Of a stretch of DNA of 64,000 nucleotides, positions 1 through 64,000 are shown piece by piece. Below the pieces are notes generated by a model. The model saw nothing but the letters and a program-made list of their open reading frames with translations. It was not told the origin of the DNA and searched no databases. Positions within the stretch are counted from its first letter, which is position 1. Each line of letters opens with the position of its first letter. The DNA is taken from contig NZ_FUXL01000013.1 of NCBI RefSeq assembly GCF_900167365.1, forward strand, positions 1-64,000, in the 5' to 3' direction. The position numbers were made by a program, and so were the translations under genes. This stretch comes from Consotaella salsifontis. Its GTDB lineage: Bacteria > Pseudomonadota > Alphaproteobacteria > Rhizobiales > Rhizobiaceae.

Positions 1-247
1 GCGTGAAGGGCTTCTCCGTGCAGCGCCGGCGCAGCCACTCGGCATGCGCGCCGGCGATCTTCTTCGGCTTGTGCCCACCCATCTGGCCGGGCGCCACACT
101 GCCCGTCTCATGGTGGCGCTGCAGCCATTTGACCGCCGTGCTCACCGCAACCCCGAAGCGCTCCGCCGCCTGATGGCGCGACAGCCCGCCCTCAAGCACC
201 GCCGCAACCACCCGCTCGCGCAGATCCATCGAATAAGGTCGACCCAT
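1..247 (-). CDS. IS630-family transposase, N-terminal part (cut by window edge)
   Basis: Reading the minus strand from an ATG at 247 gives a protein beginning MGRPYSMDLRERVV and continuing for 82 residues to the window edge. It contains an N-terminal helix-turn-helix (SRHQAAERFGVAVSTAVKW, about residues 23-41) followed by GQMGGHKPKKI, the usual head of IS630-type (Tc1/mariner-like) transposases. The DDE catalytic domain would lie outside the window, so I cannot tell whether the element is intact. An internal ATG at 229 is a possible later start, but the upstream MGRPYS is typical of the family. The element lies directly downstream of the S4-protein gene on the same strand. Family assignment is confident; element boundaries are not resolved. 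Confidence 0.85.
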   Translation of the reverse strand, partial: MGRPYSMDLRERVVAAVLEGGLSRHQAAERFGVAVSTAVKWLQRHHETGSVAPGQMGGHKPKKIAGAHAEWLRRRCTEKPFT

Positions 248-248
248 C

Positions 249-277
249 CATGCTGGCCTCCGTCTCCAGCCAGCATG
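249..277. repeat. 9-bp inverted repeat just upstream of the transposase start
   Basis: The arms catgctggc (249-257) and gccagcatg (269-277) are perfect reverse complements separated by 11 nt. They sit immediately upstream of the IS630 transposase start codon. This could be a transposase-binding site, an operator or a small hairpin in the leader. I could not identify the true terminal inverted repeat or a TA target duplication. Confidence 0.4.
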
Positions 278-338
278 TTGAATCAGATTGGCGCCTCCGA
301 TGGAATCCTCTTCCGATTCTGCCGAACTTCATCCCGCT

Positions 339-722
339 CTAATCGAGATCGTCCTCCGGATCGGGCCGGCGCAGGCGCTCCAGCGCTCGGCGCTCGCGCT
401 TGTGGGGCGCGCGGTCGCCGGGGTTGAAGCCATCGGTCAGCGGCGCCTCCCTTGGAGGCTTGGGCGGAGACAGGTCCTCGTAGAGGCTTTGCGCCTCACT
501 GGCCGGACCACGCCGTGTGCCCGGCTCCAGCACCTTCAGCACGCGGACATGGCCGTGCAGGGGAATGGTGAGAACATCGCCGGGACGAACCGGCCGCGCG
601 GCGCTGTCCACCTTGTCGCGATTGACGCGCACCACACCCGATTGAACCAGCTTTTGCGCCAGGCTGCGCGACTTCACCACCCTGGCGAAGAACAGCCACT
701 TGTCGATGCGCTGCTCCGCCAT
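339..722 (-). CDS. S4-domain RNA-binding protein (HslR/Hsp15-like)
   Basis: A 127-residue protein starting MAEQRIDKWLFFARVVKSR, which is the start of an S4 RNA-binding domain (about residues 3-65, including GVVRVNRDKV and the loop PVRPGDVLTI). The C-terminal half is charged and proline-rich and ends EDDLD. Hsp15-type proteins bind stalled 50S-peptidyl-tRNA complexes; here the role is only inferred from the fold. The ATG at 722 matches the family start; AAGGAGG lies about 16 nt upstream, which is somewhat far. A TTG at 773 would add 17 unconserved residues. The gene follows the Suv3-like helicase on the same strand with a 76-nt gap, a common alphaproteobacterial pairing that suggests co-transcription. 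Confidence 0.85.
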   Translation of the reverse strand: MAEQRIDKWLFFARVVKSRSLAQKLVQSGVVRVNRDKVDSAARPVRPGDVLTIPLHGHVRVLKVLEPGTRRGPASEAQSLYEDLSPPKPPREAPLTDGFNPGDRAPHKRERRALERLRRPDPEDDLD

Positions 723-798
723 CACCCGGTCCCGCGCGCCTCCTTGCCGGACAGGCCGGCGAGGAAGCGCCAAGGATCGGCAGATCGCGTCATAAGCC

Positions 799-3700
799 TC
801 AAGACTTCAGCTTGTCCTTGAGGGCGGCGAGCTTTGCGAACGGCGAATCGGGATCGACCTGCTGGTTGCGCTGCTGACGGGCCGGCATATCGGCGCGCCA
901 ATCGGACTTGCCCGACCGTCCGCCCTTGTCGGGCCGGGGCCGATCCTTGCCGAAGCGCTCGCGCTTGTCCTCGCCACGGTTGGCGTTGGGCCGCCGGTCG
1001 TCACGCCTCTGGCGCTCTTCCCCCCCGGCGCGTCCCTGACCTTGCCCGGCCTCATTGCGTCGAGGCTGACCGTTCCGGTCCGGCCGCCCCTGCCGCTCGG
1101 GCCGGGGCTGCTGGTCCTGGCGATTTTGCTGATCCTGCCCGGCCGCCTGTGCTGGCTGGCCATGGCGCCGATGTCCGCGTCCATCCCCCCGTCCGTGGCC
1201 GTGACGCTGGCCGCGCCCCTCGAAGCGATGGGGCCGCCAGACATTGATCATCTTGGGCTCGTCGGCCTGTACCGGATCGCTCTCGGTGGCCTGCGGCGAT
1301 TCGCTCTCCTCGGCCACGGTCTCGACCGCAGCCGCCTCGGGCTTTTCCGAGACGTCCGCCTCCTCGACGGCATGCGACGGCTCGGCATCCACCGCTTCGG
1401 GCTCGACCGCCGACTCGGTTTCCTCTGCCTCGGCCACCGAGTCCGTATTCTCCGGCTCGGTGGCGACAATCTCAGCGTCTGCCTGTGGCTCGCCGCCGGG
1501 TTCCGTGGCCTCGACGGGTTCAGCCGCCGGAGCTTCCGAGGGCGAGTCCGTCGCGGATGCAGCCGCCGACGCTTCCGCCTCGGCCTTGCGCGCCGCCTCC
1601 GCCGCCAGACGCGCCGCCTCGGCGGCGGCGTCGAGATCGGCGACGGTCTTTTCGACGTCGTCGGCCTTCATCGCCTGGGCGCGATAGCCGAGGGCCTTCA
1701 GCACCTCGTCCATGTCGTCGGACGTCGCGCCGAGAATCGACATCATGGCCGGCGTCACCAGGAACTGCGAGCCGTTGTAGCCGCCCTCGGGCCGCCGTCC
1801 GGTGCCAGGCTTCCAGGCAAGCGCCGGGCGAATCAGGTCCGCAAGGCGCTCGAGGATGTCGACGCGCACGGCCCGGCGGCCGAGCACCCGGTAGCCCGCC
1901 AGGGTGTAGAATACCGGCTCGAAGCTCGCGTCGGGCACGGCCGAGGTCCGTCCGGTGGCGAGCAGATGCGTCACGTCGCCGAAGCCCGGCTTGTCGCGGC
2001 CGTCGTTGCGAATCGCCCAGAGCAGCGTGACGAGGCTGGCGGGCGCCGGCTTGATCAGCGCCGGAACGAAGATGTGATACGCGCCGAAACGAACGCCGAG
2101 GCGGCGAAGACCGGCGCGCGCGTTCTGGTCGAGCGTGCGAACCTCTTCGGACACATCGCGGCGCTGGATCAGCCCGAAATTTTCGTAAAGGCGATAGGCG
2201 AGACCCTTTGCCGCACCCTCGAGCCCCAGCCCGACCTGAAGATCGGCGAGCGGCTTCAGCACCGTCGAGACCTGATAGGTGACATAGCGGTCGGCCCGCG
2301 CCGCCACCTTGTCCCGCGCCGGTCCGGTCAACTGCTCGTCGGCAAGAAGCACGATATTCGGCTTCAGCGCGTCCTCGCCCGCCGTCAGCGAGGCCACGGG
2401 AGCCCCGAGCCATCGCAACAGACCGTCTGAGCCGAGGGCCAGATCTCCATTGGGGGAATTGGCGAAACGCTCGGCGCGGCGCTCAAACTCGCCGCTCAGG
2501 CTCTTCTGGGCGGCGGCGCGCACAGCCTTCGCGTCAGGACCGTCAGCCGTGGTGTCGGGCGTGAATCTGAATCCTTGCAGTTCGCCGACAGGGTGGCCCT
2601 CCACCGACACCGTGCCGTCACCGCTGATTTCAGCTTCCATATATGCGTTCTCTCTCAGCCGCCTCATCAAGACGCTTGTCCTGCGGTCTACGAAGCGTTT
2701 CGTCAACCGTTCGTGAAGCGCATCCGACAGCCGATCCTCTATTGCGCGTGTCTTTTCCTGCCAGTGTGTCGGATCGACAAGCCAGCCAGGGCGGTGAGAA
2801 ATATATGTCCAGGTGCGGATTTCCGCGATCCGCTGCGACAGAGTGTCAAGGTCGCCCTCGGTTCGGTCGGCACGGCGCACCTGGGCGGCCATATAGTCTT
2901 CCGCCACCGCGCCGCGCTCCACGAGGTCCTGATAGATGGTCGAGATGATCTCGGCGTGCTGGGCCGGAGCGATGCGCCGGTAGTCCGGCAGCTTGCAGGT
3001 CTCCCACAGGAGTTCGACATGGCGCGCGTCGCGCGTGCGACGGACGACTTCCCCGTCCTTCGACAGGAATTCCAGGGCGCGCTGGTCGACGGAGGGCAGC
3101 GAGCGCGTAAGATCCTCTGAAGGGGGCACGGCCTCCAGACTGTCGCGCAACGCGCCGATCGTCGAGAAGTCCAGTTTCTCGGAGCGCCACTGGAGCACTC
3201 TGACCGGCGGGAAGGCGTGCGATTCCACCGCCTCCACCACCTCGTCGGCAAATGGGTCCACCTGCCCCGTCACGCCGAACGTGCCGTCGCGCACGTGGCG
3301 CCCCGCGCGCCCGGCGATCTGGGCCAGCTCGGCGGGCGTCAGCTGACGATATTGATAGCCGTCGAACTTCCAGTCCTGGGCAAAGGCGACATGATCGACG
3401 TCGAGATTGAGGCCCATGCCGATGGCGTCGGTGGCAACCAGGAAATCGACGTCGCCCGACTGATAGAGCTCGACCTGCGAGTTTCGCGTGCGCGGGCTGA
3501 GCGCTCCCAGCACCACCGCCGCGCCGCCCCGCTGCCGGCGGATCAACTCGGCGATGGCGTAGACCTCCTCGGCAGAGAAGGCGACGATGGCCGAGCGGCG
3601 TGGCAGGCGCGTGATCTTCTTCGATCCCGCGTAAAGGAGGTTCGACATGCGCGGGCGCGTCACCGTGGACGCCCCCTTCAGAAGGCGTTGCAGCACGCCC

Positions 3701-4122
3701 TGCATGGTCGAGGCGCCAAGGAGAAGCGTTTCCTCGCGGCCGCGCGTATTGAGGATGCGGTCCGTGAAGACGTGGCCGCGCTCCAGATCCGTGGCGAGCT
3801 GAACCTCGTCGATGGCGACGAAGGCAGTGCCGGGATCGCGCGGCATCGCCTCGACGGTGCACACGCTGTAGCGCGCGTTGGGCGGCTTGATCTTCTCTTC
3901 GCCCGTGATCAGCGAGACGGACCTCACGCCCACGCGGTCCGCGACCTTCTGGTAAACCTCGCGGGCAAGCAGGCGCAGCGGCAGACCGATGACGCCGCTG
4001 GAATGGGCGATCATCCGCTCGATGGCGAGAAACGTCTTGCCTGTATTGGTCGGCCCGAGAACGGCGGTGACAGTGGCACCATCGAAGCGCAAGGCCGGGG
4101 AAGAGACTCGGGGTTCACTCAT
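799..4122 (-). CDS. Suv3-like superfamily 2 ATP-dependent RNA helicase
   Basis: A 1107-residue homologue of the mitochondrial Suv3 RNA helicase. Walker A is GPTNTGKT (residues 23-30), the Walker B/DEAD-box equivalent is DEVQ (105-108), motif V-like is TDAIGMGLNLD, and motif VI is QIAGRAGRH (268-276). A Suv3-type C-terminal helical region follows. The last roughly 280 residues are low complexity: first Ala/Glu/Pro-rich, then a basic Arg/Gly/Gln/Asn-rich stretch (GHGRGDGRGHRRHGQ and similar), which probably is a disordered RNA-binding tail. The protein ends SPFAKLAALKDKLKS. I chose the ATG at 4122 (MSEPRVSS); a TTG at 4197 would add 25 residues without family support. It is divergent from phaR and upstream of the S4-protein gene. 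A role in RNA turnover is inferred from Suv3. Confidence 0.9.
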   Translation of the reverse strand: MSEPRVSSPALRFDGATVTAVLGPTNTGKTFLAIERMIAHSSGVIGLPLRLLAREVYQKVADRVGVRSVSLITGEEKIKPPNARYSVCTVEAMPRDPGTAFVAIDEVQLATDLERGHVFTDRILNTRGREETLLLGASTMQGVLQRLLKGASTVTRPRMSNLLYAGSKKITRLPRRSAIVAFSAEEVYAIAELIRRQRGGAAVVLGALSPRTRNSQVELYQSGDVDFLVATDAIGMGLNLDVDHVAFAQDWKFDGYQYRQLTPAELAQIAGRAGRHVRDGTFGVTGQVDPFADEVVEAVESHAFPPVRVLQWRSEKLDFSTIGALRDSLEAVPPSEDLTRSLPSVDQRALEFLSKDGEVVRRTRDARHVELLWETCKLPDYRRIAPAQHAEIISTIYQDLVERGAVAEDYMAAQVRRADRTEGDLDTLSQRIAEIRTWTYISHRPGWLVDPTHWQEKTRAIEDRLSDALHERLTKRFVDRRTSVLMRRLRENAYMEAEISGDGTVSVEGHPVGELQGFRFTPDTTADGPDAKAVRAAAQKSLSGEFERRAERFANSPNGDLALGSDGLLRWLGAPVASLTAGEDALKPNIVLLADEQLTGPARDKVAARADRYVTYQVSTVLKPLADLQVGLGLEGAAKGLAYRLYENFGLIQRRDVSEEVRTLDQNARAGLRRLGVRFGAYHIFVPALIKPAPASLVTLLWAIRNDGRDKPGFGDVTHLLATGRTSAVPDASFEPVFYTLAGYRVLGRRAVRVDILERLADLIRPALAWKPGTGRRPEGGYNGSQFLVTPAMMSILGATSDDMDEVLKALGYRAQAMKADDVEKTVADLDAAAEAARLAAEAARKAEAEASAAASATDSPSEAPAAEPVEATEPGGEPQADAEIVATEPENTDSVAEAEETESAVEPEAVDAEPSHAVEEADVSEKPEAAAVETVAEESESPQATESDPVQADEPKMINVWRPHRFEGRGQRHGHGRGDGRGHRRHGQPAQAAGQDQQNRQDQQPRPERQGRPDRNGQPRRNEAGQGQGRAGGEERQRRDDRRPNANRGEDKRERFGKDRPRPDKGGRSGKSDWRADMPARQQRNQQVDPDSPFAKLAALKDKLKS

Positions 4123-4338
4123 TCTGGCCGCTATTTGGGAAGCCGGGCGGAAAGTGGAAAGGCCCCGGCTTGCCGCCGACGCCGCGAGATGCGCCAAAGC
4201 AGGGATCTTGGCGACTTCTTTCGCCCATCAATAAACGCGATCGGCCGAAGTGGAAATTGTCCCTGGCTTTCCCTATGTTCGATTCCGCATGCAAAAGTCG
4301 AGTGCGATCAATGACATTCGACCGGGAGGAGAACCGCA

Positions 4339-4857
4339 TTGCCCAAGGACACCGACGCCACCATCATCAAGAAATACGCCAACCGCAGGCTCTATCACAC
4401 CGGCACGAGCACCTATGTGACGCTTCAGGACTTGGCCGAGATGATCCGGCGCGACGAGGCTTTCGTCGTCAGCGATGCGCGCACGGGCGAGGACCTCACC
4501 CATCTGGTTCTCACCCAGATCATCTTTGAACTGGAGAACCAGGACGGCCAGAGCCTTATGCCGTGCGCGTTCATGCGCCAACTGATTCGCCTCTACGGCA
4601 AGGATGCCCAAGGCTCGGTGCCCTTCGCCCTCGAACAGGCGATGGCCGATTTCTGCGAAGGCCGAAACGAGAAGCGCGGTGCCGGGGCCCAGGCCGCTTA
4701 TGACAAAAGCGCGAGCGATGCGGCGCCCGGCGATTTCAAGACGATGCGCGAGGAGCTGGAGCGCATGCGGCGCCGCCTCGAAAGCATCGACCGCGCCTTG
4801 CCTGCCGAGCGGAAATTTCGCGGCGACACGGCAAGCCTTTCTCCGATCGGCAAATAG
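4339..4857 (+). CDS. phaR: Polyhydroxyalkanoate synthesis regulator PhaR
   Basis: A 172-residue protein with the hallmark PhaR N-terminal DNA/PHB-binding domain: IIKKYANRRLYHTGTSTYV (residues 9-27) and LAEMIRRDEAFVVSDARTGEDLT. PhaR represses phasin and PHA-cycle genes and is released when it binds nascent polyester granules. The start is a TTG at 4339 preceded by GGAGGA at 4325-4330 with an 8-nt spacer; no in-frame ATG fits the family start. The C-terminal third is less conserved and contains a helical MREELERMRRRLESIDRAL segment that may oligomerise. No phaA, phaB or phaC lies nearby, so here the regulator is unlinked from the synthase. It converges on rpmF. Confidence 0.93.
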   Translation: MPKDTDATIIKKYANRRLYHTGTSTYVTLQDLAEMIRRDEAFVVSDARTGEDLTHLVLTQIIFELENQDGQSLMPCAFMRQLIRLYGKDAQGSVPFALEQAMADFCEGRNEKRGAGAQAAYDKSASDAAPGDFKTMREELERMRRRLESIDRALPAERKFRGDTASLSPIGK

Positions 4858-5011
4858 CCGAAGGGGCAGCCGAGACAGAACGCCATGAGGCACAAGGACC
4901 GGATCGCGCCTGGGGCCGGATCGCGCCTGCTTGCGGCCTGGTACACGCCTCACTCGCGCTCTTAACGAGCGGTCGCGCACTGGCGCCCTTCACATGTTTC
5001 GCACAACACAA

Positions 5012-5059
5012 GAAACCGGCGTGAAATGCGAGGATAGCGCCGCATTTCACGCCGGTTTC
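5012..5059. terminator. Perfect 19-bp inverted repeat between convergent phaR and rpmF
   Basis: Arms at 5012-5030 and 5041-5059 are perfect 19-bp reverse complements (gaaaccggcgtgaaatgcg and its complement) around a 10-nt loop. The repeat lies about 155 nt past the phaR stop and 95 nt past the rpmF stop, so it is well placed as a shared bidirectional terminator. There is no long T-run on either side. Its length and perfection exceed what a terminator needs, so a protein-binding site or a mobile palindromic repeat remains possible. Confidence 0.55.
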
Positions 5060-5153
5060 CAAAGATGAGCTCGCCGGGATCCGGCAGAGCGCAGGTCAGC
5101 GTCGAGAGGGCGCCGCGGAAACGCCGCCGCGCCTCATCCTGGACATGTCGCGC

Positions 5154-5339
5154 TTATTCGCCGTCCTTGACGGCCAGCACCTGACGACCGCGATACATGC
5201 CGGTCTTCAGGTCGATATGGTGAGGCCGGCGAAGCTCGCCCGAATTCTTGTCCTCGACATAGGTCGGCGCCTTGATGGCATCGGCCGAGCGACGCATGCC
5301 GCGCTTCGACGGTGAGGTTTTGCGTTTGGGTACGGCCAT
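5154..5339 (-). CDS. rpmF: 50S ribosomal protein L32
   Basis: A 61-residue protein beginning [18 protein letters not shown], the invariant head of bacterial L32, with the alphaproteobacterial tail including [16 protein letters not shown] and KDGE. It is a structural protein of the large ribosomal subunit. The zinc-binding cysteines found in some L32 proteins are absent, as is normal for this group. The gene is transcribed alone from the minus strand, between mtgA (same strand, upstream) and phaR (convergent). The length matches the family. Confidence 0.98.
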
Positions 5340-5666
5340 GTCCTGCTCCGCTCCGTCCGGAAGGTCCCCGTCGCCAGGACGGCCCCGCTCCGAAACAATG
5401 GTTGATGCCGTGATGCTCCCTTAAGGATACAACACGACGGCAGACGCCCGACGAACCCTCGCCGCACGGCCACCCTGGTTTCTCGTTACCATCGCAGCTC
5501 GCCAGGAACGCTGACGCCAGCACACGATGTTCTCATCCACATCGGCGCGGCCGACCGGCGGGCGATCGTGGGTTAACCGCAGCCTGATGGGAAATCGGGG
5601 CTGGCCATAGCAAAGAGCAGCCCATTTGGGAAGAGCAGACGGCGATTTTGTCCGTCGGCATCCGGA
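5340..5666. other. Gene-free gap between mtgA and rpmF
   Basis: I see no credible coding region in this 327-nt gap. On the minus strand it should hold the rpmF promoter near its left end and the mtgA 3' end near its right end. Apart from the imperfect hairpin listed separately (5592-5627), no clear sigma-70 hexamer pair stands out. Confidence 0.5.
5592..5627 (-). terminator. Possible stem-loop downstream of mtgA
   Basis: A stem of gggctg (5598-5603) with cagccc (5618-5623) is extended by aaat/attt across a 2-nt bulge. It lies 40-75 nt past the mtgA stop on the minus strand. There is no T-run after it, so it is a weak terminator candidate. Confidence 0.3.
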
Positions 5667-6347
5667 TCATCCACCGACACAACCGACATAATCGCCAGAG
5701 GCGCGCGCCCGTGCCGCCACTGTGTGGGCCATGCGACTGAGCGAGCGGGAGGGCCTTGCGGGATCGCGCCGCGTCGGAGCTGGCAGGGTCACGGCGAGAA
5801 GCGCGGCCTGCCGGGCGGAGAGCTTATTCGCGGAAACCTTGAAATAGGTCTGCGCCGCCGCCTCGACGCCGTAGACGCCCTCGCCCCATTCGGCAATGTT
5901 GAGATAGATCTCCATGATCCGCCGCTTGCTCAAGATGAGGTCGGCGTAGAGCGCCAGCGGCGCTTCCAGCCCCTTGCGCACGAAGGAGCGCTGGGGCCAG
6001 AGGAAGAGATTCTTGACGGTCTGCATCGGGATCGTTGAGGCGCCGCGCGTCGGCTCGCCATCCATGGCCTGATCGATCACCTCGGACATCGCGTCCCAGT
6101 CGATACCGTCATGGAAGCAGAAGCGCCCGTCCTCCGACATCATCACCGAGCGCACGAGCACCGGCGCGATATCGTCAAACGGCACCCATTGCCGCTGATA
6201 GGAGCGAAACAGAAAATGATCGGCCAGCATCGGCGTCGACAAGGGGCGGACGCCGGGAATGGCATAGATCGGAACCAGCACCAGCGGCAGCGCCACCAAC
6301 ACCGCCAGAACAAGCGCCAGGACACGAAGAGAGCGCCGGAATGTCAC
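5667..6347 (-). CDS. mtgA: Monofunctional biosynthetic peptidoglycan transglycosylase
   Basis: A GT51 glycosyltransferase that polymerises lipid II into glycan strands without a transpeptidase domain. One N-terminal membrane anchor ([19 protein letters not shown]) is followed by the GT51 motifs [17 protein letters not shown] with the catalytic Glu, [17 protein letters not shown], and [16 protein letters not shown]. The length of about 226 residues fits the family. The start is uncertain. I chose a GTG at 6347 ([10 protein letters not shown]), which has AAGG about 10 nt upstream and leaves a short basic N-terminus before the anchor. A TTG at 6395 would add 16 residues. The divergent neighbour is the prenyl-transferase gene. 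Confidence 0.92.
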
Positions 6348-6502
6348 GAAATGGCAACCTTCGTGGTAAGAACGGGCGAAACGGACGCCCGACAAAACAA
6401 GCGTTTACCTATCTGCGCTATCAAGATCGCGCAACATTGACGATGCGGTCAGCCGCCGCTGGCGAGCAATACGAAGCAAAACCTAAGAACGAGGAAACCA
6501 GA

Positions 6503-7414
6503 GTGTTGGCGATGACCTCAACCGAAGCATTCGAGACCGTGCTGAACGAGACCGCCAAGACGGTGACGGCCACCCTCAAGGACGTCTTCGGCTCCCACCG
6601 CCTGATCGTCGGCACGCCGCACCGCCTGCTGGACGCCATGCGCCACGGCGTGCTCAACGGCGGCAAGAGACTGCGCCCCTTCCTCGTCCTTGAAACCGCC
6701 AAGCTGTTCTCCGCGCCCCAACAGGCGGCCATGGACGTTGCCATCGCGCTGGAATGCATCCACTGCTATTCGCTGATCCACGACGACCTCCCGGCCATGG
6801 ACGACGACAGCGTCAGGCGTGGCAAGCCCACCGTCCACAAGGCGTTCGACGAGGCGACGGCGGTGCTGGCCGGCGATGGGCTGCTGACGCTGGCCTTTGG
6901 CCTCATCGCCGAGGCCGAATCGATTCCCCCCGCACCGCGCATCGCCTTGATCTCGGCCCTGTCGCGCCGCGCCGGCGTCGCCGGCATGGTCGGGGGCCAG
7001 ATGCTCGACATGAACGCGCAGGATCACGATCTCAAGGACATCGAGATCACCCGCATGCAGACCATGAAGACGGGCGCGCTGCTGTCCTTTGCCTGCGAGG
7101 CGGGCGCGATCGTCGGCGGCGCCACCGTCGACCACCGCAACAGGCTGCGTCATCTCGGCGAGGTGCTCGGCCGCGCCTATCAGCTGTCCGACGATCTTCT
7201 CGACGAGACGGGCGACGCCGGGGCGATGGGCAAGGCGGCACGCAAGGACCGCGGCCAGGGCAAGAAGACCATGGTGGCGCTCCATGGCGTCGATTGGGCG
7301 AAGGATCGGCTCTACGATCTTTCCGTGGAAGCCGAGGAACTGCTGAAGCATTATGGCGATCAGGCCACCACACTCAGGGCCGCAACCCGCTACATTGTGA
7401 GCCGATCACACTAA
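6503..7414 (+). CDS. ispA: Polyprenyl synthetase, probable farnesyl diphosphate synthase
   Basis: A short-chain trans-isoprenyl diphosphate synthase of 303 residues. The first Asp-rich motif DDLPAMDDD (residues 94-102) has the extended DDxxxxD form, and the second is DDLLDETGD (230-238); NGGKRLRP (52-59) binds diphosphate. The residues just before the first motif (HCYSLIH) fit a product of C15 size, but chain length cannot be settled by eye. The start is a GTG at 6503 with GAGGA at 6491-6495; the ATG at 6512 is the alternative, with a spacer too long for that site. The usual partners xseB and dxs are not adjacent. ispG of the upstream MEP pathway lies 40 kb away in this window. Confidence 0.9.
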   Translation: MLAMTSTEAFETVLNETAKTVTATLKDVFGSHRLIVGTPHRLLDAMRHGVLNGGKRLRPFLVLETAKLFSAPQQAAMDVAIALECIHCYSLIHDDLPAMDDDSVRRGKPTVHKAFDEATAVLAGDGLLTLAFGLIAEAESIPPAPRIALISALSRRAGVAGMVGGQMLDMNAQDHDLKDIEITRMQTMKTGALLSFACEAGAIVGGATVDHRNRLRHLGEVLGRAYQLSDDLLDETGDAGAMGKAARKDRGQGKKTMVALHGVDWAKDRLYDLSVEAEELLKHYGDQATTLRAATRYIVSRSH

Positions 7415-7507
7415 GATCGTGCTGTCGCAGGTCGGGGTGACGAAATGCCCCGACCTCGGCGAGCATAGGCAATCGCAGTATCGGAATCGTGTGCTAGTTC
7501 GCCAGTC

Positions 7508-8245
7508 ATGGCTCGCGACCCGACTTATGCTCCGCTCTTCACCCTCAAGCCGCTGGACCACGATATCTGGATCGCCGATGGCGAGACTATCGACTTCGGC
7601 CTCGGCGGGATGACGATGCCGTTTCCCACGCGAATGACCGTCATCAGGCTGGACGAGGGGCTCTTCGTTCATTCTCCGATAGCGCTACCCGCTCCTCTCA
7701 AAGAAGAAATCGATGCGGTGGGCGAGGTGCGTTTCATCGCAGCGCCCAACAGGATCCACTATTGGTGGATGCCCGATTGGCATGCGGCCTATCCGCAAGC
7801 CCAATGCTGGCTGGCGCCCCGAATCACGAGCCAAGCCAAGGGACGCATCGATTTTCCCTGCCTCTCCATGCCGGCCGAAAGCTATCCTTGGGACCACGCC
7901 ATAGCCACCTTCGCCGCTCCCGGCGACTATATGACCGAGATGGTCTTTTTCCACGGCGCATCGCGCAGCCTCATCCTTACGGATCTCATCGAGAATTTCG
8001 AGGCGCACAAGCTATCCTGGTGGACCGCGCCGCTGGCGAGGCTTGCCGGCATCGTCTCACCCCATGGCAGCACGCCAAGGGACATGCGCCTGACCTACAG
8101 ACATCACAGACAAGAGATCGGCTCCCTCGTTCGGCATCTCATCGCGCTGGAACCGCAGCGAATCGTGGTCGCGCACGGGCGGATCATCCAGGGCGATTGC
8201 CGAGAGGCGCTAAAGAGTGCTTTTTCCTGGGCGCTGAAAGCCTGA
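7508..8245 (+). CDS. DUF4336 domain-containing protein
   Basis: A 245-residue protein starting MARDPTYAPLFTLKPLDHDIWIADG. The features FPTRMTVIRLDEGLFVHSP, AAPNRIHYWWMPDW and VVAHGRII match the DUF4336 family. That family is distantly related to metallo-beta-lactamase-fold hydrolases but lacks the classical HxHxDH motif, and no reaction is established. Histidines in the HYWW region and in HG near the C-terminus are candidates for ligand binding. There is no signal peptide or membrane segment. It stands alone between ispA and the FAH-family gene, with a 93-nt gap upstream. Its base composition looks less GC-rich than its neighbours by eye. Confidence 0.75.
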   Translation: MARDPTYAPLFTLKPLDHDIWIADGETIDFGLGGMTMPFPTRMTVIRLDEGLFVHSPIALPAPLKEEIDAVGEVRFIAAPNRIHYWWMPDWHAAYPQAQCWLAPRITSQAKGRIDFPCLSMPAESYPWDHAIATFAAPGDYMTEMVFFHGASRSLILTDLIENFEAHKLSWWTAPLARLAGIVSPHGSTPRDMRLTYRHHRQEIGSLVRHLIALEPQRIVVAHGRIIQGDCREALKSAFSWALKA

Positions 8246-8380
8246 ACGGCAGCGGCATTGCAATCATCATGAAGCACTCGTGAGAGCCTTCTTCGTTCTC
8301 GCCTAGAGACAGATCGCGTCGCACTTCTATGTTCATGGCGAAGCCGACGGGACGGCGGGCATGACCACAGGAGACGCGCG

Positions 8381-9229
8381 ATGCGACTGGTGCGATACGG
8401 CGAGACGGGGCACGAAAAGCCTGGACTGATCGACGAGGAAAATCATCTCCGGGACTTGTCCCTGGAGGTGCCGGACTTCTCGGGCGAAGGTCTTTCTCGC
8501 CATCAGATGGACCGTATCCGCGCGCTCGACGTCAAAAGCCTGCCCAAGGCCGACCCCTCCCACCGCATCGGCCCCTGCGTCGGCAATGTCGGCAACTTCC
8601 TGGCGGTCGGCCTCAACTATGCCGACCATGCCCGCGAAACCGGCGCGGCCATTCCCAGTGAACCCATCCTCTTCAATAAGGCGCCCTCCTGCCTCGCCGG
8701 CCCACAGGACGAACTGATCCTTCCCAAGGGTTCGGAGACGACCGACTGGGAGGTGGAGATCGCCGCCGTCATCGGCACGCCCGCCCTTTACGTTTCGCAG
8801 GAGCAGGCGCTCGACCATGTGGCCGGCTTCTGTCTCTGCAACGACGTTTCGGAACGCACCTATCAAAAGGAGCGCGGCGGCCAGTGGGTGAAGGGCAAGA
8901 GCTTCCCCACCTTCGGCCAGCTCGGCCCCTGGCTTGTGACGCCCGAAGAGCTTGAAGACCCGCAGTCCGTCGATCTCTGGCTCGACGTCAATGGCGAGCG
9001 GATGCAGACCGGCTCGACCGCGACGATGATCTTCTCCATCGCCAACGTGATCTCCTACGCCTCGCAGTTCATGCGCCTGATGCCGGGCGACGTCATCACC
9101 ACGGGCACGCCTCCGGGCGTCGGCATGGGAATGAACCCGAAGCGCTTTCTGAAGGCGGGAGACATCGTGACGCTCGGCGGGGGTCGCCTCGGCGAGCAAC
9201 GCCATGTGGTGAAGGCGTTCGAGGACTGA
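8381..9229 (+). CDS. Fumarylacetoacetate hydrolase (FAH) family protein
   Basis: A 282-residue protein with the FAH fold. The C-terminal domain starts around NFLAVGLNYADHA and carries the metal-binding acidic residues in TTDWEVEIAAVIG and FCLCNDVSER, plus GDVITTGTPPGVGMG near the end. Members hydrolyse or decarboxylate 2-keto diacids or act as ureidoglycolate lyase; the close set is often annotated as 2-keto-4-pentenoate hydratase or ureidoglycolate lyase. Ureidoglycolate lyase would fit the purine-catabolic genes at the other end of the window, but those are 45 kb away, so this is only suggestive. The ATG at 8381 gives the family-typical MRLVRYG start. Confidence 0.85.
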   Translation: MRLVRYGETGHEKPGLIDEENHLRDLSLEVPDFSGEGLSRHQMDRIRALDVKSLPKADPSHRIGPCVGNVGNFLAVGLNYADHARETGAAIPSEPILFNKAPSCLAGPQDELILPKGSETTDWEVEIAAVIGTPALYVSQEQALDHVAGFCLCNDVSERTYQKERGGQWVKGKSFPTFGQLGPWLVTPEELEDPQSVDLWLDVNGERMQTGSTATMIFSIANVISYASQFMRLMPGDVITTGTPPGVGMGMNPKRFLKAGDIVTLGGGRLGEQRHVVKAFED

Positions 9230-9237
9230 ACGAGCCG

Positions 9238-9281
9238 CAGGCGAGGCGCGCAATTTCTGGTTTCCTTCGCGTCCTCGCCTG
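9238..9281 (+). terminator. Stem-loop after the FAH-family gene
   Basis: Nine nt after the FAH stop, caggcgagg (9238-9246) pairs perfectly with cctcgcctg (9273-9281). The stem extends inward by cgcg/cgcg across a one-base bulge, leaving a 17-nt loop. There is no T-run, so it may be a Rho-dependent or weak terminator that separates the FAH gene from glgE. Confidence 0.45.
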
Positions 9282-9391
9282 GACTTGGGCGGATCGGCGC
9301 CTATGCCTTATCTCGCGGCCCTCATTCAAGACGACCCGGCCGCCTCGAAGGCAGCGCAGATCCGTCAAGACACGCAAAACGGGATTCCTCC

Positions 9392-11425
9392 ATGTCCAAA
9401 GCCTTGGAAGCGAGCCGAACCAAAGTCGACACCGTGCCAAGCGATGACCCCGATGTCGCGCGCCTGCGCACCCTTGCCGAAAGCCGGGTCGCCATCGAGG
9501 CCGTGACGCCGGAAATCAACGGCGGGCGCTTCGCGGTGAAGCGCGTCGCCGGCGAGCCGCTGACCGTAACCGCCGACGTCTTTTGCGACGGCCACGACAA
9601 GATCGATGCCGCGCTCGTCTATGGCGCGGTAGACGGCGAGCTCCATGAGGTGCCGCTCTCCTTCGTCGTTAACGACCGTTGGACCGGCACCCTGTCCTTC
9701 GCCGAGCCCGGCGCCCACCGCTTCTCGATCATCGCCTGGCGGGATCTCTACGCGACATGGCGCGACGAGGCCAAGAAGAAGCGCGATGCCGGCGTTCTCA
9801 CCGACCTCGAACTCACGGAAGCGCGCCATCTGGTCGAGATGGCGGAGAAATCCGGGCGAGGCTCGGACGATGAGCAGTATGCGCTGGCCGAGCTTGCCGA
9901 GAAGCTGGACGGACTGCGCGCGGCGGGCGATGCCGACGCGCAGTATTTTCTGATGCAGGCGCCCGAAACCATCGCCCTGCTCCACGCCACCGGCGTTCGC
10001 ACCAATCTGACGCGCTATGCCGACGTGCCGGTGTGGGTCGATCGGGAACGGGCGGCGTTCAGCGCTTGGTACGAGCTCTTCCCACGCTCGCAGTCCGGCG
10101 ATCCCGCGCGCCATGGCACCTTCGACGACGTCATCGCGCGCTTGCCCGACATCGCAGAGATGGGCTTCGACGTCCTCTATTTTCCGCCGATCCACCCCAT
10201 CGGGCACACCAACCGCAAGGGCAAGAACAATTCGCTGAAGGCCGAGGCCGGCGATCCCGGCAGCCCCTACGCCATCGGCTCCGAGGAAGGCGGGCATCTC
10301 GCCATCCATCCCGAACTCGGCACGTTCGACGACTTCCACCGACTGGTGGAGGCGGCCAAAGGCCATGGGCTGGAGATCGCCCTCGATATCGCTCTCAATG
10401 CCTCGCCCGACCATCCGTGGATCAAGGAGCATCCCGAGTGGTTCGACTGGCGGCCGGACGGCACCATCAAATATGCCGAGAACCCGCCGAAGAAGTACGA
10501 GGACATCGTCAACTTCCACTTCTACCGCGACGCGATCCCCTCGATCTGGATCGCCATGCGCGACATGTTCCTTCACTGGTTGAAGCATGGGGTGCGCATC
10601 TTCCGCGTTGATAACCCGCACACCAAGCCCTTCCCGTTCTGGGAATGGGTCATCGACGAGGTGCGCAAGGTCGATCCCGGCGCCATCTTCCTCGCCGAGG
10701 CGTTCACCCGCCCGAAGGTGATGAAGCGTCTGGCAAAGATCGGCTACAACCAGTCCTATTCCTATTTTACTTGGCGAAACGCCAAGTGGGAATTCGAACA
10801 ATATCTAACAGAGCTGACACAGGAAGAATGCGCCGAGTACATGCGGCCGAACTTCTTCGTCAACACGCCGGACATCAACCCCGTATTCCTTCAGACCAGT
10901 GGCCGGCCGGGCTTCCGCATCCGCCTCGCCTTGGCGGCGACGCTCGGCGGCAATTACGGCGTCTATTCCGGCTTCGAGCTCTGCGAGTTCGAGCCCGTCG
11001 TCGCCGGCAAGGAGGAATATCTCAACTCCGAGAAATACGAAATCCGCGCGTTCGACTGGAAGCGCGAGGGCAATATCCGCGACGACATCGCCTTCTTCAA
11101 TCGCCTGCGAAACAGCGAGCCGGCGATGCGCGATTTCCGCAATCTCGCCTTCTACACCTTCTGGAACGACAACGTGCTCTGGTACGGCAAGCGCACGCCG
11201 GACCTTTCGAGCTTCCTGCTCTTCGCCGTGACGCTTGATCCGTTCAATCCCCAGGGAGGCCAGTTTGAGGTGCCGCTCTGGGAGTTCGGCCTGCCCGACG
11301 GCGGGTCGATCAAGGTCGACGACCTCGTCGCGGAGCGGTCCTTCACCTGGCAGGGGAAGGTGCAGCACTGGTGGTTCAATCCCCAAGAGTGCCCCTACGC
11401 CGTCTTCAGAATCTCACGCTCGTAA
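9392..11425 (+). CDS. glgE: Alpha-1,4-glucan:maltose-1-phosphate maltosyltransferase GlgE
   Basis: A GH13_3 enzyme of 677 residues that transfers maltose from alpha-maltose-1-phosphate onto alpha-1,4-glucan. An N-terminal beta-sandwich (about residues 25-110, with VKRVAGEPLTVTADVFCDGHDK) and helical insert precede the (beta/alpha)8 barrel. Diagnostic features are the substrate region GKNNSLKA, the nucleophile Asp407 in FRVDNPHTKPFPFWEW, and the acid/base Glu436 in FLAEAFTRP. The stop is 14 nt before the start of the TreS-maltokinase gene, which makes its substrate, so the two are probably co-transcribed. The ATG at 9392 begins MSKALEASRTKV; no strong Shine-Dalgarno is visible. Confidence 0.95.
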   Translation: MSKALEASRTKVDTVPSDDPDVARLRTLAESRVAIEAVTPEINGGRFAVKRVAGEPLTVTADVFCDGHDKIDAALVYGAVDGELHEVPLSFVVNDRWTGTLSFAEPGAHRFSIIAWRDLYATWRDEAKKKRDAGVLTDLELTEARHLVEMAEKSGRGSDDEQYALAELAEKLDGLRAAGDADAQYFLMQAPETIALLHATGVRTNLTRYADVPVWVDRERAAFSAWYELFPRSQSGDPARHGTFDDVIARLPDIAEMGFDVLYFPPIHPIGHTNRKGKNNSLKAEAGDPGSPYAIGSEEGGHLAIHPELGTFDDFHRLVEAAKGHGLEIALDIALNASPDHPWIKEHPEWFDWRPDGTIKYAENPPKKYEDIVNFHFYRDAIPSIWIAMRDMFLHWLKHGVRIFRVDNPHTKPFPFWEWVIDEVRKVDPGAIFLAEAFTRPKVMKRLAKIGYNQSYSYFTWRNAKWEFEQYLTELTQEECAEYMRPNFFVNTPDINPVFLQTSGRPGFRIRLALAATLGGNYGVYSGFELCEFEPVVAGKEEYLNSEKYEIRAFDWKREGNIRDDIAFFNRLRNSEPAMRDFRNLAFYTFWNDNVLWYGKRTPDLSSFLLFAVTLDPFNPQGGQFEVPLWEFGLPDGGSIKVDDLVAERSFTWQGKVQHWWFNPQECPYAVFRISRS

Positions 11426-11439
11426 CCCAGGCAATTCCC

Positions 11440-14400
11440 ATGAACGACCAGACCTTGCCGATTGCGGCGGATGTCAACACAGTGCCGGACCCGGAGGCCG
11501 AAGACTGGTATAAGGACGCGATTATCTACCAGCTCCACGTTAAGACCTTCGCCGATTCGTCCGGCGACGGAACGGGAGACTTCGCGGGCCTTCTGGAAAA
11601 GCTGGATTACATCAAGGCCCTCGGCGTAACGGCCATCTGGCTGTTGCCGTTCTACCCCTCGCCCCTGAGGGACGACGGCTACGACATCGCCGATTATCGC
11701 GCGGTTCATCCCTCCTACGGCACGATGGAGGACTTCGAGCGCCTGGTGGAGGAAGCGCACAAGCGCGGACTCAGGGTGATCACCGAACTTGTCATCAACC
11801 ACACCTCGGACCAGCATCCGTGGTTCCAGGCGGCGCGCAACGCCCCCGCCGGCTCGCCCGAGCGCGACTTCTACGTCTGGGCCGACGATGACAAGGGCTA
11901 TCCGGACACGCGCATCATCTTCCTCGACACCGAGGTTTCCAATTGGACCTGGGACCCGGTGGCCAAGCAGTACTTCTGGCACCGCTTCTATTCCCACCAG
12001 CCGGACCTCAACTTCGACAATCCGAAGGTGATGGAGGAGGTGCTCTCGGTGATGCGCTTCTGGCTGGACAAGGGCGTCGACGGGCTGCGCCTTGACGCCA
12101 TTCCCTATCTGGTCGAACGCGAGGGCACCAACAACGAGAACCTGCCCGAGACCCACGACGTCCTGAAGGAAATCAGGGCCGAACTCGATCGCAACTACAA
12201 GGGCAAGATGCTCTTGGCCGAGGCCAACCAGTGGCCCGAGGACACGCGCCCCTATTTCGGCGAGGGCGACGAGTGCCACATGGCATTCCACTTCCCCCTG
12301 ATGCCGCGCATGTACATGGCCCTCGCCCAGGAAGATCGGCACCCGATCACCGACATCCTGCGCCAGACGCCGGACATCCCGGACAATTGCCAGTGGGCGA
12401 TCTTCCTGCGCAATCACGACGAGCTGACGCTCGAGATGGTGACGGAGGAGGAGCGCGACTATCTCTGGTCGACCTACGCCGCAGACACCCGCGCCCGCAT
12501 CAACCTCGGCATCCGCCGCCGGCTCGCGCCCCTCATGGGCAACGACCGGCGCAAGATCGAGCTCTTGAACGCGCTGCTTATGTCCATGCCCGGCACGCCG
12601 ACCGTCTACTATGGCGACGAGATCGGCATGGGCGACAACTACTATCTCGGCGACCGCGATGGCGTGCGCACGCCCATGCAGTGGTCCGTCGACCGCAATG
12701 GCGGTTTCTCGCGCGCCGACCCCCAGAAGCTCTATCTGCCGCTGATCCAGGACCCGATCTACGGCTATCTCGGGCTCAACGTCGAGGCACAGAACAACAA
12801 CCCCTCCTCGCTCCTCAACTGGATGCGGCGCCTGATCCAGGTGCGCCGCACGAGCGAGGCCTTCGGCCGGGGTTCGATCACCTTCCTCTATCCCTCGAAC
12901 CGCAAGATTCTGGCCTATCTGCGCGAATACAAGAACGGCAAGGTCCTCTGCGTCGCCAACCTGTCGAGTTCGGCGCAGGCCGTGGAGCTCGATCTTTCCG
13001 CCTACCAGGGCTTCCTGCCGGTCGAGATGGTGGGAGGCGCGGCCTTCCCGCGCATCGGCCAGCTGCCATACCTTTTATCGCTGCCGGCCTATGGCTTTTA
13101 TTGGTTCGAGCTGACGCCGGGAGACACGACGAGCGTCGACAACACTCCGGTGCCGCTGCCCGATTTCACCACCGTCGTGATGACCGGCGATCTCAAGGCC
13201 AGCATCAGCGCCCGCAATAAGCGCGACCTTGAAGGCATCCTGCCCGATTTCGTCGGTCGCCAGCGCTGGTTCTCCGGCAAGACGGCGCGGCCGAAGAAGG
13301 TCGAGCTGATCCCGTATGACTCGCCGCCGGCCTCGCGCCATCACCTGATTGCCGAGGCCCGTGTCGAGGGCGCGGCGGGTGAGCAACGCTACTTCCTGCC
13401 CTTGGGCGTGAAATGGGGCGAAAAGCACCTGCACCGCGACGCGCCGGCGCTTCCCTACACCATCGCCAAGATCCGCCGGGGCCCGCGTACAGGTGCCATA
13501 CTCGACGGCGCCCGCGATGCCGATCTCGCCAAGGTCTTCGTCGACCTCATCGGCGCAGGCGAGACGGTGGAGATGGAAAACGGGGCGCTCGTGGTCGAAG
13601 GCTCGGCGACCGAGGCAGAAGCCGTCGCCGAGGCTATGGAGGTCGATGCCGACGCCATCCACCCGCTGGGCGGAGAACAGTCGAACACCTCGCTCCAGGT
13701 CGGCACGGTCGCGATCCTCAAGTTCTATCGCCAGCTCAGGGACGGCATTCAGCCGGAACTCGAGGTGACGCGCTTCCTCACCGAGAAAACGAGCTTCGAA
13801 GCTGCGCCCGCCCTCTATGGCAGCGTCACATTGAAGCGCGCCGACGGCAGCGAGGCGGCCATCGCCGCCCTGTTCGAGCGCATCGAGAACCAGGGCGACG
13901 CCTGGGCTATGGTGACGGACGCCCTTGCCCGCCACCTGCGCGACAACGCCTATGCCCAGGCGACGACAGAGGAGGGCGACGGCGGCGAGACGGCGCCGGT
14001 GGAGCCGGTGCTCAACATCCAGATCGACCCGGGCGCCACCATAGGCCGACGCACGGGCGAGATGCATGCCGCCCTCGCCACGCCGACGGGCGACCCGGCC
14101 TTCGACCCAGAGCCGATCGACGCGGCCTCCCTGGCGGAGATCGTCGCCGAAGCGCGCAAGGAGGCCGAGGGAGCCCTCGACCTTCTCGACCAGCTTCAGG
14201 CGCAGTCGGCGCATGGCGCGGCACTGCCCGAGGGCGTTGCCCGGCTCACCGAGGCGCGCGGGGCGATCCTGTCGTGGTTCGACGGCTTCAGCGCGGGGCG
14301 CTTCTCCAGCCCGCGCACCCGCATCCATGGTGACTACCATCTCGGCCAGGTTCTGGTGGCCAAGAACGACGTCGTCATCCTCGATTTCGAGGGCGAGCCG

Positions 14401-14768
14401 GGCCGCCCGCTGGACGAGCGACGCCGGAAGACATCGCCGCTGCGCGATGTCGCCGGCATGCTCCGCTCCTTCGACTATGCCGCCTACGCCGCCTTCGACC
14501 ACGCGGGGCCGGCCGAGGAGGCGGCGCTGCAGCGCATGTTCGACATGGCGGGCGTCTGGCGTGACGACGCCACCCGCACCTTCCTCGCCTCATGGAGCGA
14601 GGCATCGGGAATCGATGCGGAGGAAGAAGGGAACGCACGGCTCCTCGATCTCTTTCTCCTGCAGAAGGCATTTTACGAATTGAAGTACGAGGCGGCCTCG
14701 CGCCCGGCGTGGCTGTCGATCCCGTTGCGCGGGATCATTTCTCTTCTCGAGAAGCGACAGGTCCTCTG

Positions 14769-14769
<1 letters not shown>
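11440..14769 (+). CDS. treS: Trehalose synthase / maltokinase fusion (TreS-Mak)
   Basis: A 1109-residue bifunctional protein. The N-terminal roughly 550 residues are a GH13 trehalose synthase that interconverts trehalose and maltose, with [16 protein letters not shown], nucleophile Asp219 in [10 protein letters not shown], acid/base Glu261 in [10 protein letters not shown], and [11 protein letters not shown]. From about residue 590 a maltokinase (Pep2-like) domain begins ([16 protein letters not shown]) and carries the kinase-like catalytic motifs [10 protein letters not shown] and VILDFEGEP. Together they turn trehalose into maltose-1-phosphate, the GlgE substrate. The ATG at 11440 ([11 protein letters not shown]) was chosen over an earlier in-frame start inside glgE. 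The stop overlaps the glgB start by one base (TGATG), indicating translational coupling. Confidence 0.95.
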
Positions 14770-17000
<2,231 letters not shown>

Positions 17001-17114
17001 GGCACGCGACGCCGAAGGGCATAACCCACGGCAGCAGGAGGCGGCGACAGGCGCGGCCTCGGCTCGCACCGCCGGCGCCGAGATAACCTCGCCGACGCAG
17101 AGACGAAATGGCGA

Positions 17115-17142
17115 AAGGGGGCGACCATAGGTGCGCCCCCTT
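17115..17142. terminator. Terminator between convergent glgB and the chemoreceptor
   Basis: The 9-bp stem aagggggcg (17115-17123) / cgccccctt (17134-17142) has a 10-nt loop. It lies between two convergent genes, 115 nt past the glgB stop and 66 nt past the chemoreceptor stop. A short T-containing tail follows on the plus strand. Confidence 0.55.
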
Positions 17143-17207
17143 CGTTCGTTGTCCTGAGCTTTGGCGGCTCAATCAATAGGGATCAATTAAGAGAGAAGGC
17201 TGACGTC

Positions 17208-19184
17208 TCAGAACTCCTCCCAGCTGTCGTCGACAGGGGCGGCCTTCGCCGCCGCGCCGCCGGCGCCCGTCGCCTTCATCTGCCCCACGGGACGGGCAGG
17301 CGCCTTCTGGACCGGGCGGGACGCCGACGCGGCAGGCCTTGCGGCGGTCACCGCCGTCTGACGCCGCACAGCGCGCGCGCCCTGCGCCTGATGGCCGGCC
17401 GTCGCCGCGGTCCTGAACTGCGCGATCAGCTGCGCCAGCTGGTCGGTCTCGTTGGCGAGCGTCTGTGCGGCCGCTGTCGCTTCCTCGACCATCGCCGCGT
17501 TCTGCTGCGTGACCTTGTCCATCTGGTCGGCGGCCGTCGAGACCTCCTTCAGGCTCATCGCCTGTTCACGCGCGCTCTTAGCGATATCGGCCACCTCCTG
17601 GCTCATCGCCGCGACCTGCGCCACGATATCCCCCAGGCTCTTGCCCGACGCCGTCACCAGCTCCACGCCTTGGCTGACGTGATGGCTCGACATGACAATG
17701 AGTCCCTTGATCTCCTTGGCGGCCTCCGCCGAGCGCTGGGCAAGAGCCCGCACTTCCTGCGCGACGACCGCAAAGCCCTTGCCGGCCTCGCCCGCGCGCG
17801 CCGCCTCGACGCCCGCGTTCAGGGCGAGGAGGTTCGTCTGGAAGGCGATTTCGTCGATGACGCCGATGATCTTGCCGATTTCCTCCGACGACTTCTCGAT
17901 CTCCGCCATCGCGCCGACGGCCTTGCTGACGATCGCCCCGCCCTTCTCGGCGTTGGACCGGGCGGACTCGGCCGAAACCTGGGCCCGGCTGGCACCTTCG
18001 GCCGTCTCGTGGACGCCGCGGCTGACCTCGCCGAGCGCGGCCACCGTCTCCTCGAGGCTCGCCGCCTGCTGCTCGGTGCGCTGAGCGAGATCGTTGGACG
18101 CGGTGTTGATCTCGTCCAGCCCGTTGCGAATCGAGCCGATCGAGGAAACCACCGATCCGAGCGTCTCCTCCAGCTTGCCGATGGAGCCGTTGAACTGATC
18201 GCGAATGACCTCGTATTCAGCGGCGACGGGGTTGGTCATCCGCACGGTCAGGTCGCCGGCGGAAAGCTGAGCAAAGCCGGATTCGATGTCAGACACAAAG
18301 GCGCGCAACTCGGCCGCCTTGGCGCGCTCGGCGACGGCCTGCCGCTGACGCTCGGCCTCCTGCGCCTCACGCATCGCGGCAGCCTCCGCCTCGAGGTTTC
18401 TCTGCTTGATCGCCGTCTGTTTGAAGACCTCGATGGTAGAGGCCATCTTGCCGACCTCGTCGCGGCGATCCTGGCCGGTGACTTTGGTCTCGAGCCGACC
18501 GGCGGCAAGCGCTTCCATCTCGCTGCGCAACAGGTCCAGGGGCTTGGTGATGCCACGCGAGGAAACCACCAGCGCCGCGCCGATGCCTAGGATCATGGCA
18601 AGCAGAGAGCCCGCCAAGGTTCCCGTCGAGATCGTTCCGACCAGAGCAGACAGTTCCTTCGCTCGGACGTCGTTGCTCGCCATCAAATCGTCAGTGAGCT
18701 TGGTGCTCTGCGAGGTGAATTCGGCGATGACCTCATCCGCCTCGGCCAGATGCTGCTTGGCTTCATCATTGCGATTTGCGCGGCCGAGCTGAACAGCCTC
18801 CTTGGTCTTCTGGTCGATGACGTCGAGGCGCTTGATCTGCGCGTCGATCGCAGACCCGACCTCCGGGAAGTTGGCCAGCACGTCGGACAGGAATTGCCTC
18901 GCGCGCTCGATCTGCTTGTCACGGTCGGCGGCCGAGGCTTTGGCTTCATCAGAGGCGCCGTCATAGGCCATGACCTTGTAGGAGTCATAGGCCACTCCGC
19001 TGACGGCCCGGCTGGCTCTCGCCAATCTGACGAGATTGAGGGAATCAGGGCCGGAGAGATCGAAGTATTCGGCGTCGATCGACCGCATTTCGACCGAGCT
19101 ATAGACAGAAAATCCTAACCCTATCAGACTGACGACAATTACTACCGCTGCAATCTTGGTAACAATTCGAAAATTCTTTAACAT
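17208..19184 (-). CDS. Methyl-accepting chemotaxis protein
   Basis: A 658-residue chemoreceptor. Membrane segment 1 is near residues 8-28 ([20 protein letters not shown]), followed by a helical periplasmic sensing region of about 160 residues. Membrane segment 2 ([20 protein letters not shown]) follows, then HAMP and a second HAMP-like segment, then the signalling domain with the hairpin tip region [22 protein letters not shown]. The linker is Ala/Pro-rich and the protein ends DSWEEF, matching the xWxxF tether that recruits CheR/CheB in high-abundance receptors. The ATG at 19184 gives [10 protein letters not shown] with the first membrane helix at once; an earlier in-frame start at 19226 is less likely. 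No other che gene is nearby and the ligand is unknown. Confidence 0.93.
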
Positions 19185-19559
19185 CGCAAGCACCGGGACA
19201 AACTCCACCCGAGGCCGCTCGCCCATCGAGCGCTTCTCACGGTTGCTGGTGACAATAGTTTCGATTTATTACGACCTCACTAATGACAAACTGTATCGCA
19301 AATAATAAGCGGCGACGGGTATTCGATCGCAAAGTGCGGGCGCCAATGCCTTCATAAGCTTGTCGCATGAAGAGGCTTGCCACCGAGCTCGCCGCCACCG
19401 CTTCGGCCGCAGCGATCATGGATGATGACAATGCTCTCATCCGTCGCGCTTCCGCCGATCGCCATCGACCATTATCGCTCCCGCTTGGAAAACGGGTGGC
19501 TCGGTGGAAAGCCATGCTCTAGCTGAGACGCTCCTTTGACGTGACACGGGAGTGTTTCC
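19185..19559. other. Divergent intergenic region, AT-rich next to the chemoreceptor
   Basis: This 375-nt gap separates the minus-strand chemoreceptor from the plus-strand SDR. The stretch around 19250-19330 is clearly AT-richer than its surroundings and should carry the chemoreceptor promoter. A 51-codon plus-strand frame (19367-19522, starting MKRLATELAATASAAAI) is open here; I see no ribosome-binding site or known family and do not call it as a gene. Confidence 0.4.
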
Positions 19560-20312
19560 ATGGATCTTCTGTCAAACAAGGTCGCCCTCATCACCGGCGC
19601 AAGCTCCGGCATCGGCAGGGCAGCGGCCAAGCTCTTCGCCCAGGAGGGCGCGCGGGTCGTCGTCAATGCGAGGCGCAGCGAGCCTCTGGAAGATCTCGCG
19701 GCGGAAATCCAGGCGGCGGGCAGAGAGGTCGCCGTCGTTGTCGGCGATGTGGCTCTGGAGCAGACGCACAAGGCCTGCATCGAAGAAGCAGAAAGAGCGT
19801 TCGGTGCCCTCGACATCGCCTTCAACAATGTCGGTCTGGTGGGGCCTATGCGCCCTCTCGCGGAGCTGACGCTCGACGACTGGGAGAGCGTTCTGCGCAC
19901 CAACCTGACAGCAGCCTTTCTCGGTGCGAAATATCAGGTTCCGGCAATGCTCAAGCAGGGCGGCGGTTCGCTGGTCTTTACCGGCAGCTTCGTCGGCAAC
20001 AGCGTCGGCCTGCCGGGAATGGCGGCCTATGGCGCGGCGAAGGCCGGGCTTGTGGGACTGGTGAAGGGCCTCACCGCCGATTACGGCGCGAAGGGCATCC
20101 GGGCCAACGCTCTTCTGCCGGGCGGCACCGACACCGCCATGGCGGGCGATGCCCAGCAGCGCGAATGGGCCGCCGGCCTCCACGCCATGAAGCGGATCGC
20201 CCAGCCGGACGAGATCGCCCGAGCCGCCCTGTTCCTGGCGAGCGACCTGTCGAGCTTCGTCACCGGCTCGGCTCTCTGGGCCGATGGCGGCAACGCCGCC
20301 GTCAAGCTGTAG
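19560..20312 (+). CDS. SDR family oxidoreductase
   Basis: A classical short-chain dehydrogenase/reductase of 250 residues. TGASSGIG (12-19) is the NAD(P)-binding glycine motif, NNVG replaces NNAG, FTGSFVG supplies the catalytic Ser, and YGAAK is the YxxxK dyad. The end, GSALWADGGNAAVKL, is typical of FabG-like SDRs. Arg residues just after the first beta strand (NARRSEP) suggest NADPH preference. The substrate is unknown. The gene is monocistronic, divergent from the chemoreceptor and convergent with the YbaK gene. Confidence 0.88.
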   Translation: MDLLSNKVALITGASSGIGRAAAKLFAQEGARVVVNARRSEPLEDLAAEIQAAGREVAVVVGDVALEQTHKACIEEAERAFGALDIAFNNVGLVGPMRPLAELTLDDWESVLRTNLTAAFLGAKYQVPAMLKQGGGSLVFTGSFVGNSVGLPGMAAYGAAKAGLVGLVKGLTADYGAKGIRANALLPGGTDTAMAGDAQQREWAAGLHAMKRIAQPDEIARAALFLASDLSSFVTGSALWADGGNAAVKL

Positions 20313-20349
20313 CCGCCCGTCTTGCGAGGCGGCCTGCTCGCGCCGCCTC

Positions 20350-20829
20350 CTACCTCTCCGCAGCCAGGCTCGCCGCCGTCGCCTTCAGCCCCGCCAGCGC
20401 GTCCTTGGGAGCCAGCTCCAGCATCAGGCCGCGCTGGCCGGCGTTGATGATGACGCTGGCCTCATCCATCGCGCTCTCCTCGATCGCCGTCGGCACGGCC
20501 CGCTTCTGGCCGAAGGGACTGATGCCGCCGACATGGTAGCCGGTGAGGCGCTCGGCCTTTTGCGGCGGCATCATTGCCGCCGTCTTGCCCTTGAAGGCGG
20601 CCGCGACCTTCTTCATCGACAACTCGCGGTCGGAGGGGATGACGCAGCAGGCGGGCTTGCCGTCCACCTCCACCATCAGCGTCTTCAGCACCCGGTGCGG
20701 CGGCTCGCCGATGGCGGCGGCGGCCTGAAGGCCGATGGGCTCGTTGCCGGAGTGATAGTCGTAGCTTCTCGTGCGATAGGCGATGCCCGCCTTGTCGAGG
20801 GCAAGGGTCGCCTGGGTGCTTTTCGACAT
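20350..20829 (-). CDS. ybaK: YbaK-type aminoacyl-tRNA (Cys-tRNAPro) deacylase
   Basis: A 159-residue protein of the INS/YbaK editing-domain family, starting MSKSTQATLALDKAGIAY. Features include VLKTLMVEVDGKPACCVIPSDRELSMKKVA with the conserved Lys of the active-site cleft, and TGYHVGGISPFGQKRAVPT, the GGxSPxG-type loop. YbaK hydrolyses mischarged Cys-tRNAPro in trans. The ATG at 20829 matches the family; the frame is open further upstream into the transglutaminase gene, but that extension is not family sequence. It lies 17 nt downstream of the transglutaminase gene on the same strand and is probably read through from that operon. Confidence 0.92.
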   Translation of the reverse strand: MSKSTQATLALDKAGIAYRTRSYDYHSGNEPIGLQAAAAIGEPPHRVLKTLMVEVDGKPACCVIPSDRELSMKKVAAAFKGKTAAMMPPQKAERLTGYHVGGISPFGQKRAVPTAIEESAMDEASVIINAGQRGLMLELAPKDALAGLKATAASLAAER

Positions 20830-20846
20830 CTCGTTCGAATCCGTTC

Positions 20847-21722
20847 TCAGTCCACCGGCACCACGTCCACCGCGTGCCACGATCTCTGCGCGCCGGCCGT
20901 CGTGACCACCCCCGCCATGGGAGCGATGTCGGCATAGTCGCGGCCGATGGCTGCGATGATGTGCCCTTCCCCGGCAAGGATGCCGTTGGTCGGGTCGAAG
21001 CCGATCCAGCCGATCTCCGGGCCGAGCCAAGCCATCACCCAGGCATGCATGGCATCGACGCCTTCGATGCGCGGCTGGCCGGGCGGCGGATCGGTCTTGA
21101 GATAGCCGCTGGCATAGGCGGCGGGAAGCCCGAGCCCCCTGAGCCCGGCGATCATGACGTGGGCGAAGTCCTGGCAGACGCCGCGCCGCAGAGCGAAGGC
21201 GGCGGCAACGTCCGTGGTGACGTCGGTGAAGCCCTCCTCGTAGGTGAACTCGTTTCTGATCGTGGTCGCGAGATCCAGGCAGGCGCGGCCGACAGAGACG
21301 CGCCGCCCCGACCGGGCCGCGGCATAGGCCGTGACGTCGGGAACGAGCTTGACGGCCCTGCTAGAACCCAGGAAGTGCGCGGGCGAAAGAGCGGCGAGAT
21401 CTCGGCTCGCCTCCGCCGCCCGCGCCACCTCGCCGACAGGCAGTGCCAGGTTGAGATCGGGCGCCGTGCGCTCCACCGCGACGCGCGCGCGCATCTCGAT
21501 CGACAGACGATCGTGGGCGCGATCGATCCGGAACCGGTCGACGGTATTGCCAAAGAAATCCGTCTCCCGCCCCTGCTCCCCCGGCCGAGGATCGATGAGG
21601 AGCGAAGCGGCTTCCACGCTCTGGCCAAAGCCCGCGCGCGGGCGAACACGCAGGAGATGGCTCGATTCGCCGACGGCGGAGGGATAGTCGGTGCCGATCC
21701 TCAGGCGAATATCGCAGATCAT
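20847..21722 (-). CDS. Transglutaminase-like cysteine peptidase family protein (COG1305)
   Basis: A 291-residue protein with an N-terminal beta-sandwich (bacterial transglutaminase-like N-terminal region, LRVRPRAG) and a transglutaminase/peptidase core. The catalytic triad is visible: Cys183 in RRGVCQDFAH, His226 in DAMHAWV and Asp243 in GFDPTNG. It is cytoplasmic by sequence, with no signal peptide. The start codon overlaps the stop of the ATP-grasp/alpha-E gene by 4 nt (ATGA), so the two are translationally coupled. In this conserved neighbourhood such proteins are predicted to hydrolyse or form amide bonds in a ligase-made peptide. No substrate is known. Confidence 0.9.
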   Translation of the reverse strand: MICDIRLRIGTDYPSAVGESSHLLRVRPRAGFGQSVEAASLLIDPRPGEQGRETDFFGNTVDRFRIDRAHDRLSIEMRARVAVERTAPDLNLALPVGEVARAAEASRDLAALSPAHFLGSSRAVKLVPDVTAYAAARSGRRVSVGRACLDLATTIRNEFTYEEGFTDVTTDVAAAFALRRGVCQDFAHVMIAGLRGLGLPAAYASGYLKTDPPPGQPRIEGVDAMHAWVMAWLGPEIGWIGFDPTNGILAGEGHIIAAIGRDYADIAPMAGVVTTAGAQRSWHAVDVVPVD

Positions 21723-24163
21723 TCCGCCTCCCCCCTTTCCTCGCCTCCCGCCGCGCCGGAGAAATAGCGACGCAGCAGGAGATCGGAGATCGCCGAGAAA
21801 TCGGCGCTGGCGCGGTTGAGAAACGCTTCGTCCACCTCCGCCGGCTCGGCCGTTTCCAGCCGCACGGCAAGGCGCGCGGTGCGGCGGATCAGGCCGTCGG
21901 GCGTCACGCCCCCGCCCGTTCCCGGAAGATGCTCCAGCATCTCCTTCAGCTTGCCCGCCTGGAACGAAACCGAGCGCGGGTTGAGCGGATCGAGCATGGC
22001 GAGATCCAGCACCGTCTCCCGCGACAGGGCGACGGAATAGCGTCGGCGGTGGGCGACGCGGCTGTCGGTGAATTCGAGCAGCGCCTCCAGCGCGCCTTCC
22101 GGCGGCTCGCCTTTGAGCAGCGTGGCGGCGATCCCCGCCGTGATAGTGCCGCGTTCCAGATGGCGTCCGGCTTCCAGAAAGCGCCAGCCGGTAAAACGCA
22201 CCATGTTTTCGTGGACGAGGCCGGTGAAGCCGGCGAGCCGTGTCAGCATCTCGCCGAGGAGGCGCTGCAGCGCCTCGATGCCGAGCCCCGGCGGGCTGCG
22301 CAGGATCAGCTCCTCCAGCTCGGCGAGCACCCGCCAGCCATCGGGCGAGAAACGATCGCGGATGCGCGAGGCCGTCGCCGAGGCCGCCCGCGCATGCGCC
22401 TCCAGCCCGACAACGGGATCATGGGAAAGCGAAACACCATAGGCCGCGAGAAGATCGCCGATGCGCTGGATCAGCGGCGCGCCCTCCCCGAGTTCGCCTT
22501 GCCGCGCCGCCGCAAGGCGCAGAAGCCGGGTTACGCCCTCCGTGCGCTCGACATAACGCCCGAGCCAATAGAGATTGTCCGCCGAGCGCGAGGGCAAGGC
22601 GTTGGGCAGGCGCCGGGCAAACCGCGCCCCTCCCCCGCCGAGCAGGGTCACGGGCTTCGGCTCCTGGCTGGACGTCACCCAAACGTCGATCGAGTGCCCC
22701 CCCGCCTGCATGGCAACGGCGCGCGGGTCGTCGGACTGCGAGACGCGCGCAAAGCCGCCGGGCATGACGAACCAGCCGTCCTCGCCTCGCGCCAGATAGA
22801 CCCTGAGCGTGACCGGGCGCGGCTCCAACTGCCCGGCCGAGAAGACAGGCACGGTCGAGAGGGCAACCATCTCCTGCCCGACCAGCGAAGCCGCTTCCAC
22901 CGCCGGTCCGAAAAGGCTTTCGGGGCTGGCGCCACCGGTGGCGGGCAGGATCGGCCGCATCGCGCCTTCTTCGCCAGAGGCTGGTGGAAAGGCCGGCGCC
23001 AGCGCCATTCTCTCCCGGTTAGCCCGCACAAGCTCGCGTTCGCTTCCTTGGCCGCACCACCAGGTCGCGATCACCGGCAGCTTCAGCTCCTCGCCGAGCA
23101 GCCGTTTGGCCATGGCCGCCTGAAAGGCGAGCAGCGCGCGAGTTTCGAGAATGCCGGAGCCGAGCGCGTTGACCAGCCTTACTCTTCCGGCCCGCACCGC
23201 AGCCACAAGCCCGGCGGTGCCGATGCGCGAGGCGGAAAAGAGCTCCAGCGGATCGGCATAGTCGGCATCGAGCCGGCGCCACAGAACGGGAATGGGTCTT
23301 GCGCCATGGACGGTGCGGACCGCGACACCGGTCTCCCCGGCGACGAGATCGCCGCCCTCGAGGAGCGTGAGGCCGAGATAGCGGGCGAGATAGGCGTGTT
23401 CGAAATAGGTCTCGTTGTGAGGACCGGGCGTCAGAAGGCCAACGCGCCCGGTTGGCGAGCCGGTGAGGCGAAACAGCGTCTCGCGAAAGCGCTGGAAGAA
23501 ACCGGCGAGGCGCTCGACCCGCATGGCGCGACTGACGTCGCCGAAGGCGCGCGCCGTCGCCACGCGATTCTCCAGCGCAAAGCCGGCGCCGGAGGGCGCC
23601 TGGGCGCGGTCGCCGAGCACCCACCAGCGCCCGTCGGGCCCCCGGCCGAGATCGATGGCGATGAAGCGGATGAGCGGCTCGCCCGAGGCCGCCTGCCCGG
23701 CGAGCGGGCGCAGATATTCCGGATTCCGGGCGACGATGGGAGCGGGCAGAATGCCCTCGGCCACCAGACGGTTGTCGCCGTAGAGATCGGCGAGGAGGCG
23801 CTCCAGAAAGACGGCGCGCTGGACGAGCCCGGCCTCGAGCGCTGCCCACTGGCCTTCGCCTATGACCAGCGGCGGATAGGCGAGCGGCCAGACGCGCTGC
23901 TCCTCGCCCGGGTCCTCGCCGCCATAGACGCGATAGAAGACGCCGGCCTCGCGCAGGTAGCGCCCGGCGCGCGCAAAGCGCGCGGTACGCTCGGCGCGAT
24001 CCATGGCGCTGAGGGCGTCGGCCAGCGGACGGTAGCACTCACGGACGGTGCCGCCCGCCTCCATCATCTCGTCGAAGCCGCCGGCCGGCGGCCGGTAGCC
24101 GGCGAGAAGCGCCTCCAGGCTCCCTGCCCCCGTCATGCCCGGCCGCTCCCCTTCCCTTTCCAT
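21719..24163 (-). CDS. Circularly permuted ATP-grasp (COG2308) + alpha-E (COG2307) fusion
   Basis: An 814-residue protein combining two genes that are often separate. Residues about 40-510 are a circularly permuted ATP-grasp type 2 domain (YRVYGGEDPGEEQRVWPL, LLADLYGDNRLV, GDRAQAPSGAGFALENR, LTPGPHNETYFEHAYLAR). Residues about 525-805 are the helical alpha-E domain (SADNLYWLGRYVERTEGVTRLLR, FTDSRVAHRRRY, LDPLNPRSVSFQ). ATP-grasp domains of this type are predicted to form peptide or amide bonds and alpha-E is a predicted partner. The ATG at 24163 shares its A with the upstream TGA; a GTG one codon earlier (24166) and an ATG at 24133 (MTGAGSLEAL) are alternatives. It lies in the middle of a three-gene overlapping operon. 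Confidence 0.88.
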   Translation of the reverse strand: MEREGERPGMTGAGSLEALLAGYRPPAGGFDEMMEAGGTVRECYRPLADALSAMDRAERTARFARAGRYLREAGVFYRVYGGEDPGEEQRVWPLAYPPLVIGEGQWAALEAGLVQRAVFLERLLADLYGDNRLVAEGILPAPIVARNPEYLRPLAGQAASGEPLIRFIAIDLGRGPDGRWWVLGDRAQAPSGAGFALENRVATARAFGDVSRAMRVERLAGFFQRFRETLFRLTGSPTGRVGLLTPGPHNETYFEHAYLARYLGLTLLEGGDLVAGETGVAVRTVHGARPIPVLWRRLDADYADPLELFSASRIGTAGLVAAVRAGRVRLVNALGSGILETRALLAFQAAMAKRLLGEELKLPVIATWWCGQGSERELVRANRERMALAPAFPPASGEEGAMRPILPATGGASPESLFGPAVEAASLVGQEMVALSTVPVFSAGQLEPRPVTLRVYLARGEDGWFVMPGGFARVSQSDDPRAVAMQAGGHSIDVWVTSSQEPKPVTLLGGGGARFARRLPNALPSRSADNLYWLGRYVERTEGVTRLLRLAAARQGELGEGAPLIQRIGDLLAAYGVSLSHDPVVGLEAHARAASATASRIRDRFSPDGWRVLAELEELILRSPPGLGIEALQRLLGEMLTRLAGFTGLVHENMVRFTGWRFLEAGRHLERGTITAGIAATLLKGEPPEGALEALLEFTDSRVAHRRRYSVALSRETVLDLAMLDPLNPRSVSFQAGKLKEMLEHLPGTGGGVTPDGLIRRTARLAVRLETAEPAEVDEAFLNRASADFSAISDLLLRRYFSGAAGGEERGEAE

Positions 24164-27100
24164 CACGAAAGATGCGCCGGCCGGCGAAGGTCGAGCGTCG
24201 TCGGGAAGGTCGGGTCGGGGACTTCGGACGGTGGCACGAAACCGCCCGCCGTGTGGCCGATATCCTCGAAGCGGGCGAGCCGCCGCGCCTCGGCCTCATA
24301 GGCATTGACCGGGAACGTCTCGTAATTTCGCCCGCCGGGGTGGGCGACATGGTAGACGCAGCCGCCGAGCGAGCGGCCCGTCCACGTATCGTAGAGATCG
24401 AAGGTGAGCGGCGCGTGGACGGGAATGGTCGGATGAAGGCCCGAGGCCGGCTGCCACGCCTTGAAGCGCACGCCGGCCACCCAATCGCCGTTCTTTCGGC
24501 CCGGCACGAGCGGCACACGCCTTCCGTTGCAGGTGACGACGTGGCGCCCGTCCTCCAGCCCCGAAACCTTCACCTGAAGGCGCTCGACCGAGGAATCGAC
24601 GAAGCGCACCGTGCCGCCGATGGCGCCCGTCTCGCCCATGACATGCCAGGGCTCCAGCGCCTGCCGGAGTTCCAGCGACACGCCCTCGCGCTCGATGCGT
24701 CCGCAGAAGGGAAAGCGGAATTCGGCCTGCGCCTCGAACCATTCGGGGCGCACGGCATAGCCTGAGCGGTTGAGGTCGGCCACCACTTCCAGGAAATCGC
24801 CCCAGACGAACTCGGGCAGCATGAAACGGTCGTGAAGCCGGGTGCCCCAGCGCACGAACTTGCCCGAAGCCGGCTCCTTCCAGAACTTGGCGATGAGCGC
24901 GCGAATGAGGAGCTGCTGGGCAAGGCTCATCCGCGCATCCGGCGGCATCTCGAAGCCGCGGAACTCGATGAGGCCGAGCCGGCCCGTCGGCCCGTCCGGA
25001 GAATAGAGCTTGTCGATGCAGATTTCCGAGCGGTGGGTGTTGCCCGTGACGTCGATGAGCAGGTTGCGGAAGAGGCGGTCCACCAGCCAGGGCGGCGGCG
25101 CCATGCCGCTCCCCGGCGGCGGCACGTGATCCATGGCGATCTCCAGCTCATAGAGCTGGTCGTGGCGCGCCTCGTCGATGCGCGGCGCCTGACTGGTCGG
25201 GCCAATGAAAAGACCGGAGAAGAGATAGGACAGCGAGGGGTGGCGCTGCCAGGTCAGCACCAGCGACTTCAAAAGGTCGGGCCGGCGCAGGAACGGGCTG
25301 TCGAGCGGCGTCGCGCCTCCCACGACGACGTGGTTGCCGCCGCCCGTGCCGGCATGGCGCCCGTCGATCATGAACTTGTCGGTTCCGAGGCGGGTGAGCC
25401 GCGCCTCCTCATAGATTGCCGTCGTGATGTCCACTGCATCCCGCCACGTGTCGGCCGGGTGGATGTTCACCTCGATGACGCCGGGATCGGGGGCGACACG
25501 GATGACGTTCATGCGCGGATCGTGCGGCGGCTGGTAGCCCTCGATCTGGACCGGGACGCCCTTTTCTTCCGCCACCGCCTCGACGGCGCCGAGAAGATCG
25601 AGATAGGCCTCCACCGTCTCCGTCGGCGGCATGAAGACACAGAGCTTGCCGTCGCGCGGCTCGATGGAGAGCGCCGTCCGCACATAGCCGACGATGTCCG
25701 GCCCTGGACCGAAGCTCCGCCCTCCCGGCCCCTGGCTCATCCCGCCCATGGACTGGGTGCCCATCGGCGGAAGGGCGCCATCCGAGGCGAGACGTTGCCC
25801 CTGCGCCATGCCACCCATCGCCTGAAGCCCGCCCGAGGGCGACTGGCTCTGGCCGGCAGGCGCCGCAATGCGCATCTGATCGCGCCCCGGGCCGAACTCC
25901 TGCGGCTCCGGCAGCGGGCCGCTCGGCACGGTCGGATCGGAGGGGAAGATATAGGGGAAGGTCGAGGGCGGCAGGTAGGGCAGCGAGGACAGCGGTAGGC
26001 GATAGCCCACCGGACTATCGCCGGGCGTCAAGTACAGCTTGCCGCGCCGCGTCGACCAGCGCTCCGAGATCCATTTTAAGCCCCGCCCCTGCCAGGCCTG
26101 GATCGGCAGGACGTAGCCGGACGGGTGCGTGAGCCCCCGATCGAAGACCCGGGAGATGCGCGCGCGCTCCTCGGGGTCCTCGAGCTTGGGGTCGGTGGGA
26201 TCGACGTTCTCCGGAAGCTGTGCCTCTTTGACCAGCCAATAGGCCGGGTCCTCGAAGGCGGGCGCGGCATTGTCGGGGTCGACGCCAAGCTCGGCGGCGA
26301 CGGCCCGCGTGAACACCGCCGCGTCCTCTGCCGTAACCGCTCGCTGATCGGCTTCGCGGGCGACGAGATCCGGCTTCTTCCAGATCGGCTTGCCGTCCTT
26401 GCGCCAGTAGAGCGAGAAGGTCCAGCGCGGCAGGGTTTCGCCCGGATACCACTTGCCCTGGCCGAAATGGAGGAAGCCGCCGGGGGCGAAGCGCTTCTGC
26501 AAGCGGCGGATTAAGGCGTCGGCGAGGCCCCGTTTCTGAGGGCCGGTGGCCTCGGTGTTCCACTCGGGCGACTGGAAGTCGTCGATCGAAACGAACGTCG
26601 GCTCGCCGCCCATGGTGAGCCGCACGTCGTTGCGCCGGAGCTCCTCGTCCACCGCCTCGCCGAGCGCGTCGAGCGCGGCCCAGCTCTCGTCGGAGAAGGG
26701 ATGCGAGACGCGCGGCCGCTCAGCGATGCGCTCGACGCTCATGTCGAAGGAGAACTCGACCTCGGCGTAGTCGACGGCGCCCGAGATCGGCGCGGCCGAG
26801 TGGTAGTGCGGCGTCGCGGCAAGCGGCACGTGGCTCTCGCCGGTGAGCAGCCCCGAAGTCGGGTCGAGGCCGATCCAGCCCGCCCCCGGCAGATAGACCT
26901 CGGCCCAGGCGTGAAGGTCGGTGAAATCGTGATCCGTTCCCGGCGGGCCGTCGAGCGCGACGATGTCGGGCTTCAGCTGGATGAGATAGCCTGAGACGAA
27001 GCGGGCGGCGAAGCCGAGATGACGCAGGATCTGAACGAGCAGCCAGGAGGTGTCGCGGCAGGAGCCGGAGCCCTTCTCCAGCGTCTCCTCCGGGTTCTGG

Positions 27101-27597
27101 ACGCCGGGCTCCATGCGGATGAGATAGTCGATCGCCTGTTCGAGCTTTTGGTTCAGCCCGACGAGGAAGTTCACGGTGTGCTTCTCGCTGCGATCGAGTT
27201 CGGCGAGGAAGGTCTGGAGCCGAGGCCCCGCCGGTTCCCGCTCCAGATAGGGCTCGAGATCGCTGCCGAGCGGCTCGGCGTAGGTGAACGGCCACTCGGT
27301 GGCATAGTCCTCGACGAAGAAGTCGAAGGGATTGTAGACCGTCATGTCGGCGAGGAGATCGACCTCGATCTTGAATTCGTTCGCCTTCTCCGGGAAGACG
27401 AAGCGCGCGAGATAGTTGCCGAACGGGTCCTGCTGCCAATTGATGAAGTGTTCCTTGGGCGTGACCTTCAAGGAATAGGACGCGACCCGCGTCTTGGAGT
27501 GCGGCGCCGGTCGAAGACGGATGGTCTGGGGGGCGAGAGTGACCGGCCGGTCGTACCTGTAGTGGGTGACGTGGTGGAGGGCAGCGAGGATCGACAT
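24163..27597 (-). CDS. Transglutaminase-like + DUF2126 (COG4196) large protein
   Basis: An 1144-residue protein. The N-terminus [19 protein letters not shown] begins a transglutaminase N-terminal domain, and the transglutaminase core has Cys180 in [10 protein letters not shown], His229 in [11 protein letters not shown] and Asp245 in GLDPTSGL. The remainder is DUF2126, which Iyer and colleagues related to glutamine-synthetase-like/amidoligase folds ([55 protein letters not shown]). A Met/Gly/Gln/Pro-rich linker interrupts it (nt about 25715-25885). The ATG at 27597 is the family start; upstream in-frame codons lie in the intergenic region. As first gene of the operon it is divergent from the zinc metallopeptidase. 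Its biochemical reaction is unknown. Confidence 0.9.
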
Positions 27598-27839
27598 CGG
27601 AGCCTTTTGCGAAACGCGAGGGAGGACGCGGAAGTCAACTGTAGACGAACGGAGTGCTGCGGCAAGCGCCGATCGCCGCACAGGTCCGTTGCGACGGCGG
27701 CTGCCATTGCTCGGCCGGCTCGCCAAATATTGAACGAAGCAGAGGCGTTCCGCGCAATTGCGGCGGAACCGCTTGACCGCCCGGTCATTGTTGGCGCGGT
27801 CTTCCCAGCGGCGAAAGTGCCGCCAAACGGTTCCGGCTC
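27598..27839. promoter_or_regulatory. Divergent intergenic region of the peptide-ligase island
   Basis: These 242 nt separate the start of the DUF2126 operon (minus) from the start of the metallopeptidase gene (plus). Both promoters must lie here, so the two transcription units can be co-regulated. No convincing hexamer pair or operator palindrome was found by eye. Confidence 0.45.
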
Positions 27840-28898
27840 ATGAAGCTTTTCTCCTGCCCATCCTGCGGCAACGTCGTCTATTTCGAGAACGTGGTGTGCG
27901 AGAATTGCGGGCATGCGCTTGGCTTTGAGCCCGGCGCCATGACGATGCTCGCCCTGGAACAGGAGGGCGACGGCTGGAAGGAGGCGGGCAGTCACGCCAC
28001 CGAGGCGACGTGGCGCTATTGCGAGAACTACGCTCATGGCGTCTGCAATTGGCTGGTGCCGACGACCAGCGAGACGACCTTCTGCCTCGCCTGCCGCCAC
28101 AACCTCATCATCCCGCCGCTGACAGACCCCGCAAATCTGCCGCTCTGGCAGAAGATGGAGATCGCCAAGCGCCGGCTCTTCTACACGCTCCTGAAGCTCA
28201 GACTTCCGCTTCTGACGCGAGACGAGAACCCCGAGGGACTAGGCTTCGAATTCCTGGCCGAGGGCGTGGCGGGAACCGAGCATGTGATGACCGGCCACGA
28301 CCATGGCCTCATCACCATCGCCATCGCCGAGGCCGACGACGCCGAGCGCGAAAAGCGCCGCACCCAGATGGGCGAGCCCTACCGCACTCTTCTCGGCCAC
28401 TTCCGCCACGAGATCGGCCACTGGTATTGGGATCGGCTGGTGCGGGATGGCGGCAGCCTGGATGCCTGCCGTGCCCTGTTCGGCGACGACAGCGAAGATT
28501 ATGGCGAGGCGCTGCAGCGCCACTACGCGAACGGACCGAAGCCCGACTGGCAGACCGACTATGTGTCGGCCTATGCCGGCTCCCATCCCTGGGAGGACTT
28601 CGCCGAAACCTGGGCACACTACCTCCACATCGTCGACACCCTGGAGACGGGGCGCTCCTGGGGCATCTCCATCGATCCGCGCGTCGACAACAAGGGTCTC
28701 CTGCACGCCGACCTCGATTTCGATCCCTACGCGCCCGGCATCACGATCAAGGAGATCACGGACGCCTGGTTGCCCCTCGCCGCCGCGCTCAACTCCTTCA
28801 ACCGCTCCATGGGTCAGCAGGACCTCTATCCCTTCGTCCTCTCCCCAGGGGTCATCGAGAAGCTCGGCTTCATCCACGATCTCGTTCACGGCAGGTAA
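27840..28898 (+). CDS. Putative zinc-binding metallopeptidase (COG4307 family)
   Basis: A 352-residue protein. Two N-terminal zinc-ribbon cysteine sets are visible: C6, C9, C20, C23 (CPSCG and CENCG), and CENYAHGVC (61-69) with CLAC (82-85). The catalytic domain has the zincin motif HEIGHWYWD (H190, E191, H194), and the downstream acidic segment SHPWEDFAETWAHYLHI may supply the third ligand. It is cytoplasmic by sequence. Members are repeatedly found beside the transglutaminase/ATP-grasp/alpha-E genes, as here, and are predicted to cleave the peptide or conjugate those enzymes make. The start ATG at 27840 is unambiguous. The divergent arrangement with the DUF2126 gene supports a functional link. 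Confidence 0.88.
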   Translation: MKLFSCPSCGNVVYFENVVCENCGHALGFEPGAMTMLALEQEGDGWKEAGSHATEATWRYCENYAHGVCNWLVPTTSETTFCLACRHNLIIPPLTDPANLPLWQKMEIAKRRLFYTLLKLRLPLLTRDENPEGLGFEFLAEGVAGTEHVMTGHDHGLITIAIAEADDAEREKRRTQMGEPYRTLLGHFRHEIGHWYWDRLVRDGGSLDACRALFGDDSEDYGEALQRHYANGPKPDWQTDYVSAYAGSHPWEDFAETWAHYLHIVDTLETGRSWGISIDPRVDNKGLLHADLDFDPYAPGITIKEITDAWLPLAAALNSFNRSMGQQDLYPFVLSPGVIEKLGFIHDLVHGR

Positions 28899-29124
28899 GC
28901 CGCCACCCTTCCGTTTGCCCACGACATCGCGCCGGCGGCCATGAACCTTAGACCGCCCCGCATTTTTCCGGCCCCGACCGCTGGACGGCGGGAGGATCAG
29001 GCCAATCTTGTGTTGCAGAAAAACGGCCATCGAACGGGGATGGGCGGGGCCGCTTGCAGTCGGCCCACATATGACCAGCAACGCTATTCACGGCGCCCGC
29101 GAGGGAGCCGAGGCAAGGGACGAC

Positions 29125-31002
29125 ATGACTGGTGAGGCGACCTTTTCTTGCGAAACCTCATGGGGTCCAAGGATCGGCGAGACGGGCACGCTGTTTCGCC
29201 TTTGGGCTCCGGGAGCACAATCCATCGAGCTGGCGATCGGCAAGGCGGACGGCCCCGACTTTCTCGCCATGGAGCGCGACGAGGCGGGGTGGTGGCGCGT
29301 CGAGACCGACCGCGTCGCCATCGGCGGCGGCTATGGATTCCGGGTGAACGGCGACATGGTGGTGCCCGACCCGGCGGCGCGGGCGCAGATCGACGGCGTG
29401 CATGGCCTGTCGCGGCTAGTGGATCCGAAGGCCTATCGGTGGAAGACCGCAGATTGGAAGGGCCGCCCGTGGGAGGAAACGGTCTTCTACGAGCTCCACA
29501 CCGGCACCTTTACCCCGGAAGGCACCTTCGAGGCGATCATCGAAAAGCTCGATTACCTGAAGGAGGTCGGCATCACGGCGGTCGAGCTTCTGCCGGTCGC
29601 CGAATTCTCAGGCAGGCGCGGCTGGGGCTATGACGGCGTCTATCTCTATGCGCCGCACGAGGTCTATGGCGGTGTCGAGGGGCTGAAGCGCCTCGTCGAC
29701 GCGGCCCACGAGCGCGGACTGATGGTCTTCCTCGACGTCGTCTACAACCACTTCGGCCCGGACGGAAACTACCTCGGCGTCTATGCGCCGGAGTTCTTCC
29801 ATCCCGAGATTCACACCGCCTGGGGCGCGGCCATCGCCTACGATAAGAAGCCGGTGCGCGATTTCATGATCGAGAACGCGCTCTATTGGCTCGAGGAGTT
29901 TCGCATCGACGGCCTGCGTCTCGACGCCATCGACTCCATCGAGGATACCACCGACGAGCCGCTGATCCGCGAGCTGGCGTCCGCCGTGCGCACGCGCATC
30001 ACAGACCGGCACGTGCATCTCACCAGCGAGGACGCGCGCAACATCACCTGGCACATCGAGCGCAACAAGGATTGTTCGCCGAAATACGTCAGCGGCGAGT
30101 GGAACGACGACTTTCACCACACCGCCCACGCCATCGCCACCAAGGAGAGCGAGGGCTACTACCAGGATTATTCCCGCTCCGCGGTGAAGCAGATGGCCAG
30201 GGCGCTGGCCGAGGGCTTCGTCTACCAGGGCGATCATTCCCGCCACCGCGACAAGGATGTCGGCTTCCCCTCGGCTCATCTTCCGCCGACCGCCTTCGTC
30301 AATTTCCTCCAGAACCACGACCAGATCGGCAACCGCGCCTTCGGTGAGCGGCTGACCGATCTCGCCTCGCGCCGGCTGGTGGCGGTGCTCCAGTCGATCC
30401 TCCTGCTGTCGCCGCAGATCCCGCTGATGTTCATGGGCGAGGAGTATGGCGAGACCAACCCGTTCTGCTTCTTCACCGATTTCCATGGCGAGCTCGGCGA
30501 GATCGTGCGCGAGGGGCGGCGCTCGGAGTTCAAGCACTTCGCCGCCTTCCGCAATCCCGAGAACCGCAAGCTCATTCCCGACCCGAACGACGAGGAAACC
30601 TTCCTCCAGTGCAAGATGGATTGGACGGCCGCGCGCGGTCGACCGACCTACCGGCGCCGCCTCGATCTGGTGGAGCGGCTGCTGACCTTGCGCCGTGAGA
30701 GGATCGTGCCGCTGCTGAAGGGAATGGGCGGCCATGCCGGCCGCTATCACGTCGACGAGTCGACCGACGCTTTCGCCGTCTCCTGGCGGCTGGCGGGAGA
30801 CAACGTGCTGCGCCTCTTCGCCAATCTCGACGACGAGCCGTGGAACGTGCCGCAGGCCGTGACCGCGGGCGCGGCGGCCGCCGGCGAGGTTCTGTTCGAA
30901 CACGAGGCCGGAGCGGCCGAAAGCCTCGCCACCGGCGTCCTGCCCGGCCCCTCCGTCGTCTTCCGCTTCGCGCCCAACCTCCAGATCGGGAAAGACTCAT
31001 GA
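29125..31002 (+). CDS. treZ: Malto-oligosyltrehalose trehalohydrolase
   Basis: A GH13_10 enzyme of 625 residues that releases trehalose from maltooligosyl-trehalose made by TreY. An N-terminal E-set domain (GTLFRLWAPGAQSIELAIG) precedes the barrel, which has nucleophile Asp267 in GLRLDAIDSIED, acid/base Glu302 in HLTSEDARN, and NFLQNHDQIGNRAFGERL. The ATG at 29125 (MTGEATFS) has AAGGG at 29115-29119 with a good 5-nt spacer; an ATG at 29071 lacks a site. The stop overlaps the malQ start by 4 nt (ATGA). It is the first gene of treZ-malQ-treY. Confidence 0.95.
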   Translation: MTGEATFSCETSWGPRIGETGTLFRLWAPGAQSIELAIGKADGPDFLAMERDEAGWWRVETDRVAIGGGYGFRVNGDMVVPDPAARAQIDGVHGLSRLVDPKAYRWKTADWKGRPWEETVFYELHTGTFTPEGTFEAIIEKLDYLKEVGITAVELLPVAEFSGRRGWGYDGVYLYAPHEVYGGVEGLKRLVDAAHERGLMVFLDVVYNHFGPDGNYLGVYAPEFFHPEIHTAWGAAIAYDKKPVRDFMIENALYWLEEFRIDGLRLDAIDSIEDTTDEPLIRELASAVRTRITDRHVHLTSEDARNITWHIERNKDCSPKYVSGEWNDDFHHTAHAIATKESEGYYQDYSRSAVKQMARALAEGFVYQGDHSRHRDKDVGFPSAHLPPTAFVNFLQNHDQIGNRAFGERLTDLASRRLVAVLQSILLLSPQIPLMFMGEEYGETNPFCFFTDFHGELGEIVREGRRSEFKHFAAFRNPENRKLIPDPNDEETFLQCKMDWTAARGRPTYRRRLDLVERLLTLRRERIVPLLKGMGGHAGRYHVDESTDAFAVSWRLAGDNVLRLFANLDDEPWNVPQAVTAGAAAAGEVLFEHEAGAAESLATGVLPGPSVVFRFAPNLQIGKDS

Positions 31003-32855
31003 GCGAACGCCTCGACCGCCTCGCCGAGAGCCACGGCATCCAGCTCGCCTACATCTCCGAGCTCGGCGAGCGCCACATGATTTCCGACGAAGCCAAGGCG
31101 CGTCTGCTCAAGGTCATGGGCATCGACCCGGAAACGGGCCCGGAAGGCGCGTTCGACGAGGCGGCCGATCAGTCGACGTCGCGCTGCTACGTGCCGCCGA
31201 TGCCGGAACGTGGCCTGTGGGGGGTCGCCTGCCAGCTCTACGGCCTGCGCTCGCGGCGCAATCTCGGCATCGGCGACTTCGAGGATCTCGGGAGGCTCGC
31301 CACCATCGCCGGGGCGGTCGGGGCCGCCTTCATCGGCGTCAATCCGCTTCACGCGCTGTTTCTGGCCGATCCGGGGCGCTTCAGCCCTTACGCACCGTCG
31401 AGCCGGCGCTTCCTCAACCCGTTCTATATCGCCATCGACCAGATCGAAGGGGGGCCGGCCGCCATCGACGGGGTGAGAGCCGAGGCGCCGGAAATGTTCG
31501 AGGGGCTCGACGAGGACCTCGTCGACTACCCACGGGTGGGCGCTCTCAAGCGGCGCCTCCTGCGCTCTCTGTTCTCGGCGCGCCTGGAAGCGATCCGCGG
31601 CGACGAGGAATTCCAGCGCTTCTGCGCCGGTGGCGGCGAGCCGCTGCGCGACTTCGCGCTGTTCGAGGCGATTTCCGAAAAGATGGTCGAGGCCGGTCAT
31701 CACGCCGGCTGGCATTCCTGGCCGGAGGAGATGCGCGATCGGCAGGGCCAGGCCGTGAAGGATTTCGCCGCCGCCCATCAGGACGACCTTCTCTTTCATC
31801 TCTGGCTTCAATATCTCGCCGAGGCCCAGCTTGCCGCCGCGCAGACGCGCGCGACGGGCGCGGGAATGCGGATCGGGCTCTATCTGGATCTGGCGGTGGG
31901 CGTCGCCCCCGACGGTGCCGAGACCTGGGCCGATCCCGCCCTGACGGCGGGGGCCGCGCGCATTGGCTCTCCGCCCGACATGTTCAATTCCTCCGGTCAG
32001 GACTGGGGCCTCGCCCCGCTCTCTCCGGCGGCCCTGGCGGAGCGCAACTTCAAGCCACTGGAAGATTCCTTCTCGATGCTGATGCGCAATGCCGGCGCGG
32101 TTCGCATCGACCATTCCATGGGGCTCGCCCGCCTCTGGTGGATTCCCGCCGAAGTCGGCGCCAAGGACGGCGGCTATGTGCGCTATCCGCTCGGCCGGAT
32201 GATCGATGTCGTGGCCAAGGCATCGCAGGAGAACAAGTGCCTCGTCATCGGCGAGGACCTCGGCACCGTTCCGCCCGGCTTCCGTCATTTCATGGGAGAG
32301 GCCGCGATCCTCTCCTATCGACTGCTCTATTTCGAGCGCCATGGCGAGACTGGTTTTCTGCCGCCGTCAGCCTATCCCGACCTCGCGCTGGCCTGCATCT
32401 CCACCCATGATCTGCCGACCCTGAAGGGCTGGTGGACGGGCGCGGATGTCAATCTGCGCTTCGAGCTCGGCACGCAGGACCAGACGGCGACGGACCGCAC
32501 ATGGGACGAGCGCCGGCGCGACCGGCGAGCCCTTGTTCTCGCCCTCAAGGACGCCGCGCTGCTGCCGGAAGAGTTTGAGCGTGCCGCGTCCGGCGAGGAG
32601 GCCATGCCGCCCGATCTACCGCTTTCGCTGGTCGAGGCGGTCCACCGCTTCATCGCCCGCACACGCGCGATCGTCGTCGCCGCCCAGATCGACGACATGA
32701 TCGGCTCGACGCGGCAGCTCAACGTCCCGGGCACCACCGATCAATACCCCAATTGGCGCATCCGCCTGAATGTCTTCCTGGAAGATCTCGCCTCGCATGA
32801 GGAGTTCCAGAGGCTGGCATCGGCGATGAGAGAAGAGCGACCGGCCGAACGATGA
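30999..32855 (+). CDS. malQ: 4-alpha-glucanotransferase
   Basis: A GH77 amylomaltase of 618 residues that disproportionates maltooligosaccharides. Recognisable blocks are GLWGVACQLYGLRSRRNLGIGDFEDL, the nucleophile Asp371 in VRIDHSMGLARLWWIP, the acid/base Glu419 in VIGEDLGTVP, and STHDLPTLKGWW. The N-terminal about 60 residues form the extra helical segment of longer proteobacterial MalQ. It overlaps treZ and treY by 4 nt on each side, so the three proteins are translationally coupled. Its place between the two trehalose enzymes suggests it recycles the short dextrins left when TreY stops on short chains. Confidence 0.95.
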   Translation: MSERLDRLAESHGIQLAYISELGERHMISDEAKARLLKVMGIDPETGPEGAFDEAADQSTSRCYVPPMPERGLWGVACQLYGLRSRRNLGIGDFEDLGRLATIAGAVGAAFIGVNPLHALFLADPGRFSPYAPSSRRFLNPFYIAIDQIEGGPAAIDGVRAEAPEMFEGLDEDLVDYPRVGALKRRLLRSLFSARLEAIRGDEEFQRFCAGGGEPLRDFALFEAISEKMVEAGHHAGWHSWPEEMRDRQGQAVKDFAAAHQDDLLFHLWLQYLAEAQLAAAQTRATGAGMRIGLYLDLAVGVAPDGAETWADPALTAGAARIGSPPDMFNSSGQDWGLAPLSPAALAERNFKPLEDSFSMLMRNAGAVRIDHSMGLARLWWIPAEVGAKDGGYVRYPLGRMIDVVAKASQENKCLVIGEDLGTVPPGFRHFMGEAAILSYRLLYFERHGETGFLPPSAYPDLALACISTHDLPTLKGWWTGADVNLRFELGTQDQTATDRTWDERRRDRRALVLALKDAALLPEEFERAASGEEAMPPDLPLSLVEAVHRFIARTRAIVVAAQIDDMIGSTRQLNVPGTTDQYPNWRIRLNVFLEDLASHEEFQRLASAMREERPAER

Positions 32856-35554
32856 AGAGACAGTTGGTCGCAACCTATCGGTTGCAGTTTCGCGAGGGTA
32901 CCGACTTCGAAAGCGGCCGCCAGCTCGCCCCGTATCTGAAGCGGCTCGGCGTCAGCCATCTCTATGCCTCGCCGATCTTCACGGCCGCGCCCGGCTCAAC
33001 TCATGGCTACGACGTCGTCGACTACAACGCCTTCGAACCGGCGCTCGGCGGGAATGACGGCTTCGTCGCCATGAGCGACGCCCTGATGGAAGCCGACATC
33101 GGGCTCATGCTCGATTTCGTGCCCAACCACATGGGCATCAGCCCTCAGAACGTGTGGTGGGAGGATGTGCTCACATGGGGCGCGGATAGCCGCTTCGGCG
33201 ACGTCTTCGACATCGCCTGGGACGCCGAGAAGATCCTCGTCCCGGTGCTCGGCAAGCCCTACGGCGACGCGCTCGCGGACGGGGACCTGTCGGTGATCAT
33301 CGATGCCGGCAAGCGCCGGCTGCGCTTCGATGCCGCCGGCTACCAGCTGCCGCTCGACCCGCGCAGCCTCGGCATCGTCTTCCGCTTCCTGGAGCATGAG
33401 GCGCGCGAGCAGCTCGTTCGGCGCTTTGCCGTCGCCACGCCGTGGGACGCCGCCGAACTCGACGAGCGCTTCGAGGAGCACCTGGAGGACGAGACCTTCC
33501 GCGCCGCGCTGGACGCGGCCGTCGCCGCCGTCAACGGCGACAAAAGTGCGTTGCACGAGCTGCACGAGGCGCAGAGCTGGCGCCTTGCCTGGTGGCGCAC
33601 GGCGCGGGAAAAGCTGACCTATCGCCGCTTCTTCGAGATCGCCGACCTGATCGGCGTTCGCCAGGAAAGGCGCCGGGTCTTCCAGGAATCGCACCGCACA
33701 CTCATCCGCCTCGCCAAGGAGCGGCGGCTCGACGGCGTTCGCATCGACCATGTCGACGGCCTCGGCGATCCCAAGAGCTATCTGAGCGACCTGAAGCAGG
33801 CGTTCTCCGGCGTTCGCCGCAGCCCGACCATCCATGTCGAGAAGATCCTCACCGGCCCGGAGCGCCTTCGCGCCAGCTGGGAGATCGAGGGAACCACCGG
33901 CTACGAATTCATCACCGCGCTCGCCGGCCTCTATGTCGATGGTGACCAGGAAGCGGCGATGACGCAGGCCTATTGCGGCTTCGTCGGGGAAGAGGACCCT
34001 TTGCGCACGATGATCGCCAAGCAGAAGCGGGTGATCTTCTTCCGCAATCTGGCGGGCGAGCTGCAGTTCCTCACCAACGAAGCGATGAACGTCGCCTCGC
34101 GCGGGCTCTCGACCCGCGACCTCGGGCCGGACACCATGGCCCGGTCGATCGTCGAGATGGCGGCCCAGCTGCCGGTCTATCGCACCTATGTCAGCGTCGA
34201 GGGCGTGCCGGCCCATGACACGGCGGTGATCGATGGCGCGGTCGAGCGCGCCAAGGCGGGACGCGAGGTGGAAGCGGACGAGCCGATCGAGTTCATCGGG
34301 CGGCTGCTCAAGCTCGACTTCTCGGACGCGCTCGATGTCGCCGGCGCGCTGGAGTTCACCCGGCGCTTCCAGCAGACGACGGGCGCGGTGATGGCCAAGG
34401 CCGTGGAGGACACGGTCTTCTACCGCTACAACCGCCTCATCGCCCTCAACGAGGTGGGCGGCGAGCCCGACCATTACGGCACCGGCGTAGAGGAATTCCA
34501 CCAGGCGATGGCGATCCGCCTGGAAGACCAGCCGGAAGGCTTGCTGGCCAGCTCCACCCACGACACCAAGCGCGCCGAGGACGCGCGCGCCCGGCTCTAC
34601 ACCTTGAGCGAGGCGCCGGAGCGCTGGGCCGAGTTGGTGGAAGGGTGGCGCAAGACGATGGAGCCTTTCCGCGCTCCCGCCGACAGTCTGACCATCTCGC
34701 CCGACCCGGCGACGGAGTGGATGTTCTACCAGGCGCTCGCCGGTGTCTTGCCGTGCGACTTCGACCCGGATGACACGGGCGCGCGGGCCAATATCGAGGC
34801 TCGCTTGGCGGCCTTCATGGAAAAGGCGGTGCGCGAGGCCAAGCGCTACACCAGCTGGACCGCGCCCGGCACCGCCTACGAGGCCCAGCTCGCGACCTTC
34901 GTTCATGCCGCCTTCGACGAAGAGGCGACCGGCTCGTTCCTCGCCGACTTCTGGTCCTCCATTCAGCCTTTCGTCGCCGCCGGCGCCCTCACCTCGCTGT
35001 CGCAGACGCTGCTCAAGCTGACAGTGCCCGGCGTGCCCGATATCTACCAGGGCACGGAGTTCTACGATTTCAGCCTCGTCGATCCGGACAACCGTAGGCC
35101 CGTCGACATCAATGGGCGCAGCACGCTCATTCACGACGACGCATCGATCGCCGAGGCGATGGCGAAGTGGCGTGATGGGCGGGTGAAGGCCAAGCTGCTC
35201 GCGGCGGGGCTCGCGGCCCGCGCCGAGGCGCCCACTCTCTTCACCTCGGGCGCCTATACCCCGCTAGCGATCGAGGGCGAGGCGAGCAGGCACCTTCTCG
35301 CCTTCGCCAGAACGGCGAAGGATGCGGCCGCTATCGTCGTCGTCCCGCGCCTCACGCTCGGTCTGCTGGACGGTGCGGAAGGGCTTCTGCCGCCGGCCGA
35401 GCGTTGGGAAGGCGGACGGCTGATCCTGCCGGAGGACTTCGAGGGGCGCGGCTTCCGCGATGTCCTTTCGGGCGGCAGGCGGCGGGCCGGCAAGTCCATG
35501 GAGCTGTCGGCTCTTCTCAAGGGCCTGCCCCTCGCGTTCCTGCTCGCGGCATGA
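32852..35554 (+). CDS. treY: Malto-oligosyltrehalose synthase
   Basis: A GH13_26 enzyme of 900 residues that isomerises the reducing-end alpha-1,4 bond of maltodextrins to the alpha-1,1 bond of trehalose. Diagnostic blocks are ATYRLQFREGTDFE, LGVSHLYASPIF, LDFVPNHMGIS, nucleophile Asp299 in DGVRIDHVDGLGDPKSYL, the EKILTGPERL region with the acid/base Glu, and STHDTKRAEDARARL. The length is typical. The start ATG overlaps the malQ stop (ATGA). The 3' end converges with the ketopantoate-reductase gene with only 21 nt between stops. Confidence 0.96.
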   Translation: MKRQLVATYRLQFREGTDFESGRQLAPYLKRLGVSHLYASPIFTAAPGSTHGYDVVDYNAFEPALGGNDGFVAMSDALMEADIGLMLDFVPNHMGISPQNVWWEDVLTWGADSRFGDVFDIAWDAEKILVPVLGKPYGDALADGDLSVIIDAGKRRLRFDAAGYQLPLDPRSLGIVFRFLEHEAREQLVRRFAVATPWDAAELDERFEEHLEDETFRAALDAAVAAVNGDKSALHELHEAQSWRLAWWRTAREKLTYRRFFEIADLIGVRQERRRVFQESHRTLIRLAKERRLDGVRIDHVDGLGDPKSYLSDLKQAFSGVRRSPTIHVEKILTGPERLRASWEIEGTTGYEFITALAGLYVDGDQEAAMTQAYCGFVGEEDPLRTMIAKQKRVIFFRNLAGELQFLTNEAMNVASRGLSTRDLGPDTMARSIVEMAAQLPVYRTYVSVEGVPAHDTAVIDGAVERAKAGREVEADEPIEFIGRLLKLDFSDALDVAGALEFTRRFQQTTGAVMAKAVEDTVFYRYNRLIALNEVGGEPDHYGTGVEEFHQAMAIRLEDQPEGLLASSTHDTKRAEDARARLYTLSEAPERWAELVEGWRKTMEPFRAPADSLTISPDPATEWMFYQALAGVLPCDFDPDDTGARANIEARLAAFMEKAVREAKRYTSWTAPGTAYEAQLATFVHAAFDEEATGSFLADFWSSIQPFVAAGALTSLSQTLLKLTVPGVPDIYQGTEFYDFSLVDPDNRRPVDINGRSTLIHDDASIAEAMAKWRDGRVKAKLLAAGLAARAEAPTLFTSGAYTPLAIEGEASRHLLAFARTAKDAAAIVVVPRLTLGLLDGAEGLLPPAERWEGGRLILPEDFEGRGFRDVLSGGRRRAGKSMELSALLKGLPLAFLLAA

Positions 35555-35575
35555 CGAGGTTGGCGGCAGGGAACG

Positions 35576-36577
35576 TCAGCTTCCCTTTCGCGCCATGGAT
35601 TCGTCCAGCTGCGTGGTAAGGGCGAGGACGGCGTCGCTGATCGGCGTCGCCACGCCGACCATGCGGGCCAGTTCGCCCACCGCCGCCTGAATCGGCACGT
35701 ATTCAAGGCGGCGCCCCTTTTCCAGATCCTGAAGCATGGAGGTCTTGGCCGACCCGACACCGCCATTGGCGACGATGTGCTCTTCGGCCGAGCCCTCGAT
35801 GCGGGCACCGAGCGCCTCGGCCACCTGCCGCACCTCGTCGACGATCTGACGCACCACGGAGAGCATCGGCTCCTTCAGAAGGTCCGCCATGGTTCCACGC
35901 GTCAGCGCGCTTAAGGGATTGAAGGCGGCGTTGCCCTGCAGCTTCATCCAGAGGTCGTCGCGAATGCGCGGGGTCGTCTTGACCTGCCAGCCCGCGTCGC
36001 GAATGAGCGTCGCGACCCGTTCGAGATCGTCCGTCATCTCCCCGTTTGGCTCGCCGAAGACGAAGCGGCCGATCGGCCCGAGCCGAATATCGCCGGGGGC
36101 AGCGACGGCCGCGCCCTGGTAGACGACGCCGGCAATCACGCGCTCCGGCCCGATGCGCCGCCACAGCTCACCGCCCGGGTCGAGCATCTCGATCCGGCGA
36201 CCTTCGAGGCCGCTCGTCTTGTCGCCGTGGAAATACCACCAGGGTATGCCGTTCTGGATCGCGACAAGGCGCGTCTCAGGGCCCAGAAGGCTGGCGAGCG
36301 CGCCACATGCGGCAGTGAGTTGGTGGCCCTTCAAGGCGACGAAGATGATATCCTGGGGGCCAAGCTCCGCGGCATCATCGGTCGCGCGCATACGGGCTGC
36401 CCACGGCTGTGGCTCGCCCGCCGCCGAAACGGTAAGGCCGTGCTCGCGGATCGCCGCGAGCTGCGCCCCGCGCGCAACCACCGACACGTCGAGATCGTGG
36501 CTTTGCGCGATGAGTTGGAGGCGGGTGGCAACGGCGCCGCCGATGGCTCCAGCCCCGAATATGCAGATCTTTTTCAC
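35576..36577 (-). CDS. Ketopantoate reductase family protein (ApbA/PanE-like)
   Basis: A 333-residue NADPH-dependent 2-dehydropantoate 2-reductase family member. The N-terminal Rossmann motif is ICIFGAGAIGG (GxGxxG at 8-13). LVAIQNGIPWWYF follows the conserved QNG, and a Lys in WMKLQGNAAFNPLSALTRG is the expected catalytic residue. The C-terminal helical domain is of ApbA_C type. True PanE proteins are usually shorter (about 300 residues), and genomes often encode paralogues acting on other 2-keto acids, so I leave the symbol blank. It lies alone, convergent with treY. The next minus-strand gene ends 120 nt upstream. Confidence 0.88.
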   Translation of the reverse strand: MKKICIFGAGAIGGAVATRLQLIAQSHDLDVSVVARGAQLAAIREHGLTVSAAGEPQPWAARMRATDDAAELGPQDIIFVALKGHQLTAACGALASLLGPETRLVAIQNGIPWWYFHGDKTSGLEGRRIEMLDPGGELWRRIGPERVIAGVVYQGAAVAAPGDIRLGPIGRFVFGEPNGEMTDDLERVATLIRDAGWQVKTTPRIRDDLWMKLQGNAAFNPLSALTRGTMADLLKEPMLSVVRQIVDEVRQVAEALGARIEGSAEEHIVANGGVGSAKTSMLQDLEKGRRLEYVPIQAAVGELARMVGVATPISDAVLALTTQLDESMARKGS

Positions 36578-36697
36578 GGGCGTTCGCCTGGGTTCGAGAA
36601 GAGGGCCGCCGCAAGAAACTGCACGGCACCCTTACTTTTCGAGGGTCGGCGTACTCCGATCAAGCAAAAAAACTCGGCGCCCGCGCCCTCTCTCGCC

Positions 36698-37219
36698 TCA
36701 GCCCCGGTGGTTTTCGTCAACCGAAAGACGCGGGTTGCGCGTGTAGCCGGGACCAATGGTCAGCGGCTCTTTCGGCAGGATGTCGTCGGCGATCTGTGAG
36801 GTGACGGTGAAATGATCCGAGAACAGCACCGCGCCGTCGCCCGCCTGGATCAGCCGCACATCGACGCCGTAAGGTCTGTCCTTTTCGATGCCCGAGAGCG
36901 GTGGCGAGCGCAGGCTGTATTGCCTCGTTCTGGGAGAGAGGCGGGTCGAGACCACATGAGGTGGTCCACCCGCCGGGTCCTCGAATGAGGCTTCGAGCAG
37001 GGAAAGGTTCCGCACCGGCTTCTGCACATAGGCGGTGAAGCCGTAATAGGCGTCGGCAACACGGTAATTGAACATGAAGCCGCTGCCCGCGATCTTGAGA
37101 TAGGGCTTGTCCGCCGGCGGATCGCGCGTCGCCCAGCCGATCGCGAAGAGGCAGACGAGAGCAGCGCCGGCACCGAAAGCGATCTGGCGCAGCGTGATAC
37201 GATCGAACCAGGATGCCAT
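36698..37219 (-). CDS. Uncharacterised membrane-anchored protein
   Basis: A 173-residue protein I do not recognise. Residues about 10-27 (IAFGAGAALVCLFAIGWA) form one N-terminal membrane helix or uncleaved signal, and the rest should lie in the periplasm. The soluble part contains GSGFMFNYRVADAYYGFTAYVQKPV, looks beta-rich and has no cysteine pair or catalytic motif. It ends PRLSVDENHRG. The ATG at 37219 puts the membrane helix right after a short MASWFDRITLRQ leader. It is divergent from the DMT transporter across 190 nt, which is the only contextual hint. Confidence 0.65.
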   Translation of the reverse strand: MASWFDRITLRQIAFGAGAALVCLFAIGWATRDPPADKPYLKIAGSGFMFNYRVADAYYGFTAYVQKPVRNLSLLEASFEDPAGGPPHVVSTRLSPRTRQYSLRSPPLSGIEKDRPYGVDVRLIQAGDGAVLFSDHFTVTSQIADDILPKEPLTIGPGYTRNPRLSVDENHRG

Positions 37220-37409
37220 GGGCCAACACCGTCTTCCGATCAGAATATCGGCGATGCTACCGCAGATTGCGGGAGGGTAAAAGTGCCGGCGTGGTCTGTC
37301 GTCAGAAGCTTGTGCGATGGCGCGCAAGGCTCGTCATTGCCTTTCCGGCGAGGCGCGCCCATACCCCCGAAAGCCTTCCCGTGATTCTCTTCCCGAAAGA
37401 CCGATAGCG

Positions 37410-38297
37410 ATGCAGTTTGGCGTCCTGCTGGCGTTTCTCGCCTACTTCAGCTTCTCGTGCAGCGACGCCGCCGTTAAGGCCCTGGGAGGCTCGATGACGG
37501 TGTTTCAGATCGGCTTCTTCACGTCGCTGATCGCGCTGTTCCCGGTCCTCTTCGCCAAAAGGGCGGGAGAGACATGGCGCGAGCTGCTGGTGCCGAGACG
37601 CCCGCGCCTGGTGCTCCTGCGCATGGTCTGCGGCACGTCGAGCGGCATTCTCGGCATCTATGCATTCACCCATCTGCCGCTTGCGGAGGCTTATGCGCTG
37701 ATCTTCCTGATCCCGTTCTTCGTCACCGTCCTCTCCCGGCTGGTGCTGAAGGAGGAGATCGGCTGGCGGCGCTGGATCGCGGTGGCCATCGGCCTTGCGG
37801 GCGTGCTGCTCGTGGTGCGGCCTGGTTTCAATGAAATCCTGCCCGCCCATTTCGCCGCCCTCGGCGTCGCCGCCTTCGGCGCCATCACGATCATCGTCCT
37901 GCGCGTGCTCGGTCCCAGCGAAAGGCGGGTGACGCTGATGGGCTCCGTCATCGTCGCGGCGATCGCCACCAACGGCGCGTTGATGATCCCCACCTTCTCG
38001 CCGCCTTCGCTCAATGTCGTGCCGATCCTCGTCCTCGGCGGTTTGATGAGCGGTATCGGCCAGCTTCTCCTGGTGACGGCGGCGCGCCTCACCCCGGCCA
38101 ACCGGATCGCGCCGACGCAGTACGGGCAGATCGTCTGGGCGACCCTGCTGGGCGCCGGACTGTTCGGCGAGCTGCCGGACTTCCTGGCCGTCGTCGGCAT
38201 GGGCCTCGTCGGCGCCTCCGGTCTCTTCACCTTCGTGCGCGAGGAGAAGAGAGCGGGCTGGTCGCGCCGCACGCCCGTCGTGCGCCATCGGCAGTGA
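37410..38297 (+). CDS. DMT superfamily (EamA-type) transporter
   Basis: A 295-residue inner-membrane protein with about ten predicted membrane segments in two EamA repeats. The first repeat begins MQFGVLLAFLAYFSFSCSDAAVKAL and includes GTSSGILGIYAFTHLPLAEA and FVTVLSRLVLKEEIGWRRW. The second runs from about GVAAFGAITIIVL to GLVGASGLFTFV. Such proteins export amino acids, metabolites or S-adenosylmethionine-like compounds; the substrate is not evident. The ATG at 37410 places the first helix at the N-terminus; an earlier start at 37317 would add a basic 31-residue extension without hydrophobicity. Confidence 0.88.
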   Translation: MQFGVLLAFLAYFSFSCSDAAVKALGGSMTVFQIGFFTSLIALFPVLFAKRAGETWRELLVPRRPRLVLLRMVCGTSSGILGIYAFTHLPLAEAYALIFLIPFFVTVLSRLVLKEEIGWRRWIAVAIGLAGVLLVVRPGFNEILPAHFAALGVAAFGAITIIVLRVLGPSERRVTLMGSVIVAAIATNGALMIPTFSPPSLNVVPILVLGGLMSGIGQLLLVTAARLTPANRIAPTQYGQIVWATLLGAGLFGELPDFLAVVGMGLVGASGLFTFVREEKRAGWSRRTPVVRHRQ

Positions 38298-38302
38298 ACG
38301 CG

Positions 38303-38320
38303 GCGGCCCGGGAGGGCCGC
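38303..38320. terminator. Short hairpin between convergent DMT and DUF1217 genes
   Basis: The stem gcggccc (38303-38309) / gggccgc (38314-38320) encloses a 4-nt loop in the 44-nt gap between two convergent stops. It is GC-only and lacks a T-run; it is a plausible shared terminator. Confidence 0.4.
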
Positions 38321-38341
38321 GCGCCATCGTGTGACCCGACG

Positions 38342-40519
38342 TCAGAGATATCCGAGCAGGCCTGTGCCGCCGGTGTTGATGCCGGAGATCAGCGAGACCG
38401 CGGGAGATGAGGCCGAGGTGTCATTCTTGAGATCGTACATCGCGGCGAATCGCGCCACGAGGGCATCGAGTTTCTTCGGGTCCTTGAAGTCATCGTAATT
38501 CAGCTTCTTGTCGAGAATCTTCGCCTGAACGTCGATATCCATTTGTGACATCTGATCCGGGAGTCCGAAGGCCGTCCTGACCGCCTGCGTTAGCGCCTTG
38601 TCGGCCAGGATGTCGTAGGCTGATTTGACCTCGGGAGCCTTGCGTTGGAAATAGAGCGCCAGGCGCGCGCCCTCGTTCTGTTGCCCCGCATCGGTCTCCA
38701 TCGTCTGGCGGAGGAAGAGCTGGCGCGTCTTGGCCACACCGCCCACCGTCTGCACATTGTCACTCGCCGCGACCTTGCCGTCCTTGTCGAAGTTGAAGCT
38801 GGCGGCGATGTCCGCGAATTGGCTGCCGAGGCTGCTGGCATAGTTCTTGGGGTCGGTGATATCGCTGGCCAGAATCTTCTTCCACATCGACGGCGTCACC
38901 TTCTGATCCTCGACGCCATGAGCGGCCAGAACGAACTTCGTCAGGCGATCATCGGCGACGAAATCGTCGAGCTTGTGCAGCGTCGGCATCTTCTCGAGGT
39001 AGTAGGTGACCTCCTCCTTGGCTTTGGCCTTCTGGGCCGTTGTCGCCGAGCTGGAGAGCGCCGCCGTATAAAGCGTGGCGGTGGCTTGTTGGTCACGCAG
39101 CGTCTGGATCGGCTTCGGAGCGCCGACCTTGCCGTTGGCGTCAAAGTTGAAGGACGCCGCGAGGTTGACGAAGCGCTCATCGCCGAGGCGGTTCACATAG
39201 CTCTTCGGATCGGAAAGATCGCTGGTCAGGACCTTGCGCAGCTGCGACTGCGAGACTTTCTCGGGGTCGATGTCGCAAGCCTTGAGCGCGTATTCGAGAA
39301 GGCTCTTGTCGTAGAGAAGGCTGTTGAGCGTCGTCACCTTGCGTATCTTGCCCCGGAAGATCGCCGTGCTGAGCTTGTCCATGGTTTCGGACTTGTCGTC
39401 ATTATGCTCATGAAAGAGCGCGGAGAGCTGCTGCTTCTCCTCGTCGGTGATCGCGCCGGCCGGGTCGGCCGTGCCATCCGTGCCGAAGTCGAACATGGAT
39501 GCCATCGCCATGTATGAGGTCTTGCGCTTCACGTCAGCGGCCGAGTCAACGGGTAACTTGCGCACCCAGCTGTTGGGATCGTTCAGATCGCTCGTCAGCG
39601 CCTGCTGGATCGAGGAAGAGTATTCGAGATCGGGATCGAGGCCGAAGGCCACGAAGATGTAGCGGCACGCCTTCGGGTCCGCGACCAGATCATTGACGTT
39701 GGTGATCGTATCGATCTTCGACGTGAAGTGATCGACCATGTACTGCTCAGCCTGAGGGCTATCGATGTTGTCGGTGTTGACGTTGTAGTTGTAGCTCGTC
39801 TGGTCGATTAGATCCGCTGTGTATTCGGGCGTTCGGGCAGGCGCCGCACCGGTGGAATCGAAGCGGAGCATCCCGGCGAGCTCGAAATATTTGGCGCCCT
39901 GACTTCCGGCGGGAAAGGCGTTCCTGTCCGTATAGTCGGCCGTCAGCATCTGCCGCACATAGCTCTTGGACAGATAGGTTGTATCGATATCCGCCGACTT
40001 CATCACGACCTGATAGAGCCGGTCGTCGTTCAGCAGGTCGTCGACACTCATGTCGCCGCGGAAATGATCGCGGAAATAGTTGGTTTCGGCCGCCGCCGCC
40101 GTCGCGTTCCGCACCCGCCACTCGCTATAAGCCTCGACGGTGTTGTTTTCCTGCGTCGCGGTCTGAATCTCAGGTGTAGACGAGACAGAACCGTCCGCGG
40201 AGAAGTTGAAGGCCTTGGCGAAGGCGACGAATCTCTTGTCGACCAGACGGTTGGCAAAGCTGTTCTTGTCGGAAAGATCGCTTTCCAGCACCTTGCGCAT
40301 GAAGCCTTGCTGGTTGACCTTCTCTTCGAGCCCGTAGGCCGTCATCGCAAATCTGAAGAGACGGAAGTTTCCGATGAAGTCGTCAACCGACCGGACGTTG
40401 CCGATATTGTCTTGATAGTATTCGGCTTCTCGCTTGTTCACGGGATTGGCCTCCACGCGAGCAAGGGCTCGGTCGGGGTCGTTGGCGACCATGCGATAAG
40501 CAAGAAGGGTCGAGAGCAT
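38342..40519 (-). CDS. DUF1217 repeat protein (flagellum-associated family)
   Basis: A 725-residue protein of six homologous modules of about 118 residues. Each module contains a segment like LTSDLSDPKSYVNRL followed by FVNLAASFNFDANGKV; the anchors fall near residues 80, 194, 310, 433, 552 and 675. Several modules end in a DxDGxV-type loop (FSADGSV, FGTDGTAD, FDANGKV, FDKDGKV) that resembles calcium-binding loops. DUF1217 proteins occur in flagellar clusters of rhizobia and relatives, but no flagellar gene is near this one. There is no signal peptide or membrane helix; the C-terminus is Ser/Gly-rich. The ATG at 40519 was chosen; an ATG at 40552 would add 11 residues. Base composition looks less GC-rich than pyc beside it. 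Confidence 0.8.
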   Translation of the reverse strand: MLSTLLAYRMVANDPDRALARVEANPVNKREAEYYQDNIGNVRSVDDFIGNFRLFRFAMTAYGLEEKVNQQGFMRKVLESDLSDKNSFANRLVDKRFVAFAKAFNFSADGSVSSTPEIQTATQENNTVEAYSEWRVRNATAAAAETNYFRDHFRGDMSVDDLLNDDRLYQVVMKSADIDTTYLSKSYVRQMLTADYTDRNAFPAGSQGAKYFELAGMLRFDSTGAAPARTPEYTADLIDQTSYNYNVNTDNIDSPQAEQYMVDHFTSKIDTITNVNDLVADPKACRYIFVAFGLDPDLEYSSSIQQALTSDLNDPNSWVRKLPVDSAADVKRKTSYMAMASMFDFGTDGTADPAGAITDEEKQQLSALFHEHNDDKSETMDKLSTAIFRGKIRKVTTLNSLLYDKSLLEYALKACDIDPEKVSQSQLRKVLTSDLSDPKSYVNRLGDERFVNLAASFNFDANGKVGAPKPIQTLRDQQATATLYTAALSSSATTAQKAKAKEEVTYYLEKMPTLHKLDDFVADDRLTKFVLAAHGVEDQKVTPSMWKKILASDITDPKNYASSLGSQFADIAASFNFDKDGKVAASDNVQTVGGVAKTRQLFLRQTMETDAGQQNEGARLALYFQRKAPEVKSAYDILADKALTQAVRTAFGLPDQMSQMDIDVQAKILDKKLNYDDFKDPKKLDALVARFAAMYDLKNDTSASSPAVSLISGINTGGTGLLGYL

Positions 40520-40728
40520 GGCAGGCGGGCCTTTCGCGATTGACGCTTCCATCGTCGGCGCACATGGACGGCGCCAATCAAGGCCCTAACTCTTCAACGT
40601 TGTGCCAGCCTAACGTGCGCCGCTTTCAAGACGCTCAGACTTTCGCACTTGCGAAATCATCCTTGCCACCGCACTTTCGCGGCAGCGCGGGGAGCGTGAA
40701 TCGCTGCACTTCATGAGGAGAGATATCC

Positions 40729-43700
40729 TTGCCCATTCGCAAGTTGCTTGTCGCCAACCGGTCAGAGATCGCCATCCGGGTGTTCCGGGCCGCCAATGAA
40801 CTGGGTCTTCGAACGGTCGCGATCTGGGCGGAAGAAGACAAATTGGCGCTCCACAGGTTCAAGGCCGACGAGTCTTATGAAGTGGGTCGGGGACCGCACC
40901 TGGCGCGGCCTCTCGGGCCGGTGGAATCCTATCTCTCCATCGAGGAGGTGATACGGGTCGCCAAGCTCTCGGGCGCCGACGCCATTCATCCGGGCTATGG
41001 CCTTCTCTCGGAAAGCCCCGAATTCGCGCAGGCGTGTGCCGACGCCGGCATTCTCTTCATCGGCCCCTCCCCCGAAACCATGCGCAAGCTCGGCAACAAG
41101 GTGGCGGCGCGCAATCTGGCGGTGGAAGTGGGCGTGCCGGTCGTTCCGGCGACGCCGCCCCTGCCGGACGATCCGGCAGAGATCGAGAAGATGGCGGAGG
41201 CCATCGGCTATCCGTTGATGCTGAAGGCGTCCTGGGGCGGCGGCGGGCGCGGCATGCGCGTCGTACGCTCCGACGCCGACCTTGCGCGCGAGGTGATCGA
41301 GGCCAAGCGCGAGGCCAAGGCGGCCTTCGGCAAGGACGAGGTCTATCTCGAAAAGCTCGTGGAGCGCGCCCGCCACATCGAGGTACAGATCCTCGGCGAC
41401 AAATACGGCACGGTGGTCGACCTCTTCGAGCGCGATTGCTCGATCCAGCGGCGCAACCAGAAGGTCGTGGAGCGCGCGCCCGCGCCTTACCTGTCCGACG
41501 AGAAGCGGCGCGAGGTGGCGGCCTACGCCCGCAAGATCGCCGAGGCGACCGACTACGTCGGAGCCGGCACGGTCGAATTCCTCATGGATGCCGACAGCGA
41601 CGAGTTCTACTTCATCGAAGTCAACCCGCGCATCCAGGTCGAGCACACCGTCACCGAGGAGGTGACGGGCATCGACATCGTCAAGGCGCAGATCCACCTC
41701 CTCGACGGCCTCGCCATCGGCGCGCCGGGATCAGGCGTCCCGGCCCAGAAGGACATCCGCCTCAACGGCCATGCCCTCCAGTGCCGCATCACCACGCAGG
41801 ACCCCGAGCAGGACTTCATTCCCGACTATGGCCGGATCACCGCCTATCGCGGCGCCACCGGCTTCGGCATCCGCCTCGATGGCGGCACGGCCTATACCGG
41901 CGCGGTCATCACCCGCTTCTATGATCCGCTTCTGGAAAAGGTGACGGCCTGGGCGCCGACGCCGGAAGAGGCGATCGCGCGGATGCACCGGGCGCTGCGC
42001 GAGTTCCGCATCCGGGGCGTGGCCACCAACCTGACCTTTCTCGAGGCGATCATCACCCACGAGAAGTTCAAGGCCAACCAATACACCACCCGCTTCATCG
42101 ACGAGACACCTGAGCTCTTCCATCGAACCAAGCGGCGCGACCGCGCGACGAAGCTGCTGACCTATCTCGCCGACGTCTCGGTGAACGGCCACCCCGAGAC
42201 CCGCGACCGTCCGCGACCGGACCCGCAGATCGCCCGGCCCATCGCCCCGGTCTTCGATCTTCCGCTCATCGAGGGCACGCGCCAGAAATTCGACGAGCTC
42301 GGGGCGACGGGCTTCGCCGAATGGATGCGAGCGGAAAAGCGCGTCCTCGTCACCGACACCACGATGCGCGACGGCCATCAGTCGCTATTGGCGACGCGCA
42401 TGCGCACCCACGACATCGCGCAGATCGCCGACGCCTATGCGCGAGCGCTGCCGCAGTTGCTCTCGCTGGAGTGCTGGGGGGGCGCCACTTTCGACGTCGC
42501 CATGCGCTTCCTCACCGAGGACCCGTGGGAGCGACTCGCTCTCATCCGCGAAAAGGCACCGAACATCCTGCTTCAGATGCTGCTGCGCGGCTCCAACGGC
42601 GTCGGCTACACCAACTATCCCGACAATGTGGTGAAGCGCTTCGTCGCCGAGGCCGCGAAGGGCGGCATCGACCTCTTCCGCGTGTTCGACTGCCTCAACT
42701 GGGTCGAGAACATGCGCGTGTCGATGGACGCGGTGATCGAGTCGGGCAAGCTCTGCGAGGGCACCTTCTGCTACACCGCCGACATCTTCGACGCCTCGCG
42801 CCCGAAATACGACCTCAAATACTACGTCTCCCTCGCCAAAGAGCTGGAGGCGGCGGGCGCCCATATCCTCGGCGTCAAGGACATGGCCGGCGTCATGCGG
42901 CCTGCGGCGGCCCGCGCTCTGTTCAAGGCCCTGAAGGAGGAGGTGGGCCTGCCGATCCACTTCCACACCCACGATACGTCCGGCATTGGCGGCGCGACCA
43001 TCCTCGCCGCCGTCGAAGCGGGCGTCGATGCGGTGGACGCGGCCATGGATGCCTTCTCCGGCAATACCTCGCAACCCTGCCTCGGCTCCATCGTCGAAGC
43101 GCTCGCCGATGGCGATCGGGCCACGGACCTTTCGGCCGAGGCCATCCGGCGCATCTCCTTCTATTGGGAGGCGGTGCGCAACCAGTACGCCGCCTTTGAG
43201 AGCAACCTCAAGGGTCCGGCCTCCGAGGTCTATCTCCACGAGATGCCGGGCGGCCAGTTCACCAACCTCAAGGAACAGGCCCGCTCGCTCGGCCTTGAGA
43301 CGCGTTGGCACGAGGTCGCCCAGACCTATGCCGACGTCAACAAGATGTTCGGCGACATCATCAAGGTCACACCGTCTTCCAAGGTGGTCGGCGACATGGC
43401 CCTGCTGATGGTCAGCCAGGATCTCTCGGTCGCCGACGTGCTCGATCCCAAGCGCGACGTCGCCTTCCCCGATTCGGTCGTGGCGATGATGCGCGGAGAT
43501 CTTGGCCAGCCGCCCTCGGGATGGCCCAAGGACATCCAGAAGAAGGTGCTGAAGGGTGAGACGCCGACGACGGCGCGGCCCGGCTCACTGATCGCGCCGG
43601 CCGACATGGACGCCAAGCGCCGCGAGCTGGAAGAGAAGATCGGACGCGAGGCGAGCGACGAGGAATTCGCCGCCTATCTCATGTATCCGAAGGTCTTCCT

Positions 43701-44196
43701 CGACTTTGTCGCCGCGTCCGATACCTATGGTCCGGTCTCCATCCTGCCGACGCCCAACTATTTCTACGGTATGGATCAGGACGAGGAGATTCAGGTCGAG
43801 CTGGAACGCGGCAAGACCATGATCGTGCGTTGCACGGGCATCACCGAGACGGATGAAGAGGGCATGCGCGCCGCTCTCTTCGAGCTCAACGGCCAGCCGC
43901 GCCGCATCAAGGTGCCGGATCGCGTCCATGGCGCGGCCGGCGCCGGGGTGCGGGCGAAGGCCGAGGCCTCCAATCCGCTTCATGTCGGCGCGCCCATGCC
44001 TGGCGTGATCTCCACGCTTGGCGTTGCGCCGGGTCAGGCGGTGAAGTCCGGCGATGTGCTCTGTTCGATCGAGGCGATGAAGATGGAGACCGCGATCCAT
44101 GCCGAACGCGACGGTGTCATCGCCGAAGTCAACGTGAAGCTCGGTGCCCAGGTCGACGCCAAGGACCTTCTGGTGGTCTACGCCGCCGAAGGCTGA
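40729..44196 (+). CDS. pyc: Pyruvate carboxylase
   Basis: A 1155-residue single-chain biotin enzyme that carboxylates pyruvate to oxaloacetate for anaplerosis. Domain order is biotin carboxylase (about 1-460: ATP-grasp with SWGGGGRGMRVV, RDCSIQRRNQKVVE, EVNPRIQVEHTVTE), carboxyltransferase (about 535-1000: VTDTTMRDGHQSLLATRMR with metal ligands, and HFHTHDTSG), then the biotinyl domain with EAMKMET and biotinylated Lys1118. The start is a TTG at 40729 with GAGGAG at 40715-40720 and an 8-nt spacer; translation gives MPIRKLLVANRSEIAIRV, exactly the family start. It is monocistronic and followed by a good terminator. Confidence 0.97.
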   Translation: MPIRKLLVANRSEIAIRVFRAANELGLRTVAIWAEEDKLALHRFKADESYEVGRGPHLARPLGPVESYLSIEEVIRVAKLSGADAIHPGYGLLSESPEFAQACADAGILFIGPSPETMRKLGNKVAARNLAVEVGVPVVPATPPLPDDPAEIEKMAEAIGYPLMLKASWGGGGRGMRVVRSDADLAREVIEAKREAKAAFGKDEVYLEKLVERARHIEVQILGDKYGTVVDLFERDCSIQRRNQKVVERAPAPYLSDEKRREVAAYARKIAEATDYVGAGTVEFLMDADSDEFYFIEVNPRIQVEHTVTEEVTGIDIVKAQIHLLDGLAIGAPGSGVPAQKDIRLNGHALQCRITTQDPEQDFIPDYGRITAYRGATGFGIRLDGGTAYTGAVITRFYDPLLEKVTAWAPTPEEAIARMHRALREFRIRGVATNLTFLEAIITHEKFKANQYTTRFIDETPELFHRTKRRDRATKLLTYLADVSVNGHPETRDRPRPDPQIARPIAPVFDLPLIEGTRQKFDELGATGFAEWMRAEKRVLVTDTTMRDGHQSLLATRMRTHDIAQIADAYARALPQLLSLECWGGATFDVAMRFLTEDPWERLALIREKAPNILLQMLLRGSNGVGYTNYPDNVVKRFVAEAAKGGIDLFRVFDCLNWVENMRVSMDAVIESGKLCEGTFCYTADIFDASRPKYDLKYYVSLAKELEAAGAHILGVKDMAGVMRPAAARALFKALKEEVGLPIHFHTHDTSGIGGATILAAVEAGVDAVDAAMDAFSGNTSQPCLGSIVEALADGDRATDLSAEAIRRISFYWEAVRNQYAAFESNLKGPASEVYLHEMPGGQFTNLKEQARSLGLETRWHEVAQTYADVNKMFGDIIKVTPSSKVVGDMALLMVSQDLSVADVLDPKRDVAFPDSVVAMMRGDLGQPPSGWPKDIQKKVLKGETPTTARPGSLIAPADMDAKRRELEEKIGREASDEEFAAYLMYPKVFLDFVAASDTYGPVSILPTPNYFYGMDQDEEIQVELERGKTMIVRCTGITETDEEGMRAALFELNGQPRRIKVPDRVHGAAGAGVRAKAEASNPLHVGAPMPGVISTLGVAPGQAVKSGDVLCSIEAMKMETAIHAERDGVIAEVNVKLGAQVDAKDLLVVYAAEG

Positions 44197-44225
44197 CGAC
44201 GGAGCCTCAGCCCCATCGTTCCAGC

Positions 44226-44255
44226 GGAAGGCGGCCCTGAGCCGCCTTTCCTTTT
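44226..44255 (+). terminator. Rho-independent terminator of pyc
   Basis: The 8-bp stem aaggcggc (44228-44235) / gccgcctt (44241-44248) has a 5-nt loop and is followed by tcctttt. It starts about 30 nt after the pyc stop and separates pyc from the DeoR-type regulator. Confidence 0.75.
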
Positions 44256-44296
44256 AAAAGGAGCAGTATGCACGTTCTTGCACGTTTCATCCGATT

Positions 44297-44316
44297 CATG
44301 CATGATTGCATGCATG
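44297..44316. promoter_or_regulatory. Palindromic operator-like site over the DeoR regulator start
   Basis: Two self-complementary CATGCATG octamers (44297-44304 and 44309-44316) flank a 4-nt attg spacer, making a near-symmetric 20-bp site. Its right arm contains the ATG (44314) chosen as the regulator start. Just upstream, tgcacgt is directly repeated with a 3-nt spacer (near 44270-44286). DeoR-family repressors commonly bind such repeats in their own control region, so autoregulation is likely but inferred. Confidence 0.5.
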
Positions 44317-45114
44317 TCGATGAGCGAACTCATTCCCCTTGCCGATGCCCGACGCGAGCTGATTCGCGGTCGCCTGCGTGAGGGACGCCCGGTCAAAGCT
44401 GCCGAACTGGCCGCTGAATTCGCGGTATCCGAGGATACTGTTAGGCGCGATCTCCGCGACCTTGCCCGTGCGGGCGAATGCCGCCGGGTCTATGGCGGAG
44501 CGCTCCCCCTGTCGCCCGCCGGCGGCAACTTGACCGAGCGCCGGCGGGAGGCGCCGGGGCGCAAGCGTCTGATCGCGGAAGCCGTTATCCCGCTGATCCC
44601 CCCGGGGTCGACCGTATTCATCGACGCCGGCTCGACGAATGTCCAGGTTGCCTCGTTGGCTTGGCGGTTCCAGCCGCGAACGGTCATTACCAACGCGCCC
44701 TCCATCGCCGCCGTCCTGTCGGAAAACGGTGTGGACGAGATCGTCGTGATCGGCGGGCGTCTCGACCCGGCAACCGGCTCCTGCCTCGGCTCGCGCACAC
44801 TGCGCGAGGTCGAGGGGCTGGCGCCGGACGTCGTCATTCTCGGCGGCTGCGGCATCGCCGCGGACGCGGGCGTCACCGTCTTTTCCAGCGAGGAAGCCGA
44901 AATCAAGCGGACCGTCGCCGCCACGAGCCGCGCGGTCATCGTCACCTCGACCCGCGAGAAGCTTGGCACCGCCGCGCCCTTTGCCATCATGGCGGCGTCA
45001 CGCGTCTCCGCTCTGGTGGTCGAGGCCGATGCCGAGCCCCGTGAGGTTGAGCGCTTTTCGAGGCTGGGCGTCGCCGTGACGCGCGCCGCGCCCGCCACCT
45101 TCGAGGACCAGTGA
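44314..45114 (+). CDS. DeoR/GlpR-family transcriptional regulator
   Basis: A 266-residue regulator. The N-terminal DeoR winged helix-turn-helix is visible (REGRPVKAAELAAEFAVSEDTVRRDLRDLARAG), with the signature RRVYGGAL. The C-terminal sugar-phosphate-isomerase-like sensor domain includes IDAGSTNVQVASLAW and VVIGGRLDPATGSCLG. Effectors of this family are usually phosphorylated sugars; none is indicated here. The start is uncertain: ATG at 44314 or 44320, or farther upstream at 44302 or TTG 44278. The strong AAAAGGAG at 44256-44263 instead points at an out-of-frame ATG (44268). The stop is followed at once by the MFS gene, so the pair is probably one operon. Confidence 0.88.
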   Translation: MSMSELIPLADARRELIRGRLREGRPVKAAELAAEFAVSEDTVRRDLRDLARAGECRRVYGGALPLSPAGGNLTERRREAPGRKRLIAEAVIPLIPPGSTVFIDAGSTNVQVASLAWRFQPRTVITNAPSIAAVLSENGVDEIVVIGGRLDPATGSCLGSRTLREVEGLAPDVVILGGCGIAADAGVTVFSSEEAEIKRTVAATSRAVIVTSTREKLGTAAPFAIMAASRVSALVVEADAEPREVERFSRLGVAVTRAAPATFEDQ

Positions 45115-45119
45115 ATCCG

Positions 45120-46355
45120 ATGGATCAATCTTCCTACTCTTTCCGGGCCGGAGAGACGGCTGTCGTTCGTCGCATTACGCCGGAACGAGTGGCTGTCTGC
45201 GCAGCGTTCTTCGCCAATGGCTTCTTTACCGGCAGTTGGGCAACGCAAATTCCGATGCTGGCCGCGCGCCTCAATATCGACAACACGGTTCTCGGCACGA
45301 TCATCCTGCTCTTCGGCCTTGGAGCGATCGGCACCATGCCTCTGGTGGGCGGGCTCATCGGCCGGCTTGGGTCGCGGCGCATCATGATCACCGGGGGCGT
45401 CCTCCTCGCGCTCGGCCTGCCCTCGATCGCCTCGGCACCGGGGCTTTGGGCGGTTGCTGTCGCCGCGGCCTATGCCGGCGCGACGACGGGCAGCATGGAT
45501 GTCGCGATGAATGCTAACGCGGTAGCCCTCGAGAAGCGCCTCCCCTTTGCCATCATGTCCTCCTGCCACGGCTTCTGGAGCCTCGGCGGCCTTGCCGGCG
45601 CCAGCGTCGGCGGAGTGCTCATCGCTACGCTTGGCACCCTCGGCCACGCGCTCTTGGTCGGAGGCGTGATCCTGCTGCTCATCGCGTTGGTGGTTCGCCG
45701 CGCCCTGGAGGATCGCGGCTCGTCTTTGACGGCCGCGAAGGAGGAATCGACTGCCGTGCCTTCCGACACGGACGACCGCGGCTCGACCTCCTCCCGCCCC
45801 ATCCTCATCGCCACCGCGGTTGGCCTTTTTGCGCTCCTGTGCATGGTTCCGGAAGGCGCCGTTCTGGATTGGGGTGCGATCTTCGTTCGGCGGGACCTTG
45901 GCGTCAGCGTCGCGCTGTCCGGGTTCGCCTTCGCCTCATTCTCGCTTTCCATGGCGGCGTTCCGCTTTGCCGGCGACGGATTGCGCGACCGCTTCGGAGC
46001 TGTCAGGGTCACGCGCTTTTCCACGCTTGCCGCCGCTGCCGGTCTCGTGGTCGCGGCCTGCTCGGTAAACCTCGCCATGGCCTGTCTCGGCTTCGCCCTC
46101 ATGGGCGTCGGCGTTTCCAACCTCGTTCCCATCGCCTTTTCCGCGGCCGGCAACGTCCGGGGCCTGAGACCGGGCGTCGGGCTCGGGATCGTTTCCACCG
46201 TCGGTTATTCCGGCATCCTGCTCGCCCCTGCACCGATTGGGTATCTGACGGAGAGGATCGGCTTCCCGACGGTCTTCATCGCGTTGTCCGTGCTGCTCGT
46301 CGGCGGCTTCTTCAGCGCTCGCCTCTTGGGGATCGCCGACCGTCCGCAGCCATGA
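45120..46355 (+). CDS. MFS transporter (YbjJ-like)
   Basis: A 411-residue major facilitator with about 12 membrane segments. The cytoplasmic loop 2-3 motif is GLIGRLGSRRIMITGG (GxLxxRxGxRR), and the central loop after the sixth helix is hydrophilic (ALEDRGSSLTAAKEE, then Asp/Ser-rich). The sequence SMDVAMNANAVALEKR is characteristic of the YbjJ/FucP-like subgroup, whose substrates are mostly unknown, with sugars or small metabolites suggested. The ATG at 45120 has GAGGA about 12 nt upstream; a GTG at 45111 overlapping the regulator stop (GTGA) is the alternative. Coupling to the DeoR-type gene suggests control by it. Confidence 0.87.
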   Translation: MDQSSYSFRAGETAVVRRITPERVAVCAAFFANGFFTGSWATQIPMLAARLNIDNTVLGTIILLFGLGAIGTMPLVGGLIGRLGSRRIMITGGVLLALGLPSIASAPGLWAVAVAAAYAGATTGSMDVAMNANAVALEKRLPFAIMSSCHGFWSLGGLAGASVGGVLIATLGTLGHALLVGGVILLLIALVVRRALEDRGSSLTAAKEESTAVPSDTDDRGSTSSRPILIATAVGLFALLCMVPEGAVLDWGAIFVRRDLGVSVALSGFAFASFSLSMAAFRFAGDGLRDRFGAVRVTRFSTLAAAAGLVVAACSVNLAMACLGFALMGVGVSNLVPIAFSAAGNVRGLRPGVGLGIVSTVGYSGILLAPAPIGYLTERIGFPTVFIALSVLLVGGFFSARLLGIADRPQP

Positions 46356-46539
46356 AGACATGGGGAGGCGAAGCTTCCCCCATTGAAGAGCGCGGTTCTC
46401 GGGTGCGTCGCCGCTCAGGAAGACTTTGTTTGCCATTTTCCCAACGGAAGCCCGACCACAAGGCGGAATTGTTTTTTCGTTGACTGGCTCGTGCTTGGAT
46501 TAGGACCAGAGGTTGAAATAGTCGCCGTGGGGAAAAGCG

Positions 46540-46965
46540 ATGCGCTTTGGTCTTTTGGGCTTTCTGGTCTGTATTCTTGTCGCCGCTCTTGCCGGACCTG
46601 CGTCCGCTGGCATTACGGCGCGCATCGACATCTCAAGTCAGGTGATGAACGTCTATGAGGATGGCGAGCTGACCTATACCTGGCCGGTCTCCACGGCACG
46701 GCGCGGCTATCATACGCCGACAGGAACCTACCGTGCCCAGCGCATCCATAAGATGTGGTATTCGCGCAAGTACGACATGTCGCCGATGCCGTATTCGGTG
46801 TTCTTCAAAGGCGGCTATGCCATCCACGGCACCAATGCCCTGCGCAGCCTCGGCCGCCCCGCCTCTCACGGCTGTGTGCGGCTTCATCCCGCCAATGCGC
46901 GAATCTTCTACGGGCTGGTTCGTAGCAGTGGCATGGAGAACACCCGCATCGAGATCACGCGCTAA
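46540..46965 (+). CDS. L,D-transpeptidase (YkuD family)
   Basis: A 141-residue secreted protein. Residues 1-23 are a signal peptide (MRFGLLGFLVCILVAALAGPASA). The YkuD catalytic core follows, with His96 in YAIHGTNALRSLG and Cys112 in ASHGCVRLHP (SHGCVR). Such enzymes make 3-3 cross-links in peptidoglycan or attach proteins to it in the periplasm. It is small for the family, containing little beyond the core domain. The gene stands alone with a strong terminator 45 nt after its stop. A lytic transglycosylase is encoded 1.8 kb further on. Confidence 0.93.
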   Translation: MRFGLLGFLVCILVAALAGPASAGITARIDISSQVMNVYEDGELTYTWPVSTARRGYHTPTGTYRAQRIHKMWYSRKYDMSPMPYSVFFKGGYAIHGTNALRSLGRPASHGCVRLHPANARIFYGLVRSSGMENTRIEITR

Positions 46966-47010
46966 TCGCCGGCACCGCAGCGCGCTTCGGCGCTCCACGA
47001 ATGCCAACTG

Positions 47011-47047
47011 AAAAGCCTCCCGGCGCTAGGCACCGGGAGGCTTTTTT
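47011..47047 (+). terminator. Rho-independent terminator of the L,D-transpeptidase gene
   Basis: A perfect 13-bp stem (47011-47023 with 47033-47045; core gcctcccgg/ccgggaggc) has a 9-nt loop. It ends in a run of six T. With A-rich flanks on the 5' side it could also act on the minus strand for the DUF3309 gene. Confidence 0.9.
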
Positions 47048-47097
47048 CGTTCACGGGTGGACTTGCCGTCCGCCGCCGATTGGATCGCGGCTCGGCG

Positions 47098-47256
47098 TCA
47101 GATCCGGCCCATCAATAGCAGGATGATGATGACGATCAGGATGACGCCGAGAATACCGGACGGGCCGTATCCCCAACCGCGCGAATAGGGCCAGGAGGGC
47201 ACCGCGCCGATGAGGAGAAGAATGAGGATGATGATGAGAATTGTACCGAGGGACAT
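47098..47256 (-). CDS. DUF3309 small membrane protein
   Basis: A 52-residue hydrophobic protein: MSLGTILIIILILLLIG, then AVPSWPYSRGWGYGPSG, then a second hydrophobic run ending LLLMGRI. Two membrane segments around a short Trp/Tyr/Gly turn are diagnostic of DUF3309, a family with no assigned function that is frequent in alpha- and betaproteobacteria. AAGGAAG lies 7 nt before the ATG at 47256, a strong ribosome-binding site. It is monocistronic, divergent from ispG and convergent with the L,D-transpeptidase gene. Confidence 0.85.
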   Translation of the reverse strand: MSLGTILIIILILLLIGAVPSWPYSRGWGYGPSGILGVILIVIIILLLMGRI

Positions 47257-47477
47257 GGCAGAGCTTCCTTGAACGCGGAGCCTTGGTTGGTCGGCCAATA
47301 AACTCCGGTCCGGCCAGGAAGTTCCCATTTTCGCCACGATTGTTGCTCGGCAACTTTCGCGGCGGTCACGTCGCGCGTCCCCGTGATTTGACAACAGCGC
47401 CGGAAAGCGCCACCTCGGAAGACGACCGGCCCCTAAGGCCGGCTTCGTTCTGTCCGGACATTCATGGACCTTGACCA

Positions 47478-48743
47478 ATGAACATCGAGGCCTCGCATTC
47501 CGAGCGTGATGCGGCTCCCTTGCCGCGCCGGCGCACCGTCGGCGTTTCGGTCGGCGGCGTCATGGTGGGCGCCGATGCGCCCGTCGTCGTTCAGTCGATG
47601 ACCAACACCGATACCGCCGATGCCGATTCGACCGTCGCACAGGTGGCGGCCCTCGCCCGCGCCGGCTCCGAGATCGTGCGCATCACCGTCGACCGGGACG
47701 AATCGGCCGCCGCCGTGCCTCACATCCGTGAACGGCTGGAGCGCCTCGGCATCTTTGTGCCCCTGGTCGGCGATTTCCATTATATCGGCCATAAGCTTCT
47801 GGCCGATCATCCGGCCTGCGCCGAAGCCTTAGCGAAATATCGCATCAATCCCGGCAATGTCGGCTTCAAGGACAAGAAGGACCGGCAGTTTGTCCAGATC
47901 GTCGAGATGGCGATCCGCTATGACAAGCCGGTGCGGATCGGCGTTAACTGGGGCTCGCTCGATCAGGAGCTCCTGACGCGCCTCATGGACGAGAACCAGC
48001 GGCTTCCCCGCCCGCTCTCGGCCCGCGCAGTGACACGCGAGGCGATCATCCAGTCGGCGCTTCTTTCGGCGGCGCTCGCCGAGGAGACAGGCCTTTCCCG
48101 CGACAAGATCATCCTGTCGGCCAAGGTCAGCCAGGTGCAGGACCTCATCGCCGTCTACCGCGATCTTTCCGCCCGCACGGATCATGCCCTCCATCTCGGC
48201 CTCACCGAGGCGGGAATGGGAACCAAGGGCATCGTCGCCTCTTCCGCCGCCATGGGCATTCTGCTTCAGGAGGGCATCGGCGACACCATTCGCGTCTCGC
48301 TGACGCCGGAGCCCGGCGGCGACCGGACGCGCGAGGTGCAGGTGGCCCAGGAGCTGCTCCAGGTCATGGGCTTCCGCCAGTTCGTTCCCGTGGTCGCCGC
48401 CTGTCCGGGATGCGGGCGCACGACCTCCACCGTCTTTCAGGAGCTCGCCGAGGCGATCCAGTCGGACCTTCGCAAGAACATGCCGCTCTGGCGCGAGAAA
48501 TATCCCGGTGTCGAGGCACTCAACGTCGCGGTGATGGGCTGCATCGTCAACGGCCCCGGCGAATCGAAGCACGCCGATATCGGCATTTCCCTGCCGGGTA
48601 CCGGAGAGACGCCGGCGGCGCCTGTCTTCGTCGACGGCAAGAAGGTGGCGACCTTGCGCGGGCCATCCATCGCGGCCGATTTCCAGGTGATGGTTGCCGA
48701 TTATATCGAGCGGCGCTTCGGGAGACCGCAGGCAGCCGAGTGA
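47478..48743 (+). CDS. ispG: 4-hydroxy-3-methylbut-2-enyl-diphosphate synthase
   Basis: A 421-residue iron-sulfur enzyme of the MEP isoprenoid pathway that reductively converts MEcPP to HMBPP. The TIM-barrel start is [21 protein letters not shown]. The [4Fe-4S] ligands are Cys309 and Cys312 (CPGCGR), Cys355 ([10 protein letters not shown]) and Glu362. The ATG at 47478 gives a short extra N-terminus before the conserved core. The stop is followed 2 nt later by the lytic transglycosylase ATG, so the two genes are probably co-transcribed. Confidence 0.96.
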
Positions 48744-48745
48744 GA

Positions 48746-49678
48746 ATGGCCGACGGGTTGCAGCGTTTGATGCGCCATCATCGCGTGAGAGGCCTCCTCG
48801 TGCTGACGCTTGTGCTGATGATGGCCGCGCCGGCCGCCCGTGCTGCTCCCGCCGAGCCGAATGCGACGCCTGACGCGGCGCAAGCCGAGGCTCCTGCGGC
48901 GGCGGAAAAGGAGGGACCACCCCCCGGACCGCCGGAGATCTGCAAGCTGATCAAGGCGAATGCGGACGTCGCCGGCATGTCGCCGGCTTTCTTCGCCCGG
49001 CTGATCTGGAAGGAGAGCCGCTTCGATTCCAAGGCCGTCTCGCCCGTCGGCGCGCAAGGCATCGCCCAGTTCATGCCCTACACCGCCAAGGAGCGCGGGC
49101 TGGCCGATCCCTATGACCTGGAGGAGGCGATCCGGCATTCGGCCCTCTACCTCGCCGACCTGAAGAGCGAACTCGGCAACTGGGGTCTCGCGGCGGCAGC
49201 CTATAACGGCGGCATCAACCGAGTGAAGGGCTGGATGGCGAGCGGCGGGTCCCTGCCCTTCGAGACCGAGGATTACGTCCTTTCCATCACGGCCCGATCG
49301 GCCGACTGGTTCCTCGATGACGGGCACGAGGTGGAGGAGCGGCCGCTCGAGGAGGGGAAGGATTTCCAGGAAGCCTGCGAGCGCCTGCCGGTCGTCAAGA
49401 CGCGCGCCCTCGTCGCCTCGGCGCCGATGCAGCCCTGGGGCGTTCAGGTCGCCGGAAACTTCCGCCAGGACGTGGCGATGCGCATCTACCGGGCAACGGC
49501 ACAGCGTTACCCGTCGGTCCTCGGAGGGCGCGACCCCATTGTCATGCGCGCGCGAAACGGCATCGGCCGCCGCTCCATCTACGCCGTGAGGATCGGCGCG
49601 GACAGCAGGGCGGAAGCCGATGCTCTTTGCGGCAAGCTCAAGGCCGCGGGAGGCGCCTGCGTCGTCTATAAGAACTGA
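48746..49678 (+). CDS. Lytic transglycosylase (SLT) with C-terminal SPOR-like domain
   Basis: A 310-residue periplasmic muramidase-like enzyme. The signal sequence is GLLVLTLVLMMAAPAARA (about 16-33), followed by an Ala/Pro-rich linker. The SLT domain has catalytic Glu90 in LIWKESRFDSKAVSPVGAQG, then AQFMPYTAKERGL and AAAYNGGINRVKGW. A C-terminal SPOR-like module (IYAVRIGADSRAEADALCGKL, ending GACVVYKN) would bind denuded septal glycan. The ATG at 48746 was chosen; ATG 48770 (MRHHRVRG) is an alternative with a more typical signal-peptide length. Confidence 0.9.
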   Translation: MADGLQRLMRHHRVRGLLVLTLVLMMAAPAARAAPAEPNATPDAAQAEAPAAAEKEGPPPGPPEICKLIKANADVAGMSPAFFARLIWKESRFDSKAVSPVGAQGIAQFMPYTAKERGLADPYDLEEAIRHSALYLADLKSELGNWGLAAAAYNGGINRVKGWMASGGSLPFETEDYVLSITARSADWFLDDGHEVEERPLEEGKDFQEACERLPVVKTRALVASAPMQPWGVQVAGNFRQDVAMRIYRATAQRYPSVLGGRDPIVMRARNGIGRRSIYAVRIGADSRAEADALCGKLKAAGGACVVYKN

Positions 49679-49698
49679 CGACCGTCAGGGCCGCCCCC

Positions 49699-51249
49699 TC
49701 AGCTCTTGCCGGAGGCGAGCGTCGCCGCGTGGTCCCATTCGGCCTCCCTCTCCAGCGCCTGCCTGTCGCGCTTCAGCGTGACGAGGGCGCTCACCCGCTC
49801 GCCCTCGACGATCTCCGCCGCGAACTCTCCGGCCTCCAGACTGCCGTCGATCCGCACTTCCGCGACATCGTCGCCATGGCCGACATAACGCAGGCTCGTG
49901 CCGTGATGCGCGGTCCAGAAGAAGGGCGTCTCGTTGAAGTGTTCCGCCTCGCCCAGGAGCACGCGCGCGACATGCTGGCCCTGACGCTCGGCATGAACCC
50001 AGTGTTCGACGCGGATGCGGCGCCCGAGCCGGGCGTCGGGATAGCTCGCGATATCTCCGACCGCATAGACGCCGGGTGCCGAGGTCTTCAGCTCCGCGTC
50101 GACCTTGACGCCGCCGCCCTCCTCCTTCGAGGCGATAGCGAGGCCGGCCTGCTTGGCGAGCTCGATGCGTGGGCTGACGCCGACGCCGAAGACGACGAAA
50201 TCCGCCTCGATCGTGGAGCCGTCATCGAGGGTCAGCGTGCCGCCGTCGAAGCTTTCCGCCTTGCTGCCAAGGTGGAAGACGACGCCCTTTTTCTCATGAA
50301 GATCGCGGACATAGCCACCGACACCCGCACCCATGACCTTTTCGAAGGACACCTTTCCGGGCGCGACGACATGGACGGCGAGCCCGCGCGAGATCATCGA
50401 CGCCGCGACCTCCAGCCCAATGAAGCTCGCGCCCAGGATGGCGACCGACTTCGCCGAACCGGCCTTTTCGATGATCGCCTCGGCGTCGGAGAGCGAGCGA
50501 AGCACGAAGGCATTCTGCGACGTGGCGCCCGGAAGCTCCGGCCGCTTCGGCTCGGCGCCGGTGGCGAGCACCAGCGAATCGAAGGGCACATGCTCGCCGC
50601 CTTCGAGGATGACGGCGCGCGCGCCGAGATCGATTCTTGCAACGGTGGACTTCAGTCGCAGCGCCGGCTTCGGCCCATTGCCGAGCCCCATGACCGGCAG
50701 CATGGCGTCCTCGCGCTCCTTCTTGCCGGCAAGAAACTGCTTTGAGCAGAATGTCCGGTCATAGGGCGCATCGGCATCCGAGGAGATGATGGTGACGCTG
50801 GCGCCGTGGCCGGCACGCGCCAGAATATCGGCGCAGGCGTGACCCGCCGCCCCGCCGCCGACGATGACGACCCTGCCGGGGCCTTGGCTTTCCGGCTCGG
50901 AAGAATCCAGAGGCCGCTTGGCGAAGACGCGCACGACGCCCTCCACCTCGCTCACCTCGTAGCTTGCCAGCGGCAGCAGGGCCGGCGCGTTCTTTGCCGC
51001 GCCACGCTTCAGGCAGAAGCGCGCATGGTGCCACGGGCAACGCAACTCGCCGCCCACCAGGATGCCCTTTTCCAGCGGCGCGCCCAGATGCGTGCACTTG
51101 CCGGAGAGGGCGAAGAGATGGCCGCCCTTGCGGGCGACGACCACCGGCTCCTCATTCACCGTGCCGGCCAAAATGGCACCCTCGGGAATGGCCTCCGAGG
51201 CGACGCCCATGGCGAGGTCAGGGCGCTGATCGTCGGCTTTGGCACTCAT
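49699..51249 (-). CDS. Rieske-FAD/NAD-dependent oxidoreductase (AIFM3/ferredoxin-reductase-like)
   Basis: A 516-residue protein combining an N-terminal Rieske [2Fe-2S] domain (about 18-115; ligands in CTHLGAPL and CPWHHARF) with a pyridine nucleotide-disulfide oxidoreductase domain. FAD binding is by VVIVGGGAAGHACADIL, the second dinucleotide site is VAILGASFIGLEVAA, and the FAD-ribityl motif is VYAVGDIA. It ends with a reductase C-terminal domain. The architecture is that of AIFM3 and some ferredoxin reductases of oxygenase systems; no oxygenase or free ferredoxin gene is adjacent. The ATG at 51249 follows GAGGAG; the frame stays open much farther upstream, but only this start gives the Rieske family N-terminus. 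It is divergent from an SDR. Confidence 0.9.
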   Translation of the reverse strand: MSAKADDQRPDLAMGVASEAIPEGAILAGTVNEEPVVVARKGGHLFALSGKCTHLGAPLEKGILVGGELRCPWHHARFCLKRGAAKNAPALLPLASYEVSEVEGVVRVFAKRPLDSSEPESQGPGRVVIVGGGAAGHACADILARAGHGASVTIISSDADAPYDRTFCSKQFLAGKKEREDAMLPVMGLGNGPKPALRLKSTVARIDLGARAVILEGGEHVPFDSLVLATGAEPKRPELPGATSQNAFVLRSLSDAEAIIEKAGSAKSVAILGASFIGLEVAASMISRGLAVHVVAPGKVSFEKVMGAGVGGYVRDLHEKKGVVFHLGSKAESFDGGTLTLDDGSTIEADFVVFGVGVSPRIELAKQAGLAIASKEEGGGVKVDAELKTSAPGVYAVGDIASYPDARLGRRIRVEHWVHAERQGQHVARVLLGEAEHFNETPFFWTAHHGTSLRYVGHGDDVAEVRIDGSLEAGEFAAEIVEGERVSALVTLKRDRQALEREAEWDHAATLASGKS

Positions 51250-51429
51250 GGCGGTCTCCTCGATCGAATGGGTTTGTCGCGTCGATAACGACAGGGCGAC
51301 GGAAAAGTGCCTTCGCCTCGTCGGTTCTCGGCAAATCAGGCCTGCGTCCGAAACCCTGCACCCGCCTCGGCGTTGAGCGGACAAGGACGCGGCAGCCCCG
51401 CGCGACATCAACCGAGCTGGAAAAGTCTC

Positions 51430-52227
51430 ATGGACCTTGGACTGAAGAATCGCGTCGCCCTCATCACCGGAGCGACCGGCGGCATCGGCTTTGCGACGGC
51501 AAGCCTGCTTTCCCAGGAGGGCGTCAGGCTCATCCTCTCCGACATCGAGGTCAATCGGTTGAAGAGCGATGCGGAGAGCCTGCCAAGCGAGACACTCGTC
51601 GTCGCCGCCGACGTCACCAGGCAGTCCGACGTCGAAACGCTTGCAAGAAACGCCCGGGGGCGCTTCGGGGCCATCGATATCGTCATCCACACCTCGGGCA
51701 TCACCGGCGCCAAGGGCGACCCGCTGGACATGACCGACGAGGATTATCGCGAAGCCTGGGAGGTGGACTTCTTCTCCGCCGTGCGCCTGGCGCGCGTGAC
51801 CGTGCCGGCGATGCGCTCGCGCGGTTGGGGCCGCTTCGTCTGCATCACGTCCGAAAACGCCGTCCAGCCCTATTGGGAAGAGGCGACCTACAACACGGCC
51901 AAGGCCGCGCTCTCGGCCTTCGTCAAGAACCTCTCCTACAGGGAAGCGCGCCACGGCGTCTTGTGCAACACCATCGCGCCGGCCTTCATCGAGACGCCGA
52001 TGACGGACGACATGATGAAGCAGCGCGCGGAAAAGCTCGGGGTTTCCTTCGACGAGGCCGTGGCGAGCTTCCTGGAGGAGGAGCGCCCCGGCATCGCGAT
52101 GAAACGGCGCGGCAAGGCGGACGAGGTCGCCGCGGCCATCGCGCTTGTCGTTTCCGAGCGCGGCTCCTTCATCAACGGCTCCAATCTGCGGGTCGACGGC
52201 GGCTCGGTTCAGGCGGTACAGAACTGA
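51430..52227 (+). CDS. SDR family oxidoreductase
   Basis: A 265-residue short-chain dehydrogenase/reductase. TGATGGIG (13-20) binds the cofactor and Asp in LILSDIEVNR suggests NAD preference. The catalytic Ser is in CITSENA, and YNTAK is the YxxxK dyad. The C-terminus, FINGSNLRVDGGSVQAV, is FabG-like. It differs clearly from the SDR at 19.6 kb and is no tandem duplicate. It is divergent from the Rieske-FAD oxidoreductase with 180 nt between starts, which may mean joint regulation. The substrate is unknown. Confidence 0.88.
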   Translation: MDLGLKNRVALITGATGGIGFATASLLSQEGVRLILSDIEVNRLKSDAESLPSETLVVAADVTRQSDVETLARNARGRFGAIDIVIHTSGITGAKGDPLDMTDEDYREAWEVDFFSAVRLARVTVPAMRSRGWGRFVCITSENAVQPYWEEATYNTAKAALSAFVKNLSYREARHGVLCNTIAPAFIETPMTDDMMKQRAEKLGVSFDEAVASFLEEERPGIAMKRRGKADEVAAAIALVVSERGSFINGSNLRVDGGSVQAVQN

Positions 52228-52257
52228 GCCGGCCGGAGCCCGCGACGACGCGACTAC

Positions 52258-53082
52258 CTAGAAGCCCGGCTGTTGGCGCGTGGTCCCATCGGTGCCGGTG
52301 GCCTCGGCGTCGTCGAGGCGGACGAACCGGTAGCCCTTGTCCTTGAGTGACAGGATGCCGGCGGCGACGCCCGCTCCGGCGGCGCGGCCTGGCTGGTTGA
52401 TATGGGCGATGACGACGTCGCCGTCCTTGGCCCTCGCGACATAGCTCCTGGCGGCCTTCTCGCTGGCCAGCGCGCCCTCGTCGCCATTGACCGAATAGCC
52501 GGCGACGCGAAAGCCGAGCCGGCGTATCTCGGCGATGGAGGTCGATGTGTATTTCGCCGTGGCGCCTCTGAACCAGTGTGGGGCCGGCGCGCCGGCGTTC
52601 TGGACAGCCTCCGCGCCGCCGTCCACTTCCCGATCGACGGCCTCGGTGCTGCCGGCGGCCGCAAGGCCGAAGACGCTCATCGAAACATCGACGGCGGGAA
52701 TGTGTTTCGCCCCGTGATTCTCGATCTCGAAGAGATCGGGATGGGAAAGCATCGTCTCCAGCGCCGGCTTGTTCCTCTTCAACCAGCGCTCTGTCACAAA
52801 GATGGTCGCGGGAATCCGGTTATCGATCAGAGCCGAGAGAATCCTCGGATCGGTCGCTCCGCTGCAGGCATCGAACGTCAGGGCGACCTGCGGATGGGCG
52901 ACGCCGCCCGTGGCGATATGCAGCTTGGGCTCCACCAGCCGATGCGACTGCCCGGCATCGGCAATGCCGGCACCAGCAAAACACAGCGCCAAAACCGCGC
53001 CGGCGGCAAACGCCGCGCTGGCGGCCCAGGTGGGAAGCCTCACCCGACTGATACGACGAAGGCGACCGCGCAAATTGAACAT
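52258..53082 (-). CDS. Polysaccharide deacetylase-fold protein (CE4/NodB-like), atypical motif 1
   Basis: A 274-residue protein with a basic N-terminus and membrane anchor or signal (WAASAAFAAGAVLALCFAGAGIADA). The NodB homology domain follows: motif 1 is ALTFDACSG (residues 67-75), motif 2 His123 and His127 in ENHGAKHI, motif 3 WFRGATAKYTS, and GDVVIAHINQPG near the C-terminus. In canonical CE4 enzymes motif 1 is TFDDG, with the second Asp binding the metal; here that position is Ala72. Asp71 and the two His are kept. It may act on peptidoglycan or exopolysaccharide in the periplasm. The start ATG at 53082 (MFNLRGRLRR) is preferred; an earlier in-frame codon at 53121 adds 13 residues. Confidence 0.83.
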   Translation of the reverse strand: MFNLRGRLRRISRVRLPTWAASAAFAAGAVLALCFAGAGIADAGQSHRLVEPKLHIATGGVAHPQVALTFDACSGATDPRILSALIDNRIPATIFVTERWLKRNKPALETMLSHPDLFEIENHGAKHIPAVDVSMSVFGLAAAGSTEAVDREVDGGAEAVQNAGAPAPHWFRGATAKYTSTSIAEIRRLGFRVAGYSVNGDEGALASEKAARSYVARAKDGDVVIAHINQPGRAAGAGVAAGILSLKDKGYRFVRLDDAEATGTDGTTRQQPGF

Positions 53083-53233
53083 GCTGAACTCTGCTGCGAT
53101 GATGGACCCGCTTGCACGCAAGGAGCCGCGATTGCGGCCGGAGCATGGCGGCGGCCGACGGGGAAGGATCGTGATGGCGCAAATGCCCCGTGCTGCCGCT
53201 CAATTCGAACAGGAAAATCCAAAGCAGATCCCG

Positions 53234-53701
53234 ATGAATGATACCGTTCTTTCCATCCGGCAGGCACGACAAGCCGATCTCCCCCCGCTTCTCGATCTTT
53301 ATCAGCACCTCGCGCCGGGCGACCAGCGCGCCTCGCCGGAGCTTGCGTCCGAGATTTTCAGCCGGTTTCTGACCTATCCGGGAAGCGCGATCTTCATCGG
53401 AGAGATCGCATCGAGCATCGTTTCATCCTGCACGCTCGTCGTCGTGCCGAATCTCACCCGTGGAGGCAGCCCTTATGGACTGATCGAGAACGTCGTGACC
53501 GATGAGCGCTTCAGGGGACAGGGCCATGCCACGCAGTTGCTCGACGCCGCAACGTCATCCGCCTGGGATCACGGGTGCTACAAGGTCATGCTCCTGACCG
53601 GTTCCAAAGATTCGGCGACGATCAACTTTTACCTGCACGCCGGCTTTGAGCAGACGAAGACCGGGTTTCAAAAGCGGCGTATCGCAACGCGCAAGGAGTG
53701 A
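53234..53701 (+). CDS. GNAT family N-acetyltransferase
   Basis: A 155-residue acetyl-CoA-dependent acetyltransferase. It begins MNDTVLSIRQARQADLPPLLDLY. Strand 4 and motif A are IENVVTDERFRGQGHATQLLDAA, with the pyrophosphate loop RGQGHA, and the motif B region is KDSATINFYLHAGFEQTKTGF. Such enzymes modify small amines, antibiotics or proteins; no substrate is evident. The start is ambiguous: ATG 53234 matches homologous N-termini, whereas ATG 53174 has a better ribosome-binding site (AAGGA, 5-nt spacer) and would add 20 residues. It converges on guaD. Confidence 0.85.
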   Translation: MNDTVLSIRQARQADLPPLLDLYQHLAPGDQRASPELASEIFSRFLTYPGSAIFIGEIASSIVSSCTLVVVPNLTRGGSPYGLIENVVTDERFRGQGHATQLLDAATSSAWDHGCYKVMLLTGSKDSATINFYLHAGFEQTKTGFQKRRIATRKE

Positions 53702-53720
53702 GCCGAGTCACTCCATAGCC

Positions 53721-55127
53721 CTACTGACCCGCCTCGCCTCCCTGGCTGGACGATGGTGGCGGCGGCGCATCCTGCTTCGCCTCCAGAGGATGAAACGGCG
53801 CCTTATCCCGCTCGTGGAGCAAGCGCCCGCCGGCATAGGTCGCGACGATGGAGCGGTCGTCGCCCATCGTCATCAGGCAGAACAATTCCTCGCCGAGCGT
53901 TTCGACGCGCTCCATGCGCCGGCGCTGGGCAGGCGTCGCCTCGCTGTCGAGCACGACGATATCCGCCTCGTAGCCCGGCGAGAGCCGCCCGATCTTGTCG
54001 CCCAGCCCCATGGCGGCGGCGTTGCCCGCCGTCATCATGTGAAAGGCCTGAAGCGGCGGCAGCTTTTCCCCCTTGAGCGCCAGCACCTTGTAGCCCTCCG
54101 CCGCGGTTCGCAGCATCGAATAGGAGGTGCCGCCGCCGATGTCCGTGGCGATGCCGGTTTTGATTCCAGCCGCCCGCGACGCTTCGAGATCGAAGAGCCC
54201 GGAACCGAGGAAGAGATTGGAGGTCGGGCAGAAAATGGCGCTCGCCCCACCCGCCGCAAGCGCCGTGCGCTCGCGGTCCGAAAGATGGATGCAGTGGCCG
54301 AACAGCGCCTTCTCCCGCACCAGGCCATAGCGCTCGTAGACTTCCGTATAGTCCTTCGACCAGGGGAAGGCCTCGCGCACGAAGGCGATCTCGCCCTCGT
54401 TCTCCGAAAGATGAGTCTGGACGTGAAGGTCCGGAAACTCTGCCGCCAGCGCCGCCGTCGCCTCCAGTTGGGCCTCGGTCGAAGTCGGCGCGAAGCGCGG
54501 CGTGATGGCGTAGGAAAGGCGCCCTCGCCCGTGCCAGCGCGCAATCAGCGCCTTGGACTCCTCGTAGCCGCGCTGGGGCGTGTCGAGCAGCGCCTCGGGC
54601 GCGCCGCGATCCATCATCACCTTGCCGGCGACCATGCGAAGGCCGCGCCTTTCAGCCTCGCCGAAGAAGGCATCGACCGACTGCGGGTGCGAGGTGCAAT
54701 AGACCGCCGCGCTGGTCGTGCCGTTGCGCAGCAGCTCGTCCAGCAGAAAGCGCGATCCCGCCGCCGCGACCGCCGGATCGCCATAGCGGCTTTCCTCGGG
54801 AAAGGTGTAGCGCTGCAGCCACTCCATCAGCTCGGTGCCAAATGAGGCGATGACCTGCGTCTGCGGCATGTGGAGATGGGGATCGACGAAGCCCGCCATG
54901 ACGAGATGCGGGCGGTGGTCGGCAAGCGGCAAGCCCTTCGCGCGCCCCGCCAGCATATCGCCGCTCTCGCCGATGGCCTCGATCAGACCGTTCGCGACGA
55001 CCAGCGTCCCGTCCTCCCAAAAGCGCACGACCGACGGCCCTTCGACGGCGGGATCGCCCTCGAAGGAAAGCAGCCGTCCGCGTATCGCGAGGGAGGTAGG
55101 AGGCGTTGCGCCGCGGGTCTTGGTCAA
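53721..55127 (-). CDS. guaD: Guanine deaminase
   Basis: A 468-residue amidohydrolase that converts guanine to xanthine. Zinc and active-site motifs are VMAGFVDPHLHMPQT (H84, H86), VQTHLSENEGE, LFGHCIHLSD and GIATDIGGGTSYSML. The C-terminus carries a proline-rich tail. The only start matching the frame is a TTG at 55127 that overlaps the puuD stop (TTGA), translating MTKTRGATPP. It is the last gene of the purine block and feeds xanthine to the xanthine dehydrogenase encoded 7 kb upstream. Confidence 0.93.
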   Translation of the reverse strand: MTKTRGATPPTSLAIRGRLLSFEGDPAVEGPSVVRFWEDGTLVVANGLIEAIGESGDMLAGRAKGLPLADHRPHLVMAGFVDPHLHMPQTQVIASFGTELMEWLQRYTFPEESRYGDPAVAAAGSRFLLDELLRNGTTSAAVYCTSHPQSVDAFFGEAERRGLRMVAGKVMMDRGAPEALLDTPQRGYEESKALIARWHGRGRLSYAITPRFAPTSTEAQLEATAALAAEFPDLHVQTHLSENEGEIAFVREAFPWSKDYTEVYERYGLVREKALFGHCIHLSDRERTALAAGGASAIFCPTSNLFLGSGLFDLEASRAAGIKTGIATDIGGGTSYSMLRTAAEGYKVLALKGEKLPPLQAFHMMTAGNAAAMGLGDKIGRLSPGYEADIVVLDSEATPAQRRRMERVETLGEELFCLMTMGDDRSIVATYAGGRLLHERDKAPFHPLEAKQDAPPPPSSSQGGEAGQ

Positions 55128-56362
55128 GGTTGGTCCGTTTCCTTGCTCGTTTCGATCCACCGGGCGAGAGTGAGGCGCTCGGCAGGCTCGATCTCCGTGA
55201 GGTTTCCTGGCGGCATGGCGTGGCTCATGACCGCTTCGACATCGATCCTTGGCGCATTGTGAACGATATCGGCCGGCGTCTCCAGCAAGATATCGCGCGG
55301 CGCATGAGCAAGCCCCGGCCACAAGGGCTCGCGGGCGTGGCACATCGAGCACCGCGTCTGGACGATCATCGTCGCCTCCTCGAAATCCGGCGAGGCGGCC
55401 AGCGCCGCCGACCGGCTCGTGGTGGGCAGAGCGCTGCCCTCTTCCGCCTCGGCTTGCCAGCCGGGGTACGTCGAGAGCCAGACGATGGCGGCGAAGAGAA
55501 CAGCCGCGACGCCCCAGCACCACCAAAGATGCCGGCCTGTCTTGTGCGCCGTGTTGAAGAAGTGGCGAATGACCGCGCCCATCAGGAGCACGAGGCCGGC
55601 GATCGCCCAATTCCATTCCGTGGCGAAGGCCAGCGGATAATGGTTGGACAGCATGAGAAAGATCACCGGCAGGGTGATGTAGTTGTTGTGGAGCGAGCGC
55701 TGCTTGGCGTCGAGGCCGAGCTGCGGATCGGGCGTGCGCCCGGCCTTGAGGTCCGCCACCACGATCTTCTGCTTCGGAATGATGATGAAAAAGACGTTGG
55801 CCGTCATCACGGTGGCGATGAGCGCGCCGGTATGGAGCATTGCTCCGCGCCCGGAAAAGACCTGCGAAAAGAGAAAGCTCGCCACCACGACATAGACGGC
55901 GAGCGCGGCGAGCAGCGCTGTGTCGTTCTTCTTCAGGGGCGACTTGCAGAGCTGGTCATAGATGATCCAGCCGAGGCCGATGCCGAAGATGCCGATGAGG
56001 CTCGCCGTCAGCGGTGACAGGTCGGCCTTGTGCGTGTCGATGAGGTTCAGCTCGGCGCCAAGGTAATAGACGAGGAACAGAAGCGCCGCGCCGGAGAGCC
56101 AGGTCGTGTAGCTCTGCCATTTGAACCAGGTCAGTTCCTCCGGCATCTCACTGGGAGCCACGGTGTATTTCTGGAGGTGATAGAAGCCGCCGCCATGGAC
56201 CTGCCATGCCTCTCCGGCGACCCCCGGCGGCAGATCGCGACGCTTTCTGAGGCCGAGATCGAGGGCGATGAAATAGAAGGATTCGCCGATCCAGGAGATC
56301 GCCGTCACCACGTGGAGCCAGCGCACGGCAAAGCTCAACCATTCATAGACGATGGGCGCCAT
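55124..56362 (-). CDS. puuD: Urate hydroxylase PuuD (membrane protein with cytochrome c domain)
   Basis: A 412-residue inner-membrane protein. Seven to nine membrane segments begin with WLSFAVRWLHVVTAISWIGESFYFIALDL, a urate-oxidase family signature; HNNYITLPVIFLMLSNHYP is another. A C-terminal cytochrome c module binds haem through CSMCH (338-342), with the distal Met probably in SHAMPPGNL. PuuD oxidises urate to 5-hydroxyisourate and passes electrons to the respiratory chain, replacing soluble uricase. It overlaps guaD by 4 nt. hiuH and OHCU decarboxylase genes are not in the window. Confidence 0.94.
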   Translation of the reverse strand: MAPIVYEWLSFAVRWLHVVTAISWIGESFYFIALDLGLRKRRDLPPGVAGEAWQVHGGGFYHLQKYTVAPSEMPEELTWFKWQSYTTWLSGAALLFLVYYLGAELNLIDTHKADLSPLTASLIGIFGIGLGWIIYDQLCKSPLKKNDTALLAALAVYVVVASFLFSQVFSGRGAMLHTGALIATVMTANVFFIIIPKQKIVVADLKAGRTPDPQLGLDAKQRSLHNNYITLPVIFLMLSNHYPLAFATEWNWAIAGLVLLMGAVIRHFFNTAHKTGRHLWWCWGVAAVLFAAIVWLSTYPGWQAEAEEGSALPTTSRSAALAASPDFEEATMIVQTRCSMCHAREPLWPGLAHAPRDILLETPADIVHNAPRIDVEAVMSHAMPPGNLTEIEPAERLTLARWIETSKETDQP

Positions 56363-56419
56363 GGCGCATTCCTTGCCTCAGGAGGAACATGGAGCCGGCC
56401 CGCGCCGGCGGCGAACACG

Positions 56420-56445
56420 GCAAGGGGCGCCGCGGCGCCCCTTGC
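56420..56445 (-). terminator. Hairpin between the BMP-family gene and puuD
   Basis: Arms gcaaggggcgcc (56420-56431) and ggcgccccttgc (56434-56445) are perfect 12-bp complements with only 2 nt between, so the tip must open. It lies 31 nt past the BMP-family stop and upstream of puuD. There is no T-run; it may attenuate rather than end transcription into puuD. Confidence 0.5.
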
Positions 56446-56475
56446 TTCGTCAGTTCCGAGGGAACGCGGCGCCTT

Positions 56476-57576
56476 TTAGGACTTCACGCCCTCGACATAC
56501 CAGTCGAGCTTGAGCAGGTCGCCATCGGGGATCTTCTCGCCGTCCTTGACCTTGAGTTCGCCGTTCTGATCCTTGATCGGGCCGGTGAAGATCTCGTAGG
56601 TGCCGGCCTTGGTCTCGTCGATGACCTTCTGCGCCGCCGCCTTCACGTCGTCAGGCATCTTGGGATTGAAAGGCGCCATCTCGAGGATGTCTTCCTTCAT
56701 TCCGCCCCAGATATCGCGCGGCGCCCACTTGCCGTCGAGAAGCGCCTGGACCTCCTCGACGTAATAGGGGCCCCAATGGTCGACGATGGCCGTCATGTGG
56801 GCGTTGGGCGCGAAGCTCGACATGTCCCACGCCTGACCGAAGGCGACGGCCCCCCGCTCCTCGGCGACCTGAAGCGGTGCCGGCGAGTCGGTATGCTGGG
56901 TGATGACGTCCGCGCCCTGATCAAGCAGCGCCTTGGTGGCGTCGGCCTCCTTGGCGGGATCGTACCAGGAGTTCACCCAAACCACCTGAACCTGGAAGTC
57001 GGGATTCACCTTGCGCGCCGCGAGCGTGAAGGCGTCGATGCCCATCACCACCTCGGGAATCGGGAAGGAGGCGACATAGCCGGCCTTGCCCGTCTTCGAC
57101 ATCATGGCCGCGATCGTGCCGAGCACCGCGCGCCCCTGGTAGAAGCGCGAGTTGTAGATGCCCATGTTGGTGTCGTTCTTCTTGTACCCGGTCGCGTGGT
57201 CGAAGGCGACGTTCGGGAACTCCTTGGCGACCTTCACCGTGGGATTCATGAAGCCGAAGGAGGTCGAGAAGATGATGTCGTTGCCGTCCTGAGCGAGCTG
57301 GCGCAGCACGCGCTCGGTGTCCGGACCCTCGGCGACATTCTCGACGAAGGTAGTCTTCACCTTGTCGCCAAGCTTCTCTTCCAGATACTTGCGTCCCTGG
57401 TCGTGGGCGAAGCTGTAGCCATAGTCGCCCACCGGGCCGACATAGACGAAGGCCGCCTTGACCTGATCCTTGGGCTTGGAGAAGGCCTCCTGGGCGCTCG
57501 CCGGCATCGCCAGGGCACTCGCCGCGGCGAGCGAGAGGGCGCCGGCGATCATCCGGCGGCGGCTTGTCAGAAACAT
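56476..57576 (-). CDS. BMP family ABC transporter substrate-binding protein
   Basis: A 366-residue periplasmic binding protein. The export signal is SRRRMIAGALSLAAASALAMPASA; the twin-arginine-like SRRRM makes Tat export possible. The BMP/PnrA-like core has AAFVYVGPVGDYGYSFAHDQGRKYLEE and GADVITQHTDS. Members bind purine nucleosides or related compounds; with xanthine dehydrogenase and guanine deaminase adjacent, a purine or nucleoside ligand is likely. The ATG at 57576 sits 8 nt after AGGAG; a GTG three codons earlier overlaps that site. The two permeases and the ATPase lie directly upstream on the same strand. Confidence 0.92.
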   Translation of the reverse strand: MFLTSRRRMIAGALSLAAASALAMPASAQEAFSKPKDQVKAAFVYVGPVGDYGYSFAHDQGRKYLEEKLGDKVKTTFVENVAEGPDTERVLRQLAQDGNDIIFSTSFGFMNPTVKVAKEFPNVAFDHATGYKKNDTNMGIYNSRFYQGRAVLGTIAAMMSKTGKAGYVASFPIPEVVMGIDAFTLAARKVNPDFQVQVVWVNSWYDPAKEADATKALLDQGADVITQHTDSPAPLQVAEERGAVAFGQAWDMSSFAPNAHMTAIVDHWGPYYVEEVQALLDGKWAPRDIWGGMKEDILEMAPFNPKMPDDVKAAAQKVIDETKAGTYEIFTGPIKDQNGELKVKDGEKIPDGDLLKLDWYVEGVKS

Positions 57577-57666
57577 CGACGTCACTCCTGTTGCTCCTCG
57601 ATCCTGTTGGTCATCGGCTCCACCGCCTCGCCTCTTTCGGCGAAAGACGAGCGCGGGCGGGCCCGA

Positions 57667-58593
57667 TCATGCGCTTGCCCGGAAGGGCTTTCCGAGACAG
57701 GCGGGTGCCGCGTTCTTGATGCTGCGGCGCCCCGCCGAGATCATCACCAGCACCGCGATGGTGGCGAGATACGGCAGGCTGGACATGAATTCGGGCGCCA
57801 GCGCCGAGAGGCCGGCCGCCTTGGCCTGAAGCTCCAGCGTGATCACGGCGCCAAAGAGATACGCGCCGGCGGCGAGCCGCCCAGGCCGCCAGGAAGCAAA
57901 GACCACGAGCGCGATGGCGATCCAGCCGCGTCCCGCCGTCAGGCGCTCCGCCCACATCGGCGTCACGACCAGCGAATAGAAGGAGCCGGCAAGGCCCGCC
58001 ATGGCTCCGCCGAAGAGGATGGCAAGCGCCCTCACCTTCAGGACCGGATAGCCGATGGAATGGGCCGCGTCGTCCGACTCGCCGACAGCGCGCAGGATAA
58101 GGCCCGAGCGGCTGTGCTTCAGGAACCACCAGACGGCGAGCGTCATCAGGAGCGCGATATAAACCAGCGGCGAGTGGCCGAAGATGAGGCGCCAATAGGG
58201 ATCGTCCGCCAGGGCATCGGGAAAGATCGGCCCGAGGCGCGTCGTCGTGATGCCTACATAGGGCGCACCGGCAAGCGCCGAGATGCCGGTGCCGAAGATG
58301 GTCAGCGCCAATCCCGTCGCCACCTGATTGGAGGCAAGGCCCAGCGTCAGCGCCGCGAAGATGCCGGAGGCGGCGGCGGCCGTCACCATGGAGGCGATAG
58401 CCCCGAGTGCGGGAGAGCCGGTGGTGACGGAGACGGCGAAAGCCGTGACCGCACCGATCAGCATCATGCCCTCGACGCCAAGGTTGAGGACACCGGACTT
58501 TTCGACGACGAGTTCGCCGAGGGCCGCCAGAAGCAGCGGCGTCGCGGCCGCCGCCACCGTCATCAGGATGGAGACGAGGATCGCCGCGTTCAT
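57667..58593 (-). CDS. ABC transporter permease (nucleoside/BMP type, second subunit)
   Basis: A 308-residue inner-membrane permease of the branched-chain/ribose type, with about eight to nine membrane segments. Typical blocks are LGELVVEKSGVLNLGVEGMMLIGA near the N-terminus and GRGWIAIALVVFASWRPG near the C-terminus. It pairs with the permease encoded just upstream, which it overlaps by 4 nt (ATGA). With the ATPase and BMP-type binding protein it would import purine nucleosides or bases. Equivalent subunits include YufQ/NupQ of Bacillus. Confidence 0.92.
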   Translation of the reverse strand: MNAAILVSILMTVAAAATPLLLAALGELVVEKSGVLNLGVEGMMLIGAVTAFAVSVTTGSPALGAIASMVTAAAASGIFAALTLGLASNQVATGLALTIFGTGISALAGAPYVGITTTRLGPIFPDALADDPYWRLIFGHSPLVYIALLMTLAVWWFLKHSRSGLILRAVGESDDAAHSIGYPVLKVRALAILFGGAMAGLAGSFYSLVVTPMWAERLTAGRGWIAIALVVFASWRPGRLAAGAYLFGAVITLELQAKAAGLSALAPEFMSSLPYLATIAVLVMISAGRRSIKNAAPACLGKPFRASA

Positions 58594-59708
58594 GCCGCCC
58601 TCTCCGTGTTGCGGGTCGCCGGTTCGGAGGATACGCGCTGCGAGCGCGCCGTAGTCCGGTTGACGACGCGGTAGCGCACCAGAACGTCGGCCGCGAGGAG
58701 GAAGAACAACATCATCGCCTGGAAGACGCCGACGGCGGCCGAAGGCAGGCGGATCGCCGTCTGCGCGCTCTCGCCGCCGACATAGGTGAGCGCGAGGACG
58801 AGCGCCGCCATGAGAATGCCGAACGGGTGAAGCCGGCCGAGGAAGGCAACGATGATCGCCGTATAGCCGTAGCCGGTGGGAAAGCCCGGCGTCATCTGGC
58901 CGAACGGGCCGGCCGCCTCGAGAACGCCGGCAAGGCCCGCGAGGCCGCCGCCGATCAGCATTGCTGTCCACACCGTCCGGCTCTCCTGAAAGCCGCCATA
59001 GCGCGCGGCCATCGGCGCCATTCCGAAGACGCGCATCTGAAAGCCGGCGACGGTCCGCACCACCAGGAACCAGATCACCAGGGCCAGCACCCCCGCGATC
59101 GGCACGCCAAGATGGATCAGCGTTCCGGGAACGACCTTGGGCAGCGTCTGCCAGTCGGTGAACAGCACCGTCTGGGGAAAGTTGAAGCCCTCCGGGTCCT
59201 TCCAGGGGCCGCGCGTCAGATAGTACAGAAGCTGAAGCGCAACGTAGTTCAGCATCAGGCTCGACAGGATTTCGTTGACGGAGAAGCGCGTCTTCAGGAC
59301 TGCCGGCACTGCCGCATAGGCCATGCCGCCCAGAATGCCGGCGAGGATCATCGCCGGCAGGATCCAGTATCCCGACATCTCGTATGTCAGGAGCGCGACG
59401 CCCGTGCCCGCGAGACCGCCGACGACGTACTGGCCCTCGGCGCCGATGTTCCAGACATTGGCGCGAAAGCCGATCGAGAGCCCGAGCGCGATCATCGCCA
59501 GCGGCGCGGCCTTCACCAGAAGGTCCTGCCAGCGATAGGGATTGAATAATGGCTCGACGAAGATCTTCATGACAGCGCCGATGCCGTCATAGCCGAGCAG
59601 CGTGAACAGCGCGGCGCCGACGACCAGGGTCGTCACCACGGCGATCGCCGGCGAAGCGAAGACCATCAGCGTCGACGGTTCGCGCCTTGCCTCGAGCCTA
59701 AGCACCAT
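58590..59708 (-). CDS. ABC transporter permease (nucleoside/BMP type, first subunit)
   Basis: A 372-residue permease with about ten membrane segments. Family blocks are LVKAAPLAMIALGLSIGFRANVWNIGAEGQYVVG, RFSVNEILSSLMLNYVALQL and GYTAIIVAFLGRLHPFGIL. The ATG at 59708 overlaps the end of the ATPase gene by 11 nt; an open extension farther upstream is out of family. It is the NupP-like partner of the smaller permease. The C-terminus ends in an Arg/Thr/Ser-rich cytoplasmic tail of about 25 residues. Confidence 0.92.
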   Translation of the reverse strand: MVLRLEARREPSTLMVFASPAIAVVTTLVVGAALFTLLGYDGIGAVMKIFVEPLFNPYRWQDLLVKAAPLAMIALGLSIGFRANVWNIGAEGQYVVGGLAGTGVALLTYEMSGYWILPAMILAGILGGMAYAAVPAVLKTRFSVNEILSSLMLNYVALQLLYYLTRGPWKDPEGFNFPQTVLFTDWQTLPKVVPGTLIHLGVPIAGVLALVIWFLVVRTVAGFQMRVFGMAPMAARYGGFQESRTVWTAMLIGGGLAGLAGVLEAAGPFGQMTPGFPTGYGYTAIIVAFLGRLHPFGILMAALVLALTYVGGESAQTAIRLPSAAVGVFQAMMLFFLLAADVLVRYRVVNRTTARSQRVSSEPATRNTERAA

Positions 59709-61254
59709 GATGCGTGATCCCCTCGGCCGGCGCCGCACTTGCCGGCTTCTTCTTGCCATGCACCCCGCCCATCAGCAGGCCGAGCTCCTCGATGGAGACG
59801 GTGGCGATGTCCATCGCCGCCGAAAGATGACCCTCATTGATGACGGCGATGCGATCCGACAGCGCCAGAAGCTCGTCGAGGTCCTGGCTGATCAGGACGA
59901 TGGCGGAGCCGGACGCCGCCAGATCCACCATGGCCTGCCGGATGAAGCTCGCCGCTCCGGCGTCCACGCCCCAGGTCGGCTGGGCGACGAGGAGCACCGC
60001 CGGCTCCTGCATGATCTCGCGGCCCATGACGTATTTCTGCAAGTTGCCGCCGGAAAGACTTCCCGCCATCCCCCTCGCGCCCGTCGCCTTCACCGAAAAG
60101 GCGGATATGACCGAGGAGGCGAATTCGCGTGCCGCGCTCCGACGCAGCAGCCCCTTCGCGGCCAGCGCCTTGCGGGTGCGCGCCGAGAGGATGGCGTTCT
60201 CGGCAAGGGACATGCCCGGCACGGCCGCATGTCCGTTTCTCTCCTCGGGCACACTGGAGAGCCCGGCGCGCCGTCGCCCGGTGACGCCGGTGTCCGTGAT
60301 GTCCCGGCCGTCGATGACAATGCGCCCGCGCATGCCGCGCCGCTGCTCGCCCGAGAGTGCCGCCAGAAGCTCGTTCTGGCCATTGCCGGCAACGCCAGCA
60401 ATGCCGAAGATTTCGCCGGCCGACACTTCGAAGGAAATGTCGTTGAGGCTGGTGCCGAACGGCGGCTCGCCCGGCACGGACAAATTCTCGACGGTGAAGC
60501 GCACCTGACCGACGGTTCGCCCGTCCCTGCCCTCAATATCCTTGAGATTGCCGCCGATCATCATCTCGGCCATCGAGCGCGCCGTCTCCTTGGCGGGATC
60601 GCACGTCGCCACCACGCGGCCGCCGCGCATGATCGTGGCGCGGTCGCACAGGGCTTTGATCTCCTCGAGCTTGTGCGAGATGTAGAGGATCGAGCAGCCC
60701 TCGCTGGCGAGCTGGCGCAGCGTCTTGAACAGCTCCTCCACCTCCTGCGGCGTCAGCACCGAGGTCGGCTCGTCCATGATGAGGAGCTTCGGCTTCTGCA
60801 AAAGCGCGCGCACGATCTCGATTCGCTGGCGCTCGCCCACCGAAAGCGTATGGACGTCGCGGTGCGGGTCGAGCGCGAGATTGTAGCTGTCCAGAACCCT
60901 GCGCACCTCCGCCTCGAGCTGGCGTCGCGCTGGCGGATGATCCATGCCGAGGGCTATATTCTCCAGGACCGTCATCGCCTCGAACAGCGAGAAGTGCTGG
61001 AAGACCATGCCGATGCCCAGCGCCCGCGCCTCACGCGGCGAGCCGACCTGCGCTTCGCGCCCGTCGAAGGTGATCTGGCCGCTATCGGCCTGGAGCACGC
61101 CATAGATGATCTTGACCAGCGTCGACTTGCCGGCGCCGTTTTCGCCGAGAAGAGCATGAATCTCCCCCGGCTGGACGGCAAAGGATATGGCGTCATTGGC
61201 AAGGACGCCGGGAAAACGCTTGGTAATGCCCAGGAGCTCGATACGCGGCAGCAT
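59698..61254 (-). CDS. ABC transporter ATP-binding protein, duplicated (nucleoside type)
   Basis: A 518-residue tandem ATPase. The first half is complete: Walker A GENGAGKST (37-45), signature LSVGERQRIEI and Walker B LLIMDEPTS. The second half has no proper Walker A (GVAGNGQNELL), a signature LSGGNLQKYVMGRE and a degenerate Walker B (VLLVAQPTWGVD, Gln in place of the catalytic acid region). This asymmetry is normal for ribose/nucleoside-type ATPases. It energises the two permeases that follow. The xdhC stop lies 37 nt upstream, so the transporter and Xdh genes are likely one transcript. Confidence 0.94.
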   Translation of the reverse strand: MLPRIELLGITKRFPGVLANDAISFAVQPGEIHALLGENGAGKSTLVKIIYGVLQADSGQITFDGREAQVGSPREARALGIGMVFQHFSLFEAMTVLENIALGMDHPPARRQLEAEVRRVLDSYNLALDPHRDVHTLSVGERQRIEIVRALLQKPKLLIMDEPTSVLTPQEVEELFKTLRQLASEGCSILYISHKLEEIKALCDRATIMRGGRVVATCDPAKETARSMAEMMIGGNLKDIEGRDGRTVGQVRFTVENLSVPGEPPFGTSLNDISFEVSAGEIFGIAGVAGNGQNELLAALSGEQRRGMRGRIVIDGRDITDTGVTGRRRAGLSSVPEERNGHAAVPGMSLAENAILSARTRKALAAKGLLRRSAAREFASSVISAFSVKATGARGMAGSLSGGNLQKYVMGREIMQEPAVLLVAQPTWGVDAGAASFIRQAMVDLAASGSAIVLISQDLDELLALSDRIAVINEGHLSAAMDIATVSIEELGLLMGGVHGKKKPASAAPAEGITHHGA

Positions 61255-61291
61255 GGGTGGCGGCTAAATCCCTTGGGCCGGCGGTGGAGGG

Positions 61292-62161
61292 CTAGCCGGC
61301 AGCGGCACTATTGCATCCGGCGGGTGCCGCTGCCAAGCGATCAGTCACAATTTCCTGTTGACGCAAAAGCAGGCAGCTGGTCATTTCGGCGGCAGCCAGA
61401 GCGGCGATCACAGCCGGACGCTTGTCCTTTACCGAACTCCCCCCGATAGGCAAGGTCAAGCGCGAGATTGATTCCCCAAGATCACCGCGAACGAGATGGC
61501 GGCGGAACTGCTCCCGCTTCGTCGCAGAGCCGATCATGCCGACATAGGCTGCGTCGCCACGCCTCAGCGCGGCCTCGGCGATGAGAAAATCGAGCGCGTG
61601 GTCGTGGGTCATCACCGCATAAGCAGCGTGGGCAGGCGCCTCCCCGACCAGCGACTCGGGAAGCGCGGCGACGTGCGTCTCAACCTCTGACGGAAGACCA
61701 GCGAGCATCTCCGCCCGGGTATCGATGAGAGAGATCCGAAATGGCAGCAGCGCCAGCGCTTGCGCCAGCGCCCGCCCGACATGCCCCGCGCCGAAGATGA
61801 GGATGGACGGCCGCGCGGCCGCTTCCTCCGCCTGACGCCGCTCCAGTCTCGCCAGACAAGCGCCGTCCGCAACGGAAAGGTGCAGGCTGACCCAGCCGCC
61901 ACAGCACTGGCCGAGTTCCGGCCCCAGCGGCAGCTCCATGATCTCGTCCGGACGACCGTCCGCCAGCATCACCAGAGCCGCATCGATCGCCCGGAACTCA
62001 AGCGCGCCGCCGCCGATCGTCCCGGCAATTCCTCGCGGTGTCACGAGCATCAGCGCCCCCGCCTCGCGCGGGGTCGAACCTTTGATCTCGGCGATCTCCA
62101 CGAGAGCTGCCGGTTCACCAGCGGCAAGGCTGCCGCGCAGCAGGGCGATTAGGTCGCTCAC
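61292..62161 (-). CDS. xdhC: Xanthine dehydrogenase accessory protein XdhC
   Basis: A 289-residue chaperone that inserts sulfurated molybdenum cofactor into xanthine dehydrogenase. The N-terminal XdhC/CoxI domain has LVEIAEIKGSTPREAGALML with the conserved GSxPR, and a cysteine pair in LGQCCGGWVSL. The C-terminal Rossmann domain has ILIFGAGHVGRALAQAL and YVGMIGSATKRE. The start is a GTG at 62161 overlapping the xdhB stop (GTGA), a strong sign of coupling. It lies between xdhB and the transporter ATPase. Confidence 0.94.
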   Translation of the reverse strand: MSDLIALLRGSLAAGEPAALVEIAEIKGSTPREAGALMLVTPRGIAGTIGGGALEFRAIDAALVMLADGRPDEIMELPLGPELGQCCGGWVSLHLSVADGACLARLERRQAEEAAARPSILIFGAGHVGRALAQALALLPFRISLIDTRAEMLAGLPSEVETHVAALPESLVGEAPAHAAYAVMTHDHALDFLIAEAALRRGDAAYVGMIGSATKREQFRRHLVRGDLGESISRLTLPIGGSSVKDKRPAVIAALAAAEMTSCLLLRQQEIVTDRLAAAPAGCNSAAAG

Positions 62162-64000
62162 CGCCCCCGCACCGCTTCCACCGCCATGAGGACGCGCTCG
62201 GGCGTCGCCGGTGCGTCGAGATCGGGAAAGACGCGGTAGTCGCCCGCAGCGCAGACCGCGTCGGTCAAGGCCGAGAAGGCGGAGATCGCCAGCATGAAAG
62301 GCGGCTCGCCCACCGCCTTGGAGCGATAGATCGTCGGCGAGGGATTGCGCCCCTTCTCCCAGATGCGGATGGAAAAATCGTCCGGGCGGTCGTTGGCGGT
62401 CGGGATCTTGTAGGTGGAGGGCGCGTGGGTCATCAGCGCGCCCTTGTCGTTCCACCACAGCTCCTCCGTCGTCAGCCAGCCGAGGCCCTGGATGAAGCCG
62501 CCCTCGATCTGGCCCTTGTCGAGCGCCGGGTTCAGCGACTGCCCAACGTCGTGGAGGATGTCGACGCGAAGAAGCCGGTGCTCCCCCGTCAGCGTGTCGA
62601 TCACGACTTCCGAGCAGCCCGCGCCATAGGCGAAGTAGAAGAACGGCGTGCCGGAGGCCGTCTCGCGGTCATAGGTGATGCCGGGCGTTGCATAGAAGCC
62701 CGTGGAAGAGAGCGAGACGCGGGCGAGATAGGCCTCACCGACCAGATCCTCGAACCGCTTCTCCATATTGCCGATGCGCACGCGGCCGGGGAGGAAGACG
62801 ACCTGCTCTGCCGACACATTGTAGCGCGAGGCGGCATAGTCGATCAGCCGGCCCTTGATCGTCCGCGCGGCCGCCTGCGCCGCCATGCCGTTGAGGTCCG
62901 AGCCAGAGGAGGCGGCGGTGGCCGAGGTGTTCGGGACCTTGGCCGTGGTTGTCGAGGTGATCTTGATCCGTTCGATATCGATCTGCAGCTCCTCGGCCAC
63001 CACCTGGGCGACCTTGGTGAAGAGCCCCTGGCCCATCTCCGTGCCGCCATGGTTCAGGTGGACCGACCCGTCCTTGTAGATGTGGACGAGAGCGCCGGCC
63101 TGATTGAGATGCGACGTCGTGAATGAAATGCCGAACTTCACCGGCGTCAGCGCCAGCCCCTTCTTGAGGATCGGGTTCGCCGCGTTGAAGGCGCGCACCT
63201 CCCGCCGGCGGGCACGATAATCGCACGAGGCTTCCAGTTCCTCGACGATCTCCTCGATCACGCTATCGGAGACGCTCATATGGTAAGGCGTCACGCCCGA
63301 TCCGTCAGCCGGATAGAAGTTCGCCTTCCGCACATCCAGCGGGTCGAGCCCCGCCTCGAAGGCAACACGGTCCATCACCCGCTCGATGCCAACCATGCCC
63401 TGCGGCCCGCCGAAGCCGCGAAACGCCGTGTTGGAGACGGTGTGGGTCTTCAGCCGGCGCGAATGAATGCGTGCCGCCGGCAGTTTATAGGCATTGTCGG
63501 CATGGAACATCGCCCGGTCGGCAATGGCGGCCGAAAGGTCGGAGGAATAGCCGCAGCGCACGAAATGGTCGAAGGCGACGGCCTGAAGCCTGCCACCCTC
63601 GTCAAAGCCGACGTCATAGTCGACGCGCACCTCGTGGCGCTTGCCGGTCATCACCATGTCGTCGTCGCGGTCGAGCCGGCACTTGGCGGGGCGCCCGGTC
63701 TTCAGCGCCACGAGCGCCGCAACGCAGCCGAAGAGCGCCGGCTGACTTTCCTTGCCGCCGAAGCCGCCGCCCATGCGCCGGACCTCCACCGTAACCGCAT
63801 GGTCCGGCACGCCCAGCATCTTGGCGACGTTGTGCTGCACTTCCGAGGGATGCTGGGTGGAGGAGCGCACGATAACATCGCCGTCCTCCTGGGGGATGGC
63901 GACGGCGATCTGACCCTCGAGATAGAAGTGGTCCTGCCCGCCGACCTCGACGCGCCCCCTGATGCGCTTCGGCGCGCCCGCCAGCGCCGCATCGGCATCG
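62158..64000 (-). CDS. xdhB: Xanthine dehydrogenase molybdopterin-binding subunit (5' end outside window)
   Basis: The last about 613 residues of the Moco-binding subunit; the frame is open to the window edge, so the start lies beyond 64000. Motifs of the family include HFYLEGQIAVAIPQEDGD, RRMGGGFGGKESQPALF, RGFGGPQGMVGIERVMD, TEMGQGLFTKVAQ, EGGFIQGLGW and the late KAVGEPPFML, which supplies the active-site Glu. The enzyme hydroxylates hypoxanthine and xanthine to urate with the XdhA FeS/FAD subunit, expected just outside the window. It overlaps xdhC by 4 nt. Confidence 0.95.
   Translation of the reverse strand, partial: DADAALAGAPKRIRGRVEVGGQDHFYLEGQIAVAIPQEDGDVIVRSSTQHPSEVQHNVAKMLGVPDHAVTVEVRRMGGGFGGKESQPALFGCVAALVALKTGRPAKCRLDRDDDMVMTGKRHEVRVDYDVGFDEGGRLQAVAFDHFVRCGYSSDLSAAIADRAMFHADNAYKLPAARIHSRRLKTHTVSNTAFRGFGGPQGMVGIERVMDRVAFEAGLDPLDVRKANFYPADGSGVTPYHMSVSDSVIEEIVEELEASCDYRARRREVRAFNAANPILKKGLALTPVKFGISFTTSHLNQAGALVHIYKDGSVHLNHGGTEMGQGLFTKVAQVVAEELQIDIERIKITSTTTAKVPNTSATAASSGSDLNGMAAQAAARTIKGRLIDYAASRYNVSAEQVVFLPGRVRIGNMEKRFEDLVGEAYLARVSLSSTGFYATPGITYDRETASGTPFFYFAYGAGCSEVVIDTLTGEHRLLRVDILHDVGQSLNPALDKGQIEGGFIQGLGWLTTEELWWNDKGALMTHAPSTYKIPTANDRPDDFSIRIWEKGRNPSPTIYRSKAVGEPPFMLAISAFSALTDAVCAAGDYRVFPDLDAPATPERVLMAVEAVRGR

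Follow-up and report, generated by a model that had tools for sequence, protein, structure and literature searches.

Gene neighbourhoods that bring together circularly permuted (CP) ATP-grasp, alpha-E and transglutaminase genes are credited by later papers to Iyer, Abhiman, Burroughs and Aravind in 2009 (PMC6376114, PMC5666114; sources given here by PMC number are drawn on in excerpt). Within the literature found, in the excerpts available, the peptide or amide proposal made for them has no demonstrated product. The Rlo operon of P. aeruginosa, in turn, holds an ATP-grasp, an inactive transglutaminase and an aspartic protease (PMC12239564). Here we describe a four-gene island of Consotaella salsifontis which, as its families indicate and as the original prediction had it, belongs to the kind of neighbourhood credited to the 2009 study. 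Its designation as an undescribed system does not hold, since such neighbourhoods are already published and widespread.

Layout of the island and spread of its genes

The window is the whole stretch of DNA analysed, 64,000 nucleotides at positions 1 to 64,000 of contig NZ_FUXL01000013.1. An ORF check confirmed four ORFs in it, at 20847-21722, 21719-24166 and 24163-27726 on the minus strand and 27840-28898 on the plus strand. The minus-strand neighbours (TGL2, CPG_aE and DUF2126) share 4-base overlaps and the zincin gene (PepMx) is divergent. This layout, including the divergent zinc-ribbon peptidase with its HEIGH motif, is as claimed beforehand, and Pfam matches bear out the family assignments of all four genes: Bact_transglu_N and Transglut_core for TGL2; CP_ATPgrasp_2 (1.7e-117) and Alpha-E (2e-53) for CPG_aE; Bact_transglu_N, Transglut_core and PF09899 (1329 bits) for the DUF2126 protein; and Zn_ribbon_DZR_6 and Peptidase_Mx (1.2e-106) for PepMx. 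An NCBIfam search gave zero matches for any of the four. The first codon of the DUF2126 ORF is TTG; the ATG at 27597 is the better start and was preferred because many relatives align only from ORF residues 36-44 onward, although a few reach upstream of them. The features are as follows.

20847..21722, minus strand: TGL2, a stand-alone transglutaminase-like protein
21174-21176, 21045-21047 and 20994-20996, minus strand: TGL2 triad Cys183, His226 and Asp243, respectively
21719..24166, minus strand: CPG_aE, a fusion of circularly permuted ATP-grasp and alpha-E, with a degenerate ATP-grasp site and retained alpha-E ER motifs
23606..23614, minus strand: G185-D186-R187 of CPG_aE, E-D-N in stand-alone copies; two presumed metal ligands are gone
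23138..23140, minus strand: R343 of CPG_aE, aligned with Lys317 of stand-alone copies
24163..27597, minus strand: DUF2126 protein counted from ATG, an N-terminal transglutaminase-like (TGL) core and the DUF2126 domain
27058-27060, 26911-26913 and 26863-26865, minus strand: C180, H229 and D245 of the TGL core of the DUF2126 protein, respectively
24166..26811, minus strand: modelled stretch of the DUF2126 domain, a predicted ligase of glutamine-synthetase (GS) fold
25471-25473, 25330-25332, 24964-24966 and 24958-24960, minus strand: candidate GS-like residues E447, H494, E616 and R618 of DUF2126, matched by eye on motifs and numbered as in model mf960c846e041
27598..27839, no strand: DUF2126-PepMx divergent intergenic region, containing the non-conserved palindrome TGACCG-CC-CGGTCA
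27840..28898, plus strand: PepMx, a zinc-ribbon and Peptidase_Mx zincin, with HEIGH at 28407-28421

Among sampled genomes, DUF2126 is present in 63 of 150 for the order and 84 of 299 for the phylum. Neighbourhoods were read in 59 of the 62 other DUF2126 genomes of the order and at 80 named loci, giving 139 DUF2126 stretches that represent 138 distinct genes. The three-gene core is not scattered in these relatives: the fused CP-ATP-grasp/alpha-E gene is found in 54/59 neighbourhoods of the order and 73/80 named loci, and TGL2 in 53/59 and 72/80. With its DUF2126-TGL core fusion followed by CP-ATP-grasp/alpha-E and a second transglutaminase, the C. salsifontis operon has the DUF2126-type pattern; M. 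tuberculosis Rv2566-Rv2569c may be a matching cluster, and two of its gene names turned up in one paper whose subject is not function. PepMx is a looser partner than this core, being above cut-off in 41 of the 150 genomes of the order and close to DUF2126 in just 11 of the 41, so the expectation of a peptidase as fixed component is not supported. In the other 30 it is remote from DUF2126 or the genome has no DUF2126, as would fit unrelated enzymes brought together by chance. Chance is nevertheless refuted for the three-gene core, which is conserved both within the order and at named loci from other phyla, and we regard this explanation as extremely improbable.

The island lies between genes for TreS and GlgB and genes for TreZ, MalQ and TreY (over NCBIfam cut-offs), a setting that would suit an operon making a small amide that acts with trehalose or glycogen in osmotic or desiccation stress. 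TreY-MalQ-TreZ-like genes also adjoin the island in 7 of the 80 named loci, and treY is among the nitrogen-sensitive promoters of P. putida (PMC8050072). All seven loci, however, are from Aurantimonas, Mangrovicella, Aureimonas or Fulvimarina, and the four-gene form occurs in Methylopila (L093) and in genomes of another family, f34 (L063-L065, L081), with no trehalose neighbours in the stretches read. We rejected the trehalose link as a general feature on the 7/80 count, and a stress solute appears quite improbable to us. Horizontal transfer from f34, suspected from scores, may have occurred but was dropped as a reading because the named loci set the genome near Aurantimonas and Mangrovicella, a group that shares the four-gene form with Methylopila. 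Single-linkage clustering of 1424 ORFs gave other recurrent neighbours, the largest groups comprising 23, 15 and 15 loci, with representatives that by eye resemble, in that order, an ABC ATPase, a regulator of LysR type and an aldehyde dehydrogenase.

The fused ATP-grasp and the DUF2126 domain

The ATP-grasp fused to alpha-E had been put forward as a peptide ligase, a role at odds with the loss of metal- and ATP-site residues from the aligned copies. All 60/60 distinct stand-alone copies carry the metal-motif residues E and N, the first lysine and the GGYG loop, whereas E and N are each found in 0/126 distinct fused copies, the first lysine in 1/126, and the GGYG loop is gone. By row, the 127 fused sequences (126 distinct, L084 and L110 being one genome) have E in 0, N in 0, the first K in 1, the second K in 20 and the Y of GGYG in 0; CPG_aE of C. 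salsifontis keeps none of the E-x-N metal ligands, the ATP lysines or this Y. The 61 stand-alone rows are 60 distinct, the C. salsifontis copy having entered twice. Truncated or split genes were excluded from the fused rows (length up to 650 aa, or score up to 300) and from the stand-alone rows (score up to 400, or length of at least 650 aa), and the named rows in the alignments are 68 of 79 usable for DUF2126 (A1), 58 of 69 for the fused protein (A2) and 22 of 59 for the stand-alone protein (A3). In a quick tree of 45 random rows per kind plus both copies of the window genome, fused and stand-alone CP-ATP-grasp fall on opposite sides of one branch, a split that carries a long-branch warning.

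For E and N, a role in this ATP-grasp fold is drawn from work on Cp1B, where alanine changes at R139, D141, E163 and N165 abolished or much reduced activity (PMC12568646). We matched the metal residues by their motif, by reference to Cp1B and by the fold, the predicted CPG_aE model being close to 3n6x (Z 43.2, rmsd 3.1, 441 aligned). E330 and N332 of E. coli Gss, whose residue letters were checked, are presumably the counterparts of these ligands in role. Judged from the alignments, the fused ATP-grasp seems to have lost parts needed for ATP use; the alpha-E ER motifs are retained in fused proteins. CPG_aE is probably a conserved pseudo-ligase, in which ATP binding or other chemistry may persist despite the lost catalytic residues. 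The catalytic site is thus not conserved, but its replacements are: positions R187, Q189, E341 and E432 of the window protein are R in 117, Q in 107, E in 118 and E in 111 of the 127 rows. Together with the predicted fold, this conservation could indicate an active enzyme whose re-tooled site binds nucleotide or metal differently. Since the first lysine and GGYG loop have been lost along with both metal-motif letters, and the Cp1B changes show the cost of such losses, we consider this improbable and retain the pseudo-ligase. No paper on an inactive or degenerate ATP-grasp was found in the open-licence PMC literature.

The DUF2126 domain has zero sequence matches in the PDB, and profile comparison gave no significant sequence similarity to GS; its invariant motifs look GS-like by eye, and the profile alignment pairs two of them, not significantly. 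Its predicted model (pLDDT 77.8, pTM 0.79) matches 8ooq_A with Z 15.1 (rmsd 3.8, 257 aligned), and among the matches listed for it, the 50 rows are all GS or GS homologues. Foldseek matches to GS are modest (best E 1.4e-3, none below 1e-3). The model predicts a GS fold for the domain, which Pfam labels a putative amidoligase. Because the fused CP-ATP-grasp is degenerate and this fold is predicted, DUF2126 is the probable ATP-using ligase of the operon.

Transglutaminases, peptidase and Anbu

The operon had been noted to hold two intact transglutaminase triads, among them Cys183-His226-Asp243, and conservation across aligned rows supports both. In TGL2, C and H occur in 117/117 rows and D in 113/117. 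In the TGL core of DUF2126, C180, H229 and D245 (numbered from ATG) each occur in 139/139 rows and, read from the motif, would form its catalytic triad. HEIGH corresponds to PepMx residues 190-194, with H190 and H194 in 24/24 rows and E191 in 23/24.

Two intact triads beside a peptidase are also what protein tagging would call for. Under this hypothesis of Iyer and Aravind, as summarised in PMC6376114 and PMC5666114, a peptide tag built by ligases would be put on proteins by transglutaminases and taken off again by the zincin, or by Anbu from elsewhere. Three observations argue against it. First, excerpts of PMC6376114 report that Y. bercovieri Anbu acted on none of the tried substrates as a peptidase or amidase and showed no specific interaction with its operon partners. 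Second, Anbu is absent from the DUF2126 stretches read (0/59 of the order, 0/80 named loci), and PepMx is over cut-off in 31 of 63 DUF2126 genomes, so tag removal is not a fixed step. Lastly, the three gaps tested hold no conserved small ORF for a precursor peptide. We find tagging rather unlikely. The gaps gave just short nucleotide matches, the best being 54 bases in L153 at 3.7e-7.

That no Anbu lies nearby, as originally remarked, is correct for the stretches read, but it is hardly notable when none of 139 holds one. A search elsewhere in the genome did find an Anbu gene, on contig C22, where it comes after an intact stand-alone CP-ATP-grasp gene and an alpha-E gene.

Possible nitrogen link, proposed mechanism and known systems

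A stand-alone CP-ATP-grasp, also carried by C. salsifontis, is present in 60/63 DUF2126 genomes of the order compared to 47/87 others (p 1e-8), where a second CP-ATP-grasp match was counted as the stand-alone copy and 41 of 107 were read, including that of C. salsifontis. Across the phylum, 84/84 DUF2126 genomes have a CP-ATP-grasp match and 79/84 at least two, compared to 77/215 and 10/215 of those without DUF2126. Stand-alone CP-ATP-grasp and alpha-E stand at the DUF2126 locus itself in 16/80 named loci and 3/59 of the order, and likewise in B. cenocepacia and on an Enterobacter plasmid.

Sigma-54-like sites (at most one mismatch) occur upstream of DUF2126 in 10/137 distinct regions (1.1 expected; 127 have none) and upstream of the stand-alone gene in 14/60 (0.6 expected), compared to 1/125 for the internal fused gene (1.3 expected) and 0/23 for the peptidase (0.2 expected). 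Site distances are rough, because gene starts were taken as ORF starts. In C. salsifontis, the regions upstream of the stand-alone gene, PepMx and DUF2126 contain no -24/-12 site, even with two mismatches allowed. The palindrome at 27773-27786 was rejected as an operator, not being conserved at the same place in 15 relatives. We count the NtrC regulon of B. cenocepacia (PMC5491218) and data on the P. putida Anbu operon (PMC7801951, PMC8050072) as support for a nitrogen role, although the latter concern the Anbu operon and not DUF2126, and one of these two papers records only small rises of the Anbu gene itself (1.12 and 1.45) in two of its three strains. The linkage to stand-alone CP-ATP-grasp, the sites of relatives and the published NtrC data together suggest an operon role in nitrogen limitation. 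Papers on Caulobacter NtrC and hvyA, on an ATP-grasp gene tabulated among Bradyrhizobium RpoN sites and on a COG2308 regulatory region in Sinorhizobium competitiveness stand outside this argument.

We postulate that DUF2126 would activate a carboxylate with ATP and join it to an amine, as in GS-fold ligases. CPG_aE may be a non-catalytic partner that presents alpha-E and holds the substrate or another protein. It would work together with the intact stand-alone copies of CP-ATP-grasp and alpha-E, which C. salsifontis carries in the company of Anbu on a different contig. The new amide would then be transferred or hydrolysed by the two transglutaminase-fold enzymes and, in the minority of lineages with a nearby zincin, may be trimmed by it; our first guess at the product is a small amide of gamma-glutamyl or isopeptide-like type. 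For the account as a whole, a DUF2126 amide/peptide-ligase operon of known type with a GS-fold ligase, a pseudo-ligase and a probable role in nitrogen limitation, we see an even chance. Only tentatively do we propose a nitrogen-limitation amide pathway in which a TGL-joined GS-fold ligase has for partners a duplicated ATP-grasp/alpha-E pair, the stand-alone member being intact and the fused member a pseudo-ligase that serves as partner or regulator, pseudokinase-like. If the fused ATP-grasp is a pseudo-ligase and DUF2126 does the ligating, assays on the former would fail, the right enzymes to assay, under nitrogen limitation, would be DUF2126 and the stand-alone CP-ATP-grasp, and a pseudo-ligase beside its intact relative would be a clean case of ligases becoming scaffolds.

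Compared with the Anbu operon, which C. salsifontis also carries, though with no transglutaminase gene between alpha-E and Anbu, the island has homologous ATP-grasp, alpha-E and transglutaminase, but it has no Anbu, its ATP-grasp is fused and degenerate, and it includes a predicted GS-fold ligase. CPG_aE shares, in its predicted model, the fold of Gss-like ATP-grasp ligases, by its match to 3n6x and at Z 20.5 to 25.8 to E. coli Gss/YgiC/YjfC, glutathione synthetases and Cp1B, and differs from them in lacking the E-x-N metal motif, first lysine and glycine-rich loop. DUF2126 shares its predicted fold with the GS/YbdK carboxylate-amine ligase superfamily, yet it has about 850 residues (typical matched GS chains have 420-490) and is joined to a transglutaminase core. 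The Rlo operon shows the same logic of ligase, transglutaminase fold and peptidase, but in other families, with a transglutaminase that is inactive and in the membrane and a RimK-related ATP-grasp (PMC12239564). With the 2009 neighbourhoods, known here from citing papers, the island has families and neighbourhood kind in common; set against those papers, this analysis adds the degenerate fused site, the predicted GS fold by model and the near-constant stand-alone company. The operon family was already known, and what is new is the seeming loss of ATP-using parts from the fused ATP-grasp, with DUF2126 as the likely worker.

Layout and distribution of the island

The four island genes were borne out as first described, by both ORF reading and family assignment:

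20847-21722, minus strand, TGL2, a second, stand-alone transglutaminase-like (TGL) protein
21719-24166, minus strand, CPG_aE, a circularly permuted ATP-grasp (CP-ATP-grasp) fused to alpha-E
24163-27597, minus strand, from ATG, the DUF2126 protein, a TGL core plus DUF2126 domain
27840-28898, plus strand, the PepMx peptidase

The minus-strand genes are contiguous with overlaps of 4 bases, and the peptidase starts on the opposite strand, 242 bases from the DUF2126 ATG. Their contig (C15) belongs to a 4.65 Mb genome of 33 contigs. Genes for TreS-maltokinase, GlgB, TreZ, MalQ and TreY, all passing NCBIfam cut-offs, flank the island as a trehalose/glycogen block (window 9392-17000 and 29008-35554), and a GlgE-like amylase-family gene is presumably also among the neighbours. 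TreY, MalQ and TreZ adjoin the island in 7 of 80 DUF2126 loci from named genomes (the best 80 of a longer list, hence a biased sample), all seven from Aurantimonas, Mangrovicella, Aureimonas or Fulvimarina; this shared setting places the window genome near Aurantimonas and Mangrovicella. Among the named-genome matches listed, the nearest DUF2126 genes are those of Methylopila, Aurantimonas and Mangrovicella (74-76% identity), and those of Fulvimarina and Aureimonas show 71%.

Of 150 genomes sampled across the order, 63 carry DUF2126, and a sample of 299 from the phylum gave 84. Within the stretches read (5.6 to 23.6 kb), CPG_aE, TGL2 and the peptidase were found in 54, 53 and 10 of 59 order neighbourhoods, and in 73, 72 and 13 of the best 80 named loci, among which are records from Nitrospira, planctomycetes, beta- and gammaproteobacteria. 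Part of the missing neighbours are explained by contig ends; other misses seem real (loci L058, L059 and L085). The peptidase family exceeds its cut-off in 41 of the 150 order genomes (31/63 with DUF2126, 10/87 without); in 11 of these 41, the coordinates put it close to DUF2126. One genome (G399) holds a divergent or shortened DUF2126, matched at just 473 bits in a frame of 714 residues, and one locus (L126, 1695-4621) carries additional partial DUF2126- and TGL-like ORFs upstream of a complete DUF2126 operon.

The ATP-grasp site of the fused protein

When 127 fused rows (126 distinct) were aligned with 61 rows of stand-alone, that is unfused, CP-ATP-grasp (60 distinct), residues invariant in the stand-alone form proved to be lost from the fused one (Table). 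Position D143 is retained, with 99 Asp and 28 Glu among the 127.

Table. Stand-alone-invariant residues (stand-alone numbering) in the 127 aligned fused rows
E156: kept in 0
N158: kept in 0; Arg in 117
R160: kept in 2; Gln in 107
D316: kept in 0
K317: kept in 1; Arg in 83
Y320: kept in 0
K364: kept in 20
Y372 (GGYG loop): kept in 0
P403: kept in 0; Glu in 111
D424: kept in 0

The two copies of the window genome align without gaps around E156-N158. At E156-x-N158 the fused copies read Gly-x-Arg on an Enterobacter plasmid, Ala-x-His in Burkholderia cenocepacia and Ala-x-Arg in the actinobacterial Tsukamurella; in the stand-alone copies of Enterobacter and Burkholderia the site is intact. For E. 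coli glutathionylspermidine synthetase (Gss), the letters were confirmed in sequence at what we take to be the catalytic residues, R316, D318, E330, N332, K498, K533 and R598. Cp1B, an enzyme sharing the ATP-grasp fold, requires R139, D141, E163 and N165 for activity, according to an excerpt of PMC12568646. A quick tree built from 92 rows (91 of them different), with a warning of long branches, separates fused and stand-alone forms by one branch with SH-aLRT 100. Alpha-E retains its motifs W-x-x-R-Y-x-E-R and G-x-x-x-E-R in both. Conservation of the fused active site in homologues, on which the original prediction of a working ligase depended, thus fails at E156, N158, K317 and the GGYG tyrosine. 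Judged from its residues, the fused ATP-grasp site is degenerate. Simple decay is disfavoured because the replacement residues are themselves conserved, and we consider the domain a probable conserved pseudo-ligase.

DUF2126 as a predicted ligase

PDB searches returned no sequence relative of the DUF2126 domain, and the weak match of the full protein falls in its transglutaminase part. An AlphaFold model of the domain (882 residues, pLDDT 77.8, pTM 0.79) matched YbdK, gamma-glutamylmethylamide synthetase and glutamine synthetases (GS) in Foldseek, at a best E-value of 1.4e-3 and with no match below 1e-3, and in a second structure comparison 50 of the 50 rows shown were glutamine synthetases or homologues (Z 13.6-15.1). 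The model points to a predicted GS-fold ligase. Compared by eye, the motifs that vary little or not at all, [32 protein letters not shown] and EFRxFEMPP, resemble the metal and substrate motifs of GS; a profile alignment against 27 glutamine synthetases pairs VIEVN with QHE, and GGGNH with the G-x-H motif of GS, at a non-significant probability of 0.1%.

Anbu, stand-alone ATP-grasp loci and nitrogen

Anbu is indeed missing beside the island, as noted originally, and from all 139 DUF2126 stretches (order neighbourhoods plus the best 80 named loci), but a candidate is present elsewhere in the genome. On contig C22 a stand-alone CP-ATP-grasp and alpha-E precede a proteasome-family gene (157526-158299) whose protein begins Met-Thr and carries T1, D17 and K32, a numbering that agrees with excerpts of PMC6376114; these also describe phosphate release from ATP by the Y. 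bercovieri Anbu-operon ATP-grasp protein. From the gene setting and these residues we name it as probable Anbu; it matches Pfam PF00227 and, sub-threshold, the NCBIfam archaeal proteasome, and no model of either collection calls it Anbu. A further proteasome-family gene lies on contig C11. Across the order, Anbu occurs in 95 of 150 genomes (52/63 with DUF2126, 43/87 without).

Unlike most relatives, C22 has no TGL gene between alpha-E and Anbu (L031, 7524-9450). The 40 further stand-alone neighbourhoods that were read hold a TGL-like ORF in 39 cases (for two of these ORFs the top-scoring match is DUF2126's TGL part; the sole exception is interrupted by a contig end) and Anbu in 35. The genome has three PF08379 transglutaminases, two in the island and one on contig C7; the last (L216, 7274-8140) lies away from any ATP-grasp, with CsgG and HlyIII family genes close by.

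Genomes with DUF2126 nearly always contain a second CP-ATP-grasp match. Stand-alone CP-ATP-grasp and alpha-E share the DUF2126 locus in 16 of the best 80 named loci and 3 of 59 order neighbourhoods, after removal of L166, L052 and L060, where a fused gene is cut or split, from 17 and 5 flagged cases. The gene order is CP-ATP-grasp, alpha-E, TGL, DUF2126, CPG_aE, TGL in B. cenocepacia, and CP-ATP-grasp, alpha-E, DUF2126, CPG_aE, TGL on a 90.7 kb plasmid of Enterobacter roggenkampii. This five-gene set (L250, 3234-12425) sits on an IncFII plasmid typed as non-mobilizable in PLSDB.

Excerpts of PMC5491218 list B. cenocepacia H111 I35_5080-83 (DUF404/407, DUF403, TGL, large TGL) as targets of NtrC/sigma-54, the values ranging from -6.0 to -9.4; judging by the B. 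cenocepacia gene order, the large TGL protein is probably DUF2126. P. putida PP_2685-2688 respond to nitrogen limitation (excerpts of PMC7801951 and PMC8050072), PP_2685 itself rising little in 2 of 3 strains (PMC7801951), and in marine metagenomes these domains, DUF2126 excepted, accompany urea metabolism (excerpt of PMC3597751). Sigma-54-like sites (GG and GC retained, at most one mismatch; expectations from mononucleotide shuffling) precede DUF2126 in 10 of 137 distinct upstream regions against 1.1 expected, stand-alone CP-ATP-grasp in 14/60 against 0.6, the internal fused gene in 1/125 against 1.3 and PepMx in 0/23 against 0.2; the window has none.

Neighbourhoods of this type are published and widespread, and the island is not the undescribed system first suggested. 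It is a good member of an already known kind, in which two features deserve attention, the putative pseudo-ligase with its conserved sequence and the ligase predicted to have a GS fold.
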